Part shown: piece by piece, positions 1 through 64,000 of the stretch
Position numbering within the stretch: position 1 is the first letter of the stretch
Layout: each line of letters begins with the position of its first letter
Origin: a bacterium
GTDB taxonomy: Bacteria > CSSED10-310 > JAJRTK01
Reading direction: 5' to 3'
Length of the DNA: 64,000 nt
Assembly: GCA_024278345.1 (NCBI GenBank)
Contig: JAJRTK010000277.1
Span: 7,287 to 71,286, forward strand
Translations under genes and position numbers: made by a program
The notes under the pieces: generated by a model
Databases searched by the model: none
The model's input: the letters and a program-made list of their open reading frames with translations, nothing else
What the model was told of the DNA's origin: nothing

Positions 1-264
1 AACAAGGGCGATGCATGGTTGGCGGATCGGGTTTATTCCGGCGTGCCAGCCGGCATGGTAGGGTTGTGCCAGGCCATTGAAATCGGCAACATGAGCGGCC
101 TCTCCAATGTGCTCTACTGGCTGGAACAACGTGGAGTTGAGCCTGACAAGGATCTTGCGCGAGAAATCCTGCGCCATGCGAAAAAAGGCTCCCGAGTTCT
201 ATCGGACAAGGAGATTTGGGAGGTGATCGGGAGCCACCGGGACGACATCAAGGCAGGCACTTGA
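1..264 (+). CDS. 2-isopropylmalate/homocitrate synthase family protein, C-terminal fragment
   Basis: The gene runs in from outside the window; only the last 87 codons are present, in frame from base 1. The residues YSGVPAGMVG, IEIGNMSGLSNV and YWLEQRG match the C-terminal end of DRE-TIM metallolyases of the LeuA/NifV type, which condense acetyl-CoA with a 2-oxo acid. The catalytic TIM barrel lies upstream and cannot be seen, so the exact substrate (2-oxoisovalerate, 2-oxoglutarate or pyruvate) cannot be told. There is no LeuA-type allosteric regulatory domain after this segment, so it would be a short form if it is a true isopropylmalate synthase. Confidence 0.75.
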   Translation, partial: NKGDAWLADRVYSGVPAGMVGLCQAIEIGNMSGLSNVLYWLEQRGVEPDKDLAREILRHAKKGSRVLSDKEIWEVIGSHRDDIKAGT

Positions 265-374
265 TTCAACAGATTCTAGGGATGGAGGATGAACTTGGAA
301 TGTTTCGTAAACCGGGCCACGGCTGGAGCCTTCAGGAGACTGCCGTTCTCTCTCTTCTCTTACTGATTGGGAAC

Positions 375-956
375 ATGATGAAAAACTTACTCGACCGAGT
401 GAAGGAAAAGGGCGAGGAGCAGTTTCAACACCTGACCTCGGAAATCTTGGGGAACGAACGGCTCATGAATGCCGTGGAAACCGTTCTCAACACGAAGGGC
501 TACTTCGAGCGCAAGGTCGGCGTTGTACTCAACACCATGAATCTCGCTTCCCGGGTGGATGTCGATGAAATCAATGGGACACTCAAAGCCCAAGAGCGGC
601 GGTTGAAGCAGCTCACGAAGAAACTCGAGCTGATGAACCGCAAACTGGGAGAGTGGATGGCGAAAAACGAAGACCTGGCTGGAGCCGTCATGGCAGCCAA
701 TCGCCGCGTCGAAGCATTGACCGTTGAGCTTGCTTCGGCGAAAGCCAAGCCGGTCACGGCCTCCAAAAGGAAGCGCTCGCCAGCCAAGAAAACCAAGGGC
801 CGCTCCACTGCCAAGAGGCCCAAACAAGGCAGTCTAGCCAAATCCACCGCCACTTCCAGAGAAATGGAAGAAATGTGTCCTGTCTGCCATAAGCGTTTCC
901 GCAAGAAAACCTACAACCAACGCTATTGCAGTGCGAAGTGCCGGACAGCGGGATAG
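375..956 (+). CDS. Phasin-like coiled-coil protein with C-terminal zinc ribbon
   Basis: About 193 residues from the tandem ATGs at 375/378. Residues 1-100 are amphipathic helix (KNLLDRVKEKGEEQ, then a heptad-rich stretch near LKQLTKKLELMNRKL), resembling small phasin-like proteins of deltaproteobacteria and relatives. A Lys/Ala/Ser/Pro-rich linker of about 40 residues follows, then a compact CPVCHKRF...YCSAKC zinc ribbon at the end. The basic tail next to a zinc ribbon might bind nucleic acid; that is inference. The start is uncertain: the frame is open upstream to 282 and beyond, and no strong ribosome-binding site sits before 375. Function is not known. Confidence 0.6.
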   Translation: MMKNLLDRVKEKGEEQFQHLTSEILGNERLMNAVETVLNTKGYFERKVGVVLNTMNLASRVDVDEINGTLKAQERRLKQLTKKLELMNRKLGEWMAKNEDLAGAVMAANRRVEALTVELASAKAKPVTASKRKRSPAKKTKGRSTAKRPKQGSLAKSTATSREMEEMCPVCHKRFRKKTYNQRYCSAKCRTAG

Positions 957-1075
957 CCAGTGACAACCGATGTTCCATCTGCTTACCCATGAGGCACGAC
1001 CCGCCCACTCTGAGTCCACCGTTCGTTTCGGGTGGATCGTTCACCGTCGCGGCCTCTGCAGGATAGAGTCCCACC

Positions 1076-2464
1076 ATGCTCACGTGCTCACGCTGCGGAC
1101 TAGACAATCCGGAAACGAGGCTGTTTTGCCAAAACTGTGGGTTGGGCCTGGAGATCGTGGAGGGCTCCGGAGTCAGCGGACGGGATGCGCCGGTGGGAGA
1201 CTTCTATTTTGCCGGTCTCGTGGGCGGAGCCCTGAGCTTGCCCCTGTCAGGCGCTCTTTTCCTGGGACTGATGGAGTGGCTGAAAGCACCTGAAGACCCG
1301 GTGAGCGCGGCCCAAGTGTTGACTTTTTACCTGTCCAGGATCATGCCTCTATTGTTTGTTCTTGGCTGTGCGACTGGCACTGCCTGGCGAGCGAACCGAC
1401 GGGGTTTTGGCGCCTCTTATGGCCGAAGCTTCCTTGGTGCAGCCTGGGTCTGGGCCTTGGGCTCCATGCTAGCCAGTTGGGGAGGCGAAATCGCCTTGCT
1501 GGCCGCTTGCCTTCTTTCGCCTCTTGCAGCGGGCCGGGCGGGAGTCGGCCTCTTTCGCCCATGGCTTCCCCTGAGTCGTTTGCTTTGGTTGACGGCTGGA
1601 ACCGTGGCGGTCTCTGGTCTCCTCAGTTTGAAAAGCCCCTCTCTTTACAAGCCAAGCCTCCTGGATGGCGCGGGGAAAAAAATTCTCCTGGCCCATGGCG
1701 GAGAGGGCTGGGTCCTGCAGGCGGGAACCTCGCCCACACGCCTTGGCGCCCTGCCGGCAAACAGCATCGCGGTGGCTTGGATCGAGGGATCGCCCTGGGC
1801 GTTGACCACGGATTGTAGGCTCGTGGGGTTAGGCAATCCCAAGCGGGAAGAACAACATCTGTTTCAGTCTAACTGTTTGAAGGCTCTCCGGATCGGCGAC
1901 GCCATTTTTGCCCAAACCGGCAAGGGAATCCTTCGGTGGAACCCGGCAGTAGGAAGCTCGGTACTCTGGGCAACGGAGAGGGGAGCAGTCTTGTGGATGC
2001 AGCCTGGGGAGCTTGCGGAAGATCTCTTGGTGCAGATCAATCGGAACGATATTCTCTCCGCGAACCCGGGCGGCAAAACCAAGATGTATCGGGGAGCAGC
2101 GCTTCCGCTCTCGGCAAGAACGGCCATCAATCGTTCGGGAGATCAGGCTTGTTCGGTCATGGGGCAGAGTCTCTATTGCCACCACCTGCCGGGGGGGAGA
2201 TGGGAGGAGCGAGGGACAGGGCTTCGGGTCCGGGAGATCCGCGGGATTGCGTTCCTTGGCGGGCAACTGGTGGTGGGCTCGGAACGGGGGCTCTACCTGG
2301 GGCAAGGAACAGCCAATCACCCGTTCCGGCGACAGATTGCCGATGAATTTATGGAGGTTCGTGCCATCGACGGCGGCGTAGTGGCCGTGGGTACTCTAGG
2401 AATGGTCCATCTCGATCCCAGGGGCCGATGGAACCAGCTAGATTATCCGAAAGGAGCGGAATGA
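1076..2464 (+). CDS. Zinc-ribbon membrane protein with C-terminal propeller-like domain
   Basis: 462 residues. The N-terminus is a four-cysteine zinc ribbon (CSRCG at 4-8, CQNCG at 18-22), as in many bacterial double-zinc-ribbon membrane proteins. Residues about 45-185 hold roughly five hydrophobic segments. From about 195 the protein is soluble with repeated short beta strands (GEGWVLQAG, GKGILRWNP, ERGLYLGQG, LGMVHLDP) that look like a small beta-propeller, probably outside the membrane. The stop overlaps the next start as ATGA, so it is translationally coupled to the TolB-like lipoprotein. No specific family name can be given. Confidence 0.7.
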   Translation: MLTCSRCGLDNPETRLFCQNCGLGLEIVEGSGVSGRDAPVGDFYFAGLVGGALSLPLSGALFLGLMEWLKAPEDPVSAAQVLTFYLSRIMPLLFVLGCATGTAWRANRRGFGASYGRSFLGAAWVWALGSMLASWGGEIALLAACLLSPLAAGRAGVGLFRPWLPLSRLLWLTAGTVAVSGLLSLKSPSLYKPSLLDGAGKKILLAHGGEGWVLQAGTSPTRLGALPANSIAVAWIEGSPWALTTDCRLVGLGNPKREEQHLFQSNCLKALRIGDAIFAQTGKGILRWNPAVGSSVLWATERGAVLWMQPGELAEDLLVQINRNDILSANPGGKTKMYRGAALPLSARTAINRSGDQACSVMGQSLYCHHLPGGRWEERGTGLRVREIRGIAFLGGQLVVGSERGLYLGQGTANHPFRRQIADEFMEVRAIDGGVVAVGTLGMVHLDPRGRWNQLDYPKGAE

Positions 2465-3516
2465 CTCTCTTGTGGACCGAAAAAAACTCCACGGCGGACA
2501 TCCCAAGGAATGACCTTGTCAAAGTCCTGCTTTTTCCTCCTCATTTTGGACGATCCTTCACCGGCTGCCTCTTTTTCTTTTTGCTCTTCACAGCCTGTGG
2601 ACTCTCCAAGCGGTCGCCACTGAGATCTTTCCACCCCAAAGCAGAGCTTTTCCTGGAAAGCGCATCCGAAGGCGTCCCGTCACCAGACGGAAAATACCTG
2701 GCTTTTGTTCGGTCCTTGGGCGGGCGGGCATGGAATGCCGACCTCTTCTTGCTACAGAGAGAAACCGGCGAAATACAACGACTCACCAATAACCCCGACT
2801 ATGACGGACAACCGAGTTGGGCACCAAATTCCGAGCTCTTGGTCTACACGTCACGCCGGGGCGGAACGTCGAACCTCTTCTTGCTCTCCATCATCGATGG
2901 TGCTTCGAAACAGCTCACCTGGGGCGGGGGAAGCCAGCCAGATTTTTCACCCGATGGCGTGAGCATTGTCTATGTGGGAGAAGCCGCGGGCAATGCCGAT
3001 CTGTTTGTCACTTCACCACGAGGGGGGCTTTCTCAGCAGATCACGAAACATCCCGCAAAAGACCGGTTCCCTCGGTACAGCCCCAGTGGACGGTGGTTGG
3101 CTTTTTCCTCCGATCGCCTTGGCACCGAGGATATTTTCCTTCTGGATCTCACAACAAAGAAGATGCGGCGACTCACGGACCTCCCGGGTTCCGAGGTCCA
3201 ACCATGCTGGGCACCTGACTCCCGGACCATCGTCTTTTCCGGCACCGTTCCAAGTCGGCGAGGGACACCGAAAAGAGCGCTTTTCTCCACAGAGCTGCCC
3301 ACCGGCGATTCGCCGCCAGAACCCCATCCGCTGACCCAGTGCATCGGCACCGTGTACTGTTTGGCCGAATGGCCGAGGTTTGGCGACGAAGGGGCGCGGC
3401 TCTTCTTCACCGTGTCTACGACCCCCGTGCAGACCCATATCGCAAGTATCGAGACAGTGGAATTCGGACTGGCTACAAGAACTCCGGCTCAAGGAGATCT
3501 AACCGGTGAAGAATGA
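2461..3516 (+). CDS. TolB-like WD40 propeller lipoprotein
   Basis: 351 residues starting at the ATG that overlaps the previous stop (ATGA); an in-frame TTG/ATG farther upstream would lie inside the preceding gene. A hydrophobic segment ending LLFTAC at about residue 47 is a plausible lipobox, though it sits unusually far from the start. The body carries at least five PD40-type blades with the pattern PxWSPDG/Y-S-RxG (PDGKYLAF, PSWAPNSELLVY, PDFSPDGVSIVY, PRYSPSGRWLAF, PCWAPDSRTIVF), as in the TolB C-terminal propeller. It lacks the TolB N-terminal domain. Periplasmic or outer-membrane-anchored binding role inferred. Confidence 0.8.
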   Translation: MTLLWTEKNSTADIPRNDLVKVLLFPPHFGRSFTGCLFFFLLFTACGLSKRSPLRSFHPKAELFLESASEGVPSPDGKYLAFVRSLGGRAWNADLFLLQRETGEIQRLTNNPDYDGQPSWAPNSELLVYTSRRGGTSNLFLLSIIDGASKQLTWGGGSQPDFSPDGVSIVYVGEAAGNADLFVTSPRGGLSQQITKHPAKDRFPRYSPSGRWLAFSSDRLGTEDIFLLDLTTKKMRRLTDLPGSEVQPCWAPDSRTIVFSGTVPSRRGTPKRALFSTELPTGDSPPEPHPLTQCIGTVYCLAEWPRFGDEGARLFFTVSTTPVQTHIASIETVEFGLATRTPAQGDLTGEE

Positions 3517-5290
3517 ACACCCCAAGCTCCCTTGGCCAGTACGCAACTGTCACGCCGGATTGAAAGACTCTGTTCTAGGGGACATCACAGGCTGGCTGAT
3601 GCTCCTCGTCTTGGCAGGTGCCCTCTTCGCGAATCACCCTGCAACCGCGGGAAACAGGCACGCGACCGCATCCAAAAACTCGAGGATCGCGCAACTCGGA
3701 ATGGCAAACGGTGGTACTGCCGTCCTGCCTGGAGTGCTCATGCGCCAAGCGGAGCAACCGGGCAACATCGATGGAGGGCGACGAAACCGGGCGGTGCAAA
3801 CCGCAAACCCAATCCCCCATTTAGCGAGGGAAATGACAAAGGAACTTCTGGCGGCCTTTCCGGCGATCCAGGGGGAAGTCATCTCTGTGGACGGTGATCT
3901 GCTGGAGATCAGGGTCAAGGAGCCGGCGCGGCTCTGGACGCGACAGGTGGAGATTTACCGCTGCGAGCCCAAAGACCCCGACGGCCGCCCAACACTGGCC
4001 GACAAGATTGGCCAAGGCCGGATCATCAGCCTTGACCCTCCACTGGCGTACGTGGAAGTAGCAGCACAAACCACAGACATTTTACCCGGAGATCCGATTC
4101 GTTCTCAGAGCGGCACCATCACTCTAGGAATACCACCCTTGAAAGCGGCCCGGGGAACACCCCGAACATTGCGGGAATTGCTGCTTACGCGAATTGTCCA
4201 CGAATTGAGGACCACGGGCCGATTCCGTGCCAGTTTGCTCAAAGAGGACCTTTCCACCACCAACGGAGAGAACTCACACAGCTCTCTTGCCTGGCGAGGA
4301 GTCAACTATCTCCTCCACCTGCAGTATGTCGAGCAGGGTGGAGAAGCAACCCTCCTGGGACGCCTCCAGCGGGTGGAGGATGGCCGCAATGTTCAAGTGG
4401 TGGCCGTAGAAGCATTTCTTGGCCCAAGCTGGCCGACACTCGTGGCAAGTCTGGAGGAAAGCGGACGAACACCTCGTCTCCAAGTCATCCACCGGCAAAT
4501 CGATCTCGGTACTCGAATCGTAGCCTTGCGAATCGTGGAGAGAGCCGACTCTCCACAGCTCCTGGCCTTGAGCCGAAATGCCCTTCACGTCTTGTCAACA
4601 TCCGGCGGGGGGATCCAAGAGGGCCAAACTTACCATTGGCCGGCAAGTATGGCCACAAAGCGGTACTCCAAGGACTACACTGGCGCTATCGTGCCGGTGA
4701 GCAAGAGCCGTATCCTCCTTGGGCACACGTTGCTGGAACGGGGCCTGGCTCTCAACCCATCGACGGGAAAATTCCAGCAGCTTGGCGGTGAGATCAACCT
4801 TAGCGCATCACCGAACTGGCTTTGGGCAAGCTATTTTCGAGGTGGCAATACTTTTCGTTCGATCCGAGCCGGGGATCGCCCCCTTCCCCAGCCCGAAGCA
4901 GGACTGCGTTTTGCCAACTGGATAGCCCCCAACAAAGCTCTTGTGCAAGAACCTGACTACCGCTTGGCCCTCCTCGATCTCCGGACCGGCGAGCGGCGGA
5001 CTTTTTCTGGCTCCGTGGGAGCTGGTGTTTCCCTTATCCGAAAACCGATTGTCGCGGTTGCGGTCACGGAGCCTCTGGCGGGAGAGGAGTTGCGGCAAGT
5101 GGGAGATCGCGTTTCGCTTTACCGGCTAGGAAGCCGAGGACTGGAACTGATTTGGCGTTCAAGCTCGATCTCTGGTCCTGTACGTGCCACAACGCTGGGG
5201 TGGGCAGGCAACCAGCTCCACCTTCTTGCGGCTGAGGAGCGTCCCCACGGCAGTCGCCTTCATCTTTACTCGGGAATCGGCTTCCCTTGA
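3506..5290 (+). CDS. Large secreted protein, FlgT-like/propeller-like, unknown function
   Basis: 594 residues from a GTG that overlaps the preceding gene by 11 bases. A single hydrophobic segment (residues about 28-48) suggests a signal anchor. Residues about 110-210 contain a beta-rich stretch (IQGEVISVDGDLLEIRV, then IGQGRIISLDP) that recalls the SH3-like C-terminal part of FlgT-type proteins; the rest has propeller-like repeats without a clear family. It is the last gene of a three-gene overlapping unit with the zinc-ribbon membrane protein and TolB-like lipoprotein, so the three products probably act together at the envelope. Function unrecognised. Confidence 0.7.
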   Translation: MKNEHPKLPWPVRNCHAGLKDSVLGDITGWLMLLVLAGALFANHPATAGNRHATASKNSRIAQLGMANGGTAVLPGVLMRQAEQPGNIDGGRRNRAVQTANPIPHLAREMTKELLAAFPAIQGEVISVDGDLLEIRVKEPARLWTRQVEIYRCEPKDPDGRPTLADKIGQGRIISLDPPLAYVEVAAQTTDILPGDPIRSQSGTITLGIPPLKAARGTPRTLRELLLTRIVHELRTTGRFRASLLKEDLSTTNGENSHSSLAWRGVNYLLHLQYVEQGGEATLLGRLQRVEDGRNVQVVAVEAFLGPSWPTLVASLEESGRTPRLQVIHRQIDLGTRIVALRIVERADSPQLLALSRNALHVLSTSGGGIQEGQTYHWPASMATKRYSKDYTGAIVPVSKSRILLGHTLLERGLALNPSTGKFQQLGGEINLSASPNWLWASYFRGGNTFRSIRAGDRPLPQPEAGLRFANWIAPNKALVQEPDYRLALLDLRTGERRTFSGSVGAGVSLIRKPIVAVAVTEPLAGEELRQVGDRVSLYRLGSRGLELIWRSSSISGPVRATTLGWAGNQLHLLAAEERPHGSRLHLYSGIGFP

Positions 5291-5387
5291 TCCCGGCGCC
5301 CATGGGGTGGAAAAATTTTGTAACAGTGAGCGATCTGCGCTGTTCGCGGCGTGTTGGAGGAGTTATCCCAAAATCTCCAACAAGAAA

Positions 5388-5417
5388 CTTGACGACAACG
5401 CACTCAACTATTATATA
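5388..5417 (+). promoter_or_regulatory. dnaK promoter overlapped by HAIR-like HspR operator
   Basis: CTTGACG (5388-5394), seven bases, ACTCAAC (5402-5408) matches the HspR inverted repeat HAIR, consensus CTTGAGT-N7-ACTCAAG, at 11 of 14 positions. The same bases include a -35 box TTGACG (5389-5394) followed after exactly 17 bases by TATATA (5412-5417), so a bound repressor would cover the -35. The hspR gene lies in the same cluster (8760-9152). Transcription would begin near 5424, leaving a leader of about 150 bases before dnaK. Confidence 0.8.
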
Positions 5418-5575
5418 GTAGCCAGAACAATTCAAGACGGGGCCGGGTGAAAATCTCCTCGCTGAAGGAATTCATGGTTGGCTTGCGGCGACGAGACAAA
5501 AGAGCATGAAGTCGTGCAAGGAGGCTGACCCTAGCTCCCAGACACCGAACGTTCAAGCCTGGAGGCAAAGGCAAG

Positions 5576-7489
5576 ATGGGTAAAGTTATCGGGATTGATC
5601 TTGGAACGACGAACAGTGTCGTGGCGGTGATGGAAGGCGGCGAGGCAACCATCATTCCGAATCCGGAAGGCGCACGAACAACGCCATCGGTTGTTGCATT
5701 TGCCAAGGATGGGCAGAGGCTCGTGGGGCAGGTGGCGAAGCGGCAGGCCATCACGAATCCGGAGAAGACCGTCTATTCCATCAAGCGCTTCATGGGGCGA
5801 CGGTATGAAGAAGTCAGTGAAGAGATCAGCCTGGTCCCGTACAAGGTGATCCGCAACTCCAACGGCGATGCTCGCGTCGATATCGATGGCTCAGCTTTTT
5901 CGCCGCCAGAGATCTCCGCGATGGTGTTGCAAAAGCTCAAGGCGGCAGCGGAGGACTATCTGGGCGAGAAGGTTACTGAAGCGGTGATTACGGTTCCCGC
6001 GTATTTCAACGATGCTCAGCGGCAATCGACGAAGGATGCTGGAAAGATCGCGGGGCTGGAGGTGAAGCGTCTGGTCAACGAGCCAACGGCGGCGGCTCTC
6101 GCATTTGGCTTGGATAAAAAGAAGGAAGAGACCATCGCGGTTTACGATTTTGGTGGCGGGACGTTTGACATCTCGATCCTCGAAGTCGGAGACGGTGTGG
6201 TCGAGGTAAAATCGACGAACGGTGACACGCACCTTGGTGGAGACAACATCGATCAGCGGGTCATCGACTGGATCGTCACGGAGTTTAGGAAAGAACAGGG
6301 GATCGACCTTTCGCAGGATGCCATGGCAGCGCAGCGCCTCAAGGAGGCGGCGGAAAAAGCCAAGTGTGAGCTATCTACGCTGTCGGAGACAGATATCAAC
6401 TTGCCATTTATCACCGCGGACGCCAGCGGCCCCAAACACCTGAACCTCCGGCTATCCCGGAGCCGATTTGAGCAGCTCTGCGACGATCTGTTCGAGCGGA
6501 CTCTGGAGCCTTGTCGACGAGCATTGGCGGATGCGGGGCTCAAGGCAGGCGATATCGACGAAGTGGTTCTGGTTGGTGGATCGACGCGAATCCCAAAGAT
6601 CCAAGAGCTCGTGGAAAAGCTCTTTGAAAAACGGCCACACAAAGGCGTCAACCCCGACGAAGTCGTTGCTGCCGGAGCAGCCATTCAGGCCGGTGTTCTC
6701 TCCGGTGACGTGAAGGACCTGCTTCTCCTGGACGTCACCCCCCTCTCCCTGGGAATTGAGACTCTTGGTGGGGTCTTCACGAAGCTCATCGAACGAAACA
6801 CGACGATCCCGACGAAGAAGAGCGAGATCTTCTCCACGGCAGCCGACAACCAGTCCAGTGTGGAGATCCACGTTCTCCAGGGCGAACGTGAAATGGCCCG
6901 GCACAACCGGACGTTGGGCAAGTTTCATTTGGTGGGCATCCCGCCAGCGCCCCGGGGAGTTCCTCAGGTCGAGGTGACGTTTGACATTGATGCCAACGGT
7001 ATTGTGAACGTCTCGGCCAAGGATCTTGCCACGGGCAAGCAACAGCAAATCACGATCACATCTTCCAGCGGCCTGAGCGACGGTGAGATTGAGCGCATGG
7101 TTGATGACGCGGAATCGCACGCCGACGAGGATCGTGCAAATCGTGAGCTCATCGATCTTCGAAATCGGGCAGACAGCCTGGTTTACGGAACCGAAAAGAC
7201 GCTCAAGGAGCACAGGGAAAAACTTCCATTGGCCGACGTTACAGAGATCGAGAAGGCGATGGAGGAGACGAAGAAGGCCATCGAATCGAATGAGCGAGCC
7301 AGCATCGAATCAGCCCTGGAGCGTCTCACAACCGCGTCGCACAAGATGGCCGAAATCATGTACAAGCAGGCGGCTGAGCGGAACCAAGCCCAAGGATCTA
7401 CCTCCGGTGATTCGGGGCCCAGCACGGACGGCGAAACCGCCGCCCATGCAGATGATGTCGTTGATGCGGAATTCGAAGACGTGGACTAA
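5576..7489 (+). CDS. dnaK: Chaperone DnaK (Hsp70)
   Basis: 637 residues, the usual length. ATP-dependent folding chaperone in the cytoplasm, working with DnaJ and GrpE. Nucleotide-binding domain 1-380 with GIDLGTTNS at 5-13, [11 protein letters not shown] and [10 protein letters not shown]; interdomain linker [12 protein letters not shown] near 381; substrate-binding beta domain to about 505; helical lid; acidic tail ending AEFEDVD close to the bacterial EEVKD-type end. GGAGG at 5561-5565 precedes the ATG by ten bases. It heads the heat-shock cluster; no grpE is found in the window. Confidence 0.98.
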
Positions 7490-7511
7490 GCAAGAGAATC
7501 GAACGGTACTC

Positions 7512-7539
7512 CCTGAGTTCCCGGAAACGGGAGCTCGGG
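7512..7539 (+). other. dnaK-dnaJ intercistronic GAAA-loop hairpin
   Basis: In the 152-base gap between dnaK and dnaJ a 12-bp stem (7512-7523 with 7528-7539, two G-U pairs) is closed by a GAAA tetraloop. There is no following U run, so it is not an intrinsic terminator. It could stabilise the dnaK message or partly block read-through into dnaJ, giving DnaK in excess; that role is inference. Confidence 0.55.
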
Positions 7540-7641
7540 AACCACTCATGGCGGTGGCGCCAATCGAGGCTTCCGGCTCGATAGGCCCGCCGCGCTTCCC
7601 TGGGAGCAGCTCGGTCTTGGAACCATGAGCTGTGAACATGC

Positions 7642-8748
7642 ATGTCGATGGACTTCTACCAGATAATGGGCGTGGACAAGGACGCGACTGGGAGCGAAAT
7701 CAAGCAGGCCTACCGGCGGCTGGCCCGGCGGCACCACCCCGATCTCAACCCTGGCGACACAGAAGCCGCGAAACGTTTTCAGGAGCTCCAGCATGCGTAT
7801 GAAGTACTGAGCGACCGCGGCAAGCGCCGCCGTTATGATCGCTTTGGTGCGGCGGCTTTTGGAGCCCAAAAGCCCGAAGCGCCCTTCGGGTTCGACTTTG
7901 CCTTCGATTCGGCCCGCTCCTGGGGAAAGAGCCTTGGAGAGCTCTTCAGCGACCTGTTTGCAGGCGGGGGCAGCGACAAGAAGCTGAGCCGGGGCAAAGA
8001 TATCCAGTACAACATGGAGCTGAGTTTCGAAGATTCGCTTCGCGGAGTCACGGCCACGATCAAGCTCCAGAAGGATGTGCGATGTTCACGATGCCAGGGC
8101 CGTGGTCGCATCCCCAGCGACCAGGAAACTCCCTGCCCTAGATGCGAGGGAACAGGAAAAGAAGAAGTGCGGCGGGGTCCTTTTCGTTTCTCCAGAGAAT
8201 GTAGCCGCTGCAACAGCTCTGGCGTTGTCAGGGACGAAACTTGCGAGCCTTGTTCGGGGCAAGGGCTGAAGAGAACGGAAGAACGGATCACTGTCAAAAT
8301 CCCCGCCGGAGTCGATGAGGGGTCCATCGTGCGGCTCCCTGGAAAAGGGGAGGCGGGGCCCTATGGAGGGGAATCAGGCGACCTCGTGATCCAGACTCAC
8401 GTGGTGCCTCATCCGTTTTTCGAAAGAAAAAACCTCAACATTTACTGCGAGATTCCCATCACTTTCGCCGAAGCCGCGCTGGGCGCAAGGATTCCCGTCC
8501 CCACCATCGATGGAATGGCCTCCATGAAGATTCCTCCGGGAACTCAAAGCGGGCAAGTCTTTCGGCTCCGGGAAAAAGGCGTCTCTCAAATGGACGGCAA
8601 CGGGCGGGGAAACCAATATGTCAAAGTAACCATCGCCGTTCCCAGCCTTATCGACGAAGACTCCAAAGAACTCATCCGCCATCTGGCCCACCGGCTGGCG
8701 CAAGAACCACGGGAAAAACTCTATCTCGAATCGGGGCTTCTGACCTAA
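7642..8748 (+). CDS. dnaJ: Co-chaperone DnaJ, first copy
   Basis: 368 residues, or 366 if the second ATG at 7648 is used. J domain at 5-70 with the HPD motif near residue 31, a short Gly-poor linker (GFDFAFDS...LFAGGGSD), a four-repeat zinc domain at about 145-210 (CSRCQGRG, CPRCEGTG, CSRCNSSG, CEPCSGQG) and the C-terminal substrate-binding domain. The G/F region is shorter than in classical DnaJ. Third zinc motif ends SSG instead of GxG. It stimulates DnaK ATPase. Lies between dnaK and hspR; only 11 bases before hspR, so co-transcribed. A weak ribosome-binding site precedes it. Confidence 0.95.
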   Translation: MSMDFYQIMGVDKDATGSEIKQAYRRLARRHHPDLNPGDTEAAKRFQELQHAYEVLSDRGKRRRYDRFGAAAFGAQKPEAPFGFDFAFDSARSWGKSLGELFSDLFAGGGSDKKLSRGKDIQYNMELSFEDSLRGVTATIKLQKDVRCSRCQGRGRIPSDQETPCPRCEGTGKEEVRRGPFRFSRECSRCNSSGVVRDETCEPCSGQGLKRTEERITVKIPAGVDEGSIVRLPGKGEAGPYGGESGDLVIQTHVVPHPFFERKNLNIYCEIPITFAEAALGARIPVPTIDGMASMKIPPGTQSGQVFRLREKGVSQMDGNGRGNQYVKVTIAVPSLIDEDSKELIRHLAHRLAQEPREKLYLESGLLT

Positions 8749-8759
8749 GAGGATGCAAA

Positions 8760-9152
8760 ATGAAGACAGGCTGCTACTCCATTGGCGTCGTCTCGGAAAT
8801 GTTGGGAATCCACCCTCAAACCATCCGCTACTACGAAAAAGTTGGGCTACTCCAACCGGCGCGCAGCCCCGGAAATACTAGGCTCTACTCCGACGAAGAT
8901 GTTCAGCGCGTCCAGGTGGTCCACAGCCTGGCTCGGGAACATGGCGTCAATATGGCTGGAATCCGGATCATTCTGAAGCTCCGGGACAAGTACGAGGAAG
9001 AACTCCGGCAAGTGGAAATGGAATACAGCGAGATGGTGGAGTATCTGATGCGCCTTGTGAAGAGCCACCTGGAGGATGATCTCGACAAGAATAGCGGGAC
9101 TCTGGTTCCAGTTTTTGCTAGAATGCCAATGCGGTGTGATCTGAGAGTTTAG
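8760..9152 (+). CDS. hspR: Heat-shock repressor HspR, MerR family
   Basis: 130 residues. N-terminal winged helix-turn-helix typical of MerR (YSIGVVSEMLGIHPQTIRYY, then GLLQPARS.GNTRLYSDEDV) and a helical C-terminal half. HspR proteins repress dnaK operons by binding HAIR repeats, usually with DnaK as co-repressor; the HAIR-like repeat at 5388-5408 upstream of dnaK fits this. The C-terminus ends MPMRCDLRV; the family often ends in a hydrophobic/basic tail of this kind. It follows dnaJ by 11 bases, giving an autoregulated dnaK-dnaJ-hspR operon. Confidence 0.92.
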   Translation: MKTGCYSIGVVSEMLGIHPQTIRYYEKVGLLQPARSPGNTRLYSDEDVQRVQVVHSLAREHGVNMAGIRIILKLRDKYEEELRQVEMEYSEMVEYLMRLVKSHLEDDLDKNSGTLVPVFARMPMRCDLRV

Positions 9153-9311
9153 TCCGTTGGCAGCGCTCCCGTGAACTGTCATCACCTTAGAGAACATGAT
9201 GTTTCACGACCGGACTTGGAGAAAAACAATTTGCCTAGACTCACTCCGGCCTTTGAGGCTTGATCGACTGACAACCACCTGAAAAAAAGAAACTTTCCGG
9301 AGCCACCAACG

Positions 9312-10427
9312 ATGTACTCAAATAAAACAGAGCCGGACTACTACGAACTCCTGGGCTTGCGGCGAGACGCCTCGGCGCCAGAAATCAAGCGTGCTTATCG
9401 CAAAAAAGCGCTCGAATTTCACCCGGATCGCAACCCGGGAAACAAAGTCGCGGAAGAAAACTTCAAACTGGTAGCAGAGGCTCATGAAGTTCTCTCCGAC
9501 CCAACAAAACGTGAAATTTACAATCGCTACGGCCGCCAGGGACTCAGAGGAAGAGGTGCCCAGCCAGGGTTTGGGGATCTGGGCGATATTTTCGGGAGTG
9601 TTTTCGAGGAGTTCTTTGGCGGCGGCGGAAATCGGCACTCTGGCCCGCGTCCGACCCGTGGACGGGACTACCGTCAAGACATGACCATCAGCTTTGAAGA
9701 AGCGGCTTTTGGCACCCAAAAGGAAATCGACTTCAAGCGGGTCGTCCGCTGCGAACCCTGCCAGGAAACTGGCTGCCAACCCGGTAGCCCATCCGAGGTT
9801 TGCTCCACCTGTGGCGGCCGCGGACAGGTGGCGCGGTCTCAGGGTTTCTTTACACTCACCACCACTTGTCCGCACTGCAATGGCATGGGAGAAACGTTCC
9901 GAGACCCTTGTCTCGAATGCAAGGGAAGAGGACGAAAAGTCGTCGAAAAAACGATCACTGTGTCCGTTCCCGCGGGAGTAGACAACGGCGTGCGCATCCG
10001 CGTAGCCCGTCAAGGGGAAGATGGCGAACATGGAGGTCCACCAGGAGATCTCTATGTTTTCTTGACCGTTGAGCCCCACGAGTTTTTTGTTCGGGACGGA
10101 GACGACCTACGAATCGAGATCCCCATTTCGTTTTCGCAAGCCGCCTTGGGAGATCAGGTGGAGGTTCCCACCCTGCAAGGGATGCGAAAAATTACGATTG
10201 AGCCGGGTACTCAGACAGGAGCCGAGCTCAGGATCCGGAAGGCAGGGATGCCGAATCCCAGAGGATTCGGTGTAGGCGATCTCATGGTAAGCCTGAGAGT
10301 TTCCACGCCTACCAAGCTAGATCCTAGAGCCGAAGAGCTTTTGCGAGAGCTTGCGGAGATTGAAGGCCGCGAATTGACGGAACACAAGAGCTTTTTCGAT
10401 CGGGTCCGGGATAGCCTCCACCTATAG
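9312..10427 (+). CDS. dnaJ: Co-chaperone DnaJ, second copy
   Basis: 371 residues. J domain 7-72 (YYELLGL, HPDRNPG), a true glycine/phenylalanine-rich segment ([21 protein letters not shown]), zinc domain near 147-210 whose first motif reads CEPCQETGC rather than CxxCxGxG, the others [16 protein letters not shown] and CLECKGRG, then the C-terminal domains. By the longer G/F region this is the more classical DnaJ of the two. It lies 159 bases after hspR; I see no HAIR repeat in that gap, so it may have its own weak promoter or be reached by read-through. Confidence 0.95.
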
Positions 10428-10524
10428 GATAGACTGCTGGTCCCATTTGGGCTTCAGGTATGGGAAGAAAAAGCAAATGATGCTTCTGGCCGGACACGAT
10501 CCGCCAGAAACCAGGGAGGTTCAC

Positions 10525-10851
10525 GTGAACCGCAACGAACAGATCGAACGGCTGATCCACGAACTTGTAGAGTCCATTGACGATGCTCTGCGGGGATCGG
10601 GAAAAATCCGAGAGCTCTTGGGGCAAATCGAAGATCAGGGCTACGAAATCCGTATTTCCGTGTTGGCGGGCATCGTTTTGAAAGAGGCAAGCTCCCTTCT
10701 GGATACGCTCTCAGGTCTTTTCGGCGATGACACTTTTGATGATGATGAAGAAGCGGAGAGTTCCTCTGGCGGCTGGGACCCTGAAAATGGCGACATTTTT
10801 ACGGCGGCGGACCTTCGGTTCCTCCATTCTCTGGGAATTACACCAGAGTAG
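10525..10851 (+). CDS. Small helical protein with acidic segment, unknown function
   Basis: 108 residues from the GTG at 10525, chosen because GGAGG (10515-10519) lies five bases before it; in-frame alternatives at 10477/10480 have no such site. The first 65 residues are predicted helical (NEQIERLIHELVESIDDALR, IRELLGQIEDQGYEI), followed by an acidic stretch (DDTFDDDEEAE) and a short end segment TAADLRFLHSLGITPE. No family recognised. It follows dnaJ by about 100 bases and precedes the ATP-grasp gene by 30, suggesting shared transcription; a link with the chaperones is only positional. Confidence 0.7.
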   Translation: MNRNEQIERLIHELVESIDDALRGSGKIRELLGQIEDQGYEIRISVLAGIVLKEASSLLDTLSGLFGDDTFDDDEEAESSSGGWDPENGDIFTAADLRFLHSLGITPE

Positions 10852-10881
10852 ACGCCCAACCCGTGCTCGGAAGGAGCCACC

Positions 10882-11970
10882 GTGATCGCGAAGACGGTTG
10901 GGGAGCGGATAGGAACTCAGTCTTTGGCGCCAAGTACATCGGCCAGGCTTTCGGTCCTGATCGCTGGGTGTGGCGGGCAGTCAGTCGGCGCGGGCATTAT
11001 CAAGGCACTGGCTCCACTACCTCGGTATCGCCTGGTCGCAGCCGATATGCGGCTGGATTGCGCGGCCCTTTTGAATGCGGAGGCGGCCTACCAGTTGCCC
11101 TCCGCCAGAGATCCCGCATACGGAAAAGCTGTCTTGCGCCTATGCCGACAAGAAGGCGTCCAGGCCATCTTGCCGGGCTCACACCCGGACACGATCCAAC
11201 TCAGCAAAATGGCGGAGACGTTGGAAGATCAGGGAGTTCGGGTCATCGGCAATCCCTGGCCCTGCGTCAAAGCGGCAACGGACAAGTTGAAATGCATGCG
11301 TCTTCTGGCCAGGCACGGCGTTCCTGTTCCTGACACCGAACCGGGTGACAATTGGGACTCTCTGGTGAAGCGCGTGGGGTTTCCCATCATTCTCAAACCC
11401 CGTTGGGGCCAAGGAAGCAAGGGCGTTCGGCTGGTGAGTAGTCGACGAGAGGTGGCTCTGTTGCTGGAACTTCACGAGATCTCCGGAGATGAAGTGATCG
11501 TCCAGGAGGCCATCGGCTCTGATGGAGAGGAGTTCACGACGGGCCTGATCCTAGGGTTTTCAGGCGATCTTTTGGGAGCGGTGACGCTCCGGAGGAAGAT
11601 CTGTAGTGGCTACACGGGAACGGCTCTTTGCGAGCCTTCCTTGGAGTGCGAAACCGTGGCAAGACAGGCGGCGGCGGCGCTGGGAGCTCGGGGCCCGTTC
11701 AATGCTCAAATGCGCCTTCATCGCGGCGTGCCAACGATTTTCGAAATCAACCCAAGGTTCTCAGGTACGACTCCCATGCGGGCATGGCTGGGTCTGAACG
11801 GCCCCCATCTCCTGATTCAGAGTTTTCTTTTGGGAATCGAAAAAATCTCTGCTCCGCCGCGGAGGGGGGTCCTCGTGCTTCGGGATCTTCGAGAGAGCTA
11901 TTTCGAAGAAGCCGATTTGGAGAAGATTATCTCTTTGGAGGACCGGGTTTCGATCTTTCCCAGGGGCTGA
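10882..11970 (+). CDS. ATP-grasp enzyme, CarB/PylC-like
   Basis: 362 residues from a GTG with AAGGAG five bases upstream (10871-10876). An N-terminal Rossmann-type pre-ATP-grasp segment (VLIAGCGGQSVGAGI) leads to an ATP-grasp fold: glycine-rich loop RWGQGSKGVRLV, GEEFTTGLI, and the metal-binding end FEINPRFSGTTP. Such enzymes make a carboxylate-amine or thiol bond through an acyl phosphate. The layout resembles PylC and stand-alone CarB-like proteins, many of which modify amino acids or nucleotide sugars. The substrate is unknown. The following membrane glycosyltransferase begins 53 bases later. Confidence 0.8.
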   Translation: MIAKTVGERIGTQSLAPSTSARLSVLIAGCGGQSVGAGIIKALAPLPRYRLVAADMRLDCAALLNAEAAYQLPSARDPAYGKAVLRLCRQEGVQAILPGSHPDTIQLSKMAETLEDQGVRVIGNPWPCVKAATDKLKCMRLLARHGVPVPDTEPGDNWDSLVKRVGFPIILKPRWGQGSKGVRLVSSRREVALLLELHEISGDEVIVQEAIGSDGEEFTTGLILGFSGDLLGAVTLRRKICSGYTGTALCEPSLECETVARQAAAALGARGPFNAQMRLHRGVPTIFEINPRFSGTTPMRAWLGLNGPHLLIQSFLLGIEKISAPPRRGVLVLRDLRESYFEEADLEKIISLEDRVSIFPRG

Positions 11971-12023
11971 GAGACACGCCTTTTCGCCGGTTTTACGCCT
12001 CCAGGGACAGGGCCCAGCAGACG

Positions 12024-14192
12024 ATGCGAACGAGTTTTCCAGCGTGGCGACGACCAGCACTTGCCGGTTGTCTAATGGCTGTTGCCATCCAGCTTCTTTT
12101 TCTGGACAAGCCACTCCACATCGATGATGCTCTCTTCGTTCGAATTGCGCGGAATATCTTGCAGTTCCCCCTGGCGCCCTTTACAGGCCCCGATCTGTTT
12201 ACGGGCGAGGTCCGCCAGCTCTTCATCCACAACAATCCTCCGCTGGCACCGGCCTGGCTGGCGGGGCTTCTGTGGCTGGGTGGCAGTCGTCTTTGGTTCC
12301 TGCACCTAGGGCAGATCCCTTTCGTGCTTCTGTCTGTCTTTTCTTTTGCCTATTTGGCGGCTGGAGTGTGCCGACGACCCCTTTGGCCAACGCTGTTGTG
12401 GGCGACAAACACTGGTTTTCTACTGACGGGGCAACACCTGATGGCCGATCTTCCTGCCCTTGCCCTAGTTCAAGGGGGGACAGCGGCGCTGGTGGCCATG
12501 AAAAGAGACGAGAACCCTTTCTGGCTTGTGGTCGCTGGCCTTTTGACGGGGCTGGCCATCGTGACGAAATATTCCATGGTCTTTTTTGTGATCTATCTTC
12601 CTTTCTTGGGGTTTGTCTTGGGGATACCGGCAAGCCGACTCGTCCTCATGACACTGCTGGCGGCGACACCCATGACTGTTTGGTGTGCGCACAACTGGGT
12701 CGTTCATGGAGAGCTTCACATCCTGGCGGACGGCCGGATGGGAAGAAGCTCACCTCTGGGGTTGAACTGGATGGCGGTGAACTGGATTGGTCAGAAGGCC
12801 ATGGCCACCCTGTCGGAAATCGGCCAAATCGGAATTTTTCCAGGCCTGACGCTTTTCGTAAGCCTGCGCTGGAAGCAGCGCCGGATACTGTACTTTCCGG
12901 CAGTCGTTGCGGGGCTGATGGCTGCTCAGCTACCGGGTTACACCCCTTGGCAAGTGGCTCAGTATTTTTGTTGGGCGTTTCTTGGGTTGACGGTCATCTT
13001 GCTTTGTTGCATGACGACCCTTGAGTGGTTGGGGAAAAACCGGACAACAGGGGGAATCGGCTCGCTAGAGCTCCTGGCCTGGGGCCTTCTTTTTTGCGCG
13101 GCGAGCGTCGTGGCCCTCCCCTTCGCCAGCGTGCGAATGCTTTTGCCGGCCGTGCCGCCAATGCTGCTTCTGGTTTGGCTCCAGGCGGAGCGGGTCGGGC
13201 TATCTGACGGGCAGGCTGGCGCCATCGTGGTTGGGGGACTGATCTTCAGTCTGGCAATATCGGCGGCCGACGCGCAGTATGTAGGCCTGTACCGAGGGCT
13301 TGCTCGGGGCGCGGCGGAAATCTCCCGCGGGGAGGGCGCAGAGCTTTGGTTTGCCGCGGAGGGTGGATTGCGACCTGAGCTTGAGCGAGTGGGTGGCCGC
13401 TACCTTCGAAAGCGTGTCGATAAGTTGCCGGTCGGGTCTCTTCTGGCTTTTCCTGTCAACGGTCACCGTTTTCGGATCTCGCCAAAACTGGCCGTTCTCC
13501 TTCACAAGGACCATGTGCTGGACGCGAATTACAGCCTTCCATTCCGCTTGGAGTCGATGAAGGCCAGAGCCGGATTCTACGCCCATCCCAGCGGTTATCT
13601 GCCGGTGGCTTTTTCCATGGCCACCGCGGAGCGGCTCTACTTGATGCGAGTGGGAAGAGCGAATCCTTTCGCGAGGGCATTCCTGGAGGAACGAGATAAG
13701 GTGGTCGTGGCTGGCGCCGTGGAGGAAAATCTCCATCAGGTTGGAGCGGGGGTCTGGTCCTCCTTCCGTGCCCATCCGCCATCACTTCTCCGATTCCAGT
13801 TGGTGGCAGAACCTGGCGCCGGTCTCGAAGTAGGCTTTGGGATGATGGCCGAAATCAGTGGCCCCCGGTACGGGGACGGAGTCACCTTTCGAGTCTGGGG
13901 GTACACCGACAAGAGTACAGACCCCACTTTTGGGAAGGAACGGGACAGGGAAAAGCTTGACGACAACCCCGAAGTCAAGGGCCGAACGTTATTGTTGGAA
14001 TCGTATATTGACCCAAAAAGCAGGGCCGAGGACCGCCGAATTCAGACGCACCAGATTCCGTTGAGAAAGCTTGTTGGAAGAATCGTCCTGGAGTTGGAAA
14101 ACGACTGCGGTCCACTGGACGACTGTCGGTGGGATTGGGCACTCTGGACAATGCCAAGCCTCATACCGCCGACCAAGTTTGCCGGCGATTGA
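12024..14192 (+). CDS. ArnT/PMT-type membrane glycosyltransferase-like protein
   Basis: 722 residues from the ATG at 12024; the frame is open upstream but those codons overlap the ATP-grasp gene. Residues 1-400 contain about 10-11 transmembrane segments, with the acidic pair HIDDALFVRIARNIL in the first periplasmic loop, the signature position for lipid-phosphate-sugar-dependent GT-C enzymes (ArnT, PMT, GT39/GT83). The C-terminal third is soluble, with DYSLPF-like beta segments and no recognised fold, likely periplasmic. It would transfer a sugar from a polyprenyl carrier to an envelope target; acceptor unknown. No strong ribosome-binding site, hinting at coupling with the gene before it. Confidence 0.75.
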   Translation: MRTSFPAWRRPALAGCLMAVAIQLLFLDKPLHIDDALFVRIARNILQFPLAPFTGPDLFTGEVRQLFIHNNPPLAPAWLAGLLWLGGSRLWFLHLGQIPFVLLSVFSFAYLAAGVCRRPLWPTLLWATNTGFLLTGQHLMADLPALALVQGGTAALVAMKRDENPFWLVVAGLLTGLAIVTKYSMVFFVIYLPFLGFVLGIPASRLVLMTLLAATPMTVWCAHNWVVHGELHILADGRMGRSSPLGLNWMAVNWIGQKAMATLSEIGQIGIFPGLTLFVSLRWKQRRILYFPAVVAGLMAAQLPGYTPWQVAQYFCWAFLGLTVILLCCMTTLEWLGKNRTTGGIGSLELLAWGLLFCAASVVALPFASVRMLLPAVPPMLLLVWLQAERVGLSDGQAGAIVVGGLIFSLAISAADAQYVGLYRGLARGAAEISRGEGAELWFAAEGGLRPELERVGGRYLRKRVDKLPVGSLLAFPVNGHRFRISPKLAVLLHKDHVLDANYSLPFRLESMKARAGFYAHPSGYLPVAFSMATAERLYLMRVGRANPFARAFLEERDKVVVAGAVEENLHQVGAGVWSSFRAHPPSLLRFQLVAEPGAGLEVGFGMMAEISGPRYGDGVTFRVWGYTDKSTDPTFGKERDREKLDDNPEVKGRTLLLESYIDPKSRAEDRRIQTHQIPLRKLVGRIVLELENDCGPLDDCRWDWALWTMPSLIPPTKFAGD

Positions 14193-14277
14193 TGGCCCGC
14201 CGGTAGTGACCGCTAAGGGGAAGGTGGGAAGAGACCGGGAGTTGGCTGAAAATGTCAGAATCACTATACTTCGTTCG

Positions 14278-14431
14278 GAATCTATCAGATCCGGTTTACA
14301 AGTCCACGCCCTATAGGAACCCACCGTTCAATTGCGTGAATCCCGTCCGGCACGCCACCGGCAAGATGCCGGTGCCACCAGGGCGGCACTGCGGAGTGTA
14401 AAGCAAAAACACGACAATTTGATAGGTGCCC
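14278..14431 (+). repeat. Dispersed MITE-like repeat, copy 1
   Basis: This stretch is repeated with roughly four-fifths identity at 33014-33166. Its ends are imperfect inverted repeats around CTATCAGATC and its complement (TTTGATAG). In the middle is a hairpin CACCGGCA-AGA-TGCCGGTG (14356-14374). It has no coding capacity and fills most of the 288-base gap before the BNR-repeat gene. Confidence 0.75.
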
Positions 14432-14480
14432 TTAGTTCCGGTTTCGAAGCGCTGTGCCTGTCAGTCATGGTAGGGGTTTG

Positions 14481-16550
14481 ATGAAGATTGTTTCTCTAGT
14501 CATCACCGTTGGTCTCTTGGTTACGGGATTGGCTCTCTGGGTTCCGCCAGTGGATGCGGGAAGTCGTGCGTGGAGTCTTGAAGGTCCCGATGGAGGCATT
14601 CCCGACTATTTGTTTGTCAGCCCCAGCAAGAAGAATGTCTGGATGGTCTCCAGGGGCTTCCTTTTTCGATACCGCGATACGAAAAGGGCCTGGGAAAGCG
14701 TGCCTCTGGACACGACGTTCGATTTTGTGCGAAGCGTGGCATTTTCTCCGGACAATGACGAACATATCCTTGTTTCCACTAGCAGAGGCCGGGTCCTTCG
14801 GTCCTTCGACGGCGGTCAAACCTGGGAGGCTGCGGTCTTGGTGCCGGGATTGCTAGTCTGGCATGTTGCGGTGGATCCATTCGATAGCTCCCATGCTTTG
14901 GCGTCGATCTCGAGTATCGCGGCTGGGCTTTTTGAGACTCGGGACTTTGGGGCAACGTGGAAGAGGAGGGGGTTGGAAGGGGTCAAACCGGGAAAGATCT
15001 ATTTCGATCCTAACCAAGAGGGACATGTCTATGTTGCAAGTTCAAACTCTGGGACAATTTTCCTGACAACTGATGGCGGGGCAACCTACAAGCGCCTCTC
15101 GGGGGCATTGGGCGGGTTTCTCGAGCCGATCGATCTGCACCTGGGTAATACGACGATCCGGAAGAACGTGATGTTCGCGGGCACAACCAGCGGTGTCATC
15201 AAGAGCGTCGATGGGGGAAGGCGCTGGCACCTGGCGGGATTCCGGGACGCGGTGACGGGGCTGGCGATCCGGCGTGATGGTGTGATCATCGCGGCTTCCC
15301 TTCGGGGTTTGTGGGCGGGAGATCCTCGAGGTGACACCTTCGAACAGCTCATTCCCAAAGAGAATCCTCTGTACGGCTCGAGGTTCGATGCCGCGATCTT
15401 GCGGAATGACTTGCTCTATTTGGGATCGACGATTGGGGGCGTTCAGACGACCTCGACCCTTGGGTTGAGCTTCAACGCGCAAAACCGGGGCTTCAAGGGG
15501 GTCAGTCTCCTTTCCCTGGACGTCGATGAAACGACGGGAGATATTCTTGTGGGCGCCAGCTCGGGAGCCGGGCTGTATCTCCAGCGGGGAGACGACCTCT
15601 GGCGGCGGTGGCAAGAAACGGGGCGAAGCCTCAATCTCTCCGCGCCGAGGCTTCTGGCGGTCCGAAGTCGTCAAGATCGCAACAAATTGTATGTCGCTTC
15701 CACCAATGGAGGCATCATCTACAGCACTGATGAAGGGGAGAACTGGACGAGTATCACCCTGAACACTTCCGGGGCTCTTCCCCTCCGCGTGGTTCTTCCG
15801 CCTGGCATCGACGGGCCGGACGGGTTGGTGATGGCAACGAATCTAGGTGTTTTCCAGTTTAGACGGGAGGTCAATGCCTGGGTGAAGCTCTTTCCCGAAA
15901 GCCTGGGTGAGGCCACGGAGTTAGTGTACAACCCGGAGAATCCGGATCGGGTCTACTTGGGAACCGAGATCAGCCTCTACCGGAGCGATGACGGGGGAAC
16001 GACCATGGTGGATCTTTCGAAGCCGGTGCGGGATCTGTTCGGAGACCCGCCGGGTGATCCGCTGCCCCTCTATGTTCAGGATATCGCGTTGGATCCTACG
16101 GACCCGAGGCGACTCTTGGTATCGTTTCGGGACCGGGGGGTTTGGCAGAGCAGGAATGGGGGAAACAGATTGGATCCCTACATTTTCATCGAGGCTCCCG
16201 AGTCTTTCCAGTCGCTGGCCATCAGCCCCCGGCAATTTGCCCATCAGTATTTCGGGACCCTTTTCAACGGCGTCATTCGGACGGCCAATGGCGGAAAGGA
16301 CTTTGAGTCTTTTAGCGATGGGCAAGGATATCCGAACATCTTGGAGCTGGTTTTCGACAGGAAGAGACCGCTGACCCTGTACGCGCGCTTGAGGAATCTC
16401 GGGCTCGATGCGTATACTTTCGGGGACGTGCCGGACCCTGAGCCGGTCGTTCCTGGACTTGGCGCCGCGGGAGTGGTTGTGCTTCTCCTGCTGTTTGGCC
16501 TCCTCCTGAACCCTGTTTGTTGGAGGAAGTTGACAAGCCAGGCTCAATGA
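14481..16550 (+). CDS. Secreted BNR/sortilin-repeat protein with exosortase-type C-terminal tail
   Basis: 689 residues from the ATG at 14481, preceded by AGGGG; a GTG at 14454 has no site. Signal peptide 1-28 (VITVGLLVTGLALWVPP). The body has repeated Asp-box blades (SFDGGQTW, TTDGGATY, SVDGGRRW, STDEGENW, SDDGGTTM) typical of sialidase/sortilin-like beta-propellers such as photosystem-stability-factor-type proteins. The last 40 residues are a sorting tail: PDPEP, then VPGLGAAG, a Leu/Val transmembrane stretch and a basic end (CWRKL). This resembles IPTLxxWG/PEP-CTERM tails, and an exosortase gene lies 2.5 kb downstream. Confidence 0.85.
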   Translation: MKIVSLVITVGLLVTGLALWVPPVDAGSRAWSLEGPDGGIPDYLFVSPSKKNVWMVSRGFLFRYRDTKRAWESVPLDTTFDFVRSVAFSPDNDEHILVSTSRGRVLRSFDGGQTWEAAVLVPGLLVWHVAVDPFDSSHALASISSIAAGLFETRDFGATWKRRGLEGVKPGKIYFDPNQEGHVYVASSNSGTIFLTTDGGATYKRLSGALGGFLEPIDLHLGNTTIRKNVMFAGTTSGVIKSVDGGRRWHLAGFRDAVTGLAIRRDGVIIAASLRGLWAGDPRGDTFEQLIPKENPLYGSRFDAAILRNDLLYLGSTIGGVQTTSTLGLSFNAQNRGFKGVSLLSLDVDETTGDILVGASSGAGLYLQRGDDLWRRWQETGRSLNLSAPRLLAVRSRQDRNKLYVASTNGGIIYSTDEGENWTSITLNTSGALPLRVVLPPGIDGPDGLVMATNLGVFQFRREVNAWVKLFPESLGEATELVYNPENPDRVYLGTEISLYRSDDGGTTMVDLSKPVRDLFGDPPGDPLPLYVQDIALDPTDPRRLLVSFRDRGVWQSRNGGNRLDPYIFIEAPESFQSLAISPRQFAHQYFGTLFNGVIRTANGGKDFESFSDGQGYPNILELVFDRKRPLTLYARLRNLGLDAYTFGDVPDPEPVVPGLGAAGVVVLLLLFGLLLNPVCWRKLTSQAQ

Positions 16551-16628
16551 CCTATTAAACAATAGGTAGGTGAGCAATCAAGAGTTTAGGTGGATGAGTG
16601 GATGAGTGTGAAAGGAAGGAGGACAACC

Positions 16629-17213
16629 TTGAAAAGGTGCCTTTCGCTTGCAGCTATGATCGTTGTTCTTGGATTTGCAGGAGCAAACTTCGCCACGGCG
16701 AACACGTTTGTTTTCTCGCATCTCCTTGAGCAGTCGGGAACCCTTCTCGATACCCAAAACACTTTCGACACCACGATTTTCGTGGCTTATACCGAAGGCC
16801 AGGGTGGCGTGCCGGCAGATGCAACGGCGTCTTCTATCGACATTTTCATTTTCGATGAAGTCACCGGTGATCTGTTGTTGGCGGACGATGGCTCGACGGC
16901 CATCTGTGCTCCGTGCAATTTCCCCATGGGTTCGGATGGTTTGACCAACTCGTTCGATCCAACCGTGGGTGACAACAACACGGGTATCAGCCCTCGCAAG
17001 AGGAAGCTGAGCATCGAGCAGATGATCAAGGATAAAAACGGCGGCAGTTTCCTTTCCGCCGGGATTGTGCTCGGTTATGTTATCGCGGTAACCAACGGAA
17101 ACGTTGACGCCATGAATCTGACGAGCGCCGTGGTCAATGCCCGAAGCGGTCCCGCGGATCTTGCGGTGTTCGTTTTCGAGCCTCAGCCAATTGCGGCGGC
17201 GGCAGTGCGTTAA
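16629..17213 (+). CDS. Small secreted protein, unknown function
   Basis: 194 residues from the TTG at 16629, chosen because GGAGG (16618-16622) is six bases upstream and the resulting N-terminus (KRCLSLAAMIVVLGFAGANF, then ATAN) is a textbook signal peptide. Upstream GTG/ATG codons at 16590 and 16602 would add a non-secretory extension. The mature part is small, acidic, has one close Cys pair (CAPC) and an internal basic patch ISPRKRKLSIEQM. It has no exosortase tail. An intrinsic terminator follows directly. Family not recognised. Confidence 0.7.
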   Translation: MKRCLSLAAMIVVLGFAGANFATANTFVFSHLLEQSGTLLDTQNTFDTTIFVAYTEGQGGVPADATASSIDIFIFDEVTGDLLLADDGSTAICAPCNFPMGSDGLTNSFDPTVGDNNTGISPRKRKLSIEQMIKDKNGGSFLSAGIVLGYVIAVTNGNVDAMNLTSAVVNARSGPADLAVFVFEPQPIAAAAVR

Positions 17214-17235
17214 GACGGTCGGATGATCGTTTTGT

Positions 17236-17280
17236 AGAAAGGGCCAGGGTCTTATGCTCCTGGTCCTTTCTGCCGTTTTT
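17236..17280 (+). terminator. Intrinsic terminator after the secreted protein gene
   Basis: A 13-bp stem (17236-17248 with 17259-17271, one G-U pair) with a ten-base loop is followed by GCCGTTTTT. It separates the tagged-protein genes from the TPR lipoprotein and exosortase genes. Confidence 0.85.
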
Positions 17281-17322
17281 CAGGGCTGGGAAAGTAGCAG
17301 CCCGAGTCTTCGAGGAAGCCCC

Positions 17323-18425
17323 ATGTCACGACGGTTCACTATTTGTCTTCTGGTGCTCCTGGTTTTGCGGGATGCGAGCAGAAGCCCCGCGAGACTTTCG
17401 CGCAGATCCAAAAACAGTTTGAGGGAAAGAAAGTCATTCCCGTGGGGGCCGCGGCGAACCGAGCCGCTCTGGCTGAGAAGGAGGCGGGTGCAAAGAGGAA
17501 TCCAGAGGATTTCGCGACTCAGTACAACTTAGCAGTCACCGCGCTTCAGGCGCGAAAGTGGGAGATCGCCCTGGCTGCGGCGGCCAAAGCCCACAGTCTC
17601 AAACCAGATTCTAACGTCGCGCGAGAAATCTACGCCTACTGTCTTCAGCAGCAGGGAAAGCTCGATGAAGCCGCCAAGATCTGGGAATTGATCGTCACGA
17701 GCGAAAAGCCCTTTAAGTCGATGATCCGCAACAACCTCTGCAACTATTACAAGATCCGGAAGCAGTTCCAGAAGGCGGAGATGGAATGTCTTCAGGCACT
17801 TGAGGACAAAGATCTTTTCAGTCCTGAGATCGTCCACCTGAACTTGGGGGATGTCTATTTGCAGCAGGGACGCTTCCCCAAAGCAATCCAGGCGATCCAG
17901 GAAGGGCTTAAGATCTCTCCCAACCTCCGGTACGCCCATCACCAACTTGGGCGGATCGCGCTCCTGCAGGAAGACTACTCTGGCGCGATGGAGGAATTTG
18001 AAAAGGAGACGGCCAATCCCAGGGCGTCGTGGGAAAGCCACTACTATCTGGCGGTGGCGGCGTCCCGCGTGGTTCCTCCTCAACTGGACCGAGCAAGAAA
18101 GGCCATGGAGAAAGTCGATGAGCTACGGCCAGGAGAGAGCGCATATCATCGGGCCGTCCTGGCAGAGCTGTACCTTGACGCAGGCAAGAGCGAGGAGGCT
18201 GGGAAACTCGCCAAAGAAGCAGTTGAAGGAATGCCTATTTTTCGCAAGGATCAGCGAAATCTTGCTTATTACGTCCTGGCTCGGAGCCTATCAGAGCTGG
18301 GCGAGACAGAAAAAGCGAAAGATTCCTACCAGAAGTTCCGAGAGACGGAATCGGCTGTCGATGGAACAGATCCCCAGCAGCGGAGGCGGATGAATGCGCT
18401 GGAACGCCTATTTGGCTCACATTAG
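17323..18425 (+). CDS. TPR lipoprotein, signal peptide split off by an apparent -1 frameshift
   Basis: The TPR body is open from 17343 (TTG) to 18425, about 360 residues with six or more tetratricopeptide units (QYNLAVTALQARKWEIALAA, LNLGDVYLQQGRFPKAI, HHQLGRIALLQEDYSGAM, LAYYVLARSLSELGETEKA). Its first residues read GFAGCEQKP, a lipobox, but no signal peptide lies upstream in this frame. In the next frame an ATG at 17323 with GAGGA at 17312-17316 encodes MSRRFTICLLVLL. One extra base near 17361 would join them into a normal lipoprotein signal. Either a real mutation or a sequence error. It overlaps the next gene by 32 bases. Confidence 0.75.
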
Positions 18426-18930
18426 CTTGGTGGCGGGCCTACTTCTGTTGCTCCCGGCCTGCCGGACGGAGCAGAAACCCAAATCCCAGCAGACGCCCCA
18501 GATAGAAACTCACGACATCGACCCCAAGCTGGCTCGGCATATTCGGGAGCGAGCCGAAGCCTATCTTGAGGCATTGAAGAACGACGACTTTGACGCAATG
18601 TGGGCCATGATCGACGAGGGCTCGAAGAAAAAAACCGGCATCGCCAAGTTTGTAAGAATGAACGGGTACCGGAATGTGGGAGCCTTCTTTGGAATGCGGG
18701 TGGCATCGGTGAGGGGTATCGATGAGAAGGCGGTCCTGGTCAAGTCGGTGGTCCGGTTCCAGTATTTCGGCACGATCTTCCCCGACCCGGATCCGACTCC
18801 CGTCGTTTTCAACTGGGAGGAGAAATGGAAACTTGCCCCGGACGGCGAGTGGTACCGAGTGATTCCCGAACCCGATCCCGAGCGGCAGAAACAGCTTGAA
18901 TCGGTCTGTAGCAGCAAGCGCCGGCAATGA
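18394..18930 (+). CDS. Small lipoprotein, unknown function
   Basis: 178 residues. ATG at 18394 has GGAGG at 18382-18386 and lies inside the 3' end of the TPR gene, so the two are coupled. Signal peptide with lipobox LLPAC at about 19-23. The mature part begins with a Gln/Pro-rich linker, then a helical segment ARHIRERAEAYLEALKNDDF and a beta-rich half (VKSVVRFQYFGT, WKLAPDGEWYRV) that looks like a small SnoaL/NTF2-like or DUF4878-type fold; this is inferred from pattern only. Just upstream of the exosortase gene. Confidence 0.75.
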   Translation: MRWNAYLAHISLVAGLLLLLPACRTEQKPKSQQTPQIETHDIDPKLARHIRERAEAYLEALKNDDFDAMWAMIDEGSKKKTGIAKFVRMNGYRNVGAFFGMRVASVRGIDEKAVLVKSVVRFQYFGTIFPDPDPTPVVFNWEEKWKLAPDGEWYRVIPEPDPERQKQLESVCSSKRRQ

Positions 18931-19005
18931 CGGGGGCTGCTCGCCCTCTGGGCTCGGCTTTCCGGTGCCTCTTTGGGGCCGGCGGCGGCCCATGAAAGGA
19001 ATGGC

Positions 19006-19548
19006 ATGTTCTTTCGGACCCGGCAATTGATTCGGGAGAACCGGGTTCTGCTCCGGTTCTACCTTCTCTTCGCGTACCTGGTCCTGCTCCTGTACCTCTG
19101 TTTGCAGATGGAGTTGACTCACCGTTGGATCGCCGTAAGTCTTCCTGGGTTCGTCGCCGGGCTGGTGGCTTGGTTCTTGTCTGTGGTGGGGATGGATGCG
19201 CAGGCGTTTGGCACGACGGTGAGTATTGTGGATGGATTGAGTTTCCGTATCATCTACCACTGCACCGGACTCTTCCTGATGTCCATCTACGCTTCTGCTG
19301 TCTGGGCCTATCCGGCCACCTGGTTGGAGCGGCTTTTAGGTCTCGTACTGGGTTTGCCTGTCCTATTCGGGCTCAACGTCCTTCGTTTGGCCGCACTGGG
19401 GATCGTGGGAAAGTATTTTCCCCAGTATTTCGATCTTTCCCACGAATATCTTTGGCAGGGCTTGCTCATCGTCTTCGTGCTGGTCCTTTGGGTCCAATGG
19501 CGGGATCGGATCGTGACGGGCCGGGGACAGCTTCGACTAGCGACATGA
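19006..19548 (+). CDS. xrtH: Exosortase, XrtH-like
   Basis: 180 residues from the ATG at 19006 (AAGGA upstream), with about five transmembrane segments. The exosortase catalytic triad is visible: Cys in YHCTGLFLM, Arg in NVLRLAALG and His in DLSHEYLWQ. The short length without extra domains fits exosortase H, which processes IPTLxxWG-type tails in the inner membrane by transpeptidation. The next gene is a membrane protein like the XrtH-associated one. Candidate substrates with related tails are encoded at 14481-16550 and 44692-50814. Assignment to type H rather than another short exosortase is moderately sure. Confidence 0.85.
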   Translation: MFFRTRQLIRENRVLLRFYLLFAYLVLLLYLCLQMELTHRWIAVSLPGFVAGLVAWFLSVVGMDAQAFGTTVSIVDGLSFRIIYHCTGLFLMSIYASAVWAYPATWLERLLGLVLGLPVLFGLNVLRLAALGIVGKYFPQYFDLSHEYLWQGLLIVFVLVLWVQWRDRIVTGRGQLRLAT

Positions 19549-19549
19549 A

Positions 19550-20164
19550 TTGGTGGTGCGGGTGAAGAGTTCGGCAGGGCAGTCAACGCAGTTCTCCGCG
19601 GCCTATGTTGGGCGTTTTTTTCTTTTGTCGGCGGGTATCTTCCTGCTCTATCCGGTTCTTCTGCCCGCTTATGCAACCCTTCTGGTGACGCCGATTACCG
19701 TGGCCATCACCGAGCTTCACGCGATGAGAGACGGGGTTTCCTTTGCCTTTGAATGGCGGGACTGGAGCACGATTCGCGGTTTGGCCTCGGTGAACTTCGC
19801 GCCGCTGTGCCAAAACACGGTGGTATTGAGCGCGCTGATCCTGGCCCTCCAATGGCCATTGGCAAAGCGGATTCGAACTCTTGCCATCGCCTCGATGCTA
19901 TTGTTTCTGCTGAACGAGCTGCATCTGGCGCTGATCGTTTTGTACAATTATCATGTGACTTTCCCTTCTCCTGATCCTGGCTTCTGGAAAGACCTGGGTT
20001 GGAGGATCGTTTCCATCGCGTATCACCAGGGCAGGCAGGTGGGAACCATGCTCTTCCCCTTCGCACTGTTTCTCCTCCTGCTGCTCCGCCAAGCAAAAAG
20101 CCCCGCCAACGGCGGGGCTTTTTGCAACAAGAAAGAGGAGCATGGGCCATCTCAAGTGGGTTGA
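19550..20164 (+). CDS. Exosortase-H-associated membrane protein
   Basis: 204 residues, directly after the exosortase gene (1-base gap), with TTG 19550 and GTG codons at 19553 and 19562 as possible starts. Three to four transmembrane segments (FLLSAGIFLLYPVLLPAYAT, VVLSALILALQW, SMLLFLLNELHLALIVLYNY, FPFALFLLLLL). Position and topology match the membrane protein that accompanies XrtH in known systems; its role is not established. The last 22 codons run through a perfect terminator hairpin (20093-20125), so the natural end of translation is inside or past the terminator. Confidence 0.7.
   Translation: MVVRVKSSAGQSTQFSAAYVGRFFLLSAGIFLLYPVLLPAYATLLVTPITVAITELHAMRDGVSFAFEWRDWSTIRGLASVNFAPLCQNTVVLSALILALQWPLAKRIRTLAIASMLLFLLNELHLALIVLYNYHVTFPSPDPGFWKDLGWRIVSIAYHQGRQVGTMLFPFALFLLLLLRQAKSPANGGAFCNKKEEHGPSQVG
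20093..20125. terminator. Bidirectional intrinsic terminator
   Basis: A perfect 15-bp stem (20093-20107 with 20111-20125) around a 3-base loop, with an A5 run on one side and T5 on the other, so it works on both strands. It sits between the plus-strand exosortase genes and the minus-strand gene ending at 20152, and lies within the coding end of the former. Confidence 0.92.
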
Positions 20165-20376
20165 GTACGGCTTCCTTCCTGAAACCGGCTCACGTGATAA
20201 ACATCGCCATCCTTGTAGCGGATCTCATAGAGGATATAGCGTTCTCCTTTAACAGCGCGAAAGTAGGCAACCCCCCGCTGCTTGCCTCCACGGAGATAGC
20301 CCATGGCGTTCTTTTTGTCTCTCACGTACATTTGCTGAAGGTAGCGGACGCCTTCTTCGTCTCCAGTCACTCTCAA
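20152..20376 (-). CDS. Small hypothetical protein
   Basis: 74 residues, convergent with the exosortase operon. Start is a TTG at 20376 with GGAGGG six bases upstream on the minus strand; a GTG at 20370 is the alternative. Rich in Tyr, Arg and Lys with alternating strands (GVAYFRAVKGERYILYEIRY, DGDVYHVSRF), a pattern of a small beta-sheet protein. No family recognised. Its transcription would end at the bidirectional terminator just beyond its stop. Confidence 0.55.
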   Translation of the reverse strand: MRVTGDEEGVRYLQQMYVRDKKNAMGYLRGGKQRGVAYFRAVKGERYILYEIRYKDGDVYHVSRFQEGSRTQPT

Positions 20377-20563
20377 CGCACGCCCTCCGACTTGGAAAAG
20401 ACCCTTCTAGGTTCTGTTTGATGGAATCGAGGCACGTCTAAAGGGAGGATACCACATCTGGTGGCAAGCTCGCAGCATCGCGACGGGACAACGGGTTGGA
20501 ATGAGATTTGCTGTTCCTGTTTGATCACTCGTAGAGTCCAAGAGGATAGAGGGAGGCCATAGA

Positions 20564-21733
20564 ATGCTTGGATCAAATAGTTGGATCGAGGTCGATGCGG
20601 GGGCTTTGGAGCATAATCTTGGTGTCTTTCGCACGAGGATTGGCCCCAGACGACGCCTGGCGGCCGTGGTGAAAGCAAATGCTTACGGTCATGGCATGGT
20701 AGAGGTCTCGTCCATCGCCGTGAAGGCCGGAGCCGACTGGCTGGCGGTTCACTGCCTGGAGGAAGGATTGGCTTTGAGGCAAGTTGGCCACACCTGTCCA
20801 ATTTTGCTCCTGGGGCCGGTCCATCACAAGGCCTTGGAAGAGGCTGTGGAAGCCGACTTGCGGTTAACCGTCTACGACCCGGCGATGCTGCGCCACCTGT
20901 CGAAGGCCGCTTGCCGCCTTGGCCGGACGGCGCGGGTCCATTTCAAGCTGGAAACGGGGACTCATCGGCAGGGGATACCCTCGGAGCAGCTTGACAGGAT
21001 GGCAGAAATGGCACTGAGGTTGCCTGGAATCGAGCTGGAGGGTGCATCGACACATTTCGCCAACATTGAAGACACCACGGATCACTCCTATGCCAAGGGG
21101 CAGCTCCTGGAGTTCGAGGCGGCATCCGGTCGGCTGCGGCGGAAGGTTGCTTCCGGGTTGCTCACGCACTGCGCTTGCAGCGCGGCGGCAATTCTCATGC
21201 CTCAAACCCATATGGAGATGATTCGGCTGGGAATCAGTCTTTACGGGTATTGGCCGTCCAAGGAGACCTTGATTTCGGCGCGAGAGCTTCTTGCTGAGCC
21301 GATGGAGCTTCGCCGGTGCTTGAGCTGGAAGGCGCGTTTGGCCCAGATCAAGGAGGTTGAGGCAAATCGATTGATTGGCTACGGCTGTTCCTACAAGACA
21401 ACGCGAAGGACGATTCTTGGAGTTCTGCCGGTGGGCTATTCCGATGGCTACGCCCGCGGGCTTTCCAACCGAGCTCACGTTCTGGTTCGTGGTTGCCGCG
21501 CCCGGGTATTGGGCCGGATCTGCATGAACTTGATGATGGTGGATCTCACCGACGTGGGACCGGTGACATTGGAGGATGAGGTGGTCCTCATTGGCAAGCA
21601 AGGGCGGGAAGAGATCACGGCGGAAGATCTGGCGCAATTGTTGGGAACCATCCACTACGAAATCATGGCGCGAATGGACCGGGGCATTTCCCGGGTTCTG
21701 GTTCGGCGGGGCGGGCTGGAAGCGGCGGACTAG
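20564..21733 (+). CDS. alr: Alanine racemase
   Basis: 389 residues; GGGAGG at 20551-20556 precedes the ATG. PLP-dependent racemisation of L- to D-alanine for peptidoglycan. The PLP lysine is in VVKANAYGHG (residue 37), the phosphate-contact segment is RLGISLYGYW, and the second catalytic base Tyr lies in IGYGCSYKT near residue 272, followed by VLPVGYSDGY and RICMNLMMVD. The usual CMD reads CMN. All key residues are present in a full-length fold III/TIM-barrel plus beta-domain enzyme. The methyltransferase gene follows 40 bases later. Confidence 0.96.
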   Translation: MLGSNSWIEVDAGALEHNLGVFRTRIGPRRRLAAVVKANAYGHGMVEVSSIAVKAGADWLAVHCLEEGLALRQVGHTCPILLLGPVHHKALEEAVEADLRLTVYDPAMLRHLSKAACRLGRTARVHFKLETGTHRQGIPSEQLDRMAEMALRLPGIELEGASTHFANIEDTTDHSYAKGQLLEFEAASGRLRRKVASGLLTHCACSAAAILMPQTHMEMIRLGISLYGYWPSKETLISARELLAEPMELRRCLSWKARLAQIKEVEANRLIGYGCSYKTTRRTILGVLPVGYSDGYARGLSNRAHVLVRGCRARVLGRICMNLMMVDLTDVGPVTLEDEVVLIGKQGREEITAEDLAQLLGTIHYEIMARMDRGISRVLVRRGGLEAAD

Positions 21734-21773
21734 GTTGGAGTTGATTGTCTTTTTGCATCTCTTGGGGATTTCG

Positions 21774-22661
21774 GTGAATGGGACTGGAGATCATGGGCTT
21801 TGCGTAGTCCTTGTAGAACCTCGGACTCCTGGAAATGTGGGCGCGGCGGCACGGGCGATGAAAAACATGGGGTTGGCCGATCTGCGATTGGTCCGGCCCT
21901 GCCGTCACCTCTCCCCCGAGGCGCGGCGCATGGCCCCCGGTGCCGTGGAAATCCTGGAAGGAGCGGGCCTCCATGAGAATCTTGCCGATGCTGTGGGGGA
22001 TTGCCTCCGGGTGGTGGGATTCACGGCCCGGCGGGGGCAAGATCGGCCTTTGTCGGACGTGCGCGAATTGGGCGAAGTACTCCATCCAATCGTTGGTGGA
22101 GGTCGGATCGCCTTGGTCTTCGGTCGGGAGGACCGAGGTTTGACGAACCGGCATCTCGATCTGTGTCAAGAACTGGCGACGATCCCGACGGCTTCGGAGC
22201 ACCGTTCCCTCAATCTTGCCCAAGCAGTGCTTCTTGCCTGCTACGAGATCCGGCGGGTCTTGTCCCAAAGGCACCAGGGCCGTGAGGCTTCCGGTTTGGT
22301 TTTCCCCGCTCAGGGGAAGAAGGACGGTCTGAGAGGCAACGTGTCTCCGGCGAGATTTCCCTGTCCATCGGCGGATCTGGAAGGTTTGCTTGAGGACGCC
22401 ATCTCGACGCTGCTTGGGATTGGGTATTTGCGGGAAGAGCAATTTGATCGACAGCAAAGGATCTTGCGGCGGATCGCCGGAAAGGCGGCTCTGGATTCCC
22501 AAGAGGTCCGGTTCCTTCGGGGCATTTTGCGGAAAGTCCGGTGGTGGGTGGGCCGTGCCCACGGGTTGGAGCTTGAGTTGTCGGCGCATGCTGGGAGCGA
22601 TGGGAGCGGCCGCGAGCAGCGCGACCGGAACGCAACAGAAGAAAAAGGCCGGAAAAGTTGA
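21774..22661 (+). CDS. SPOUT RNA 2'-O-methyltransferase, TrmJ-like
   Basis: 295 residues from the GTG at 21774 with GGGGA six bases before; the longer frame overlaps alr and is not used. SPOUT knot motifs are clear: LVEPRTPGNVGAAARAMKNM, LVFGREDRGLTNRHLD and IPTASEHRSLNLAQAV, as in TrmJ, which methylates position 32 of tRNAs with SAM. After the 170-residue catalytic domain and a helical tail typical of TrmJ, the last dozen codons run through a 42-base repeat (22595-22636) also found in an intergenic region at 50953-50995, so the C-terminal end is probably a late addition. Confidence 0.88.
   Translation: MNGTGDHGLCVVLVEPRTPGNVGAAARAMKNMGLADLRLVRPCRHLSPEARRMAPGAVEILEGAGLHENLADAVGDCLRVVGFTARRGQDRPLSDVRELGEVLHPIVGGGRIALVFGREDRGLTNRHLDLCQELATIPTASEHRSLNLAQAVLLACYEIRRVLSQRHQGREASGLVFPAQGKKDGLRGNVSPARFPCPSADLEGLLEDAISTLLGIGYLREEQFDRQQRILRRIAGKAALDSQEVRFLRGILRKVRWWVGRAHGLELELSAHAGSDGSGREQRDRNATEEKGRKS
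22595..22636 (+). repeat. Short dispersed repeat, long form copy A
   Basis: Closely matches 50953-50995 (about 37 of 42 bases). Ends in GACCGGAACGCAAC, the complement of the GTTGCGTTCCGCTC-type core seen in other gaps. Lies within the 3' end of the TrmJ-like gene. Confidence 0.65.
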
Positions 22662-22739
22662 CGTCGGGGCCGGTTCAGGAACCGATCTATTGGGGAAGCT
22701 CCGACTGTTACTGGCGGTCAGCAGCGGCGGGAGAAAGAT

Positions 22740-24266
22740 TCAATCGGTTATGGGCCAATTTTTTTCTTTCGGTTCGACGTAGGGAGCGGCAGCGGCATAG
22801 AAGTTCTTGAGCTCCTGTTTCATGCGTTTCCAGGTGGGTCGGCGAGAATAGCTCATGTGCCCAGCCCGGTAGAGGTTTGTGGTGACCCGCTGGAGCACGC
22901 TTTTTGAGGGTCCCAGGTGATTGAGGGTGTATTTGGTGCAGAGAGGCGGTGTGGCGAGGTCGAAATAACCAAGAGCAACAAAGAGTTTCAGCGCGGGATT
23001 CTGGCACATGGCACGATAGAGTCTGGGGGCGACGTTGAGCGAGGCTTGGGAGTCCTCGCCAAAGTCCCACGGCCGGACGCTCATGGTGAGGATTTCGTAG
23101 GGGAGATCGTTTTCGACCTTGAGCTGGGTGCGGAGGTAGTGATTGAGGGCGCCGGTAAAGGGCCCTTGAATGGAGGCATAGCTGGGATCGTAGTCGATAT
23201 CCCTTCCCTCGGCATCGCGTGCGCTCCCGGTAAACCTGGCGTCGAGTCTACCCACAAGGAGATCTTCGGTCTTCAGGAGCTCCTTTCCGAAACGTGGCAT
23301 ATCGATCCGAAGGTTGCAGGACTCCAGAAGAGATTGTGGAAGGCCGGTGAACCGGGAGAGCTCGTGCAGGGTGTCCTGCCAGAGTTCTTCGGGAGTATCG
23401 TGGCCGAGGATCAGGACGTGGAGGTATTGGCCCAGGGCAAACTCCTCGGCCATTGTGACGGCGGCTTCAAGGTCATCTTGCAGCCCGGGCTCGAGCCTAC
23501 CGTGGTACCATGCCACGGCGGTGTATGTTGGGAGGAAGAGAGCGTAGATGAGGTCGTTTCCCGGGTGAAAAAAGACGGTTTTGAAATCGAGTGCCGGGGA
23601 GATGAGGACAAGGCCGTTGAGAAACATGCCGTGCTTCTGTTGCAAGAGTTCGGCGAGGCCGGCGCTTCTGGTGGTTCCGTAGCTGGCGCCGGCCAGGAAC
23701 TTGGGGGAGGCCCAGCGTTGATTTCTGGTGGTCCAAAGGCGGATGAATTCGCCGATGGATTCGAGGTCCTCTTCGACGCCGTGAAACTTCTTGGCGTCGG
23801 CGGGGGGCAGCGCCCGGCTGAACCCGGTTGTGACGGGATCGATGAAGATGAGGTCACTGACTTCCAGGAGTGTGTCGGGATTGGACTCGACGCGGTAGGG
23901 TGGGGGCGGCGGATCGCCTTCTTCGCCGAGCTCGACGCGCTTTGGCCCGAGACCTCCCAGATGAAGCCAGACTGATGAGGACCCGGGCCCGCCGTTGAAA
24001 GCGAAAGTGATGGGACGGTGCTGAGGGTTCGCCTCGATCTGGGTGTAGGCGACATAGAAGATGCTTGCCCGCGGTTTTCCCTCTTCGTCTTTCAGGATGT
24101 AGTTGCCGGCGGTGGCCTTGTAGCGAAGCCTGGCGCCGCCGACCCGAATAGAATACTCGGTTTCGGAAGAAAGCTCTTTGGGAGGCTCTTTCTTGTGCGG
24201 CAGGTCACCTTTGTTTCCTTGATGTCCGCTGTTCTTTTCTTGATCTGCCGCTGACTCGTTGCCCAT
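22740..24266 (-). CDS. Serine carboxypeptidase, peptidase family S10
   Basis: 508 residues. Oxyanion/substrate motif NGGPGSSS, nucleophile in GASYGTTRSAG, Asp in GYFDLATPP and His in RAGHMSYSR give the full S10 triad; FIDPVTTGFSRALP is the usual VDxPxGxGFS-like segment with DP-V in place of the common QP-G. Bacterial S10 enzymes of this length remove C-terminal residues at acid pH. No signal peptide: the N-terminus is a Lys/Glu-rich hydrophilic stretch of 35 residues. It starts 16 bases after purQ and is probably co-transcribed with the purine genes; no functional link is known. Confidence 0.9.
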   Translation of the reverse strand: MGNESAADQEKNSGHQGNKGDLPHKKEPPKELSSETEYSIRVGGARLRYKATAGNYILKDEEGKPRASIFYVAYTQIEANPQHRPITFAFNGGPGSSSVWLHLGGLGPKRVELGEEGDPPPPPYRVESNPDTLLEVSDLIFIDPVTTGFSRALPPADAKKFHGVEEDLESIGEFIRLWTTRNQRWASPKFLAGASYGTTRSAGLAELLQQKHGMFLNGLVLISPALDFKTVFFHPGNDLIYALFLPTYTAVAWYHGRLEPGLQDDLEAAVTMAEEFALGQYLHVLILGHDTPEELWQDTLHELSRFTGLPQSLLESCNLRIDMPRFGKELLKTEDLLVGRLDARFTGSARDAEGRDIDYDPSYASIQGPFTGALNHYLRTQLKVENDLPYEILTMSVRPWDFGEDSQASLNVAPRLYRAMCQNPALKLFVALGYFDLATPPLCTKYTLNHLGPSKSVLQRVTTNLYRAGHMSYSRRPTWKRMKQELKNFYAAAAPYVEPKEKNWPITD

Positions 24267-24281
24267 GTCTATGCCCTCGTC

Positions 24282-25166
24282 CTAGTGATAGTAGCGAACG
24301 GCTGCCCGGAACAAGGCAAGTCCGTCGCCGGCCTCTGGCAATTCGCGGCCCTGGCGCCGGAGTTTGTCGGCGATGGAGGGCCAATCCTCCCGCTGCACGA
24401 AATCGATGGCTCGTTCCGGGTGTGGCATCATTCCCATGACACGGCCGGTGGGATCGCAGACCCCGGCGACGTCCAGGGCGGCGCCGTTGGGGTTCCAAGG
24501 GGCTTCCCCGTGGGCCGGTTTCCCGTCCCGCGCATAGCGAAGGACAAGCTGGCCGGCGTTGGCAAGTCGGGCTAGCTCCGCTGGCGGTGCCCAAAATCGT
24601 CCTTCCCCGTGGGCCACCGGCAAGTGGAGAGCCCCAGAGTCCCGGAGCCAGGGTGAAGTGGTCTTCTCCGCCAGTAGATCGACCCAGCGGCAGACGTAGC
24701 CCGGCGGGCGGTTGGAGAGAAGCGCCACGCGTCTGGAATCCGTGGCGCATCCCGGAGCAGGCGAGGTAGAATCTTGGCCGGTGGCGCGGAATTCCGGGTT
24801 GAGCTTGGCCGTGAAATCGGGGGCGCCAGCGGGCTCACCTGGCAGGAGACCGAGGTGAGTAAGCACCTGAAATCCGTTGCAAATCCCAAGAATCAGGCGG
24901 TCACTCTCGACGAAGCGCCGCAGGAAGGTAGCTAGGCCATGACGCAGGCGGATCGCCAGGGCGTTTCCCGATCCCGTGTGGTCACCGTAGGAAAACCCGC
25001 CGGGCAAGACCAGGATCTGGCTTTGGAAAAGGCGCTGGGGAGATTCCATGAGATCCGCCACGTGGATGATCTTGGTTCGGGCTCCTGCCCGCCGGAAGGC
25101 GAAGGCGGTCTCCAGATCGCAGTTGATCCCGGTCCCTGTGAGCACCATGACGGCCGGCGCGGTCAT
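24282..25166 (-). CDS. purQ: Phosphoribosylformylglycinamidine synthase, glutaminase subunit PurQ
   Basis: 294 residues from the ATG at 25166, which overlaps the purL stop (ATGA) and follows GGAGGG by seven bases. Class I glutamine amidotransferase: GGFSYGDHTGSG, nucleophile Cys in GICNGFQ, and His-Glu in MMPHPERA. It supplies ammonia to PurL for FGAR to FGAM in purine synthesis. The GDHTGSG variant of the usual GDYL/GDDIAAG loop and length near 290 match the long PurQ form that partners the two-domain PurL seen here. Confidence 0.95.
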   Translation of the reverse strand: MTAPAVMVLTGTGINCDLETAFAFRRAGARTKIIHVADLMESPQRLFQSQILVLPGGFSYGDHTGSGNALAIRLRHGLATFLRRFVESDRLILGICNGFQVLTHLGLLPGEPAGAPDFTAKLNPEFRATGQDSTSPAPGCATDSRRVALLSNRPPGYVCRWVDLLAEKTTSPWLRDSGALHLPVAHGEGRFWAPPAELARLANAGQLVLRYARDGKPAHGEAPWNPNGAALDVAGVCDPTGRVMGMMPHPERAIDFVQREDWPSIADKLRRQGRELPEAGDGLALFRAAVRYYH

Positions 25167-28100
25167 TTCGTATCCCTCCAATCGGTCCCATAGGCGGAAG
25201 CAAGCTCGACCAACGCCGTGTCAACGAGCACTGTGCCGCCGGCTCCACGAATTCGGAGGCGACCGCTCCCGGAGATTAAACCAATCCTTGCCACCGGAAG
25301 GTCCCAGCTTTGGAAGATTTCTTCGAAGGCGGCGGCGTTTTCTGGCGAGCAAGTGACGAGAAGTCGGCCGGGCGATTCGGAAAAGAGAATTGCCCGATCA
25401 GGGGCTTCATCACAGCAGCCATGGCTGCGGATCTGGTCTAGATCCACCTCGGCGCCAAGCTGGGCGGCCAGGCAGGCCGTGGCGACTGCCACAGCGAGGC
25501 CCCCGCGCCCAAGGGCCTGTGCGGACGCTACCAGGCCGCGATCCACTGCCTGGGCGTGAAGCCCGTAGAGCCGTTTGGAGGTGGAGAGATCGAGCTCCGG
25601 CACGGCGCCGCCGGCGAGTTTCCTGTGGGCACGGTAGACGCTCCCCCCCAGGGCTCGCCTGGTGGTGCCAAGGAGAAAAATGAGATCGCCCGCGGCCTTG
25701 GGGTCGGGGCTGGCGATCCGCCGAACATCATCGAGGATGGCCAAAGAGGAGATAAGAAGCGTCGGGGGGATGGAGAGTCTAGTGGTACGTCCCTGTCCGT
25801 CGTACCCGGAGAAATCGTTGTGCATACTATCCTTCCCCGAAATGAAAGGCGTCCCCCAGGCCACGGCCACTTCGTAGCAGGCCCGGGCGGATTCCTTCAA
25901 GAGCCAGAGTCGTTGGGGATCCTTTGGTTTTGACCAGCAAAAGTTATCGAGGAGGGCGATCCGCCCGAGTCTAGCGCCGAGGGCGACAAGTGGCCGTACG
26001 GCGGCATCCATGGCGCCGGCGGCGGCAGAATAGGGATCGAGCAGTGTCGCCTCTGGCCAAAGGCCCTGAGAAACGCCGATACCGCGATAGGAATCGGGTC
26101 GCGGCCGCACCACGGTGGCGGCGGAATCGACTCGGCCGGGGCCCACCAGGGGTTTGAGGACTGAACTGCCCTGGACCTCGTGATCGAAGCGGAGGGCAAG
26201 TTCTTGGCGGCTGGCGATCCCGGGTCTCGCAAGGATCTCCAGCAAGAGGCGCTGGATCTCGCCGGGAGGCGGCGGGAGGGTTTTCTCGGCCTCCAGCTCA
26301 GGATCGGAAGCTCTGTCAGGCGGCAGGGCGACCTCGCACGGAAGCTCGCGGGCGGGCCACCCGTCTAGAAGGAAGTCGAGGGCGAGGTCCATGACCAGTT
26401 TGCCGCCATGGCTTACGACGCACTGGCCGGTGTCAGTGAACTGGCCGATCTCCGTGGCTTCGACATCCCGGCGCCGAAAGAGCTCAAGAATCTCATCAAG
26501 ATGCTCGGGTGGAACCGCAAGGGTCATCCTTTCCTGAGATTCACTCACCCAGATCTGCCAGGGTGCCATGCCGGGGTATTTCAGGGGCACCTTGGTCAGA
26601 TCGACGATGCAGCCACCGGACTCTTGGGCCATTTCTGGGACGGAGCATGAGAGGCCGCCGGCTCCGTTGTCGGTGAGGCTCGTGTAGAGAGCCCGGTGGC
26701 GGGCTTCCCGAATCAGGGCGTCGGTGAGAAGCTTCTGCCCAATGGGATCTCCTATCTGCACGGCGGTGGCCGGGCTCCCTGAATCCAGGGCCTCGCTTGA
26801 AAAGGTAGCGCCATGAATCCCGTCCAAGCCAACGCGGCCGCCGACTACGACAATTCTATTCCCTGGGCGCGCTCGTTTTTGGTGCAGCCGACGCCCCTTC
26901 TCTTCCCGTGGAATCAAGCCCACGGTCCCGACGAAAACCAGAGGCTTGGCCCGGTAGTCCTCGTGGAACCACCAGAATCCTTGTGGCGTTGGAATGCCGG
27001 AGCAGTTTCCTCCCACCTCGACGCCGCGAAAAATGCCCTCCGCCAAGAGCCGAGGAGGCAAGAGGGGCTCTGACTCACCATCGGGAACACGGTATAGCTC
27101 CCGGCGGTCGCCTGGCCAAGGCAAACAGAATCCATACCGGTTCAGGATGGGCCGGGCCCCCAGTCCAAATCCGACGGCGTCGCGGTTCACGCCCAGGATT
27201 CCCGTGAGCGCGCCTCCGAAGGGATCCAGGGCGGACGGACTGTTGTGGGTCTCCACCTTATCTGTGACAAGGTAATCCTCATCGAAGACAATCGCTCCTG
27301 AATTGTCTACGAAGACTGATGCGCAAAAGCTGTCGTCTCGCGCTCTTTGGATCTCCAGGGTAGCGCGGCGGATATAGTGGTGGAAAAGGCCCGCCCGCGC
27401 TTCGCCCAAGGGGGAATTGAAAATGAGGTGGCGACAGTGTTCCGACCAGTTCTGCGCCAAGGATTCCAGCTCTAGATCGGTGGGATGGCGCCCGATCTTT
27501 CGGAAGTGGCGCTGGATGACCAGGAGTGATTCGAGATCGAGTGCAAGGGGGCCTCGGCGGGGCAGACCGCGACCCTTTTCTCCGGGATTCTGAGGTAGGC
27601 CGGCTTTTCCCAGTAGCAGGAGCTCTGCCTCTGAAACCTCGAGGTTCACTTCGTCGGCTTCTGGATGGGGATTCAAGGCGACCCCGGGTGCGACACGGTC
27701 CATTCCCCCATCACGGGAATAGTGCGTCCAGGATTTAATGGACACCCTTTCTACCAATGGGTTTGCCAGCTCCGCGGCAATGGCCTGGAGGTCTGCGTCG
27801 GGCAAGGTTCCGCGGAGCAGATAGAGGCGAGAACCGTGGCAACTCTCGGCATCTTCCAGGGAGCGCCCCCACAAGACGGGGAGCAGTTTGGCCACGGTTC
27901 GGCCTACGTTGTCGGTAACACCAGGCAGAAAACCGACTTCAAGAGCCCAGTGGAAGCCCGTGAGGACCAATGGCCGGTCGATGCTGGCGGGACGAGTCAA
28001 GGGATGGCCCAAGGCTTTTGCCAGGACGGTAAGATCGTGTTGGCGGAAGCAACCCCGCAAGGTGATGACATCGATCCTGACGACCCCCTCCAACGACGGT

Positions 28101-28210
28101 GCGCAGCCGCCGCGCCGGAGGCGCGCCAAGAGCTGGGCGGCCACCGGATCATCCTGGGGAAACCCCACTTCGATTCGGTGGTTCTCCAAGCCAGTTTTTC
28201 CGTTCACCAT
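25163..28210 (-). CDS. purL: Phosphoribosylformylglycinamidine synthase, PurL with fused PurS-like domain
   Basis: About 1015 residues from the ATG at 28210 (GAGGAG just before; GTGs at 28207 and 28234 are possible). The first 150-200 residues look like a duplicated PurS-type domain (RIEVGFP, then VIDVITLRGCF-like strand pattern), followed by the two-repeat PurL core: ENHRHL-like NWSEHCRHLIF, KVETHNSPSALDPFGGALTG and GKDSMHNDF. It converts FGAR, ATP and ammonia to FGAM. The fusion makes a stand-alone purS unnecessary. Coupled to purQ by overlapping ATGA. Confidence 0.95.
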   Translation of the reverse strand: MVNGKTGLENHRIEVGFPQDDPVAAQLLARLRRGGCAPSLEGVVRIDVITLRGCFRQHDLTVLAKALGHPLTRPASIDRPLVLTGFHWALEVGFLPGVTDNVGRTVAKLLPVLWGRSLEDAESCHGSRLYLLRGTLPDADLQAIAAELANPLVERVSIKSWTHYSRDGGMDRVAPGVALNPHPEADEVNLEVSEAELLLLGKAGLPQNPGEKGRGLPRRGPLALDLESLLVIQRHFRKIGRHPTDLELESLAQNWSEHCRHLIFNSPLGEARAGLFHHYIRRATLEIQRARDDSFCASVFVDNSGAIVFDEDYLVTDKVETHNSPSALDPFGGALTGILGVNRDAVGFGLGARPILNRYGFCLPWPGDRRELYRVPDGESEPLLPPRLLAEGIFRGVEVGGNCSGIPTPQGFWWFHEDYRAKPLVFVGTVGLIPREEKGRRLHQKRARPGNRIVVVGGRVGLDGIHGATFSSEALDSGSPATAVQIGDPIGQKLLTDALIREARHRALYTSLTDNGAGGLSCSVPEMAQESGGCIVDLTKVPLKYPGMAPWQIWVSESQERMTLAVPPEHLDEILELFRRRDVEATEIGQFTDTGQCVVSHGGKLVMDLALDFLLDGWPARELPCEVALPPDRASDPELEAEKTLPPPPGEIQRLLLEILARPGIASRQELALRFDHEVQGSSVLKPLVGPGRVDSAATVVRPRPDSYRGIGVSQGLWPEATLLDPYSAAAGAMDAAVRPLVALGARLGRIALLDNFCWSKPKDPQRLWLLKESARACYEVAVAWGTPFISGKDSMHNDFSGYDGQGRTTRLSIPPTLLISSLAILDDVRRIASPDPKAAGDLIFLLGTTRRALGGSVYRAHRKLAGGAVPELDLSTSKRLYGLHAQAVDRGLVASAQALGRGGLAVAVATACLAAQLGAEVDLDQIRSHGCCDEAPDRAILFSESPGRLLVTCSPENAAAFEEIFQSWDLPVARIGLISGSGRLRIRGAGGTVLVDTALVELASAYGTDWRDTK

Positions 28211-28538
28211 CTTCTCCTCATTAGACTCGACCACGAAAGTGCATGATATTTCGGCACAACCATAACGGTTCCGCTCCGGAGTGCAAGAGGAGCGTATCGA
28301 TAAGAGTGTGGCGGAAGAGCAGGGAAAGCTCTTTGGAGTTGCCGAACAGAGTATCGGGTGCGATATTGTGGGATCTTAGACCGATGCCGGTCATCGTGGG
28401 CCGCCTTTGGCGGCTTGACCATGGCGCGGCACTGAGACTTGGTGGCCCATGCGTGAAAGATAGCTCCGGGTCCACTTGTTTCCGGCTGGCGCCGGGCAAA
28501 ACAAAGGCCCTGACCGGCCGTGAACCAATAGAGCCCCC
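28211..28538. other. Divergent intergenic region purL / kinase
   Basis: 328 bases between divergent starts. It must hold promoters for both directions, but I see no convincing sigma70 pair. A GGTTCCGCTC at 28267-28276 resembles the short dispersed repeat core. No ORF here looks real. Confidence 0.4.
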
Positions 28539-31500
28539 ATGAGCATGACGGATGGAATTCGCATCGGACCGTACGAGGTGCTCGGCACTTTGGGGCACGG
28601 TGGGATGGGGATCGTCTATCGGGCCAGGCATGGAACCACCGGTGATCTCGTGGCCTTGAAGACGGTACGCATCCCGCATGCGCGGCAACTTCAGGGAATC
28701 CGGCGGGAGATCCATGCCCTGGCCCGGATCCGCCATCCGGGGATCGTGCGGATTGTCGATGAAGGAGTCCGGGACGGGATTCCCTGGTATGCCATGGAGC
28801 TCCTGGAGGGAACCTCACTGCGGAAACATGCAGCTCGCCTCACGGGATGGCAAACGGACAAAGCCGAGACCCACTCGGTGAAGCTCCCCACTCGCCCGGA
28901 ACTTGGGAACCGCTCCACGAAAATTGGCTCCGCCCCCGCAACCGTCCGAGAGCCAAATTCGGCGGCGGACCGGAATGATCCTACGGCGGGCCACTGGCGA
29001 CTCGGCGATGCAGAGGAGCTTGGATCGGCTCCTGGCCCCGGGGAGACGCAAAGCTCGCCCCACGCCGTCACATTTCGGCCCGACTCCTCTCCAGGCCAGG
29101 ATAGCACGGCCTCTGTATCGGTTGCCTCCGACAACCACGTGCCGCCAGAGACTCCGGAACAATGGGAACCTATGGTGCCACCGAGCCGCCCGGCGGCAGG
29201 CGGCGCCCTACTGCCAATTCTTGAGCTCATCCAACGCCTCTGCGACCCACTTTCCTATTTTCATGGTGAAGGTATCGTTCACCGCGATCTCAAGCCAGAG
29301 AACATTCTTATCCGCCACGACGGAACGCCGGTACTCGTCGATTTCGGGTTGATGTCGCAATTTGCTCCAGCAGGCGGCCGGGAGCGGATGATCGTCGATG
29401 GCCTGGCCATTGGCACCGTTGCGTACATGGCGCCGGAACAGATCCGCGGCGAGCTCGTGGATGCCAGAGCCGACCTCTATTCTCTTGGCTGTATTCTCTA
29501 CGAACTGGTTACGGGGCGGCAGCCATTCCGCGCCAAGAGCGATAGCAGCATTCTATGGCTTCATCTCAACGGAGATCCACGGCGCCCATCGGAACTGGTG
29601 ATGGACATTCCCACAGCCCTCGACGACCTTATTCTGCGCTTGCTGGCCAAGCAGCCCGAAGAACGTCTGGGATACGCCGACGATGTGGCGGCGGCCTTAG
29701 AACGGCTAGGCGCCTGTGCCAAACCTCATGGAACCAAACTCCGGCCAAAAGCCTACCTCTACCGGTCGCGCCTTGCAGGGCGCGCCGACGACATGGAGGT
29801 CATCCAGGGCCATCTGTCGAGTCTCCAGAGAGGTAGTGGAGGCCTTCTCTTGATCCGGGGCGCGGCGGGAATGGGAAAAACCCGGCTCGCCATGGAGGCG
29901 GCCAGGATGGCGGAACACCGGCGCATCCCGGTATTGACCAGCCAATGCGTGGCGGTGAGCAGTGACGGCCCCCACAGCCGCGGAGAACCCCTCTCGGCAC
30001 TCCGCCCGCAACTCAGGGCTATCGCCGACCACTGCCGGCAAATGGGGGACGAGGAAACCCGCCGCATCCTGGGGCCGCGGGCTCGAATCCTGGCCCGATA
30101 CGAACCCACCATCGCTCGCCTTCCAGGACTGGGAGCGTACGACGATCCGCCGAAGCTGTTTCCTGAAGCCGCCGTCATTCGGCTCTACAGTTTCCTCTGC
30201 CAAACTTTCACCGAGCTCGCCCGAAATGCCCCGATTCTCTTGGTCCTCGACGATCTCCAATGGGCCGATGAACTGACGCTCGGTTGGCTTCGTTTCAGTC
30301 TCCAGCCACGCTATCTGGCATCCATGCGCACGCTGATCATTGCGACGCTCCGCCACGGGCCCACCAACGAATCGACTTCTCCCCTGCTCCACCACCCGGA
30401 AGTTCACAAGCTCGAGCCCAATCCGCTGGATCTCCACGGGATCCGCCGCGTCATTCGAGACATGCTTGCCCTTCCGGCGCCGCCGGAGGGCCTTGTACAG
30501 TTCCTGTTCCAGGAGTCGGAGGGGAACCCCTTCTACGTCGCGGAAGTCCTTCACGCGGCCATATCGGAAGGCTTGCTCAGCCGCGACGAGGCCGGCGCCT
30601 GGCATATGACCCAGGAGTTCCACCACTGGGACGACACGACGGACAAAAAACTCCCTCTCCCTTCCTCCTTGCTACAGTTGTCCTACCGCCGCCTCGAAGG
30701 CCTTCCCCCACGGGAGCTCGAGCTCATCGAAGTCGCGGCGCTGCTGGGCCGCATCGTCGATCCGGAGCTCCTGGCGGAGCTCACGGGACTCGATGACCTC
30801 GATCTCATGTCGTTAACACGAGAACTCCTGCGACGAAAGCTGCTGGAGGAAACCAGTTCCTCCGCCGCCCTTCGCTTCGGTCACGATACCCTTCGCGAGG
30901 CAGCCTATTCCAGAATCGCAGTCCAAGAACGGCGACGGCTCCACCACCAGGCAGCCCGCCTACTAGAAGAGCGGATCGCCCGGGGCCGGGAAGTCTCCCT
31001 GCGCGTCGTGGGGTACCATTGGGAAAACGCTCAAAAAACCAACAAGGCGCGGGACTGCTACTTGGCAGGCGCTCGAAAAGCCGTGTCCAAACACGCCCAT
31101 GCCGACGCCGAGTCTCTCTACCGAGCCTTCCTGCGTCTGTCGCCGGAGCATGCGCCGCGTAATGTCGTCGTCCTCAACGAGCTAGCGGAAAAGGTTCTCC
31201 GCATCCAGGGCCGAGCCACCGACGCCATGGCCCAGCTCAGGACAGCCCTGGAGCTCGCCCGAGAACAGGGCGATTACGAAGGAGAGGCCGCCAGTTGGCG
31301 GAACTTGGGGCGAATCAGCGCCAGCACCGGCCAGCTTGACGATGCCCGCGCCTTCTATGAACGTGCGCTGGGGCTTTACCGTCTTCTTGGCCTCCAGACC
31401 GAAGAGGGGGTCACCCTCATCGGCCTCGCTTATATCCACGGCTGTCAGGGGCGCTTGCCTCTAGCCCAGGAAAACTACGCGAAGGCAATGGAGCTCCAGA

Positions 31501-32615
31501 TCGCTACTGGCGACCGCCACTTTGAAAACGTCGCGCGCCTTGGGCTGGCCAGCATCATGCAGCGCCGTGGCCAAACAGCGACGGCACTGGCCCTCATCGA
31601 AGACGTACAACAGGGAGATACTGGAGCGGGAAGCCTCCACTCCAAGGCCGAGATTCTCACGGTCCAAGCACGGGTCAAGGCCGATAGTGGACACCTCGAA
31701 ATGGCCCTCCAACTCTTCCAGCAGGCTCAAGAGCTCTATGGCGAATTGGGGAACCGCCGAAACGAAGCGATGCTCCTTTCCGAGATCGCCGAAGTCCGTT
31801 ATCTCCTGGGTGATGTTCGGGGATCCAATGAACCCCAGGAACGTGCGCTACGCCTTCTCAGGGAGGTCGGCGAACGCAGACTCGAAGCCGATGCCCTGCT
31901 CTCCCTTGGCAGACGCCTTCGGGAACAAGGCTTCTTCGAGGCGGCTCTGTCCCTTACTCAGGACGCTCAAAAGATCCACACCCAGATCGACGACTGCTAT
32001 GGAATCGCCCAGTCCACAACTTCATTGGCACGGCTAAGGGCTGATCAATCCCGCCATGACGATGCCAGGAGCCTTGCGCACCAGGCGCTGGAATCCCTCG
32101 AAAATACACTGGACCCCGGCCTACGCTGCACCAATCTTCTGATCCTGGCCGGAGCGGCACTGGCGGACGGCAGGCTCGACGACGCCCGCGAACACTGCGA
32201 GCAAGCCATCAGGAGGCTATCTTCCGGAGAGGCGCCCTTTGTTCTTGGCGAACACCAAGCCCTCCTTGCCCGAGTCGAGCGTCTCTCTGGCACACCGGGA
32301 GAAAAACCACAAAGCTACCTCGAAGCCGCACTTCACACGGCCCGCAGCCGAAGGCGGACACTCCTACAAATTCAGTGTTTCTGTGAGCTCGGCCACCACA
32401 AGCTCGCCCACGGCCAATCCGCAAAAGAAGAGCTCCACATCGCAAAGCGCCTGATCCGGCCCAGGAGAATGCGACGAGAAAGCCGCCTTGCCACCCTGAT
32501 CACAGATCTCGCCAAAGCGGAAACCGCCTTTGAGGATGGTCAAGTGAACCGCCTCTTCCGGGGAGCGATCCTCGATGACTTGCCAGACAACCTTCGAGCA
32601 AGGCTTACGAGATAG
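28539..32615 (+). CDS. Ser/Thr protein kinase with AAA ATPase and TPR domains
   Basis: 1358 residues. Kinase: GHGGMGIVYRA near 18, VALKT, HRDLKPEN near 247, DFG near 267, APEQ near 297. AAA/STAND ATPase: Walker A GAAGMGKTRLA near 441 and Walker B LLVLDDLQWAD near 567. From about 830 to 1320 there are ten or so TPR units (EGEAASWRNLGRISASTG, AYIHGCQGRLPLAQENYAKA). This is the PknK/myxobacterial signalling layout: a cytoplasmic sensor-transducer without a membrane segment. Odd: the kinase is split by a ~120-residue Pro/Ser/Glu-rich insert (about 102-223) between the hinge and the catalytic loop. Confidence 0.92.
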   Translation: MSMTDGIRIGPYEVLGTLGHGGMGIVYRARHGTTGDLVALKTVRIPHARQLQGIRREIHALARIRHPGIVRIVDEGVRDGIPWYAMELLEGTSLRKHAARLTGWQTDKAETHSVKLPTRPELGNRSTKIGSAPATVREPNSAADRNDPTAGHWRLGDAEELGSAPGPGETQSSPHAVTFRPDSSPGQDSTASVSVASDNHVPPETPEQWEPMVPPSRPAAGGALLPILELIQRLCDPLSYFHGEGIVHRDLKPENILIRHDGTPVLVDFGLMSQFAPAGGRERMIVDGLAIGTVAYMAPEQIRGELVDARADLYSLGCILYELVTGRQPFRAKSDSSILWLHLNGDPRRPSELVMDIPTALDDLILRLLAKQPEERLGYADDVAAALERLGACAKPHGTKLRPKAYLYRSRLAGRADDMEVIQGHLSSLQRGSGGLLLIRGAAGMGKTRLAMEAARMAEHRRIPVLTSQCVAVSSDGPHSRGEPLSALRPQLRAIADHCRQMGDEETRRILGPRARILARYEPTIARLPGLGAYDDPPKLFPEAAVIRLYSFLCQTFTELARNAPILLVLDDLQWADELTLGWLRFSLQPRYLASMRTLIIATLRHGPTNESTSPLLHHPEVHKLEPNPLDLHGIRRVIRDMLALPAPPEGLVQFLFQESEGNPFYVAEVLHAAISEGLLSRDEAGAWHMTQEFHHWDDTTDKKLPLPSSLLQLSYRRLEGLPPRELELIEVAALLGRIVDPELLAELTGLDDLDLMSLTRELLRRKLLEETSSSAALRFGHDTLREAAYSRIAVQERRRLHHQAARLLEERIARGREVSLRVVGYHWENAQKTNKARDCYLAGARKAVSKHAHADAESLYRAFLRLSPEHAPRNVVVLNELAEKVLRIQGRATDAMAQLRTALELAREQGDYEGEAASWRNLGRISASTGQLDDARAFYERALGLYRLLGLQTEEGVTLIGLAYIHGCQGRLPLAQENYAKAMELQIATGDRHFENVARLGLASIMQRRGQTATALALIEDVQQGDTGAGSLHSKAEILTVQARVKADSGHLEMALQLFQQAQELYGELGNRRNEAMLLSEIAEVRYLLGDVRGSNEPQERALRLLREVGERRLEADALLSLGRRLREQGFFEAALSLTQDAQKIHTQIDDCYGIAQSTTSLARLRADQSRHDDARSLAHQALESLENTLDPGLRCTNLLILAGAALADGRLDDAREHCEQAIRRLSSGEAPFVLGEHQALLARVERLSGTPGEKPQSYLEAALHTARSRRRTLLQIQCFCELGHHKLAHGQSAKEELHIAKRLIRPRRMRRESRLATLITDLAKAETAFEDGQVNRLFRGAILDDLPDNLRARLTR

Positions 32616-32650
32616 AGCGCTGGTTGGTGCGCCGGCCTTAGAGAAGAACT

Positions 32651-32962
32651 CTACCCGACGTCAGCCGTGGCCTCCATCTCACGCTTGTGCTCCATAAGAT
32701 CGTCCATAAGGCGCTTTGTGTGGTCGTGGGCGATCATGGCGCGAAGGGTCCGGTATTTGCCTTCTGGTGCCCCATAATTCACCAGAATCGCCACCATACG
32801 CTCCCGAGCCTCCATGAAACTATCGTTAAACTGCTCGAAATCCTCGGTATCAAGAAGCCTCTCGATGACATCGTATTCGCCGGCACCGCTTTTTCCAAGC
32901 CCCATCCTGCGAAGGCTTTCGCTGTAGTCGATCTCCAGCTTCTTCGGTGGATTTTCCGTCAT
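32651..32962 (-). CDS. Small hypothetical protein
   Basis: 103 residues from the second ATG (32962), eight bases after GGAG; the first at 32968 is too close to it. Charged, helical (YSESLRRMGLGKSGAG, DVIERLLDTEDFEQFNDSF, LMDDLMEHKREME) with no Cys or membrane segment. No family recognised. It stands alone between the large kinase gene (convergent) and the dispersed repeat. Confidence 0.65.
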   Translation of the reverse strand: MTENPPKKLEIDYSESLRRMGLGKSGAGEYDVIERLLDTEDFEQFNDSFMEARERMVAILVNYGAPEGKYRTLRAMIAHDHTKRLMDDLMEHKREMEATADVG

Positions 32963-33013
32963 ATCCATCTCTCCTCAAGGGGTTCTGACAACAGCGGACT
33001 CCTTGATTTATAC

Positions 33014-33166
33014 GGGACCTATCAGATCTGGTTGACAAGTCCCCGCACGCAAGGAACCCACCGTTCAATTCCGTGAATCCCGTCCGGCCCGCCACCGGCA
33101 AGATGCCGGTGCCACCATGGCGGCGCCGCGGAGTGTAAAGCAACACCGCGGGGATTTGATAGATCC
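33014..33166 (+). repeat. Dispersed MITE-like repeat, copy 2
   Basis: Second copy of the element at 14278-14431, same orientation. Here the terminal inverted repeats extend outward through TATACGGGACCTATCAGATC and the complement of GATTTGATAGATCCCATTTA. The central hairpin is at 33093-33111 and its 19 bases match copy 1 exactly. Confidence 0.78.
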
Positions 33167-33273
33167 CATTTATACACTCTCTTACCGGGGAACAAAAAGC
33201 CCGGTCAGGTGGCACCTCCACCGGCGCACTTCATTTTTGGGGGCGCAAAGGAAGAAAACCCCGATTTCCTTTT

Positions 33274-33289
33274 GGGTTGGCTTCCGCTC
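33274..33289 (+). repeat. Short dispersed repeat core
   Basis: GGGTTGGCTTCCGCTC, a close variant of GGGTTGCGTTCCGCTC found at 55625-55640. Followed by a GC-rich imperfect palindrome (GGCTCGCGGCCGC...). Confidence 0.5.
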
Positions 33290-33434
33290 CCATGGCTCGC
33301 GGCCGCTGCGCGCCAGTCGCCCTGAATCTTCCCAAAAAGTTGCTCTCTCTTGAAGAATAGAGCATGATGGACGGGAAGACATCTGATGGTTCTCCTTAGG
33401 CGAGACCAGTTCGTGAGCCCCTCAACTCAAGGGT

Positions 33435-34307
33435 ATGGATATGCGGATTTCTTTCTTTGCAGCGGTCTTTCTTGGGGCGGCATGCTTACCTGGCCCCGCC
33501 GCGGCACTCGCTCCATCTGAGTTGCCGGGCACGTACCAGGGAATCCAGCGCATCCGAACCGACATACTTCAGAAACTGGGGATTGGCCCCTCCGGGATGG
33601 CGAAGGGAGAGGGAAGGGGACGACCCGGTCTGGTTGGCGATCCACTCCAAGCCACGCTGGTCTTGGCGGCAAACAGCCACTTCACAATTGATTTGGGTGG
33701 ATTTGACGAGGGCAGATGGGTCATCCTCACGCACGAGGAGACCGGCAAGCAATACCTACGCTTCCAGGGGAAAAAAGCGAGTTACGAGGCTCTCTTCCAG
33801 CAAGAATGGGGCCTCTCTTCCAACGAGATAGGGATCTGGAAGGAAGAGGGAGGAGCCTGGTGGATGCTTCAATTCCGGAAGGTGGGCCAGACAGGCTACA
33901 CGCCTCCGGACCTGACGGAATACACCGAAGCGGCCATGGCTCAGGCCTTCGGAAAAGGCCGGCTACAAGCCGATTTTGAAAGCGTAGGCCAGGGTTCAGC
34001 CAGCGGCAGCCGGATCCAAGAAGGCCGCTTTTCCCCGGGCACGCGCTTTTCCGGATCGATGGGCGCCCCTCAGACAAACGAGCAGATCGCCTTGACTTTT
34101 CTGCCCGACGGCCGCTTCACCGTGAGCGCCATGCTTGCTGGCGTCTCCACTAGCGGCATCTACGAAGTCAAGGGAAACGCTCTGTGGCTCCAGCTTGAAG
34201 GTACGGCCAAGGAGGAATGGCAATTGGCGCGGGACAAGCTGTCGGGGCAGTTCCTTATCCGGCAAAAGGGAACGGAAGACTGGCTTGTGGAGGTCTCCCT
34301 GCGGTGA
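33435..34307 (+). CDS. Secreted protein, unknown function
   Basis: 290 residues (or 288 from the ATG at 33441). Signal peptide 1-25 (ISFFAAVFLGAACLPGPAAA). The mature protein has two similar beta-rich halves with strands such as ATLVLAANSHFTIDLGG and IALTFLPDGRFTVSAM, each followed by a WxLQ-type strand, a pattern seen in lipocalin-like or avidin-like barrels; fold call is inference. Its stop overlaps the GTG of the next gene, so it is translated together with two glycosyltransferases. No family name recognised. Confidence 0.7.
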   Translation: MDMRISFFAAVFLGAACLPGPAAALAPSELPGTYQGIQRIRTDILQKLGIGPSGMAKGEGRGRPGLVGDPLQATLVLAANSHFTIDLGGFDEGRWVILTHEETGKQYLRFQGKKASYEALFQQEWGLSSNEIGIWKEEGGAWWMLQFRKVGQTGYTPPDLTEYTEAAMAQAFGKGRLQADFESVGQGSASGSRIQEGRFSPGTRFSGSMGAPQTNEQIALTFLPDGRFTVSAMLAGVSTSGIYEVKGNALWLQLEGTAKEEWQLARDKLSGQFLIRQKGTEDWLVEVSLR

Positions 34308-35293
34308 CCATGGGGCGCATTCCAAAGTTACCTCCCGCCTCACTGAGTGTGGTCATCGTAACCCACAACCACTCCGAGGTCTTGGGGGAGTGTCTTCAAG
34401 CAGCCACCGAGGTCCTGCCCTCCGATACTCAATTCCTTCACATCGATAATGCCTCCACCGACGGAACATGGAAGGTTGCCGGGAGATTCTCCAACGTGAT
34501 CACCATCCGATCCGAGGCAAACGTGGGGTTTTCCGAGGCCATGAATCGGGGGATCGGGGCGACACGCTCGGATCTTGTCCTGACCCTCGGGCCGGACGTC
34601 TATCTCCAACCCGGCTTCCTTGATGCCCTCCTCCCCGCTCTTTCGGAACCTGGAGTTGCCATGGCGGGCCCGATTCTCCTGGACGCTCAAAACTCCTCCG
34701 TCATCGATGATGCGGGTACAATTCTCACTGCCGGCTGGCAGTTCAAGAGCCGAGGCTCGGGAGAGCCCGACGTGGATCAGTACCGGGCTGGCAACGTTCT
34801 GGCCATCTGCGGTGGTTGCTGCCTCCTGCGTCGCCGGGCCGTAAAAGATCTCGCGCTGTCGGGCGAACTGTTCGATTCAGATTTCTTCGCCTACAAAGAG
34901 GATATCGACCTGGGATGGCGCGCCCATCTCTTGGGCTGGACCTGCCGTTTCGAGCCAGCGGCAAGGGCACTTCACGGCCGCAAAGGGGGGAAGGAGTTCT
35001 CGCCGCTGGTCCGGGAGCTCTCCATCCGAAACCGATGGTGCCTCCTCCTCAAAAACGGGGATGCCGTAACTCTGGCTCGGCAACTCCACTCCCTCGTAGG
35101 CCTGGAACTCTACCAAGTCATCAATCACGCGCCCGCCTATGGCATCCGCCGCTTTCTATCGGTCATTCCGTCCATGCTCCGCAAGCGGCGGGCGCTGAGA
35201 CAGCGGCGCCGGCTCACGCCACGGCAAATGCGACAACGATTCAGAGACCTGCGGACCGAAACCCCGTATTGTATAACAAAGGACCCGGTATGA
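34304..35293 (+). CDS. Family 2 glycosyltransferase, first of a pair
   Basis: 329 residues from the GTG at 34304, nine bases after GGAGGT (34289-34294) and overlapping the previous stop. GT-A fold GT2: SVVIVTHNHSEVL, DNASTDGTW, NVGFSEAMNRGI (sugar-nucleotide loop), then the acceptor-side segment AICGGCCLLRRRAV and DFFAYKEDIDLGWRA, which carries the catalytic ED. This pattern is that of WbbL/rhamnosyltransferase-like enzymes for polysaccharide or glycan assembly. A basic amphipathic C-terminus (RRFLSVIPSMLRKRRAL) may touch the membrane. Stop overlaps the next start as ATGA. Confidence 0.88.
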   Translation: MTMGRIPKLPPASLSVVIVTHNHSEVLGECLQAATEVLPSDTQFLHIDNASTDGTWKVAGRFSNVITIRSEANVGFSEAMNRGIGATRSDLVLTLGPDVYLQPGFLDALLPALSEPGVAMAGPILLDAQNSSVIDDAGTILTAGWQFKSRGSGEPDVDQYRAGNVLAICGGCCLLRRRAVKDLALSGELFDSDFFAYKEDIDLGWRAHLLGWTCRFEPAARALHGRKGGKEFSPLVRELSIRNRWCLLLKNGDAVTLARQLHSLVGLELYQVINHAPAYGIRRFLSVIPSMLRKRRALRQRRRLTPRQMRQRFRDLRTETPYCITKDPV

Positions 35294-36417
35294 GCTCGGG
35301 CGCAGTCTCTCCAAAGTCTCAACCAGATCCGGTGACAAAAGTCACTCCGCGAACAAAGGACCCAGGCCCTTGCTTCTCCCTCCTTCTTGTGTGCCATAAC
35401 AGCCACACACTTCTTCCCCGCTGCCTGGAAGCCATGGAAACCGGACTCCGAGCCAGCTCCTCCTCTGCCCAGGTGGAGCTCGTTGCCATCGACAATGCCT
35501 ACTCCGACGGCTCCGTGGATCTCCTGAAAGAGCACTGGCCCGGACAACTACTCCTTCCGGGCAAAAACCTGGGTTTCGGCGGCGCATTGAATCTGGGCAT
35601 CGCCCATACGAAGGCGCCCTGGATCATCGGCATCAACCCCGATATTCTTCTGGCACCGGATTTCTTCCGCCAACTGGCAATAGACGTGGCAGCGCTCGAG
35701 GATTCCCCCGGCATCGGGATGCTGGCTCCAAAACTGCTTCACATCACCCTTGAGTGTTTCTTGACAGGCTCGCCTCCGGAGCAGAAAATCCTCGATTCTA
35801 CCGGGCTCTTCCTTGACCGGCGCCGACAGCCTTACGACCGGGGCCAGGGCGAGCCCGATTCCCGCCAATTCGATACCTCCCTGGAAGTCCTTGGCCCCTG
35901 CGGCGCCTGTGCCATCTACCGCCGTTCGATGCTAGAAAAACTGGCCATCGGCGGAGAGATCTTCGATGAACGCCTCTTCCTCTACTACGAAGACGTGGAT
36001 CTTGCCTGGCGTGGGCGGCGTAGTGGGTTTCGGGCCATCCATGTACCGAAGGTACTGGCTTGGCACATCAGGCAAGGTGCTGACTCGGTTCGCCGATCAG
36101 CGCGGATTCCAGGGCACCGGAAGATCGCCGCCCGAGCCCTGGCAAACCGCTACCTGGTCCTTCTGAAAAACGAGTCTCCGGGCCATTTTCTCCGAGCTCT
36201 CCCGGCCATCCTCTTTTGGGATACGATTCGCTTGGGATACACGCTGTTCCGAACACCGGGTCTCTTCGTCCAGGCCATGGAACACCTGATCCTGGATGCC
36301 CGCGCCACCTGGAAAAAACGGCACGCCTCCCGCGGGGAGACGGGTGTGGATCCCTTCCTCAGGAACTCGCCCCGGAGTCGTACGGCCCCGGAAAAAAGGG
36401 GAAGACCGCGGCAGTAG
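35290..36417 (+). CDS. Family 2 glycosyltransferase, second of a pair
   Basis: 375 residues from the ATG at 35290 overlapping the preceding stop. GT2 motifs in order: FSLLLVCHNSHTLL, DNAYSDGS, NLGFGGALNLGIA, GINPDI, then GPCGACAIYRRSM and FLYYEDVDLAWRGRR, and an HxxxxS-type segment WHIRQGADSVRRS. It is a paralogue of the gene before it, sharing the rhamnosyltransferase-like layout, with a longer basic C-terminal tail (TWKKRHASRGETG). Two such enzymes in one coupled unit suggest successive sugar additions to one glycan. Confidence 0.88.
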   Translation: MSSGAVSPKSQPDPVTKVTPRTKDPGPCFSLLLVCHNSHTLLPRCLEAMETGLRASSSSAQVELVAIDNAYSDGSVDLLKEHWPGQLLLPGKNLGFGGALNLGIAHTKAPWIIGINPDILLAPDFFRQLAIDVAALEDSPGIGMLAPKLLHITLECFLTGSPPEQKILDSTGLFLDRRRQPYDRGQGEPDSRQFDTSLEVLGPCGACAIYRRSMLEKLAIGGEIFDERLFLYYEDVDLAWRGRRSGFRAIHVPKVLAWHIRQGADSVRRSARIPGHRKIAARALANRYLVLLKNESPGHFLRALPAILFWDTIRLGYTLFRTPGLFVQAMEHLILDARATWKKRHASRGETGVDPFLRNSPRSRTAPEKRGRPRQ

Positions 36418-36576
36418 CTCGAGTTTTTTTGCGATGGCATGGATTCGTGGCGAGTTCGTTATTCGTTTCTGGTTTCTGAGCAGTTCAAAAAAACTTGAAC
36501 ATCGAGTTTCAGGGCAAGAAGCCTGGTTCGAGGGCGGCAAAGGTGTGAGTGACGGCGGACGGATTGCCGCCGGCAC

Positions 36577-36593
36577 GATACGGAACTCAACCC
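36577..36593 (-). repeat. Short dispersed repeat core, inverted
   Basis: GATACGGAACTCAACCC, the reverse complement form of the GGGTTG.GTTCCG core, in the 181-base gap after the glycosyltransferases. Confidence 0.45.
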
Positions 36594-36598
36594 GTAAG

Positions 36599-38746
36599 CT
36601 ACCGCTCAATGGTCAAGGAACTCGATCCATCCGCCCTGAACCGACCGGAACTCTCGTCTGGGGACAAGCCCGGCGACTCCTCCTCCTCCAGAACCTCTGC
36701 AAGCCGGCCTAGCAATTCGTCGAAGGTGAAGGGCTTGGGCAAAAAAACCGCTCCGGTCTTCCCCAAAAAGGAGGTCAGCTCCTGGTTGAAGAGATCGCCG
36801 GAAGTCCAGACACACCTCCGCATCAAGCCCGGGGCAACCTCGAAAAACCGCTCGTAAAGCTCGACACCACTAATGTCTGGGAGCCTCCAGTCCACCAGGG
36901 CTGCGGCGAATTCCGAGCCTTGGCAGGCTTCCAAGGCGCAGGTCCCGTCAGCGACACCGGTAACCTCGAAGCCTCGGCGATGCAACAGCGACTGCAGCGC
37001 TTCAAGAATTGACTTCTCGTCATCGACCAACAGGATCTTGCGGCCATGGCCTTTGAGTCTAGCTCCCTCGTCGGCGGCCAATTCCGATTCCCCGCCGCCT
37101 GTTTCCGCGAGCCACTGGGGCGCGGCAGGAAACCTCAAGAGCACCTGTGTTCCGCCGCCAATCTCGCTGGTGACCTCCAGGGTCCCCCCGTGTTCCTCGA
37201 CGATGCCCTTGACGATGGTCATCCCAAGACCGGCCCCCGAACCGATGGCCTTCGTCGTGAAAAAGGGTTCGAAGATATGCTCCTGCACCTCGGGCCTCAT
37301 GCCCGGGCCATTGTCGATGATGAGAAGCTCGCTCCGCTGTTCCTCGGTCCGGCGGGTCACGACGCTCAATACCGGCGGCTCCGTGTTGTGCGCCAGAGCA
37401 GCCACGGCATTGTCGAAAAGGTTGGAAAGAACCTGCTGGAGCTGATGCACGTTCGCCCCTGCAGGCGGCAGACCGGCTTCCAGTTCCGTTTTCAGTTGGA
37501 TGCCGCTGGAAGCCAGGCGGTCCCGCCAGTCGATCAAAAAATGATCCACCAGTTGACTCAGATCGACTGCCTCCTTCTCCACCGAATGCGTTTGCGAAAA
37601 CGAAAGCAGATTCTTGGCAACCCGGACGCACCGCTCCGTTTCTTCCACCACTCGGGCCAGGTTCTGCCTTAGGAATGGGCTGTGCTGGCTCTTGTGCAAG
37701 AGCTTTACGGAACCCAGAATGTTGAGGAGGGGATCGTTGAGCTCTCTGGCTATTCCGGCGACGAACTGACCCAGGGAAGAAAGGCGCTCGCTCTTGAGGA
37801 GGCGATCCCGCGCCTGGCGGAGCTGCCGGAGATGACGCTCTAACTGTTTGTGGAGGTTGTGATTTCTGAGCATCGCGCCCAGGGCGTCCCCAATGAGGCG
37901 ACAGAGCCACAGATCCCGCTCGGTGAAGGGACCCTGGGCGGCAGAGCGCCGGAGCAGCAAAGCCGTATGAACGACGTCGCCCTCAAGAATCGGCACAGCG
38001 AGAACGGATCGAATATCGACTCCCGCCAGGCGGTGGGAAACCGGTCGCATGAGTTGGTCTTGGCCGACATCGCGAACCAAAACAACCTCCTGAGTGTCCA
38101 GGAGGCGCTGGACTTCTGGATACTTCCACATCTCCAGCTGCAATCCACCGGCGGCGGCGGAATCGGTGGAAGAAAGCACGCGAAGCCGTTCGCCTGTATC
38201 GCCGGGCAGGAGCAGAGAAACGCGTTGCGCCTCGAAAAGCATGGAGATCTGATGGAGGATGTTCTGATGGATGTCCTGCCTTGGATCGCTCCTAAGCAAG
38301 GCGCCGGTAAATTCAAGCGTCTGGTGGAGAGAGGCGCGATCGTGTTCCACCTGCTCGTATAGGAGCTTGTGGCGCAGGTGGGATCGGACGCGGGCAAGGA
38401 GCTCCGGGAAAAAGATCGGCTTCGTGATGTAGTCGTCAGCACCATTCTCGAACGCCAGTAACAGGTTCTGCCGATCGGTGCGGGCGGTCAAGATGAGAAC
38501 CGGCACATAGTGGGCGAACGGATGGTGCTTCAGCGTGTAGCAAACCTCAATCCCATCGATATCGGGAAGTCCCAGGTCCAGCAGGACCAAGTCTGGATGC
38601 TCACTGCCAAAAACCGAAAGTCCTTCACTCCCGGAGCGGCAGACCAAGACCTGGTAACTCTGTTCGCTCAGAAACTCGACGACGGTCTGGGCCACTCCCC
38701 GGTCGTCCTCGATCAACAGGATCTTGGGTCGGCGCACCAGGCTCAT
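36599..38746 (-). CDS. REC-GAF-histidine kinase-REC hybrid lacking the phospho-acceptor His, copy 1
   Basis: 715 residues from the ATG at 38746, eight bases after GGAGG. N-terminal receiver (ILLIEDD, DLVLLDLGLPDIDG, ITKP), GAF domain about 150-310, dimerisation helices, HATPase_c with N box NLFDNAVAALAH, G1 DNGPGM, F box FEPFFTTK and G2 GSGAGLGMTIVKG, and a C-terminal receiver (ILLVDDE, VDWRLPDISG, PKPFTFDEL). The H box reads GIARELNDPL, with Arg where GxxHExxxPL needs His. ATP binding looks intact but autophosphorylation on the normal residue is not possible. No membrane segment. Tandem paralogue follows upstream at 38868-40964. Confidence 0.9.
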   Translation of the reverse strand: MSLVRRPKILLIEDDRGVAQTVVEFLSEQSYQVLVCRSGSEGLSVFGSEHPDLVLLDLGLPDIDGIEVCYTLKHHPFAHYVPVLILTARTDRQNLLLAFENGADDYITKPIFFPELLARVRSHLRHKLLYEQVEHDRASLHQTLEFTGALLRSDPRQDIHQNILHQISMLFEAQRVSLLLPGDTGERLRVLSSTDSAAAGGLQLEMWKYPEVQRLLDTQEVVLVRDVGQDQLMRPVSHRLAGVDIRSVLAVPILEGDVVHTALLLRRSAAQGPFTERDLWLCRLIGDALGAMLRNHNLHKQLERHLRQLRQARDRLLKSERLSSLGQFVAGIARELNDPLLNILGSVKLLHKSQHSPFLRQNLARVVEETERCVRVAKNLLSFSQTHSVEKEAVDLSQLVDHFLIDWRDRLASSGIQLKTELEAGLPPAGANVHQLQQVLSNLFDNAVAALAHNTEPPVLSVVTRRTEEQRSELLIIDNGPGMRPEVQEHIFEPFFTTKAIGSGAGLGMTIVKGIVEEHGGTLEVTSEIGGGTQVLLRFPAAPQWLAETGGGESELAADEGARLKGHGRKILLVDDEKSILEALQSLLHRRGFEVTGVADGTCALEACQGSEFAAALVDWRLPDISGVELYERFFEVAPGLMRRCVWTSGDLFNQELTSFLGKTGAVFLPKPFTFDELLGRLAEVLEEEESPGLSPDESSGRFRADGSSSLTIER

Positions 38747-38867
38747 TCTTTGTTCCTCCCTAGTCCCAGGTTCTTTTGGCACTGCCCCGCTGAGGGCGGT
38801 TCATTCGGCTTCGTCACTCCCATAGTCTCCCCGCGGCGCCCAAGGTCGGGAAGCCGTCCGGGAACCG

Positions 38868-40964
38868 TCACGGCACCTCTGTGACCCGGGGTCTGAGAGT
38901 CTCTCCTATCTGTGCCAACAACTGATCGAAGGTGAATGGCTTTGCCAAGAACCTCTCCTCGATCCGCTGCATGGCCAAGCGCTGGCGAGCGGCATAGGGA
39001 TCTCCGGAACTGAAGATGAAGCGGCCTTCAATCTCAGGATCAACGTCCACCAACCGCTGGTAAAGCTGCTCTCCACTCATATCTGGCAATTTCATGTCGA
39101 TGAACAGGACATCAAACCGTTTTTCCCGGCAAAGCTCCATCGCTTGACGCCCCGTGGCCGCTCGCCCAACCTCGAACTGGCAATGCTTGAGAAAAGTGGA
39201 AAGAGCTTCCAGGATTGAACGCTCATCATCAACGAGCAAGACAGACTTGCTCTTCGTATCATCGGCGGCCACTCCATGACCTAGAGAAGAAGAAAAGCCA
39301 ACGGCCTCTTCCGGCAGCTTCTCCACTGACTCCCGCTCCACGGCTTGTGCCAACGGAAAGTGTATGGTCACCGTTGTGCCGCGGCCCGGGCTGCTCGAAA
39401 GGTCGATCTTGCCTCCATGGTCTTCGACGATCCCCTTGACAATGGTCAGGCCAAGCCCTGTACCGCTCCCCATGGTGCTCGTCGTAAAATAGGCCTCGAA
39501 AACTCGGCTCCGAACCTCTTCCCGCATTCCAGGCCCATTGTCGTGAACCAATAGTTCGATCTCAGCCTCCCGCACCCGTGCGGAAATACTCAGACACGGC
39601 GGTTCGGCCGCGTGGGCCAATGCCGCGGCGGCATTGTCAAAAAGGTTCCCGAAAACCTGCTGCAACTGGTGCTTGCTTGCCATGATCGGTGGAAGCCGAG
39701 GCTCCAGGGCAATCCGAACCTGGATTCCCGCCATGTCAAACCTGCGCGACCGATCCTGCAACGCCAACTGTAATACGTCGGCAAGGTCCACGCGGTTCTT
39801 CTCCGCCGAATAGGTCTCAGAAAAGGTAAGCAGATTCCGCACCATCCCGGAACAATGCTCGGCCTGCTGGAGAACGCGATTCAACCCCTGCCGCACATAG
39901 GGGTTCTGCTGCCCACGCATCAACAGGCGGCTGTAGCTGGCAATGCTCGTGAGAGGCGCACTGAGCTCCTTGGCGATTCCAGCCACGAACTGTCCCAGCG
40001 AAGAAAGCCGTTCGCTCTTGAGCAATCGATCCCTGGTCTCCGTGAGCTGCTGAACCTTTCGCTCGAACTCAAGATGCAGGCTCGTATTGCGCAGCAAGGC
40101 CCCCAGCGCGTGTCCGATTAGCTGGCAAAGCCAGAGATCCCGCTCCTCGAACGGGGGCTGGTCCAGTGACCGGCGCAACAGGAGAGTCGCATGGAGCTCA
40201 TCCCCCTCAAAAATAGGAATGACCAAGACCGACCGAAGATCCACCTCGGCAAGGTGCTCCGCCACAGCCGACATCAGCCGATTGCTCCGGATGTCCCGAA
40301 CCATCACGACTTCTCGCGTCTCGATGGAATGTTGGACCTCGGGATACCTCCACATTTCAAGCTGCAACCCGCCCACAGTGGCTGAATCCGTCGATGACAA
40401 GACCCTGAGAAGCTCCCCGCCGCTTTCCGGGAGCAAAAGCGAAACTCGCCGGGAATTGAAGAGCACCCGGAGCTGTTCCAAGATGCTCTGGTAAACGTCG
40501 TCCTGGGGCCCGGATCGAAGAATCGTACCGGTGAAGTTCAAGATCTGCTGGAGCGTCGTGCGATCTTGATCCATCCGCTCGCAAAGGTGCTTCACACGAA
40601 GATGCGCTCGGACCCTGGCGAGCAACTCCTCCAAGAACACCGGCTTGATGATGTAGTCATCCGCGCCGGCCTCAAAAGCGTCGATGAGGTCGCCCCGCCG
40701 CTCACTACCGGTCAAAATCAGAACCGGAACATACTTCGCGAACGGGTGATGCTTCATGGAATAGCAAACATCCAGTCCCGGCATGTCCGGTAATCCAAGG
40801 TCCAGAAGCACAAGATCGGGGACATTGTCCGAAAACTGCCGTAGCGCCTCCTCCCCGGTGCCACAGGCCTGAGACTCGTACCATCGCTCAGAAGCAAGGT
40901 ACTCCGTCACAACCCCCACAACGTGAGGGTCGTCCTCTACAAGGAGAATCCTAGATTTGCGCAT
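38868..40964 (-). CDS. REC-GAF-histidine kinase-REC hybrid lacking the phospho-acceptor His, copy 2
   Basis: 698 residues from the ATG at 40964; an in-frame start at 41006 lacks a site. Same order of domains as copy 1 and strongly similar to it along the length (for example VLSSTDSATVGGLQLEMW against VLSSTDSAAAGGLQLEMW). Receiver 1 has VEDD, LLDLGLPDMPG and IIKP; GAF; HATPase with NLFDNAAAALAH, DNGPGM, FEAYFTTS and GSGTGLGLTIVKG; receiver 2 has LVDDE, FIDMKLPDMSG and AKPFTFDQL. The H box reads GIAKELSAPL: Lys in place of His. Likely transcribed first, with copy 1 following after 121 bases. Confidence 0.9.
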   Translation of the reverse strand: MRKSRILLVEDDPHVVGVVTEYLASERWYESQACGTGEEALRQFSDNVPDLVLLDLGLPDMPGLDVCYSMKHHPFAKYVPVLILTGSERRGDLIDAFEAGADDYIIKPVFLEELLARVRAHLRVKHLCERMDQDRTTLQQILNFTGTILRSGPQDDVYQSILEQLRVLFNSRRVSLLLPESGGELLRVLSSTDSATVGGLQLEMWRYPEVQHSIETREVVMVRDIRSNRLMSAVAEHLAEVDLRSVLVIPIFEGDELHATLLLRRSLDQPPFEERDLWLCQLIGHALGALLRNTSLHLEFERKVQQLTETRDRLLKSERLSSLGQFVAGIAKELSAPLTSIASYSRLLMRGQQNPYVRQGLNRVLQQAEHCSGMVRNLLTFSETYSAEKNRVDLADVLQLALQDRSRRFDMAGIQVRIALEPRLPPIMASKHQLQQVFGNLFDNAAAALAHAAEPPCLSISARVREAEIELLVHDNGPGMREEVRSRVFEAYFTTSTMGSGTGLGLTIVKGIVEDHGGKIDLSSSPGRGTTVTIHFPLAQAVERESVEKLPEEAVGFSSSLGHGVAADDTKSKSVLLVDDERSILEALSTFLKHCQFEVGRAATGRQAMELCREKRFDVLFIDMKLPDMSGEQLYQRLVDVDPEIEGRFIFSSGDPYAARQRLAMQRIEERFLAKPFTFDQLLAQIGETLRPRVTEVP

Positions 40965-41100
40965 TCCGGAAGTTCCCTGGGAAGCCAAATGACCGAGCCG
41001 ATCCACTCCGTCCCCCCAATGGACCCGATTGCCACGCCTACCAAGTTAGTGCCTTTTTCCAAAAAATGCCAACCTCTTATCTCAGGCAGTTCTCCATGGT

Positions 41101-42102
41101 CTAGTGCTCAACCCATTCCAGGCGATAGGGACCACCTGCCACGGTGAAGCTCCCTCGCAACTTCCAACCCACAAGATCGATGACCATCACCGAATCGTCC
41201 ACCGGGGAAACCACCCATGCCGCCTCTCCCCAAGGATGAAGCAGGATGTCCGTCACACCACGCCCCACCGCAAGACGATCCGCAACCTCCTTCGTATCCG
41301 TATCGATCTTCACCAAGTCTCTGATCCCGTCGGTCTCCAGGAGCAGATAGGGTGATCGCGGCAGATGGCGCAAGCTCCGTACGCGACCCTCAACCTTGAT
41401 GACTCCTTCCAAGTCACCTGCTTCCGGATCAAAAAAACTGACGCCCCCCGGACTCGCCTTCACCAACGCCACCACTCCCGACTGAGGATCCAACGCCAGC
41501 TCAGTCACGCCCGACACCGCCTCCACCTCCTCCAAGGCACGATTCTCCAAATCGAGCAAGAACAGCTCCCCGCTTTCACGCAAAACAAGAACCTGCCTAG
41601 TCGATGGATGAAACAGTAAATCCCTCATTCCGAAACCAACGGAATAGGATCTACGCACCAACCCGCTGATCGCCGACAAGACCAAGATGCGCCCAGATTC
41701 CACGCATCCAACCAGAACGCTCTTTTTCCCAAAGGCGCGAAGAAGACCGGGCTTCCGGCAACCGTTCAAAACCACCGACCGTTCAGCACTCCCCGTCAGC
41801 GCCCCGAACCACGTCAATACGCCCCCCATCCTCCCTTTGAGAGCCGTGCTCGAGACCAATAGATAGAGTGTCTCCGGAACCCGGAGCAGATCGAGCGGCT
41901 TTCCCACAAGCTCCGTCTCCCGCAGGATCTTGCCTTCCGTAGACTCAAAAAAACGGACCTTTCCATCCTTGCGGCAAAGGGCGGCAAGAGTGTCGGCCCC
42001 GCTCTCTAAAACGGATACGCCCAACAAAAACAGTACCATAGAGCAAAGAAGCCACCAGAATTTTCGGCCATGAGACCTTCCGTCAACCGCCATTCGGATC
42101 AT
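41101..42102 (-). CDS. YVTN/lactonase-type beta-propeller protein, membrane-anchored
   Basis: 333 residues from the ATG at 42102 (AGGGG four bases before). One hydrophobic signal anchor (FWWLLCSMVLFLLGVSVL) near residues 14-32. The remainder repeats short blades of the YVTN kind (GRILVLSAISG, TRQVLVLRESGELFLLDLEN, SGVVALVKASPGGVSFFDPE, DSVMVIDLVGWKLRGSF). Probably periplasmic ligand- or partner-binding. It precedes the hybrid kinases by about 130 bases on the same strand, so it may belong to the same signalling unit; that is positional inference. Confidence 0.75.
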   Translation of the reverse strand: MIRMAVDGRSHGRKFWWLLCSMVLFLLGVSVLESGADTLAALCRKDGKVRFFESTEGKILRETELVGKPLDLLRVPETLYLLVSSTALKGRMGGVLTWFGALTGSAERSVVLNGCRKPGLLRAFGKKSVLVGCVESGRILVLSAISGLVRRSYSVGFGMRDLLFHPSTRQVLVLRESGELFLLDLENRALEEVEAVSGVTELALDPQSGVVALVKASPGGVSFFDPEAGDLEGVIKVEGRVRSLRHLPRSPYLLLETDGIRDLVKIDTDTKEVADRLAVGRGVTDILLHPWGEAAWVVSPVDDSVMVIDLVGWKLRGSFTVAGGPYRLEWVEH

Positions 42103-42124
42103 GAGGCCCCTCATCCTTCTCTTT

Positions 42125-42138
42125 GTTGGGTTCCGCTC
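42125..42138 (+). repeat. Short dispersed repeat core
   Basis: GTTGGGTTCCGCTC followed by a GC palindrome (GGCGGCGGTCCCACCGCCGC). Lies in the gap between hemG and the propeller gene. Confidence 0.45.
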
Positions 42139-42193
42139 TCATCGGCGGCGGTCCCACCGCCGCTGCTCGCCGCTCCACCGGCAAGGCCAAGGG

Positions 42194-43600
42194 CTAGCCC
42201 CCTCCCGCAAGACGCTTCCCCAGATCAAAGGCGTTCTCCACACAATTATTCATCGCCACCCCATGGTACGAGTTCCCCGACAGGTGCAGCCCTGGCCACC
42301 GGTCGGCCAGCGCCTCCACCTTCGCTACCCGATCCAGGTGGCCGAGAGTGTACTGTGGAATCGCCCGCGGGTAACGGTAAATCCGCACCAGCTCGGGGTC
42401 TCCCTCGAGCCCGAGGACCGGCCGGAGCAACTCCAAGGTCTTTGAAAGCAAGATCTCTTCCCCCTCCTCCACAATCCGACCCTGCCTCCGGCCACCCAAC
42501 ATTGCCCGGAGAAGAACCCGGCCCTCCGGCGCACGGCCAGGGTAGATGGAAGAGCTGAAAAGGCATCCCAAAATCGGCAAACCCTCTCGCCCCGGAACCA
42601 GGAACCCGAACCCCTCAGGCGTCCGCGTCACCTTTTTCGCCTCGAAGCCCAGGCAAACCACGGCGACGGGGGCGTAAGGAAAATCCTCCAGCCCGCGGGC
42701 CAGTTCTTCCGAAAGCCCCGACAACATCGGTGCTGCTCGATATGATGGCACGGTGACCACGACCTGATCCACCGGAATCCCGCCGGCCGAAGTCCGCACC
42801 TCAAGACCATTCTCCGCCTCGACAATCGCGGCCACGGGTGTACCAAGCTCAATTTTTTCAAGTCCGATCCTCTGAACCAAAGCGTCAATGAGCTCGCCCA
42901 GCCCGCCGCGCAGGGAGGTTAAACTACCGCTCGGGCCGGTCTGGATAGCCGGGCCATCCCTGTCGCCGCCCTCGCTCTTCCGCTTCCGCCGCTTCTCTCG
43001 CGCCAGAGCGATGGCCCCACGGATCAAGCTCCCGTGATTCGTCTCCAACCGCCGAAGCCGTGGGAAAGCCGCATCTACGGAAAGCTCGCCGGGATCGCCG
43101 CCATAGATCCCCGTCACCATGGCGTCCACAAGGGTCGTCGCCAAACCCCGGCCCAACCGCCGCGAGGCGAACTCGAGCACAGTCTCTTCCCCCTTCCCCC
43201 GCGGGATAAAAGGCTCCAATGCCACCCGAAGACGAGACCAAAACGGCAGGATCGGACTCCGAAGAAAACTGGGAGGAGAGATCGGCACCGGTTCCAATCG
43301 CCCCGAAAGCAACAAAAACCGGTTCTTCGAAGCTGCCTCACTGGCCCCCACAAGCCGAGCGCCCACCCCCAACATCGAACAAAGCTCCAATGTCGGGGGC
43401 GAATTGTTCAAAAAACCGTTGGGACCCCATTCGCAAAGGTAGCCATCCACTGAATCCGTCCGGATCTTGCCGCCTGGCCGGGTATCGGCTTCCAAGATGA
43501 CCAGATCCGCCTCGGTTCCTCGCTTCCGGCTCTCCTCCAACAAGGCGAAAGCCGTCGTCAGTCCGCTGATCCCGGCGCCGATGATCGCGGTTTTTCCCAT
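42194..43600 (-). CDS. hemG: Protoporphyrinogen oxidase, oxygen-dependent (HemG/HemY type)
   Basis: 468 residues from the ATG at 43600; a GTG at 43621 has no ribosome-binding site. FAD-binding Rossmann fold GAGISGLTTAFAL, then the second GG motif ADTRPGGKIRT, the substrate-domain segment EWGPNGFLNNSP and C-terminal FAD contact LHLSGNSYHGVAMNNCVEN. Oxidises protoporphyrinogen IX to protoporphyrin IX with O2, the penultimate step of heme synthesis. An internal basic insert (REKRRKRKSEGGDRDG) near residue 200 is unusual. Located directly after hemE in the same direction, 27 bases apart. Confidence 0.93.
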   Translation of the reverse strand: MGKTAIIGAGISGLTTAFALLEESRKRGTEADLVILEADTRPGGKIRTDSVDGYLCEWGPNGFLNNSPPTLELCSMLGVGARLVGASEAASKNRFLLLSGRLEPVPISPPSFLRSPILPFWSRLRVALEPFIPRGKGEETVLEFASRRLGRGLATTLVDAMVTGIYGGDPGELSVDAAFPRLRRLETNHGSLIRGAIALAREKRRKRKSEGGDRDGPAIQTGPSGSLTSLRGGLGELIDALVQRIGLEKIELGTPVAAIVEAENGLEVRTSAGGIPVDQVVVTVPSYRAAPMLSGLSEELARGLEDFPYAPVAVVCLGFEAKKVTRTPEGFGFLVPGREGLPILGCLFSSSIYPGRAPEGRVLLRAMLGGRRQGRIVEEGEEILLSKTLELLRPVLGLEGDPELVRIYRYPRAIPQYTLGHLDRVAKVEALADRWPGLHLSGNSYHGVAMNNCVENAFDLGKRLAGGG

Positions 43601-43627
43601 CTTCACACTCTCGCTTCCCACAAGAGG

Positions 43628-44653
43628 TCAAACAGCCCAGGGGGGCCGCCAATTCACAACCTCGTCCACCATCCAGCCCACTGCCTCTACGGGAGTTCCG
43701 GGCAGAACGCCGTGACCAAGGTTGAAGATGTGGCCACGACCGCCCCCGACATCGAGAATCGCTCGGGTTTTTGAGCGAACATGCGATTCCGGCCCAAAGA
43801 GAGTCACCGGATGAAGATTCCCCTGAACCGAAGAACCGCCCAAGCGCTGCCAGCACTCATCCACGGGAAGCTGCCAATCAATACCCACGACGTCGGCGCC
43901 GGCCTCCGAGACATCCTCCAAGAATGCCGAGCACCCCTTGGGAAAGTAGATCACGGGAACTCGCCCGGAGATTCTCTGGACGATCTCCCGGACGAAAGGT
44001 AGGCAATAGCGGCGAAACTCCTCCCGTCCAAGGTTCCCGGCCCAAGTATCAAAAATTTGCACGGCTTGGGCACCCGCGTCCACTTGCGCCTCCAAATAAG
44101 CGGCAACCGTCTGGGTCAGCTTTTCAAGGAGTAAGAGTCCCGCGGATTCGTCATGGGCCAGGAAGCGGCCAAGCCAGGTAAACTGCTTGGCTCCGCTGCC
44201 CTCCACAAGATAGGTGGCCAAGGTATATGGGGCGCCGGCAAACCCGATGAGAGGAACCCCCCGGCTCTCAAGTTCCCGACGCAGGAGACGCACCCCCTCC
44301 AAGACGTAGGGCACGGATTCCCGAGGATCGGGAACCCTCAATGCCTCCACTTGCTTTCGGCTGCGAATGGGATCACCGATAACCGGTCCAGGATTGAAAG
44401 TCAGATCGATCCCCATGGCCTCCAGCGGGACCATGATATCGGAAAAGAGGATCGCCGCGTCGAATCGGTACCGTTCGATGGGCTGAAGGGTCACCTCGCA
44501 GAGGAGATCGGGGCTCTTACAGAGCTCCAAGAAACTGACCTTCTCCCGCACCGCGCGATATTCAGGAAGGTATCGCCCAGCCTGGCGCATCATCCAGACG
44601 GGGGGTCTGTCCACGGACTCGCCTCGGCAAGCCTGCAAAAAACGTTGGTTCAC
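43628..44653 (-). CDS. hemE: Uroporphyrinogen decarboxylase
   Basis: 341 residues from the GTG at 44653, five bases after GGAG; this removes an N-terminal extension that would overlap the nuclease gene, and gives the normal family length. Signature WMMRQAGRYLPEYR near residue 17, catalytic Asp in FSDIMVPLEAMG, and AGNLGREEFRRYCLPF. Converts uroporphyrinogen III to coproporphyrinogen III. Followed on the same strand by hemG; no coproporphyrinogen oxidase or ferrochelatase is seen in the window. Confidence 0.97.
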   Translation of the reverse strand: MNQRFLQACRGESVDRPPVWMMRQAGRYLPEYRAVREKVSFLELCKSPDLLCEVTLQPIERYRFDAAILFSDIMVPLEAMGIDLTFNPGPVIGDPIRSRKQVEALRVPDPRESVPYVLEGVRLLRRELESRGVPLIGFAGAPYTLATYLVEGSGAKQFTWLGRFLAHDESAGLLLLEKLTQTVAAYLEAQVDAGAQAVQIFDTWAGNLGREEFRRYCLPFVREIVQRISGRVPVIYFPKGCSAFLEDVSEAGADVVGIDWQLPVDECWQRLGGSSVQGNLHPVTLFGPESHVRSKTRAILDVGGGRGHIFNLGHGVLPGTPVEAVGWMVDEVVNWRPPWAV

Positions 44654-44691
44654 GTTGTCTCCAATTGGGTGTTCGTTTCCCGGTGGCGGGA

Positions 44692-47600
44692 TCAAGCCTC
44701 CACCCGGTGCCGGCGCCAAATAATCCGGCCAGCTCCAACCAGCAAGAGTAGCAAGGCCAAGAGAAGGAGAGCTTCCGACATCGCTCCCACGCTGGGGAGC
44801 AGGTCCGTCGCCTCCGTCCAGGTTCCATTGCCGCTATCAGGGTCGTCCGTGACCGCCGTGACGACAAAGCTCGTGCTCAAAGGAGTCACGGCCGTTGAAG
44901 AAACCGTTGTCTCCACCATGACGATAGCGGTCTGCAGGGAAGCCAGCGAACCCAAATCGCAGGTCAAAGTCCCGCTATTGTCGGTGCAGCCCAGGGCGGA
45001 GACCAAGGTCAATCCTCCATCCAAAGTCACTTCCAAAGTGACTCCCGAGGCATCTGACGGCCCACCATTGGTCACCGTGGCCGTGTAATTTAGTTTTCCA
45101 CCCACAGCGGCCGGATCCAGATCGTCGGCGACGCTCACCGAAAGATCGGCCGATGTCGTGACAACGATGCTCCCGGTTCCACTGTCATTCGCCGAGTTTT
45201 GGTCTCTGGTCGATGATGTCACCGTCCAAATCATGTCGGCCAAAGAGCTGGCGGAGGAATCGAGAAGGGCATCCAGATCCACCGAAATCGCACTGCCAGA
45301 CGGGATGTCGCCAAGATCGCAGGTGACCAGCCCTCCGCTTTCCGAGCAGCTCGCCGAAGTCGCCCGCACGGGCGCAACGAAGGTCAGGCCGTTGGGCAAC
45401 GCCCCTGATAAGCTGCCACCACTGGCTGTCCGTGGTCCGTTGTTCGTCACCGTGACCGTATAGGTCACCGCCGAACCCGCAATGGCAGGACTGGTTGTCG
45501 AAACGGAAGTCACCTCCAGATCGGCATACTCTTCCCCTTGCACGAAGAGCACCAGAGGATCGTGATCGGATGCACGCACGGGAGTGTTTGGATCGGCGGC
45601 GGCGCTCCCCTCATCGGGAGCGTCGGCGTTGACCCGACCGAACTCGATGCCCGTGACGGTTTGGGCCATGCTTTCGGAAGTTAAAATGTGATCCAGCACC
45701 TGCGCGGACCCGTTGGCCTGCCACGAATAGCGCTCTTCCAGAGCAAGATTCAGCACCTGATTGGTCATGTCCGGAGTGACCTCATCCGTCACGGGGATCA
45801 CCGAATCATTGGGATCCGTCAGACCCCTTATCTGCCCCACGACATCGTAATAGCCGTCGGAGAACTCGAAGGCATTGAAATCCCCCAGCACAATGATGGG
45901 CATGTTCGGATCAGCAGTCTGGAGGGACTGGATATACTGGGAAAGCCTCGTCGCCTGCTCCAATCGCTTCTGCCGTGCAAACTCGCTGGAGTCCACGCCG
46001 ATGAACGACCGCAAATGCACGGCGATGGCCGTGAACGAGAAACTCGTGCCAACTCCGTCCACCTGACCTTCCAACACCAAGGGCACGCGGTCGTAGAGAT
46101 CGTATGTCTGGCCATCGAGATCGAAGGTGTCGCTCAGGCCGAACTGGGAAAGGACGATGTTCGACACCTTCCCCTTGGTCAAGAAGCCCACCTGCTGAGA
46201 ACCGGCGTTGGGGCTATCCATCAGATGAGAAGTGTAGATCGTGTTGGGATCTTCGGTGGCAATCTGGGCCACCAGAGCATCGAGAGTCGCCTGATCCTGG
46301 ACCTCCTCGATGGCCAAAATATCGGGTGCCTTGAGAACGTCGAGCACAAGCTTCGAAAACTTCTTCAGCCGGTCGGTCTCCGTGTTCCGAAGGAACTCCG
46401 TGTTCAACGTCGCCAGCGTGAATTCCCCGGGCAGCCGATCGCGGACGGCCCGGTAGGTAAAGGTGTTGGAAACGGAAAGGCTCTTGGGCTGAATCTGGTA
46501 GTCGCCAAAAACGAAGCCCAGCGGTCCCTCGGCCGTAAAGGTATCTCCGGCGGACATCTCCACCATGGGCAGGCCAAGAGCGTTGGGATCGAGTTCGAAC
46601 AGCTCGGGGTTGCCATCCCAAACCGGGATTCCCGTGAGGCCCGGATACTCGATCCCCGCCTCTCTCAGCGCCCGGGCACGGCCGGGGGCCACCGCCATGA
46701 AGTCTCCGTACCGATTGCTGGCTCCACTGACGATACCGTCGGTCACCTGGACAAGCATCCCCTCGAACCTCTCCAGAGGCGGCGGATCCGCTGGACTCGA
46801 CGCCGGCGTCGTGCCGTCGAAAACCACTGCCGCGGGAAGCGGATTGCCGGACGAAACCACCGTGACAACAGGAGATCGGGTGATCTCGGTGAAGCTGTAA
46901 TACTCGTCCACAAGTCCTGTTACATCCACCTCGTCGCCCACGGTCACCGATGGGGCGACCTCCGTGAAAACGAAGAGCCCTTCGGAGGTCGCCGGATCGC
47001 CATCATCCGTGCCATCGGGCGTCTGGATGTAGAATCCATCGGCGGCCACGGCTGTCACAAGGTTTCCTTTCAAAACCACGGCCCGGTCGATGTACGGTGA
47101 CTTGCTGGCGGCCCCTTGGACCTCATAAATCTTCAGCTCCGGCAGTGCCACGCAGCCGGAGAAACTCGTGCCATCGATGCGGACGCCCGGGGAGAAACGG
47201 CTCCCACCGGAACCCGTCGCCTGAGAATGCTGAACGTACGGCGGACTCCCAAGAATATCGGGATCGAGAGTGATGGAGTCGCCATTGGCCGCTTCCGCTC
47301 CATAGGTGACATCCACCACGTTGCTCGTGGGATCGTTGGGATCGCGGTAGACTTGAAGGGTGTCGCCAGCGTCATCAAGCCCCAGCCCGCCGGTGGAAGC
47401 CGTCTGGACAAGGGCGCCTCCAAACGCATTTGGATCGGGAGTTCCACCGCCGAAAACCAGGACGGAGCACTGGTCGGGAAGAAAGCTCCCCGGAGGAAAA
47501 ACATGGCGCGTGGCCGCGGCATCCTGCACGACCCACCCGTCTAGGTTGATGTCCACTCCGGAGTCGTTCACGAGTTCCAGGAACTCGTCTTGAGCGGCAT

Positions 47601-50600
47601 CCACGGTGCCATCCCCATTGGCGTCGCCCGCGTTGGGATCCGGGGCCGAGTGGATTTCGTTCAGCACGGCCATGGGCGGTCGGCGGCCCGGGGTTGGGAT
47701 CATGGAATCCCATGTTACCGACAGATCCTCCGAGGTCTCGTCATTCCCCCGAAGCCCGTTTCCACCGTAGGGCACCTCGTTTCCCTCCCACGGGTCGATC
47801 CGCTGGAACGACTTCCCCGCCGAATGCGCGGACGTGGAAATGACATCCTGGCTCGCCGTCACCGTGTCGGCCAAATAGGAGGTGGCCGCCGTATCACCGT
47901 CGGGGCCATCCACGGAGATTCCCGTCTTGTCCACGGCCTCCGCCTTGTCCCCCCAAACAGCATAGTCCAGATCCACGACAAGATCGGACTGGCCGTCCCA
48001 CTGGTAGAGCACCATCACCTCGCCACCACTCAAGCCACTGGAATCCAGGCTCCCATCCTGCTCCCACGGAAGATCGATGGAGCCGCTGAACGCCTCCAAC
48101 ATGTCGGGAACGTTAGGGTCCGTTCCATACAGCTCGTACGTGGGAGCCGACCCGTAAACAGCCTGAAAATCCAGCGCCCCCTGGACCGCAACCGTCTGGA
48201 AATCCCCCGACGCAATGGTCGCTCCAGAGGGGAACTTCGCATGAAAATCCCTGAAGCTCCCGCCACCAGCCAGGCAGGCGGCTACATTCCCCCCGCCGGT
48301 ACAATCCGCCGTCACGATGTTGTAATAGTAATCTCCCCCGCTGCTATAAGTCGCGTCGGTCAAATAGACGTCGGTCAAATCGATGGTGGCTGTGGTGGGG
48401 TTGTGGATCTCCACGAACTGCCCGGAATCCTGGCTCACCACCAGCTCAGAAAGCTGTAACGTTCGCTCTGGCGCGGGACAACCGGCAAATGGAACTCCGT
48501 CACTTTGGGTTCCAGGCGAAAACTGGACTCCCGGAGGGCCAGCCCCGGCGGTGGTGTGAGGCACGTATGGCATGGAACCGGTAATATCCGGATCCAGAGT
48601 GATCGACTGACCCTTCAAAGCCTCGGCGCCGAATGTCACCTGGACATCCGGATTGTTGGGATCCGCCGGGTTCGGAAGCAAAGAGATGGTGTCGCCGCCA
48701 TCCACCAACCCCAGACCGCCGGAAGCCACCTGGACCGTGGTCTTCCCGAAATCCCCCACGGGAGTACCGCCGCCAAACAACACAAGTGCGCAGCCATCGG
48801 GAACAACGGTCCCCGAAGGAAAGGTGTGGACCAATCCCTGTCCCGTTGCCAGGCCCCAGCCCGAAAGATCCGCGGCGGCGCCGGTATTGTTCACCAGCTC
48901 GATAAACTCATCGGCGACTCCGTCTCTCGTGCCGTCGCCATTAGCGTCTCCCAATACGGCGTTCGGATCGATGAGATCTCCCGAATTCGGGTCGGTTATG
49001 GGATCGGAGTAGATCTCGTTCACCACCCACTGGAATGGCGCCGGCTGGCCCGGCGTCACAGCCGCTGCTCTCCAAGTGGCCGATAGGTTCTCCGAGGTCT
49101 CGTCATGCCCCGTGACACCATTCCCTGCCACTTTGGTTTCCGTGCCCTCATTGAGATCAATCCGGTGCCACGACGAGCCGAAGGGGTGGGCTCCGGTGCT
49201 GACGATATCCTGGCTGGAAATTGCGGTATCGGCGGCATAAGCCGTCCCGGTGACGTCCAGGTCGGGACCATCAACGGAAACCCCCGTCTTGTCCACGGCT
49301 TCGACCTTATCGCCCCACACGGCGTAATCGATATCCCGCACCAGGTCCGAGACGCCATTCCAACGGTAAAGGATGACCACCTCACCGCTATTGGTCAAAG
49401 AACCCTGGTTGTTGATGGAACCCGCGGACGCCTCCCGCATATCCGGGATGGAGTCGGCGGCACCATCTTCGTAAAGCTCGTAGGTGGGGCTCACTCCCCA
49501 CTGTGTCAGGAATGCGTCGGACCCCGCTAACGACACGGTTTGGTACTCCCCCGGGGCGATGGAGGACCCGGCGGGAAAACGGGCGTGAAAATCACCAAAA
49601 TCGCCACCACCGGCGTTGGAACCGGTCACGATGTTGTAGTAGTAGTTCCCCCCCGTTGAGTAAGTGGCATCGGTCAAATAGAGATCATCCAGGGAAATCG
49701 TCACGGGCGTCGGGTTGTGGATTTCGATGAATTCACCTCCGGTAGGCGTCACCACGATCTCGCTCAAAAGGAGTGTCGGGCCTCCATTGGTCCCGCCCAT
49801 GGTACAAGGCTGGTCCACCAAGGTCACGCCGCCACCGGACGAGCTCCAGTCGTAACCGTCGTTGGGACCGGCTCCGTCGGGAAGCCTGGAAAAACAGCCC
49901 GTCTCCGTTCCCCCGCTCCAGCCAAGCTGATCCACCCGAACCCCCGAACCATCCATGAGATAGGCCACGTCACTGCCGGTGAAGTTCATGGTGCCGGAAA
50001 AATCTACTCCAGAAACCAACACGAGCCAGCCACCGGGTGCCACGGTGCCCCCGGCCAAAGGTGAAAGCTCATCTCCGTCGCTCAACACCCACCCTGTCAG
50101 ATCGACCGCCACCGAGCCAGGGTTGTAGAGTTCCACCTGGTCCACGGCATTGGGATCGGGGAAGACATCGATCTCGTTCAGGATGGCGGATGTCCCCAGC
50201 GCCGTTCCCCCAACGTCGTTGGCAACCCCCTGCGTGGGAGTGGCGTCAAGGTTCCAGTCCACGGCATCCACCCCGGTATCCAGGCCATCGGCGGTCCTGG
50301 CCGCACTGGATCCCACGGGAGCGACGGGGGCTCCACCCTTCGTCCCATAGGCGACTCGGTCCACTTCCGCTCCGGTATTGTCGCACAGGACCAAGAAATC
50401 CCCCACATTGCTCAATGCAAAATTGTCTCCCGCTCCTCCCGCGGTCACAACGAAAAAACCGCCGTCGGCGATGTTCGTCCCCCCTGGAATCGTGCTGACT
50501 CCAACCCCGCAAGCCGCATCGTCAAGATACCAACCCGCCACGGAAATCACGCCGCTTCCAACGCTGTTATGAAGTTCCACCCACTCCGTGCCCTTCGGCA

Positions 50601-50814
50601 CGAACTCGTTGATGGTGACCGCCGCTCCCGCCCCTGCTTCAAAGAAGATTAGCACCACCATCCAGGCAAGAACCGGGAGCCATCCTCCAACTGAAGGGAA
50701 ACCGACCCGACTCGCCGCTCTTTCCATGGGCGGCAAGGTCGAGGCCAGAGCTCCGTTCGGCAGACCAGAAAACGGGGCGTCGAACTCAGAACAGCGGCTT
50801 CCGGCGGGATTCAT
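44692..50814 (-). CDS. Giant secreted ExeM-like nuclease with lamin-tail, DUF11 and exosortase-type tail
   Basis: 2040 residues from the ATG at 50814 (GGAGAGGA upstream). Signal peptide near 30-65. About five lamin-tail-type domains (NEFVPKGTEWVELHN, LNEIDVFPDPNAVDQVELYN and relatives), arranged partly as two ~430-residue duplicated modules (about 348-780 and 786-1225). OB-fold near 1230-1345. Endonuclease/exonuclease/phosphatase domain about 1460-1755: LATLNTEFL, AIEEVQD, VLGDFNAFEF, SDHDPLVL. Two DUF11 repeats to about 1990, then LPSVGAMS, a Leu-rich membrane stretch and WRRHR: an exosortase-type sorting tail. Extracellular or surface DNA degradation inferred from the ExeM likeness. Confidence 0.9.
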   Translation of the reverse strand: MNPAGSRCSEFDAPFSGLPNGALASTLPPMERAASRVGFPSVGGWLPVLAWMVVLIFFEAGAGAAVTINEFVPKGTEWVELHNSVGSGVISVAGWYLDDAACGVGVSTIPGGTNIADGGFFVVTAGGAGDNFALSNVGDFLVLCDNTGAEVDRVAYGTKGGAPVAPVGSSAARTADGLDTGVDAVDWNLDATPTQGVANDVGGTALGTSAILNEIDVFPDPNAVDQVELYNPGSVAVDLTGWVLSDGDELSPLAGGTVAPGGWLVLVSGVDFSGTMNFTGSDVAYLMDGSGVRVDQLGWSGGTETGCFSRLPDGAGPNDGYDWSSSGGGVTLVDQPCTMGGTNGGPTLLLSEIVVTPTGGEFIEIHNPTPVTISLDDLYLTDATYSTGGNYYYNIVTGSNAGGGDFGDFHARFPAGSSIAPGEYQTVSLAGSDAFLTQWGVSPTYELYEDGAADSIPDMREASAGSINNQGSLTNSGEVVILYRWNGVSDLVRDIDYAVWGDKVEAVDKTGVSVDGPDLDVTGTAYAADTAISSQDIVSTGAHPFGSSWHRIDLNEGTETKVAGNGVTGHDETSENLSATWRAAAVTPGQPAPFQWVVNEIYSDPITDPNSGDLIDPNAVLGDANGDGTRDGVADEFIELVNNTGAAADLSGWGLATGQGLVHTFPSGTVVPDGCALVLFGGGTPVGDFGKTTVQVASGGLGLVDGGDTISLLPNPADPNNPDVQVTFGAEALKGQSITLDPDITGSMPYVPHTTAGAGPPGVQFSPGTQSDGVPFAGCPAPERTLQLSELVVSQDSGQFVEIHNPTTATIDLTDVYLTDATYSSGGDYYYNIVTADCTGGGNVAACLAGGGSFRDFHAKFPSGATIASGDFQTVAVQGALDFQAVYGSAPTYELYGTDPNVPDMLEAFSGSIDLPWEQDGSLDSSGLSGGEVMVLYQWDGQSDLVVDLDYAVWGDKAEAVDKTGISVDGPDGDTAATSYLADTVTASQDVISTSAHSAGKSFQRIDPWEGNEVPYGGNGLRGNDETSEDLSVTWDSMIPTPGRRPPMAVLNEIHSAPDPNAGDANGDGTVDAAQDEFLELVNDSGVDINLDGWVVQDAAATRHVFPPGSFLPDQCSVLVFGGGTPDPNAFGGALVQTASTGGLGLDDAGDTLQVYRDPNDPTSNVVDVTYGAEAANGDSITLDPDILGSPPYVQHSQATGSGGSRFSPGVRIDGTSFSGCVALPELKIYEVQGAASKSPYIDRAVVLKGNLVTAVAADGFYIQTPDGTDDGDPATSEGLFVFTEVAPSVTVGDEVDVTGLVDEYYSFTEITRSPVVTVVSSGNPLPAAVVFDGTTPASSPADPPPLERFEGMLVQVTDGIVSGASNRYGDFMAVAPGRARALREAGIEYPGLTGIPVWDGNPELFELDPNALGLPMVEMSAGDTFTAEGPLGFVFGDYQIQPKSLSVSNTFTYRAVRDRLPGEFTLATLNTEFLRNTETDRLKKFSKLVLDVLKAPDILAIEEVQDQATLDALVAQIATEDPNTIYTSHLMDSPNAGSQQVGFLTKGKVSNIVLSQFGLSDTFDLDGQTYDLYDRVPLVLEGQVDGVGTSFSFTAIAVHLRSFIGVDSSEFARQKRLEQATRLSQYIQSLQTADPNMPIIVLGDFNAFEFSDGYYDVVGQIRGLTDPNDSVIPVTDEVTPDMTNQVLNLALEERYSWQANGSAQVLDHILTSESMAQTVTGIEFGRVNADAPDEGSAAADPNTPVRASDHDPLVLFVQGEEYADLEVTSVSTTSPAIAGSAVTYTVTVTNNGPRTASGGSLSGALPNGLTFVAPVRATSASCSESGGLVTCDLGDIPSGSAISVDLDALLDSSASSLADMIWTVTSSTRDQNSANDSGTGSIVVTTSADLSVSVADDLDPAAVGGKLNYTATVTNGGPSDASGVTLEVTLDGGLTLVSALGCTDNSGTLTCDLGSLASLQTAIVMVETTVSSTAVTPLSTSFVVTAVTDDPDSGNGTWTEATDLLPSVGAMSEALLLLALLLLLVGAGRIIWRRHRVEA

Positions 50815-51208
50815 GGCACGTCCTCTCCTCAAAACGGGGCAGAGCGGGTGAAAAGTGAGACCCGTGGGGATTTTTCTTTCTTGACTGTCCTATATCACTT
50901 CGGGGCAAGGCGAGCCAGACGGCTTGCCGATCCAGATTGCGGGCCGACGGGTGAGCGATGGGAGCGGCCGCGATCAGCGCGAACGGAACTCAAACAAAAG
51001 CCTCGACTTCGCCATGGTGTTGCCTGGCGAACAAGTTTCTGGAACCATGGCAGCAAAAGAGTTAGAGTCCGTAAGAAGATGAACTCCTGTCCTGAAGGTC
51101 GCAGTCTTCGGTGGTCAGTGCATCAGGGAAATCCCAAACGGGAAAACTAACTTTTGCAGCCCTTTAGCATGGCTGAAACACGCCGTGGAACAGGCGGGCG
51201 GAACGAAG
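50815..51208. other. Divergent intergenic region with long-form short repeat
   Basis: 394 bases between the divergent nuclease and kinase-FGE starts. It contains the 42-base repeat at 50953-50995. No convincing promoter pair seen; a 100-codon open frame here is not codon-like. Confidence 0.5.
50953..50995 (+). repeat. Short dispersed repeat, long form copy B
   Basis: About 37 of 42 bases match 22595-22636, same strand. GAGCGATGGGAGCGGCCGCG leads into GCGAACGGAACTCAAAC, the inverted-orientation core of the family. Confidence 0.65.
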
Positions 51209-53638
51209 ATGAACAACACCAAACCCGGGCAAGATCCAGGGAATGGCAACGAAGAGAGAATCGTTGATCCAGGCCGTGCTCTGCTTCGGGCGGCGGTGCG
51301 TGCTGTAGCCCTGGGCCTGATACCGGGCGGTCTTTTTGTGGGCTCGCTTTTCGAGGAAGTTGTCTCGCCCTGGTGCGAGGCCGGCTGGAAGTGGTTGAAT
51401 AACCGCAAAAAGAAGGAACAGCAACAGGCCATTGACGGGCTTGCGCGGATCCCTGTGGAGGATGCGCGGCGGATCGCGGAAGAGGAGCTCGGCGGATCGA
51501 AGCTGACGCCCGAGGAACGGGAAAAAGTCGCCGACTATCTGGCGGTCATCCCCATGACGGCGCGGCGTGCCATCCAGCATACCCAAGATGGAGGAAAACC
51601 GGCGACCCTCCTGTCTCAGCTCCCGGCACACCAAGACTCGCTGATGAAGTTCCTGCCTCTCCGGCCTCCTCGGTTCAAGGCCGGGCACAAGGTTCCTTCC
51701 TACGATTTCGAACTGGAGCTGCTCCTGGGCCAGGGTGGTTTCGGCGAAGTCTGGAAGGCGCGGCACATTCGCCGGCAGTCGGTGCCGCCCAGAGCCTTCA
51801 AATTTTGCCTGGACGAGTCGGTGAGGGTAAGCCTTGAGCGGGAGCTCGATCTTCTGGACCATATCGAGGCTAAGGGCCGACACCCGGGGATCGTCCAGCT
51901 CCTTGGAACAGCGATGACGGCGGCCCCCCCCTTCTTGATGTACGAGTACATCGACGGCGGAGACCTGGTGGCCTGGCTGGCGAGCTTCGACGGACGCCCT
52001 CCGCCGGCACGGGACGTGATGCGCATCCTTTGGATGACGACCGAAGCTCTTGGCTTCGCCCATGAGCTCAATATTGTTCACCGCGATCTCAAGCCCGCGA
52101 ACCTGCTCATCACCCGAAAAGGGCGCATCAAGATCGCCGACTTCGGCATCGGAGCCTTGAACGCTCACGCCGCCGCGGTTGGCGAAGCAAGCCCGGCGGC
52201 ATCACAGATGTCCCTGCTCCAAGGGGCCTGCACGCCCATGTACGCTGATCTTGCGCAACAACGGGGAGAAAGGGTCGATGCCCGCGCCGACGTCTATGCC
52301 CTTGGGGTGATCGTCTATCAGCTCCTCCTAGGCGACGTCACTCAGGCACTCTCCCCCTACTGGAGGGAAGAGCTCGAGGATCGGCAGATTCCCGGTTCCG
52401 TCGTGGATCTCGTGGCATCGTGCATCTGCTCTCCAAAGCGCCGGATTCCCGATGCCAATGCCCTCCTTGCGGAAATGCAAAGGCTCAGAAAAGCCTCTCG
52501 AAAGGGCCGGACATCCGCGCCAACCTCTCCCGGCCCGGCACAAAAAAATCGCCAACCGGCACAAACGGCGACTCTGGCACCACCAATGCCTGGCCCACAG
52601 CCTCCGGTATCGTCCATGGTGCCACCGCTTGGGCCGCCAGTAGAGGCGACATCGCCTCCTAAAAGCGCCCGCTTCTCCAATTCCGGGCCCTCCACCCGGG
52701 AGCTGCTTCTGGCAACCTTCGAGACGGATTCCGACGGCAAGACTGGGCAGCCCTCATCAACCGCTCTTCCACCCTCCTTCCAACAAATGATCCACCGGAC
52801 GATCCACCGGTTCGATAGCGTGACGCCCACCTCCATGTCCATGGTCGTCGATGAAGAATCTGAAACCTCTTCGGGTCCCAGCATCGGTGATACTCGCTGG
52901 ATTCCACTCTCTGAAACAGCCAGGCTGGGATTCGTCTGGGTTCCAGGTGGCACCTTCCAGATGGGGGCAACCGGTGACGACCGCCATGCCGAGCCGGACG
53001 AGAAACCGCCACACATGGTGCGCCTCACCGGATTTTGGCTGAGCCGAACTCCGGTGACGCAAGAAGAGTGGGACGCGGTCATGCGGGGCGCCACGGTGAC
53101 GCAGGGCTGGGTCTTTCGCAAGACTTCCTCCCTGGAGTCGCCCAGCGCCTTCCGCGGCCCGGCCCGACCGGTGGAAAACGTGTCCTGGAACGATCTCCAG
53201 GTTTTTCTGAAACGAGCTCCTCTCAGCCTCCGCCTCCCCACGGAAGCCGAATGGGAATACGCGGCTCGGGGCGGATTGACGGCAATCCGCTACGACGCAG
53301 TGGACGAGGTGGCATGGTACGCCGGCAACAGCAAACGGCAGACCCAACCCGTGGGCCTCTTAAAACCCAACCAATACGGACTTTACGACATGCTGGGCAA
53401 CGTATGGGAGTGGTGCCTGGACGTGTACCACGTGGATGCCTACAAGAGCCGTCGCGGGATCACCGACAACCCCCGCGTCAACAGCCCCTCCACCGGAGAT
53501 CGAGTCCTCCGCGGAGGCGCCTGGTACACACCGGCCCCCATCATCCGAGCCTCGAACCGCTTCGCCGACTCTCCGGATCGAAGAAGCCCCAACACCGGAT
53601 TCCGCGTCGTCCTCCGCGACCGGTGGGACACGGTTTAA
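51209..53638 (+). CDS. Ser/Thr protein kinase fused to formylglycine-enzyme (sulfatase-modifying) domain
   Basis: 809 residues from the ATG at 51209 (a GTG at 51185 is possible). An N-terminal hydrophobic stretch (GLIPGGLFVGSLFEE) may anchor it. Kinase about 160-430: GQGGFGEVWKA, Lys in AFKF, HRDLKPAN near 290, DFG near 310; the activation-segment APE is replaced by CTPMYADLAQQ. A Pro/Ser-rich linker of 120 residues follows. C-terminal FGE-sulfatase domain about 560-805: FVWVPGGTFQMGA, RLPTEAEWEYAARGG, GNVWEWCLDVY, RVLRGGAW and GFR. Such fusions occur in Planctomycetes and myxobacteria, where the FGE fold often serves binding rather than Cys oxidation. Confidence 0.9.
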   Translation: MNNTKPGQDPGNGNEERIVDPGRALLRAAVRAVALGLIPGGLFVGSLFEEVVSPWCEAGWKWLNNRKKKEQQQAIDGLARIPVEDARRIAEEELGGSKLTPEEREKVADYLAVIPMTARRAIQHTQDGGKPATLLSQLPAHQDSLMKFLPLRPPRFKAGHKVPSYDFELELLLGQGGFGEVWKARHIRRQSVPPRAFKFCLDESVRVSLERELDLLDHIEAKGRHPGIVQLLGTAMTAAPPFLMYEYIDGGDLVAWLASFDGRPPPARDVMRILWMTTEALGFAHELNIVHRDLKPANLLITRKGRIKIADFGIGALNAHAAAVGEASPAASQMSLLQGACTPMYADLAQQRGERVDARADVYALGVIVYQLLLGDVTQALSPYWREELEDRQIPGSVVDLVASCICSPKRRIPDANALLAEMQRLRKASRKGRTSAPTSPGPAQKNRQPAQTATLAPPMPGPQPPVSSMVPPLGPPVEATSPPKSARFSNSGPSTRELLLATFETDSDGKTGQPSSTALPPSFQQMIHRTIHRFDSVTPTSMSMVVDEESETSSGPSIGDTRWIPLSETARLGFVWVPGGTFQMGATGDDRHAEPDEKPPHMVRLTGFWLSRTPVTQEEWDAVMRGATVTQGWVFRKTSSLESPSAFRGPARPVENVSWNDLQVFLKRAPLSLRLPTEAEWEYAARGGLTAIRYDAVDEVAWYAGNSKRQTQPVGLLKPNQYGLYDMLGNVWEWCLDVYHVDAYKSRRGITDNPRVNSPSTGDRVLRGGAWYTPAPIIRASNRFADSPDRRSPNTGFRVVLRDRWDTV

Positions 53639-53661
53639 CTCCGACTCCCCGGCGCCTCAGA

Positions 53662-54381
53662 CTATTCGGCGGGACCAGGCGGAACTGGCGTGAACTGGTA
53701 ACCGACGCCTCGAAGCGTGTGGATGAACCTTGGCCGGGCAGGATCTACTTCGAACCTTCTCCGCAGCCGCGCAATAAAATTGTCGATGGTTCTTGGCGTC
53801 GGAAAGCTATCCCGGCCCCAAACGCGGTCAAGGATCTCGTCCCTGGACACGACATCTCCCGAACGCTCCGCCAGCAGCTTGAGGAGCAGGCACTCCTTTT
53901 GCGTCAATCGCGTCGCCTTCCCATCGACGCCCACGGCTTCGAAGCGGCCAAAATCAACGCGGTTGGCGCCAAACTCGAGGATCGCGCCAGCACCTGTCTG
54001 GTCCGCGTACCACGCACGACGCCGCAACATTCCCTCCACCCGAAGCAAAAGCTCCTTGAGGTGAAAAGGTTTCGCCAAGTAGTCGTCCGCTCCCAACTCC
54101 AAGCCTCGGATACGGTCCTCAGCCCGCGCCTTCACGGTCAAAAAGAGAATCGGTGTCCGATCCCCCGTGGCCCGAATCCTCTGGCAAACTTCGTAGCCGC
54201 TCTTGCCGGGCATCATCACGTCAAGAATGAGCAGTTCCGGCCGATCCTCGCGCCAGAACTCCAGCGCCTCGTCGCCGTCCTTAGCCCAGAGTACCCGGTA
54301 CCCCTCGGCCTCCAAGTTGAGGCAGACCGCCTCTCCAATATGCTCCTCGTCCTCCGCCAGCAAGATGAGATTCTGGCTCAT
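53662..54381 (-). CDS. OmpR-family response regulator
   Basis: 239 residues from the ATG at 54381, which overlaps the kinase stop (ATGA). Receiver 1-120 with LAEDEE, phospho-acceptor in LILDVMMPGKSG, FLTVKA and ADDYLAKPF. Winged-helix DNA-binding domain from about 140: LTQKECLLLKLLAERSGDVV, then DEILDRVWG, RTIDNFIARLRRRF and IHTLRGVGYQF. Paired with the sensor kinase upstream; target genes cannot be told. Convergent with the kinase-FGE gene, 23 bases apart. Confidence 0.95.
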   Translation of the reverse strand: MSQNLILLAEDEEHIGEAVCLNLEAEGYRVLWAKDGDEALEFWREDRPELLILDVMMPGKSGYEVCQRIRATGDRTPILFLTVKARAEDRIRGLELGADDYLAKPFHLKELLLRVEGMLRRRAWYADQTGAGAILEFGANRVDFGRFEAVGVDGKATRLTQKECLLLKLLAERSGDVVSRDEILDRVWGRDSFPTPRTIDNFIARLRRRFEVDPARPRFIHTLRGVGYQFTPVPPGPAE

Positions 54382-55544
54382 ACATCCTCCTGCTCTGCCT
54401 CCGGAAACTCCACGAATATCGCTGTTCCCTTGCCCCTCCCAGCACTCTCGGCCCATACATTTCCGCCACCTGCCCGAGCCAGTTGCCGGACAAGATAGAG
54501 GCCAAGGCCGCTCCCCCGGACTCTTCTCACCAATTCATCGCCCTCACGGAAGAAGCGTTCGAAAATCTGCTCCAGGTTCTCCCGCCGAACCCCCACTCCG
54601 CAATCTCTCACCACCAGCAGTGACCGACGCCCCTTCTTCCGAAGCTCCACGCTGATCTTCGGTTTCTTTCCACCATATTTGCGGGCATTGTCCAGCAAGT
54701 TCCTTAGGATCAAACGGAGAGTGTCGAGATCGACGCGGGCTTCGATCCCAGGCTCGATCCGCTTTTCCAGATCCACACCCGCGCGAAGAAGCCAAGGCTC
54801 GAGCTCCGAAACGAAAAGTTCCAACCGCTCGCTCAAACGAACATCCTCCAAATCGAGCCGGAGCATCCCCCGCTCCATTCGAGCCACCTCCAAAAGGTTC
54901 TCCACGAGCTGCTCCAACCGCTCGATATCCGATAGCATATTCTCCGAATAGCGGCGCCGCTTATCCAGATCAAGGACGCGCCCCATCAAGAAGGTCTCCA
55001 CGTAGAGGCGGAGCGAGGCCAAAGGGCTCTTGAGCTCGTGGCTTACGGCCGCAATGAAGTTCGACTGTTGGAGCTTCAGGGCAACCTCCCGCCAGAGCGT
55101 CCTGTAGATGATCGCTAACCCCGCGAGGATCAGCATCAACAGAAAACTACCTTCGCTGAGGAACATCACAATCTTGTGACGCCGCTCATGGTCGAGCTCT
55201 TCCAAAACGCCTGAACAAACGGCAATGGAAAAGCCCGCATGACGAGGAATCGGGACTGCTTTCACCAGGCTATCAGAATCGACCACGCAGATTCTTGGAG
55301 CGCTCTTCAACGGCCCCAAAACCGGCGTCCAGTCAGGTGGGAAACCACAGGCGAGCTCGTGACGCCGAGCCTGAAGCTCTCCCCACGTGACCTCGCGGAG
55401 CCGCGACGATTGCTCGATGTGGAAATAGACCCACCACCCCAACTGCAGCAAATAGAGGAGCGCCACCACGATGAACAACAACAGAACCCGACGGCTCGGT
55501 CCCTTTGCGGACGGCGATGGGATGCTCGTTTCCTTCCCCCTCAT
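54378..55544 (-). CDS. Two-component sensor histidine kinase
   Basis: About 388 residues from the ATG at 55544, with a TTG at 55565 as alternative; neither has a strong ribosome-binding site. Two transmembrane segments (VLLLFIVVALLYLLQLGWWV and FLLMLILAGLAIIY) bound a ~110-residue periplasmic sensor region with three Cys. HisKA with an intact H box FIAAVSHELKSPLASL, N box LLDNARKYGG, DCGVGV, FERFFR and GSGLGLYLV. It phosphorylates the downstream OmpR-type regulator. Stimulus unknown. In contrast to the hybrid kinases at 36599-40964, the histidine is present. Confidence 0.94.
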   Translation of the reverse strand: MRGKETSIPSPSAKGPSRRVLLLFIVVALLYLLQLGWWVYFHIEQSSRLREVTWGELQARRHELACGFPPDWTPVLGPLKSAPRICVVDSDSLVKAVPIPRHAGFSIAVCSGVLEELDHERRHKIVMFLSEGSFLLMLILAGLAIIYRTLWREVALKLQQSNFIAAVSHELKSPLASLRLYVETFLMGRVLDLDKRRRYSENMLSDIERLEQLVENLLEVARMERGMLRLDLEDVRLSERLELFVSELEPWLLRAGVDLEKRIEPGIEARVDLDTLRLILRNLLDNARKYGGKKPKISVELRKKGRRSLLVVRDCGVGVRRENLEQIFERFFREGDELVRRVRGSGLGLYLVRQLARAGGGNVWAESAGRGKGTAIFVEFPEAEQEDV

Positions 55545-55624
55545 CCGGCCATGCTCTTTGGCCAACAGGCACCCCCTTTTTTTTCCTCCAACCCCATGAT
55601 CGTCAACAATGGCGATGACATTCC

Positions 55625-55640
55625 GGGTTGCGTTCCGCTC
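55625..55640 (+). repeat. Short dispersed repeat core
   Basis: GGGTTGCGTTCCGCTC, best copy of the family core, in the gap between the sensor kinase and hemCD. Confidence 0.5.
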
Positions 55641-55686
55641 ACGTCACTCACGTCCGTGTCGCGCCGCTCGCCCTATGACCTCTATA

Positions 55687-57393
55687 TCAAGCCACGGGCC
55701 GCCATCCCAGAGCCTCCTCCATCCCTTCGAGGCTAGCGACGAAAGCCTGGAGCACCACTTCTCCCCCTGCCTCCCGGACAGCTTCCGTCGTCGTCGGGCC
55801 AATGGAGAGAATCGCGGGCAAACGCCCATCCATGGCCTCCACCAAAGATCGGGCCGCCGATGGCGAGCCCACGAGAACTAGGGTGTCCGGCGTGAGCAAC
55901 GCGATCTCCGGCTCGGTGAGAGGAACAGAAACCGTTTCGTACAGATCGACCTCTTCCACCCTCCATCCGGCATCCCGGAGAGTCTCTTGAAACTCCGTCC
56001 GCCCGCCACGGGCTCGGAGCACCAACGCTCGGCCAGGCCCGGAAACTCCGCCATCCCGAAGCAAGCGCCTGGCCAGGTCTCCCGACGACTCGCCCGGACT
56101 GGCCTCAAGAATCCCATGGACTCCAAGATCTCCCCGAATCGCGGCGGCGGATGCCCGCCCCATGGCAAGAACCCGAGCGCCCGACAAAGCAGGACAATCC
56201 CCCATTCGCCTCTCCACGTCGTTCAAATGTTCCCGAAAACAACGAACCGCCATCTTGCTCGTGAAAAGGCAAACCTCGAAATCTTCGTCCGCCCGGCAAA
56301 CCCGCGCCAACTCTTCTCCGCAATCCAACATCCGCTGCCGAATGAGAGGCCGGACGCGGACCTTGGCGCCCCTCCGCCGAAGCCTCTCCGCCAGGGACTC
56401 GGTTCGCTGGTCAAAGCTGGTTCCGATCCAGACCGAAACCCCTTCCAGGTCGCCCCGGCGCCCAGCTTTCCAGTGGAGCGTCGCCGCAGCCCGGGCGACC
56501 AGGTCTTCGCCTCCAGCCACAAAAGATCGAACAACCCCTGCTCCCGGAATCTTGGGATCTCCTTCCTGGCCCTCTTTCGACGGCGCCCAGGCCGCCCAAA
56601 GCTCCTTCCGGCCCGTTCTCCGGTCGATCCGACAATGGGCGCCCAGCGGGATCTGGCAACCGCCGCCAAGAGCGGCCAGGAGTCCCCGCTCCACGGCCAC
56701 CGCTTCCGCCGTGGCCGGATGGTGAAGGCGCTCCAGAATCGCCCGGGTGGTCTTGTCACCGGATCGGCACTGGATCCCCAGTGCCCCCTGTGCCGCAGCC
56801 GGGACCATTTCGTCAAGACGGAGCTCCCGCAAAACCATGCCCTCACGCCGCGCCTCCGCGTCAAGGCCCAACCGCTCCAACCCGGCAGCCGCCAGCACAA
56901 TGGCATCGAATCGGCCTTCCACCAACCGCCGAAGACGGGTGGGCACATTTCCCCGGAGTGGCTCAACCCGTAGATCACACTGCCGCGCCAAAAGCTGAAA
57001 CCGGCGGCGATTAGAGCTCGTCCCCACCACGGAGCCCGGTGCCAGACAAAGGGGCTGCTCCGGATCGTGGGCCGAAGGACGAATTAAAAGCAGATCCAGG
57101 GAGTTGGCGCGAACCGGAATCGCCGCCACCGTCAAGCCCTCCGGCTCCTCCGTGGGCAGATCTTTCAGGGAATGAACCGCAATGTCCACCGTCGAAGAAA
57201 GAAGTGCCTTCTCAAGCTCCGAAGTGAAAAAACCCTTCCCCTCCAGTTTGTCGAAGGTCACGTCCTGGATTCGATCACCCTGGGTCCGAATAATCTGAAG
57301 CTCACAATTCCCCACACCGGCAGCCAGAAGCAGACCCTTCACATACTCCGCCTGCCAAAGAGCCAGACGGCTTCCACGCGTTCCCAAAATCAT
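55687..57393 (-). CDS. hemC: Porphobilinogen deaminase/uroporphyrinogen-III synthase fusion
   Basis: 568 residues from the ATG at 57393 (GGGGA six bases before). Residues 1-310 are porphobilinogen deaminase: GTRGSRLALWQ, DIAVHSLKDLP, VGTSSNRRRFQL, VEPLRGNVPTRL and dipyrromethane-cofactor Cys in LGGGCQIPLGAHC. Residues about 325-568 are a uroporphyrinogen-III synthase (HemD): FTSKMAVRCF, VLAMGRASAAAI, VDLYETVSV and SIGPTTTEAVREAGG. One protein thus performs two successive steps, making uroporphyrinogen III from porphobilinogen. Follows hemA on the same strand after a 128-base gap. Confidence 0.95.
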   Translation of the reverse strand: MILGTRGSRLALWQAEYVKGLLLAAGVGNCELQIIRTQGDRIQDVTFDKLEGKGFFTSELEKALLSSTVDIAVHSLKDLPTEEPEGLTVAAIPVRANSLDLLLIRPSAHDPEQPLCLAPGSVVGTSSNRRRFQLLARQCDLRVEPLRGNVPTRLRRLVEGRFDAIVLAAAGLERLGLDAEARREGMVLRELRLDEMVPAAAQGALGIQCRSGDKTTRAILERLHHPATAEAVAVERGLLAALGGGCQIPLGAHCRIDRRTGRKELWAAWAPSKEGQEGDPKIPGAGVVRSFVAGGEDLVARAAATLHWKAGRRGDLEGVSVWIGTSFDQRTESLAERLRRRGAKVRVRPLIRQRMLDCGEELARVCRADEDFEVCLFTSKMAVRCFREHLNDVERRMGDCPALSGARVLAMGRASAAAIRGDLGVHGILEASPGESSGDLARRLLRDGGVSGPGRALVLRARGGRTEFQETLRDAGWRVEEVDLYETVSVPLTEPEIALLTPDTLVLVGSPSAARSLVEAMDGRLPAILSIGPTTTEAVREAGGEVVLQAFVASLEGMEEALGWRPVA

Positions 57394-57521
57394 ATCGATC
57401 CCCGAGATGAGGCACCGCCCCAAACCCAGGGCGCCGCAGTGAAACAAGGGGGAAACTATACCAGATGAGGACCCTTGCTTCGAGCCGCCGGAGCGCCGGC
57501 TGGCCAATCGTCCGGCACCGG

Positions 57522-59048
57522 TTACTGGCAGGGGCAGAGCGTCTCGAATTCGCCGACGACCCGGTCCATCAGCTCTCCGACTTTCGGGACCTGCCGCTCA
57601 AACCAGCTATCGAGCTCCGCCTTTTCCAGATCCGACAAAGACCGGTATGCTTTTCTGTGCAGCTTCTTCGGTGTGGCAAGGGCGCAGATGAAATCACCGC
57701 GGCGACAGATCCCGACAGCCCCGGTGCCAATGGCTTCCACAGCTTGGTCGAGTCTATCGCACGGCCGGAAACAATCACAGCCACCGAGCATTCCACGAAG
57801 CTCCGTCATGAGAACCTTGTGCGCACGGCGAACCAGGAGGCCGGACCAACTCTCGCCTTTTTCTGAAAGCCCCGGTCTGGAGACATACCGTTCCAAACCC
57901 GCCGACAAGGCACCCGCTGTCCTCGCAAGCTGCTCTTCCCGTTCCACCTTGCGAATTTCAAGGAGCGCCTTGTCCAATAGCTCAAGCGCCTTCCCAAGCT
58001 CAGCCTGGCGAGAATCCCGCGTTTCGTCGGCCCGCCGGCGGAGGTCCTCCACTCCAACAAGCTCTACACCGCGGAGATCAGCGACATTCCGTTCCACATC
58101 CGCCGGCACCGCAAGATCGATGATGAGAAGCTCGGTGACATCCTTGTCCACGGGAAGCATGGACGCAACTTCCCTTTTCCCCACCAGCGCCGTGGGAGCT
58201 GAAGTCCCGGTCACCAAGAGATCAAGCTTGGGAGGAGCATCCAAGAAACTCCGCAAATCACGGGCGACGCCTCCATAAATCCGCGCCAGGTCTTCCGCGC
58301 GCTCCAAGGTCCGGTTCACGAAAAGAAGACGCCCTCGTCCCTCCTCCTTCAGAAGCGCTGCAACTTTGATGATGATCTCTCCGGCACCAAGGAGCGCCAC
58401 CACCGGCTCCGCCACCCACCGAAGGTGTTCCCGCACCTGCTGGGCCACCAGCGAGACCATGGAAACCCGCCCAGCTCCAAGGCCAGTCTCCCGCCGGACC
58501 TTCCGGGCCAGCCGCGCCGCGGCGTCAAACAAGCTCGAGACCCGAGGCCCCACGCGCTTTTCTACCCGAGCCACCTGAAAGGCTCGCTTCATCTGTCCCA
58601 GGATTTGGGCTTCGCCAAGAACCATGGAATCCAGTGAAGCCGCCATCCGGAAAACGTACCGAACTGCTTCCCGGCCCGCGTAGTAGTGGAGATCTTCCGG
58701 GCCAAATTCCTCTTCCCCACACCCAAAAAGCCTCAGAAGCTCCCCGGACCGCGGATCGGAGGCTCCAGCCAAAGGCTCTTCAGAGCTGTACACCAGCTCA
58801 ATTCGGTTGCAGGTGCCCACGTAGACCAATTCGTCGAATCCAAGGCGCTCCTGAACGCGGTCCAAAACCTCGGCTCGGCTCTCTTCGGTTAGCCGCATTC
58901 CCAGGGATCGCTCGAAAGCCGAACTCCGGAAACTGATCCCCACAACTCCCAGCTTGACCGCCAGCTTATCCGAAAGCGGCGGGACGGGGAGAGACGAATC
59001 ATCCACTACGCGAGCTTCTCTCTGGGACGCACGATTGCACAACAACAT
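57522..59048 (-). CDS. hemA: Glutamyl-tRNA reductase with Cys-rich C-terminal extension
   Basis: 508 residues from the ATG at 59048. Catalytic Cys in YVGTCNRIELV, hinge SLDSMVLGEAQILGQMKRAF, NADPH-binding VALLGAGEIIIKVAALL and VNRTLERAEDLA, then the spinal-helix/dimerisation region. Makes glutamate-1-semialdehyde from Glu-tRNA, first committed step of tetrapyrrole synthesis. After the dimerisation helices comes an extra tail of about 80 residues with seven cysteines (GCDCFRPCD, ICRRGDFICA, LCPCQ). The final CP is a heme-regulatory-type dipeptide. Bacterial HemA is usually about 420-450 residues, so the tail is unusual. Confidence 0.95.
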   Translation of the reverse strand: MLLCNRASQREARVVDDSSLPVPPLSDKLAVKLGVVGISFRSSAFERSLGMRLTEESRAEVLDRVQERLGFDELVYVGTCNRIELVYSSEEPLAGASDPRSGELLRLFGCGEEEFGPEDLHYYAGREAVRYVFRMAASLDSMVLGEAQILGQMKRAFQVARVEKRVGPRVSSLFDAAARLARKVRRETGLGAGRVSMVSLVAQQVREHLRWVAEPVVALLGAGEIIIKVAALLKEEGRGRLLFVNRTLERAEDLARIYGGVARDLRSFLDAPPKLDLLVTGTSAPTALVGKREVASMLPVDKDVTELLIIDLAVPADVERNVADLRGVELVGVEDLRRRADETRDSRQAELGKALELLDKALLEIRKVEREEQLARTAGALSAGLERYVSRPGLSEKGESWSGLLVRRAHKVLMTELRGMLGGCDCFRPCDRLDQAVEAIGTGAVGICRRGDFICALATPKKLHRKAYRSLSDLEKAELDSWFERQVPKVGELMDRVVGEFETLCPCQ

Positions 59049-59167
59049 CGTCTTTGTTCCGGTTGGGCTTGACACTCAGGCCTTCAAGTGAGACAGGGTC
59101 GGGGCGAAAAGGATAGCGGACCATCAAACAAGGGCTGAAAACAGCTCGGGGGATCGTCATTTTTCCT

Positions 59168-59183
59168 GGCGTGCGTTCCGCTC
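59168..59183 (+). repeat. Short dispersed repeat core
   Basis: GGCGTGCGTTCCGCTC, variant of the core found at 55625-55640. Confidence 0.45.
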
Positions 59184-59494
59184 GGGCCGCTCAGCGCTCT
59201 TAGCCCTCACCGCTTCGCCGGCCAACGGGTCGGAAGGTCCAACCAAATGACTCACCCCACCTTGGTTTCCATTAATAAACCCTGGCTGGCGATCTTTTGT
59301 CACCGAAATGTCACGAGGCAAAGGAAAATAATGGGACAGAGATGGTCCTGTTTCTCCCCCGCGAGCCGGCCCTCGTTGGCAATCACCCGAGCTCGGGGGT
59401 CTTCACGCAAAACGGGACAAGGGGTCGCCGGGGAAAAACTTGAGCCCATTTTGCCCGTTTCTCGCCCATTTTCCGCGCAACCCTTCCCTCAACG

Positions 59495-59605
59495 GGGGCC
59501 TCGTCCATCGGTGGTGCCTTCGGCAGCTCTCGCTATCCATCGGCCCCAGGCCCCCATGAAATTGGGACACAGCGCCAGGGCTTCCAGCCCTGGAACCTGG
59601 CGGAG
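59495..59605 (+). repeat. Hairpin-bearing direct repeat, copy 1 (downstream of DUF2270 gene)
   Basis: Shares with 60378-60490 the block ATCGGTGGTGCCTTCGGCAG and, 70 bases on, a hairpin CCAGGGCT-TCC-AGCCCTGG (59575-59593). The second copy has CC/GG at the loop-closing position instead of CT/AG, a compensatory change that keeps the pair. Confidence 0.75.
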
Positions 59606-59664
59606 ACGCCGGCTATCGCCCGCGGCGATGTTCTCCGCCGCGCTGACGCTCCGCCCCAAGAAGG

Positions 59665-60336
59665 CTAGAGTGGCCAGTCCTCTTCCACGCTTCGCGCTCG
59701 TTTGTAAATGAAGACATCGGGGTCGGGACTCTGGCCGATGGCCAGCATCCACGTGATCAAGAATGCGTGGAAAGAGACTGTCCCAGAGAGGACCAACCAA
59801 CTGGGGATAAAGCTGTACCCCAATGCAGCGTAAACATCCGGGAAGTCGCTCAGGTCGCGGGCGAGACCGACATGACCGTTCTGAAAATCGACCTCCGTCA
59901 AAACACGCAACAGCCAACTGCCGAGCAAAATGAGGAAAACCCATATATAGTTCCGCCGCAACCGCGATCCCGTGGCCTTCCAAAAGCTCATCTTGTAGGA
60001 AGGCATCAAGAGATCCTCCGCAAGCTGCTCCCGCCATCGGCCCTGAAGAATCGGAGCATCAAACATGAGCATGGGAACCATGAGGTGGGCTTCCAAAAGC
60101 CGGGTCCTGGCACGCCAGACGTCGTAAAACCGGTATCTCCGGCCCTCTATGCACATCAACAGGAAGACGATGACCCCGCCCAGGGGGATCAGCAAGTGGG
60201 GTGCATCGGGGCGGCTGAAAGTGAACGAGATTGTGGCCACTGCCGCACCGATGGCCCAGTTGGTCGTCGCATCCATCCGGACTCGCCAAACATTCCCACG
60301 GGTGATCTCCGCCCGGTAGAAGTGGACGAGGGGCAT
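59665..60336 (-). CDS. DUF2270 membrane protein
   Basis: 223 residues from the ATG at 60336, eight bases after GGAGG (60345-60349). DUF2270 signature VHFYRAEITRGNVWRVRMDA with TTNWAIGAAV, two N-terminal membrane segments (IGAAVATISFTF, LLIPLGGVIVFLLMC), a charged cytoplasmic middle RRYRFYDVWRARTRLLEAH and two more membrane segments (WVFLILLGSWLLRVL, WLVLSGTVSFHAFLITWML). Family function unknown. The frame stays open upstream to 60993 and 61119 through a Pro/Glu/Ser-rich stretch and the hairpin array; I favour the short form because of the ribosome-binding site and usual family length. Confidence 0.8.
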   Translation of the reverse strand: MPLVHFYRAEITRGNVWRVRMDATTNWAIGAAVATISFTFSRPDAPHLLIPLGGVIVFLLMCIEGRRYRFYDVWRARTRLLEAHLMVPMLMFDAPILQGRWREQLAEDLLMPSYKMSFWKATGSRLRRNYIWVFLILLGSWLLRVLTEVDFQNGHVGLARDLSDFPDVYAALGYSFIPSWLVLSGTVSFHAFLITWMLAIGQSPDPDVFIYKRARSVEEDWPL

Positions 60337-60377
60337 CACACAATCCTCCGGGATCGACTGCCGAGCCTTTTCCTCGG

Positions 60378-60560
60378 TGGGGCCTTGGTCATCGGTGGTG
60401 CCTTCGGCAGCTCTCGCTGTCGCTCGGACCCGGCCACCCTGCAGAATCTTAGGCGCCGCCCCAGGGCCTCCGGCCCTGGAACCCGGCGGAGGCTCCGCCT
60501 CCGGACCTCCGCTGGGAGCGTTACTCCCAGTCCCTCGCCAGGGAGCGCGCTCCCTGGACC
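60378..60560 (+). repeat. Hairpin array and direct repeat, copy 2 (upstream of DUF2270 gene)
   Basis: After the shared repeat block come four successive hairpins: 60461-60479 (8-bp stem, TCC loop), 60487-60503 (7 bp, TCC loop), 60512-60530 (7 bp, CGTTA loop) and 60538-60557 (a perfect 20-base palindrome). Similar hairpins close the window at 63950-63991. Confidence 0.8.
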
Positions 60561-61462
60561 CACATTTTTGTGCGCTGCGCGCTTTTATCGGGTGGCCGGT
60601 GCCGACCGCAGGGAGAGTCGGCTTCGCCGACCACCGACGCCCCCCCCCCTCGGTGGCACGCGACGGAGTCTCTTCCAGAGGCAGATCCTCAGCCTTTCCC
60701 GGTCCCGGGAAAGCAGGATCATCGGGCTCAGCCATCTTCGGGGAAGCCTCTTTCCGGAGGCCTCCTCCCCCGTGGCTTCTCCCCACATCCGCGGCAGGCA
60801 TTCCCTGGCTCTCCGCTGTGCCTGGCATCTGGCCGGCATCCTGCTGGATGCTGGATCCTGGTTCGGAATCGGGCCGAACCGGAGATGGCTCCGCGAGCTC
60901 CGGCATCGAGTCCTGGGCCGGGGAGGGGCCATCGATGGAGGGGGAGGGGGGGGGATGCTCGTTACTGTTAGGTGAAGACTCTTCGGGTTTCATAGTCTTA
61001 GGATAGCAAATGCCCCGATGGAAATCGAAAGGTTCAGCAAGAATTCTCTTGAAAAAAGTGAGGCAAGCGGGCCTGAGGAGAGCAGGGAAAGGCAGGCAGA
61101 GAGAAGAGAGCTCGCACACAAAAACAGAGGGACCGGGAGCTACGACGTGCCATGTTGATTCCCCTGGTCAATCTGAAGGGACATTCATTTGCATTTTTGG
61201 GGAAAATCGCCAACAATAACGCCGGTTTCTACGAAGCGCCCTGACAATAGTCTATGCAAACCCGGCGGGGCCCGGCAACGAGGTCCCCGGAAAGGAGAAA
61301 CGCCCTGACGTTTCCCCATGAGGGCGCCATCTCGGATGCGACCCCCAACGCGAAGAGTTCCTTCGGCACCTTCACACCAATCCGCGGATGTTGGCACGAC
61401 TTCCATTGTGCTGGTTCCAGCGGAGGTAAAGGGCCGTGGATCCCGCGAAGAAAGGAGTCCCC
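60561..61462. other. Long gap before gltA, possible remnant N-terminal coding
   Basis: On the minus strand 60600-60993 could encode a disordered Pro/Glu/Ser-rich segment starting at an ATG at 60993 and continuous with the DUF2270 frame. 60994-61440 is AT-richer and must contain the gltA promoter; candidate TTGATT/TTGCAT boxes have no good -10 partner at proper spacing. No RNA gene recognised. Confidence 0.4.
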
Positions 61463-62755
61463 ATGTCCAAGGACACGCTGACCGTCACCGACAATCGAAC
61501 GGGACGGACTTATGAAATCCCCGTGGTGGAGAATTGCGCCGTCAGCGCAATGAATTTCCGCCAAATCAAGGTCGATGACGACGACTTCGGCCTCATGGTC
61601 TACGACCCTGGCTTCAAGAACACTGCTTCCTGCGTCAGCCGCATCACCTTCATCGATGGCGAAAAGGGAATTCTCCGCTACCGCGGATATCCCATCGACC
61701 AGCTTGCGAAGAAGTCCTCCTTCCTGGAGGTCGCCTATCTCATCACCAAGGGCGAGCTTCCAACCGCAGCGCAGATGACGGAGTTCCAATACAAGATCAC
61801 CCACCACACGCTCCTGCACGAGTCTTTGAAGGACTTCATTTCCAGCTTCAACCGCGACGGCCACCCCATGGGAATCGTCGCGAGCACCGTGGCGGCATTG
61901 AGTACCTTTTATCCCGATGCCAAGGAGATCGCGGACCCCGAGAGCCGGCAGCTCCAGATGTATCGGCTTCTGGCAAAGATGCCGACCATCGCGGCCTTTG
62001 CGTTCCGACACAGCCTGGGCCAGTTCTTCGTCTATCCCGACAACACGTTGAGTTACTCGGGGAATTTCCTGAGCATGCTCTTCAAGATGACCGAACCGAA
62101 GTACGAGCCCAACCCGATTCTTGAGAAGGTTCTGGACGTCTTGTTCATTCTCCACGCCGATCACGAGCAAAACTGTAGCGCCAATGCCATGCGCTCGGTG
62201 GGAAGCTCCCAGGTGAATCCCTTCTGCGCCATGTCCGGAGCGATATCGGCACTTTACGGGCCTCTCCACGGCGGAGCCAACGAAGCGGTCCTCCGAATGC
62301 TGCGGCAAATCGGCAAGAAAGAGAATATCCCCGACTTCATCCAGAAGTGTAAGAAGCGGGAAGTACGGCTGATGGGCTTCGGCCACAGGGTTTACAAGAA
62401 CTACGACCCACGGGCCACGATCATCAAGGAACTGGCTCACCAGGTCTTCGAGGTCACCGGCTCGAACCCGCTTTTGGATATTGCGCTGGAGCTTGAAAAA
62501 ATCGCCCTTGAGGACGAGTATTTCGTCAAGAGGAAACTCTATCCGAACGTCGATTTCTATTCGGGCATCATCTACCAGGCGATGGGCTTCCCCGTGGAGC
62601 TCTATCCAGTGTTATTTGCCATCGGGAGAACCGCCGGCTGGCTGGCCCAGTGGGAAGAAATGCTCCTGGACAAAGACCAGAAAATCGCACGGCCCCGCCA
62701 AATCTACCTGGGTGAAGGCGAGCGCGATTACGTCCCCATGGACCAAAGAGGCTAG
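61463..62755 (+). CDS. gltA: Citrate synthase
   Basis: 430 residues from the ATG at 61463, five bases after AGGAG; an upstream in-frame GTG at 61436 is not needed. Condenses oxaloacetate with acetyl-CoA at entry to the TCA cycle. Motifs: GILRYRGYPI, His in HADHEQNCSANAMR, catalytic His in LYGPLHGGANEAVL, MGFGHRVYKNYDPRA and catalytic Asp in NVDFYSGI. Length and N-terminal beta domain fit the type II, hexameric, NADH-sensitive class of Gram-negative bacteria. A strong terminator follows, so it is likely monocistronic. Confidence 0.97.
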   Translation: MSKDTLTVTDNRTGRTYEIPVVENCAVSAMNFRQIKVDDDDFGLMVYDPGFKNTASCVSRITFIDGEKGILRYRGYPIDQLAKKSSFLEVAYLITKGELPTAAQMTEFQYKITHHTLLHESLKDFISSFNRDGHPMGIVASTVAALSTFYPDAKEIADPESRQLQMYRLLAKMPTIAAFAFRHSLGQFFVYPDNTLSYSGNFLSMLFKMTEPKYEPNPILEKVLDVLFILHADHEQNCSANAMRSVGSSQVNPFCAMSGAISALYGPLHGGANEAVLRMLRQIGKKENIPDFIQKCKKREVRLMGFGHRVYKNYDPRATIIKELAHQVFEVTGSNPLLDIALELEKIALEDEYFVKRKLYPNVDFYSGIIYQAMGFPVELYPVLFAIGRTAGWLAQWEEMLLDKDQKIARPRQIYLGEGERDYVPMDQRG

Positions 62756-62830
62756 GAAGAGCGGACAGGGCGTTGGGTCAAGATCCCTTTGACCGCCACG
62801 TCCCGTTCTCTGCCAGGCTCTGACTTTTCA

Positions 62831-62875
62831 GCGCCCCGCTTGTCGCTCTCGAGCGGCGGCGGGGCGCGTTTTGTT
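62831..62875 (+). terminator. Intrinsic terminator after gltA
   Basis: Outer 9-bp stem GCGCCCCGC (62831-62839) with GCGGGGCGC (62859-62867), an inner small hairpin CGCTC-TC-GAGCG, then GTTTTGTT. It separates gltA from the epimerase gene. Confidence 0.85.
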
Positions 62876-62921
62876 GTGGACTCTGTGAGTCAACGATGAC
62901 CGCTTGAATTCGGTGTACACC

Positions 62922-63935
62922 ATGACCAAGATCCTAGTTACGGGAGCCGCTGGCTTCATTGGGTTTCACGTGAGCCGGGTCCTTCTGGGCCGCGGAGACA
63001 AGGTCGTCGGCCTCGACAATCTCAACGACTACTACGACCCCGAGCTCAAACGAACCCGATTGCGGATGTTGACCCGACATCCGGCCTTCCACTTTGCCAA
63101 GCTCGACCTGGCCCAACGCCAGCCCTTGGAAAAGCTCTTTGCCACGGAAAAGTTCGACAAAGTCGTGCATCTTGCGGCCCAAGCCGGCGTCCGGTACTCT
63201 CTGACGAACCCGCATGTTTACATCGAGAGCAATGTCGCCGGGTTCCTCCACATTCTGGAGGGCTGTCGGCACCACGGCGTACGGCACTTGGTCTACGCCT
63301 CCTCGTCGTCGGTCTATGGCGCCAACACAGCCATGCCTTTCTCCACCCACCACAACGTCGATCATCCTGTCTCCCTCTACGCGGCCACCAAGAAGGCCAA
63401 CGAGCTTATGGCTCACACCTATGCCCACCTCTACGGCCTTCCCGTCACCGGGCTGCGCTTCTTCACGGTCTACGGACCCTGGGGAAGGCCCGACATGGCC
63501 CTCTACCTCTTTACCAATGCCATCCTCTCCCACCGTCCCATCGATGTCTACAACCACGGGAATATGCGCCGGGATTTCACCTATATCGACGACATCGTCG
63601 AGGGCGTGATACGCATTCTCGACCGCACGGCCAAGCCCAATCCTTCCTGGTCTAGCGAAGCACCTGATCCCGCTACCAGCCGGGCACCCTACCGCCTTTT
63701 CAATATCGGCAACAATCAACCGGTGGAGCTCCTGGAGTTCATCGCCGCCATTGAAGAGGCCCTTGGCCGCAAGGCCAAGAAAAACCTCCTCCCCATGCAA
63801 CCCGGAGACGTACCCGCCACCTACGCCGACATCGACGACCTTTTCCAAGAAGTTGGCTTCCGACCCAAGACTCCCATCCAGGAAGGCGTCAAGAAGTTCG
63901 TGGCCTGGTATCGCGAGTACCATGGGCTCGAATGA
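62922..63935 (+). CDS. NAD-dependent epimerase, UDP-glucuronate 4-epimerase-like
   Basis: 337 residues from the ATG at 62922; a TTG at 62904 is the only upstream option. Extended [15 protein letters not shown] (NAD loop), [19 protein letters not shown], a hallmark of UDP-glucuronate 4-epimerases of the CapI/LpsL kind, [12 protein letters not shown], catalytic SSSSVYG with YAATKKANE (Tyr-xxx-Lys), and [16 protein letters not shown]. Converts UDP-GlcA to UDP-GalA for polysaccharide. The full conserved set is present. Adjacent GT genes at 34304-36417 are not in the same operon. A related GalE-type activity cannot be ruled out. Confidence 0.92.
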
Positions 63936-63949
63936 ACAAGGGGGCGATG

Positions 63950-63991
63950 GGGGACTCCGTCCCCACCTCCCCCTGGCAGGGCTTTGCCCTG
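63950..63991 (+). repeat. Two short hairpins after the epimerase gene
   Basis: GGGGAC-TCC-GTCCCC (63950-63964) and CAGGGC-TTT-GCCCTG (63977-63991), the same 6-8 bp stem with three-base pyrimidine-rich loop style as the array at 60461-60557. They run to the window end. Confidence 0.7.
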
Positions 63992-64000
63992 CACCCACCA

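Follow-up and report, generated by a model that had tools for sequence, protein, structure and literature searches.

The window analysed here, a stretch of 64,000 nucleotides to which all positions refer unless a contig is named, carries two tandem genes, A and B, whose products share the domain organization given in Table 1. In both proteins, the two receivers (REC), the GAF, the HisKA and the HATPase_c domains score above their respective Pfam cut-offs; HisKA itself reaches 36.9 bits in A and 38.6 bits in B, for a cut-off of 26.9. A recognisable HisKA-HATPase transmitter is thus present in A and B and, for the latter, is also apparent in the modelled fold. Both reading frames are intact, and the two proteins share 53% identity across 697 aligned columns. 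For gene A, an ATG at 38746 (about 715 aa), preceded by GGGAGGA, is a likelier start than the GTG. As for gene B, position 40964, previously taken as its boundary, is indeed an alternative internal ATG, but the longest open frame extends further, up to a GTG at 41006.

Table 1. Positions of the A/B gene pair, of its altered DHp sites and of the genes upstream
Feature	Position	Strand	Remarks
Gene A	36599..38782	minus	REC-GAF-HisKA(Arg346)-HATPase_c-REC pseudo-histidine kinase; 727 aa from GTG
Asp350 of A, H+4 (phosphatase) position	37733..37735	minus	Asn/Thr expected; A/B profile alignment
AGA, Arg346 of A, phospho-acceptor His site	37745..37747	minus	His in 67/67 relatives
Gene B	38868..41006	minus	REC-GAF-HisKA(Lys346)-HATPase_c-REC pseudo-histidine kinase; 712 aa from GTG
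Ala350 of B, H+4 (phosphatase) position	39957..39959	minus	Asn/Thr expected; A/B profile alignment
AAG, Lys346 of B, phospho-acceptor His site	39969..39971	minus	His in 67/67 relatives
337-aa protein, beta-propeller-like by eye	41101..42114	minus	Upstream of B, gap of about 95 bp; no Pfam/NCBIfam family
Protoporphyrinogen oxidase	42194..43621	minus	TIGR00562
Uroporphyrinogen decarboxylase (HemE)	43628..44719	minus	Upstream neighbour

Downstream of the pair lie convergent glycosyltransferase genes, and no response regulator adjoins it. The minus strand also encodes, at 44692-50832, a protein of 2046 aa that combines six lamin-tail domains with an endonuclease/exonuclease/phosphatase domain and DUF11 repeats. 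A haem link through hemE and the protoporphyrinogen oxidase gene is unsupported, no kinase being evident near the homologous oxidase in two phylum mates, where the flanks are short and long frames were judged by eye. Similarly, the resemblance between the haem pseudokinase ChrS and the haem-gene neighbours of A and B is a coincidence of theme only. An ordinary PhoB/PhoR-like pair, composed of a response regulator and a histidine kinase with a normal His, is encoded at 53662-55565 (minus strand); these proteins are possible, though unlinked, partners of A and B.

The initial annotation reported that both transmitters carry a basic residue, Arg (AGA) or Lys (AAG), in place of the phospho-acceptor His, and this was borne out in both ORFs. 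The H-box sequence is GIARELNDPL in A and GIAKELSAPL in B, and the A/B profile alignment confirms that the His lost from these two proteins is kept in all 67 relatives. Since AGA and AAG differ from the His codons CAT/CAC at three and two positions, respectively, a single-base error is insufficient to explain either of them; sequencing error, already discounted in the annotation, can be rejected. A nearby His acting as an alternative acceptor, the objection that the annotation raised against its own proposal, is likewise rejected, as none lies within 16 residues of site 346 in A or B (the nearest are His317 and His363 in A, His311 and His384 in B). Neither protein therefore possesses a His able to feed its C-terminal receiver in cis, as a hybrid kinase would.

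A second lesion is located at H+4. Relatives carry Asn or Thr at this position in 65 of 67 cases, with one Ser and one Gln; the residue typical of a transmitter phosphatase is missing from both A (Asp) and B (Ala). The role of the H+4 residue in the phosphatase activity of HisKA transmitters has been shown in CrdS of Myxococcus, where N375A and N375D are both without significant phosphatase activity and the kinase activity of N375D is likewise not measurable (PMC3510030). Because the acceptor His is absent and the H+4 changes are those tested in CrdS, the DHp residues of kinase chemistry and of phosphatase chemistry are, as judged from the sequence, both gone in A and B. This disfavours one of the functions put forward initially, that of a phosphatase of receivers. 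Such a phosphatase could still act on the receivers of the other copy or of other proteins, with ATP binding as a control: the His is dispensable for HisKA phosphatase activity, as CrdS H371A retains much of this activity and still shortens the half-life of CrdA~P to 2.6 min (PMC3510030), and A and B keep both the CA domain and the Glu directly after the acceptor site (Glu+1). With precisely the two H+4 residues that inactivate CrdS, at a position occupied by Asn or Thr in nearly all relatives, we find this improbable. It is still harder to believe that A and B are unusual kinases, in which the Arg/Lys or another residue takes phosphate from ATP. The retained ATP boxes and Glu+1, together with the basic nitrogen side chains of both replacements, would suit such a chemistry, but DivL, with a Tyr at the same site, turned out to have no kinase activity (PMC4211667), and Asp at +4, as found in A, abolished that of CrdS as well (PMC3510030).

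Outside these two positions, the profile alignment confirmed in both proteins the claim that the HATPase boxes and receivers are intact. The N box (N454, N458), G1 box (D490, G492, G494), F box (F504, F508) and G2 box (G514-G520) are conserved in A and B. The active site of the N-terminal receiver, consisting of an acidic pair, Asp, Thr/Ser and Lys, is complete in both copies (D26, D27, D69, T99, K121), as is that of the C-terminal receiver (D587, D588, D631, S661 and K683 in A, with the same set in B). With two complete receivers in each protein, a pair using phosphate from another kinase would fit best among the three functions initially suggested. The remaining one, an ATP-dependent scaffold or dominant inhibitor, supposes that the DHp and CA domains pair mutually or with those of an active kinase, and that nucleotide, rather than receiver phosphorylation, sets the state. 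The four complete ATP boxes are in line with this, as are the inhibition of GacS autophosphorylation by RetS via the catalytic cores (PMC5992135) and the heterodimerisation of the ChrS pseudokinase with HrrS (PMC9491836). Nevertheless, the conservation of all four receiver active sites would stay unexplained, and as a full account the scaffold seems rather unlikely, while being compatible with the use of phosphate from another kinase.

In the AlphaFold2 model of B, which has a mean pLDDT of 86.6, the REC, GAF, DHp and CA domains adopt normal folds that are reliable individually, the mutual arrangement of the domains being unreliable at a pTM of 0.46. Long helices connect REC and GAF to DHp: the N-terminal receiver is followed by a helix (125-164), the GAF domain and a 78-residue helix (288-365) that enters DHp helix 1, on which residue 346 is located. 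DHp helix 2, the CA domain, a disordered linker and the C-terminal receiver come next. B thus combines a complete N-terminal receiver with a helical connection to the sensor and DHp, as seen in LvrB. Solved structures matching the model are those of ZraS, HK853, CckA, LvrB and DivL; furthermore, the chain of 6oap, named 'dual sensor histidine kinase', aligns by sequence to residues 18-311 of B, corresponding to REC and GAF. A REC-GAF module like that of A and B also precedes a normal His-bearing kinase in another of the sampled genomes (L103, genome G124), which indicates that this input module occurs beyond the host genome.

Phylogenetic analysis of 65 kinase cores groups A and B as sisters (support 100/100) on a stem of length 0.96, nested within a loosely supported (93/89) group of hybrid kinases, the remaining members of which keep the His. 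Since the two copies share a long stem in His-bearing surroundings, a single loss of the His before duplication, followed by an Arg/Lys exchange, would be the simplest history compared with two losses. Comparison of the two genes gives a saturated dS (about 2.1) and a dN of about 0.45, which means that both have remained under purifying selection since the duplication. The identity of the two proteins amounts to 60% in REC1, 63% in GAF, 61% in CA, 49% in DHp and 41.5% in REC2. No orthologue of A or B was found in 7 phylum mates (the phylum sample comprises eight genomes including the host), in 386 sampled genomes or in the genome-contig scan; the best matches outside the phylum, among the 386 sampled genomes, show about 30-36% identity.

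The lack of orthologues in these sets and the lower conservation of REC2 relative to REC1 are what would be expected of non-functional remnants, drifting after the kinase function was gone. Two full-length frames, a saturated dS with low dN, and the retention of all other catalytic residues in both copies despite 47% divergence speak against such a decay, which we consider most improbable. The intact ATP boxes could be taken as the mark of a recent loss; this is argued against by the same 47% divergence of the copies, provided that the loss predates the duplication. Collectively, the real loss of the His and the purifying selection acting on both copies make the retained, altered function proposed in the initial annotation likely.

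HisKA domains devoid of the His are rare, accounting for 0.9% (722/76,471) of those in a published census (PMC12632262). The host genome yielded 49 alignable HisKA domains; the His is present in 45 and missing from four, namely A (Arg), B (Lys) and single proteins on contigs C150 (Gln) and C395 (Glu). The proportion of 4/49 exceeds the 0.9% expectation with a binomial P of about 0.001, or 0.01 if A and B are taken as a single loss, both values being descriptive because the genome was selected on account of the finding itself. The C150 protein (5000-8000, minus strand), a HisKA membrane protein of 481 aa, carries Gln at the His site (QVSQQLRAP) and Ala at +4, and its ATP boxes look degenerate by eye; this pseudo-kinase has decayed further than A and B. 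The C395 protein (32000-38000, plus strand) is long and TPR-GAF-PAS-HisKA-HATPase-like; Glu occupies its His site (KVAERIRNY), the Asn at +4 is retained and the ATP boxes are apparently intact.

Searching 386 genomes with strict DNA patterns of the Arg/Lys H box gave 11 matches beyond A and B, from patterns that overlook many HisKA domains (with a His codon, the same strict pattern matches 105/145 genomes). Read by eye, ten of these matches are non-kinases and one, from genome G231, is a 530-aa GAF-HisKA-HATPase ORF with the H box GMAREISNPL, carrying Arg for His and a retained Asn at +4. The replacement of His by Arg has thus arisen independently elsewhere, there with the phosphatase residue surviving. 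Pseudo-histidine kinases are a recognised class of proteins, uncommon and with few studied members. A and B belong to this known class; what is new is their tandem arrangement together with the additional loss of the phosphatase residue.

From the DHp losses and the other sites kept, which are read directly from the sequence, we infer a function involving trans-phosphorylation, ATP dependence and a partner protein. We favour, with moderate confidence, the view that A and B are retained pseudo-histidine kinases whose receivers are phosphorylated by another kinase and which pass a conformational signal to a partner. According to this scheme, A and B would neither autophosphorylate nor remove phosphate from receivers. 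A different histidine kinase of the same cell would phosphorylate the N-terminal receiver, as an input, and/or the C-terminal one, which could serve as input or as phosphate sink. Receiver phosphorylation, a GAF ligand and bound nucleotide would then reshape the coiled-coil/DHp dimer, and the latter could act, by binding, on a partner, either a kinase or a response regulator. As a tentative extension, A and B may constitute tandem, possibly heterodimeric signal integrators, that is, an ATP-gated reader of the phosphate on four built-in receivers, in which both DHp losses and the basic residue were selected. With kinase and phosphatase residues gone, ATP and receiver sites kept, and all this in two copies, the pair provides a clean natural test case, in which the idea of a non-catalytic, ATP-gated switch driven by phosphate can be tested directly.

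Several characterized systems resemble A and B in part, and four of them, DivL, RetS, EspA/EspC and LvrB, offer precedents for the mechanism favoured here. DivL of Caulobacter, a His-less transmitter that senses a phosphorylated regulator (PDB 4q20, PMC4211667), has the same HisKA-type fold with a replaced acceptor His and matches B both in sequence (E 2e-19) and in fold (Z 21.8). It is devoid of kinase and phosphatase activity, and both absences are predicted for A and B. On the other hand, DivL has a Tyr at the acceptor site, relies on PAS sensors, binds ATP weakly and has its regulator, DivK, as a separate protein, whereas A and B have Arg/Lys, intact ATP boxes and receivers at both ends, and form a tandem pair. 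RetS of Pseudomonas can be likened to A and B as a hybrid sensor with receivers and no kinase activity, whose REC2 accepts phosphate from GacS and whose core inhibits its partner; the pattern of loss is the opposite, since RetS keeps the His and an HExxT phosphatase motif while its HATPase is degenerate (PMC5992135).

The nearest named kinase-REC core is found in the EspA/EspC pair of Myxococcus (models NF052573/NF052574), described as two hybrid kinases with receivers linked by interprotein phosphorylation, EspA phosphorylating the receiver of EspC (PMC4320627). For the kinase-REC cores of both A and B, the top NCBIfam hit is EspC, yet far under the equivalog cut-off (225 and 210 bits for 1200), and the EspA scores are similarly low (147 and 186 bits for 1400). 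The match of A to EspC (E 2e-66) spans only the kinase and the C-terminal receiver and, in contrast to what is predicted for A and B, EspA is described as an active kinase. The N-terminal receiver has a counterpart in LvrB (8vc9), in which a phosphorylated REC controls the kinase through the REC helix (PMC13269768). LvrB shares with A and B an N-terminal REC as input and a long helix to DHp, but it is an active kinase, and such phosphorylation is not expected of A and B. PPHK (6oap, 6oaq, 6ob8) is described as another REC-controlled kinase, and its 6oap chain is the one matching the REC and GAF of B. Finally, A and B fall within the 0.9% of HisKA domains lacking the His (PMC12632262), from which they differ as a tandem pair with the phosphatase residue lost too; taken together with this census, they argue against such proteins being retained simply as phosphatases.
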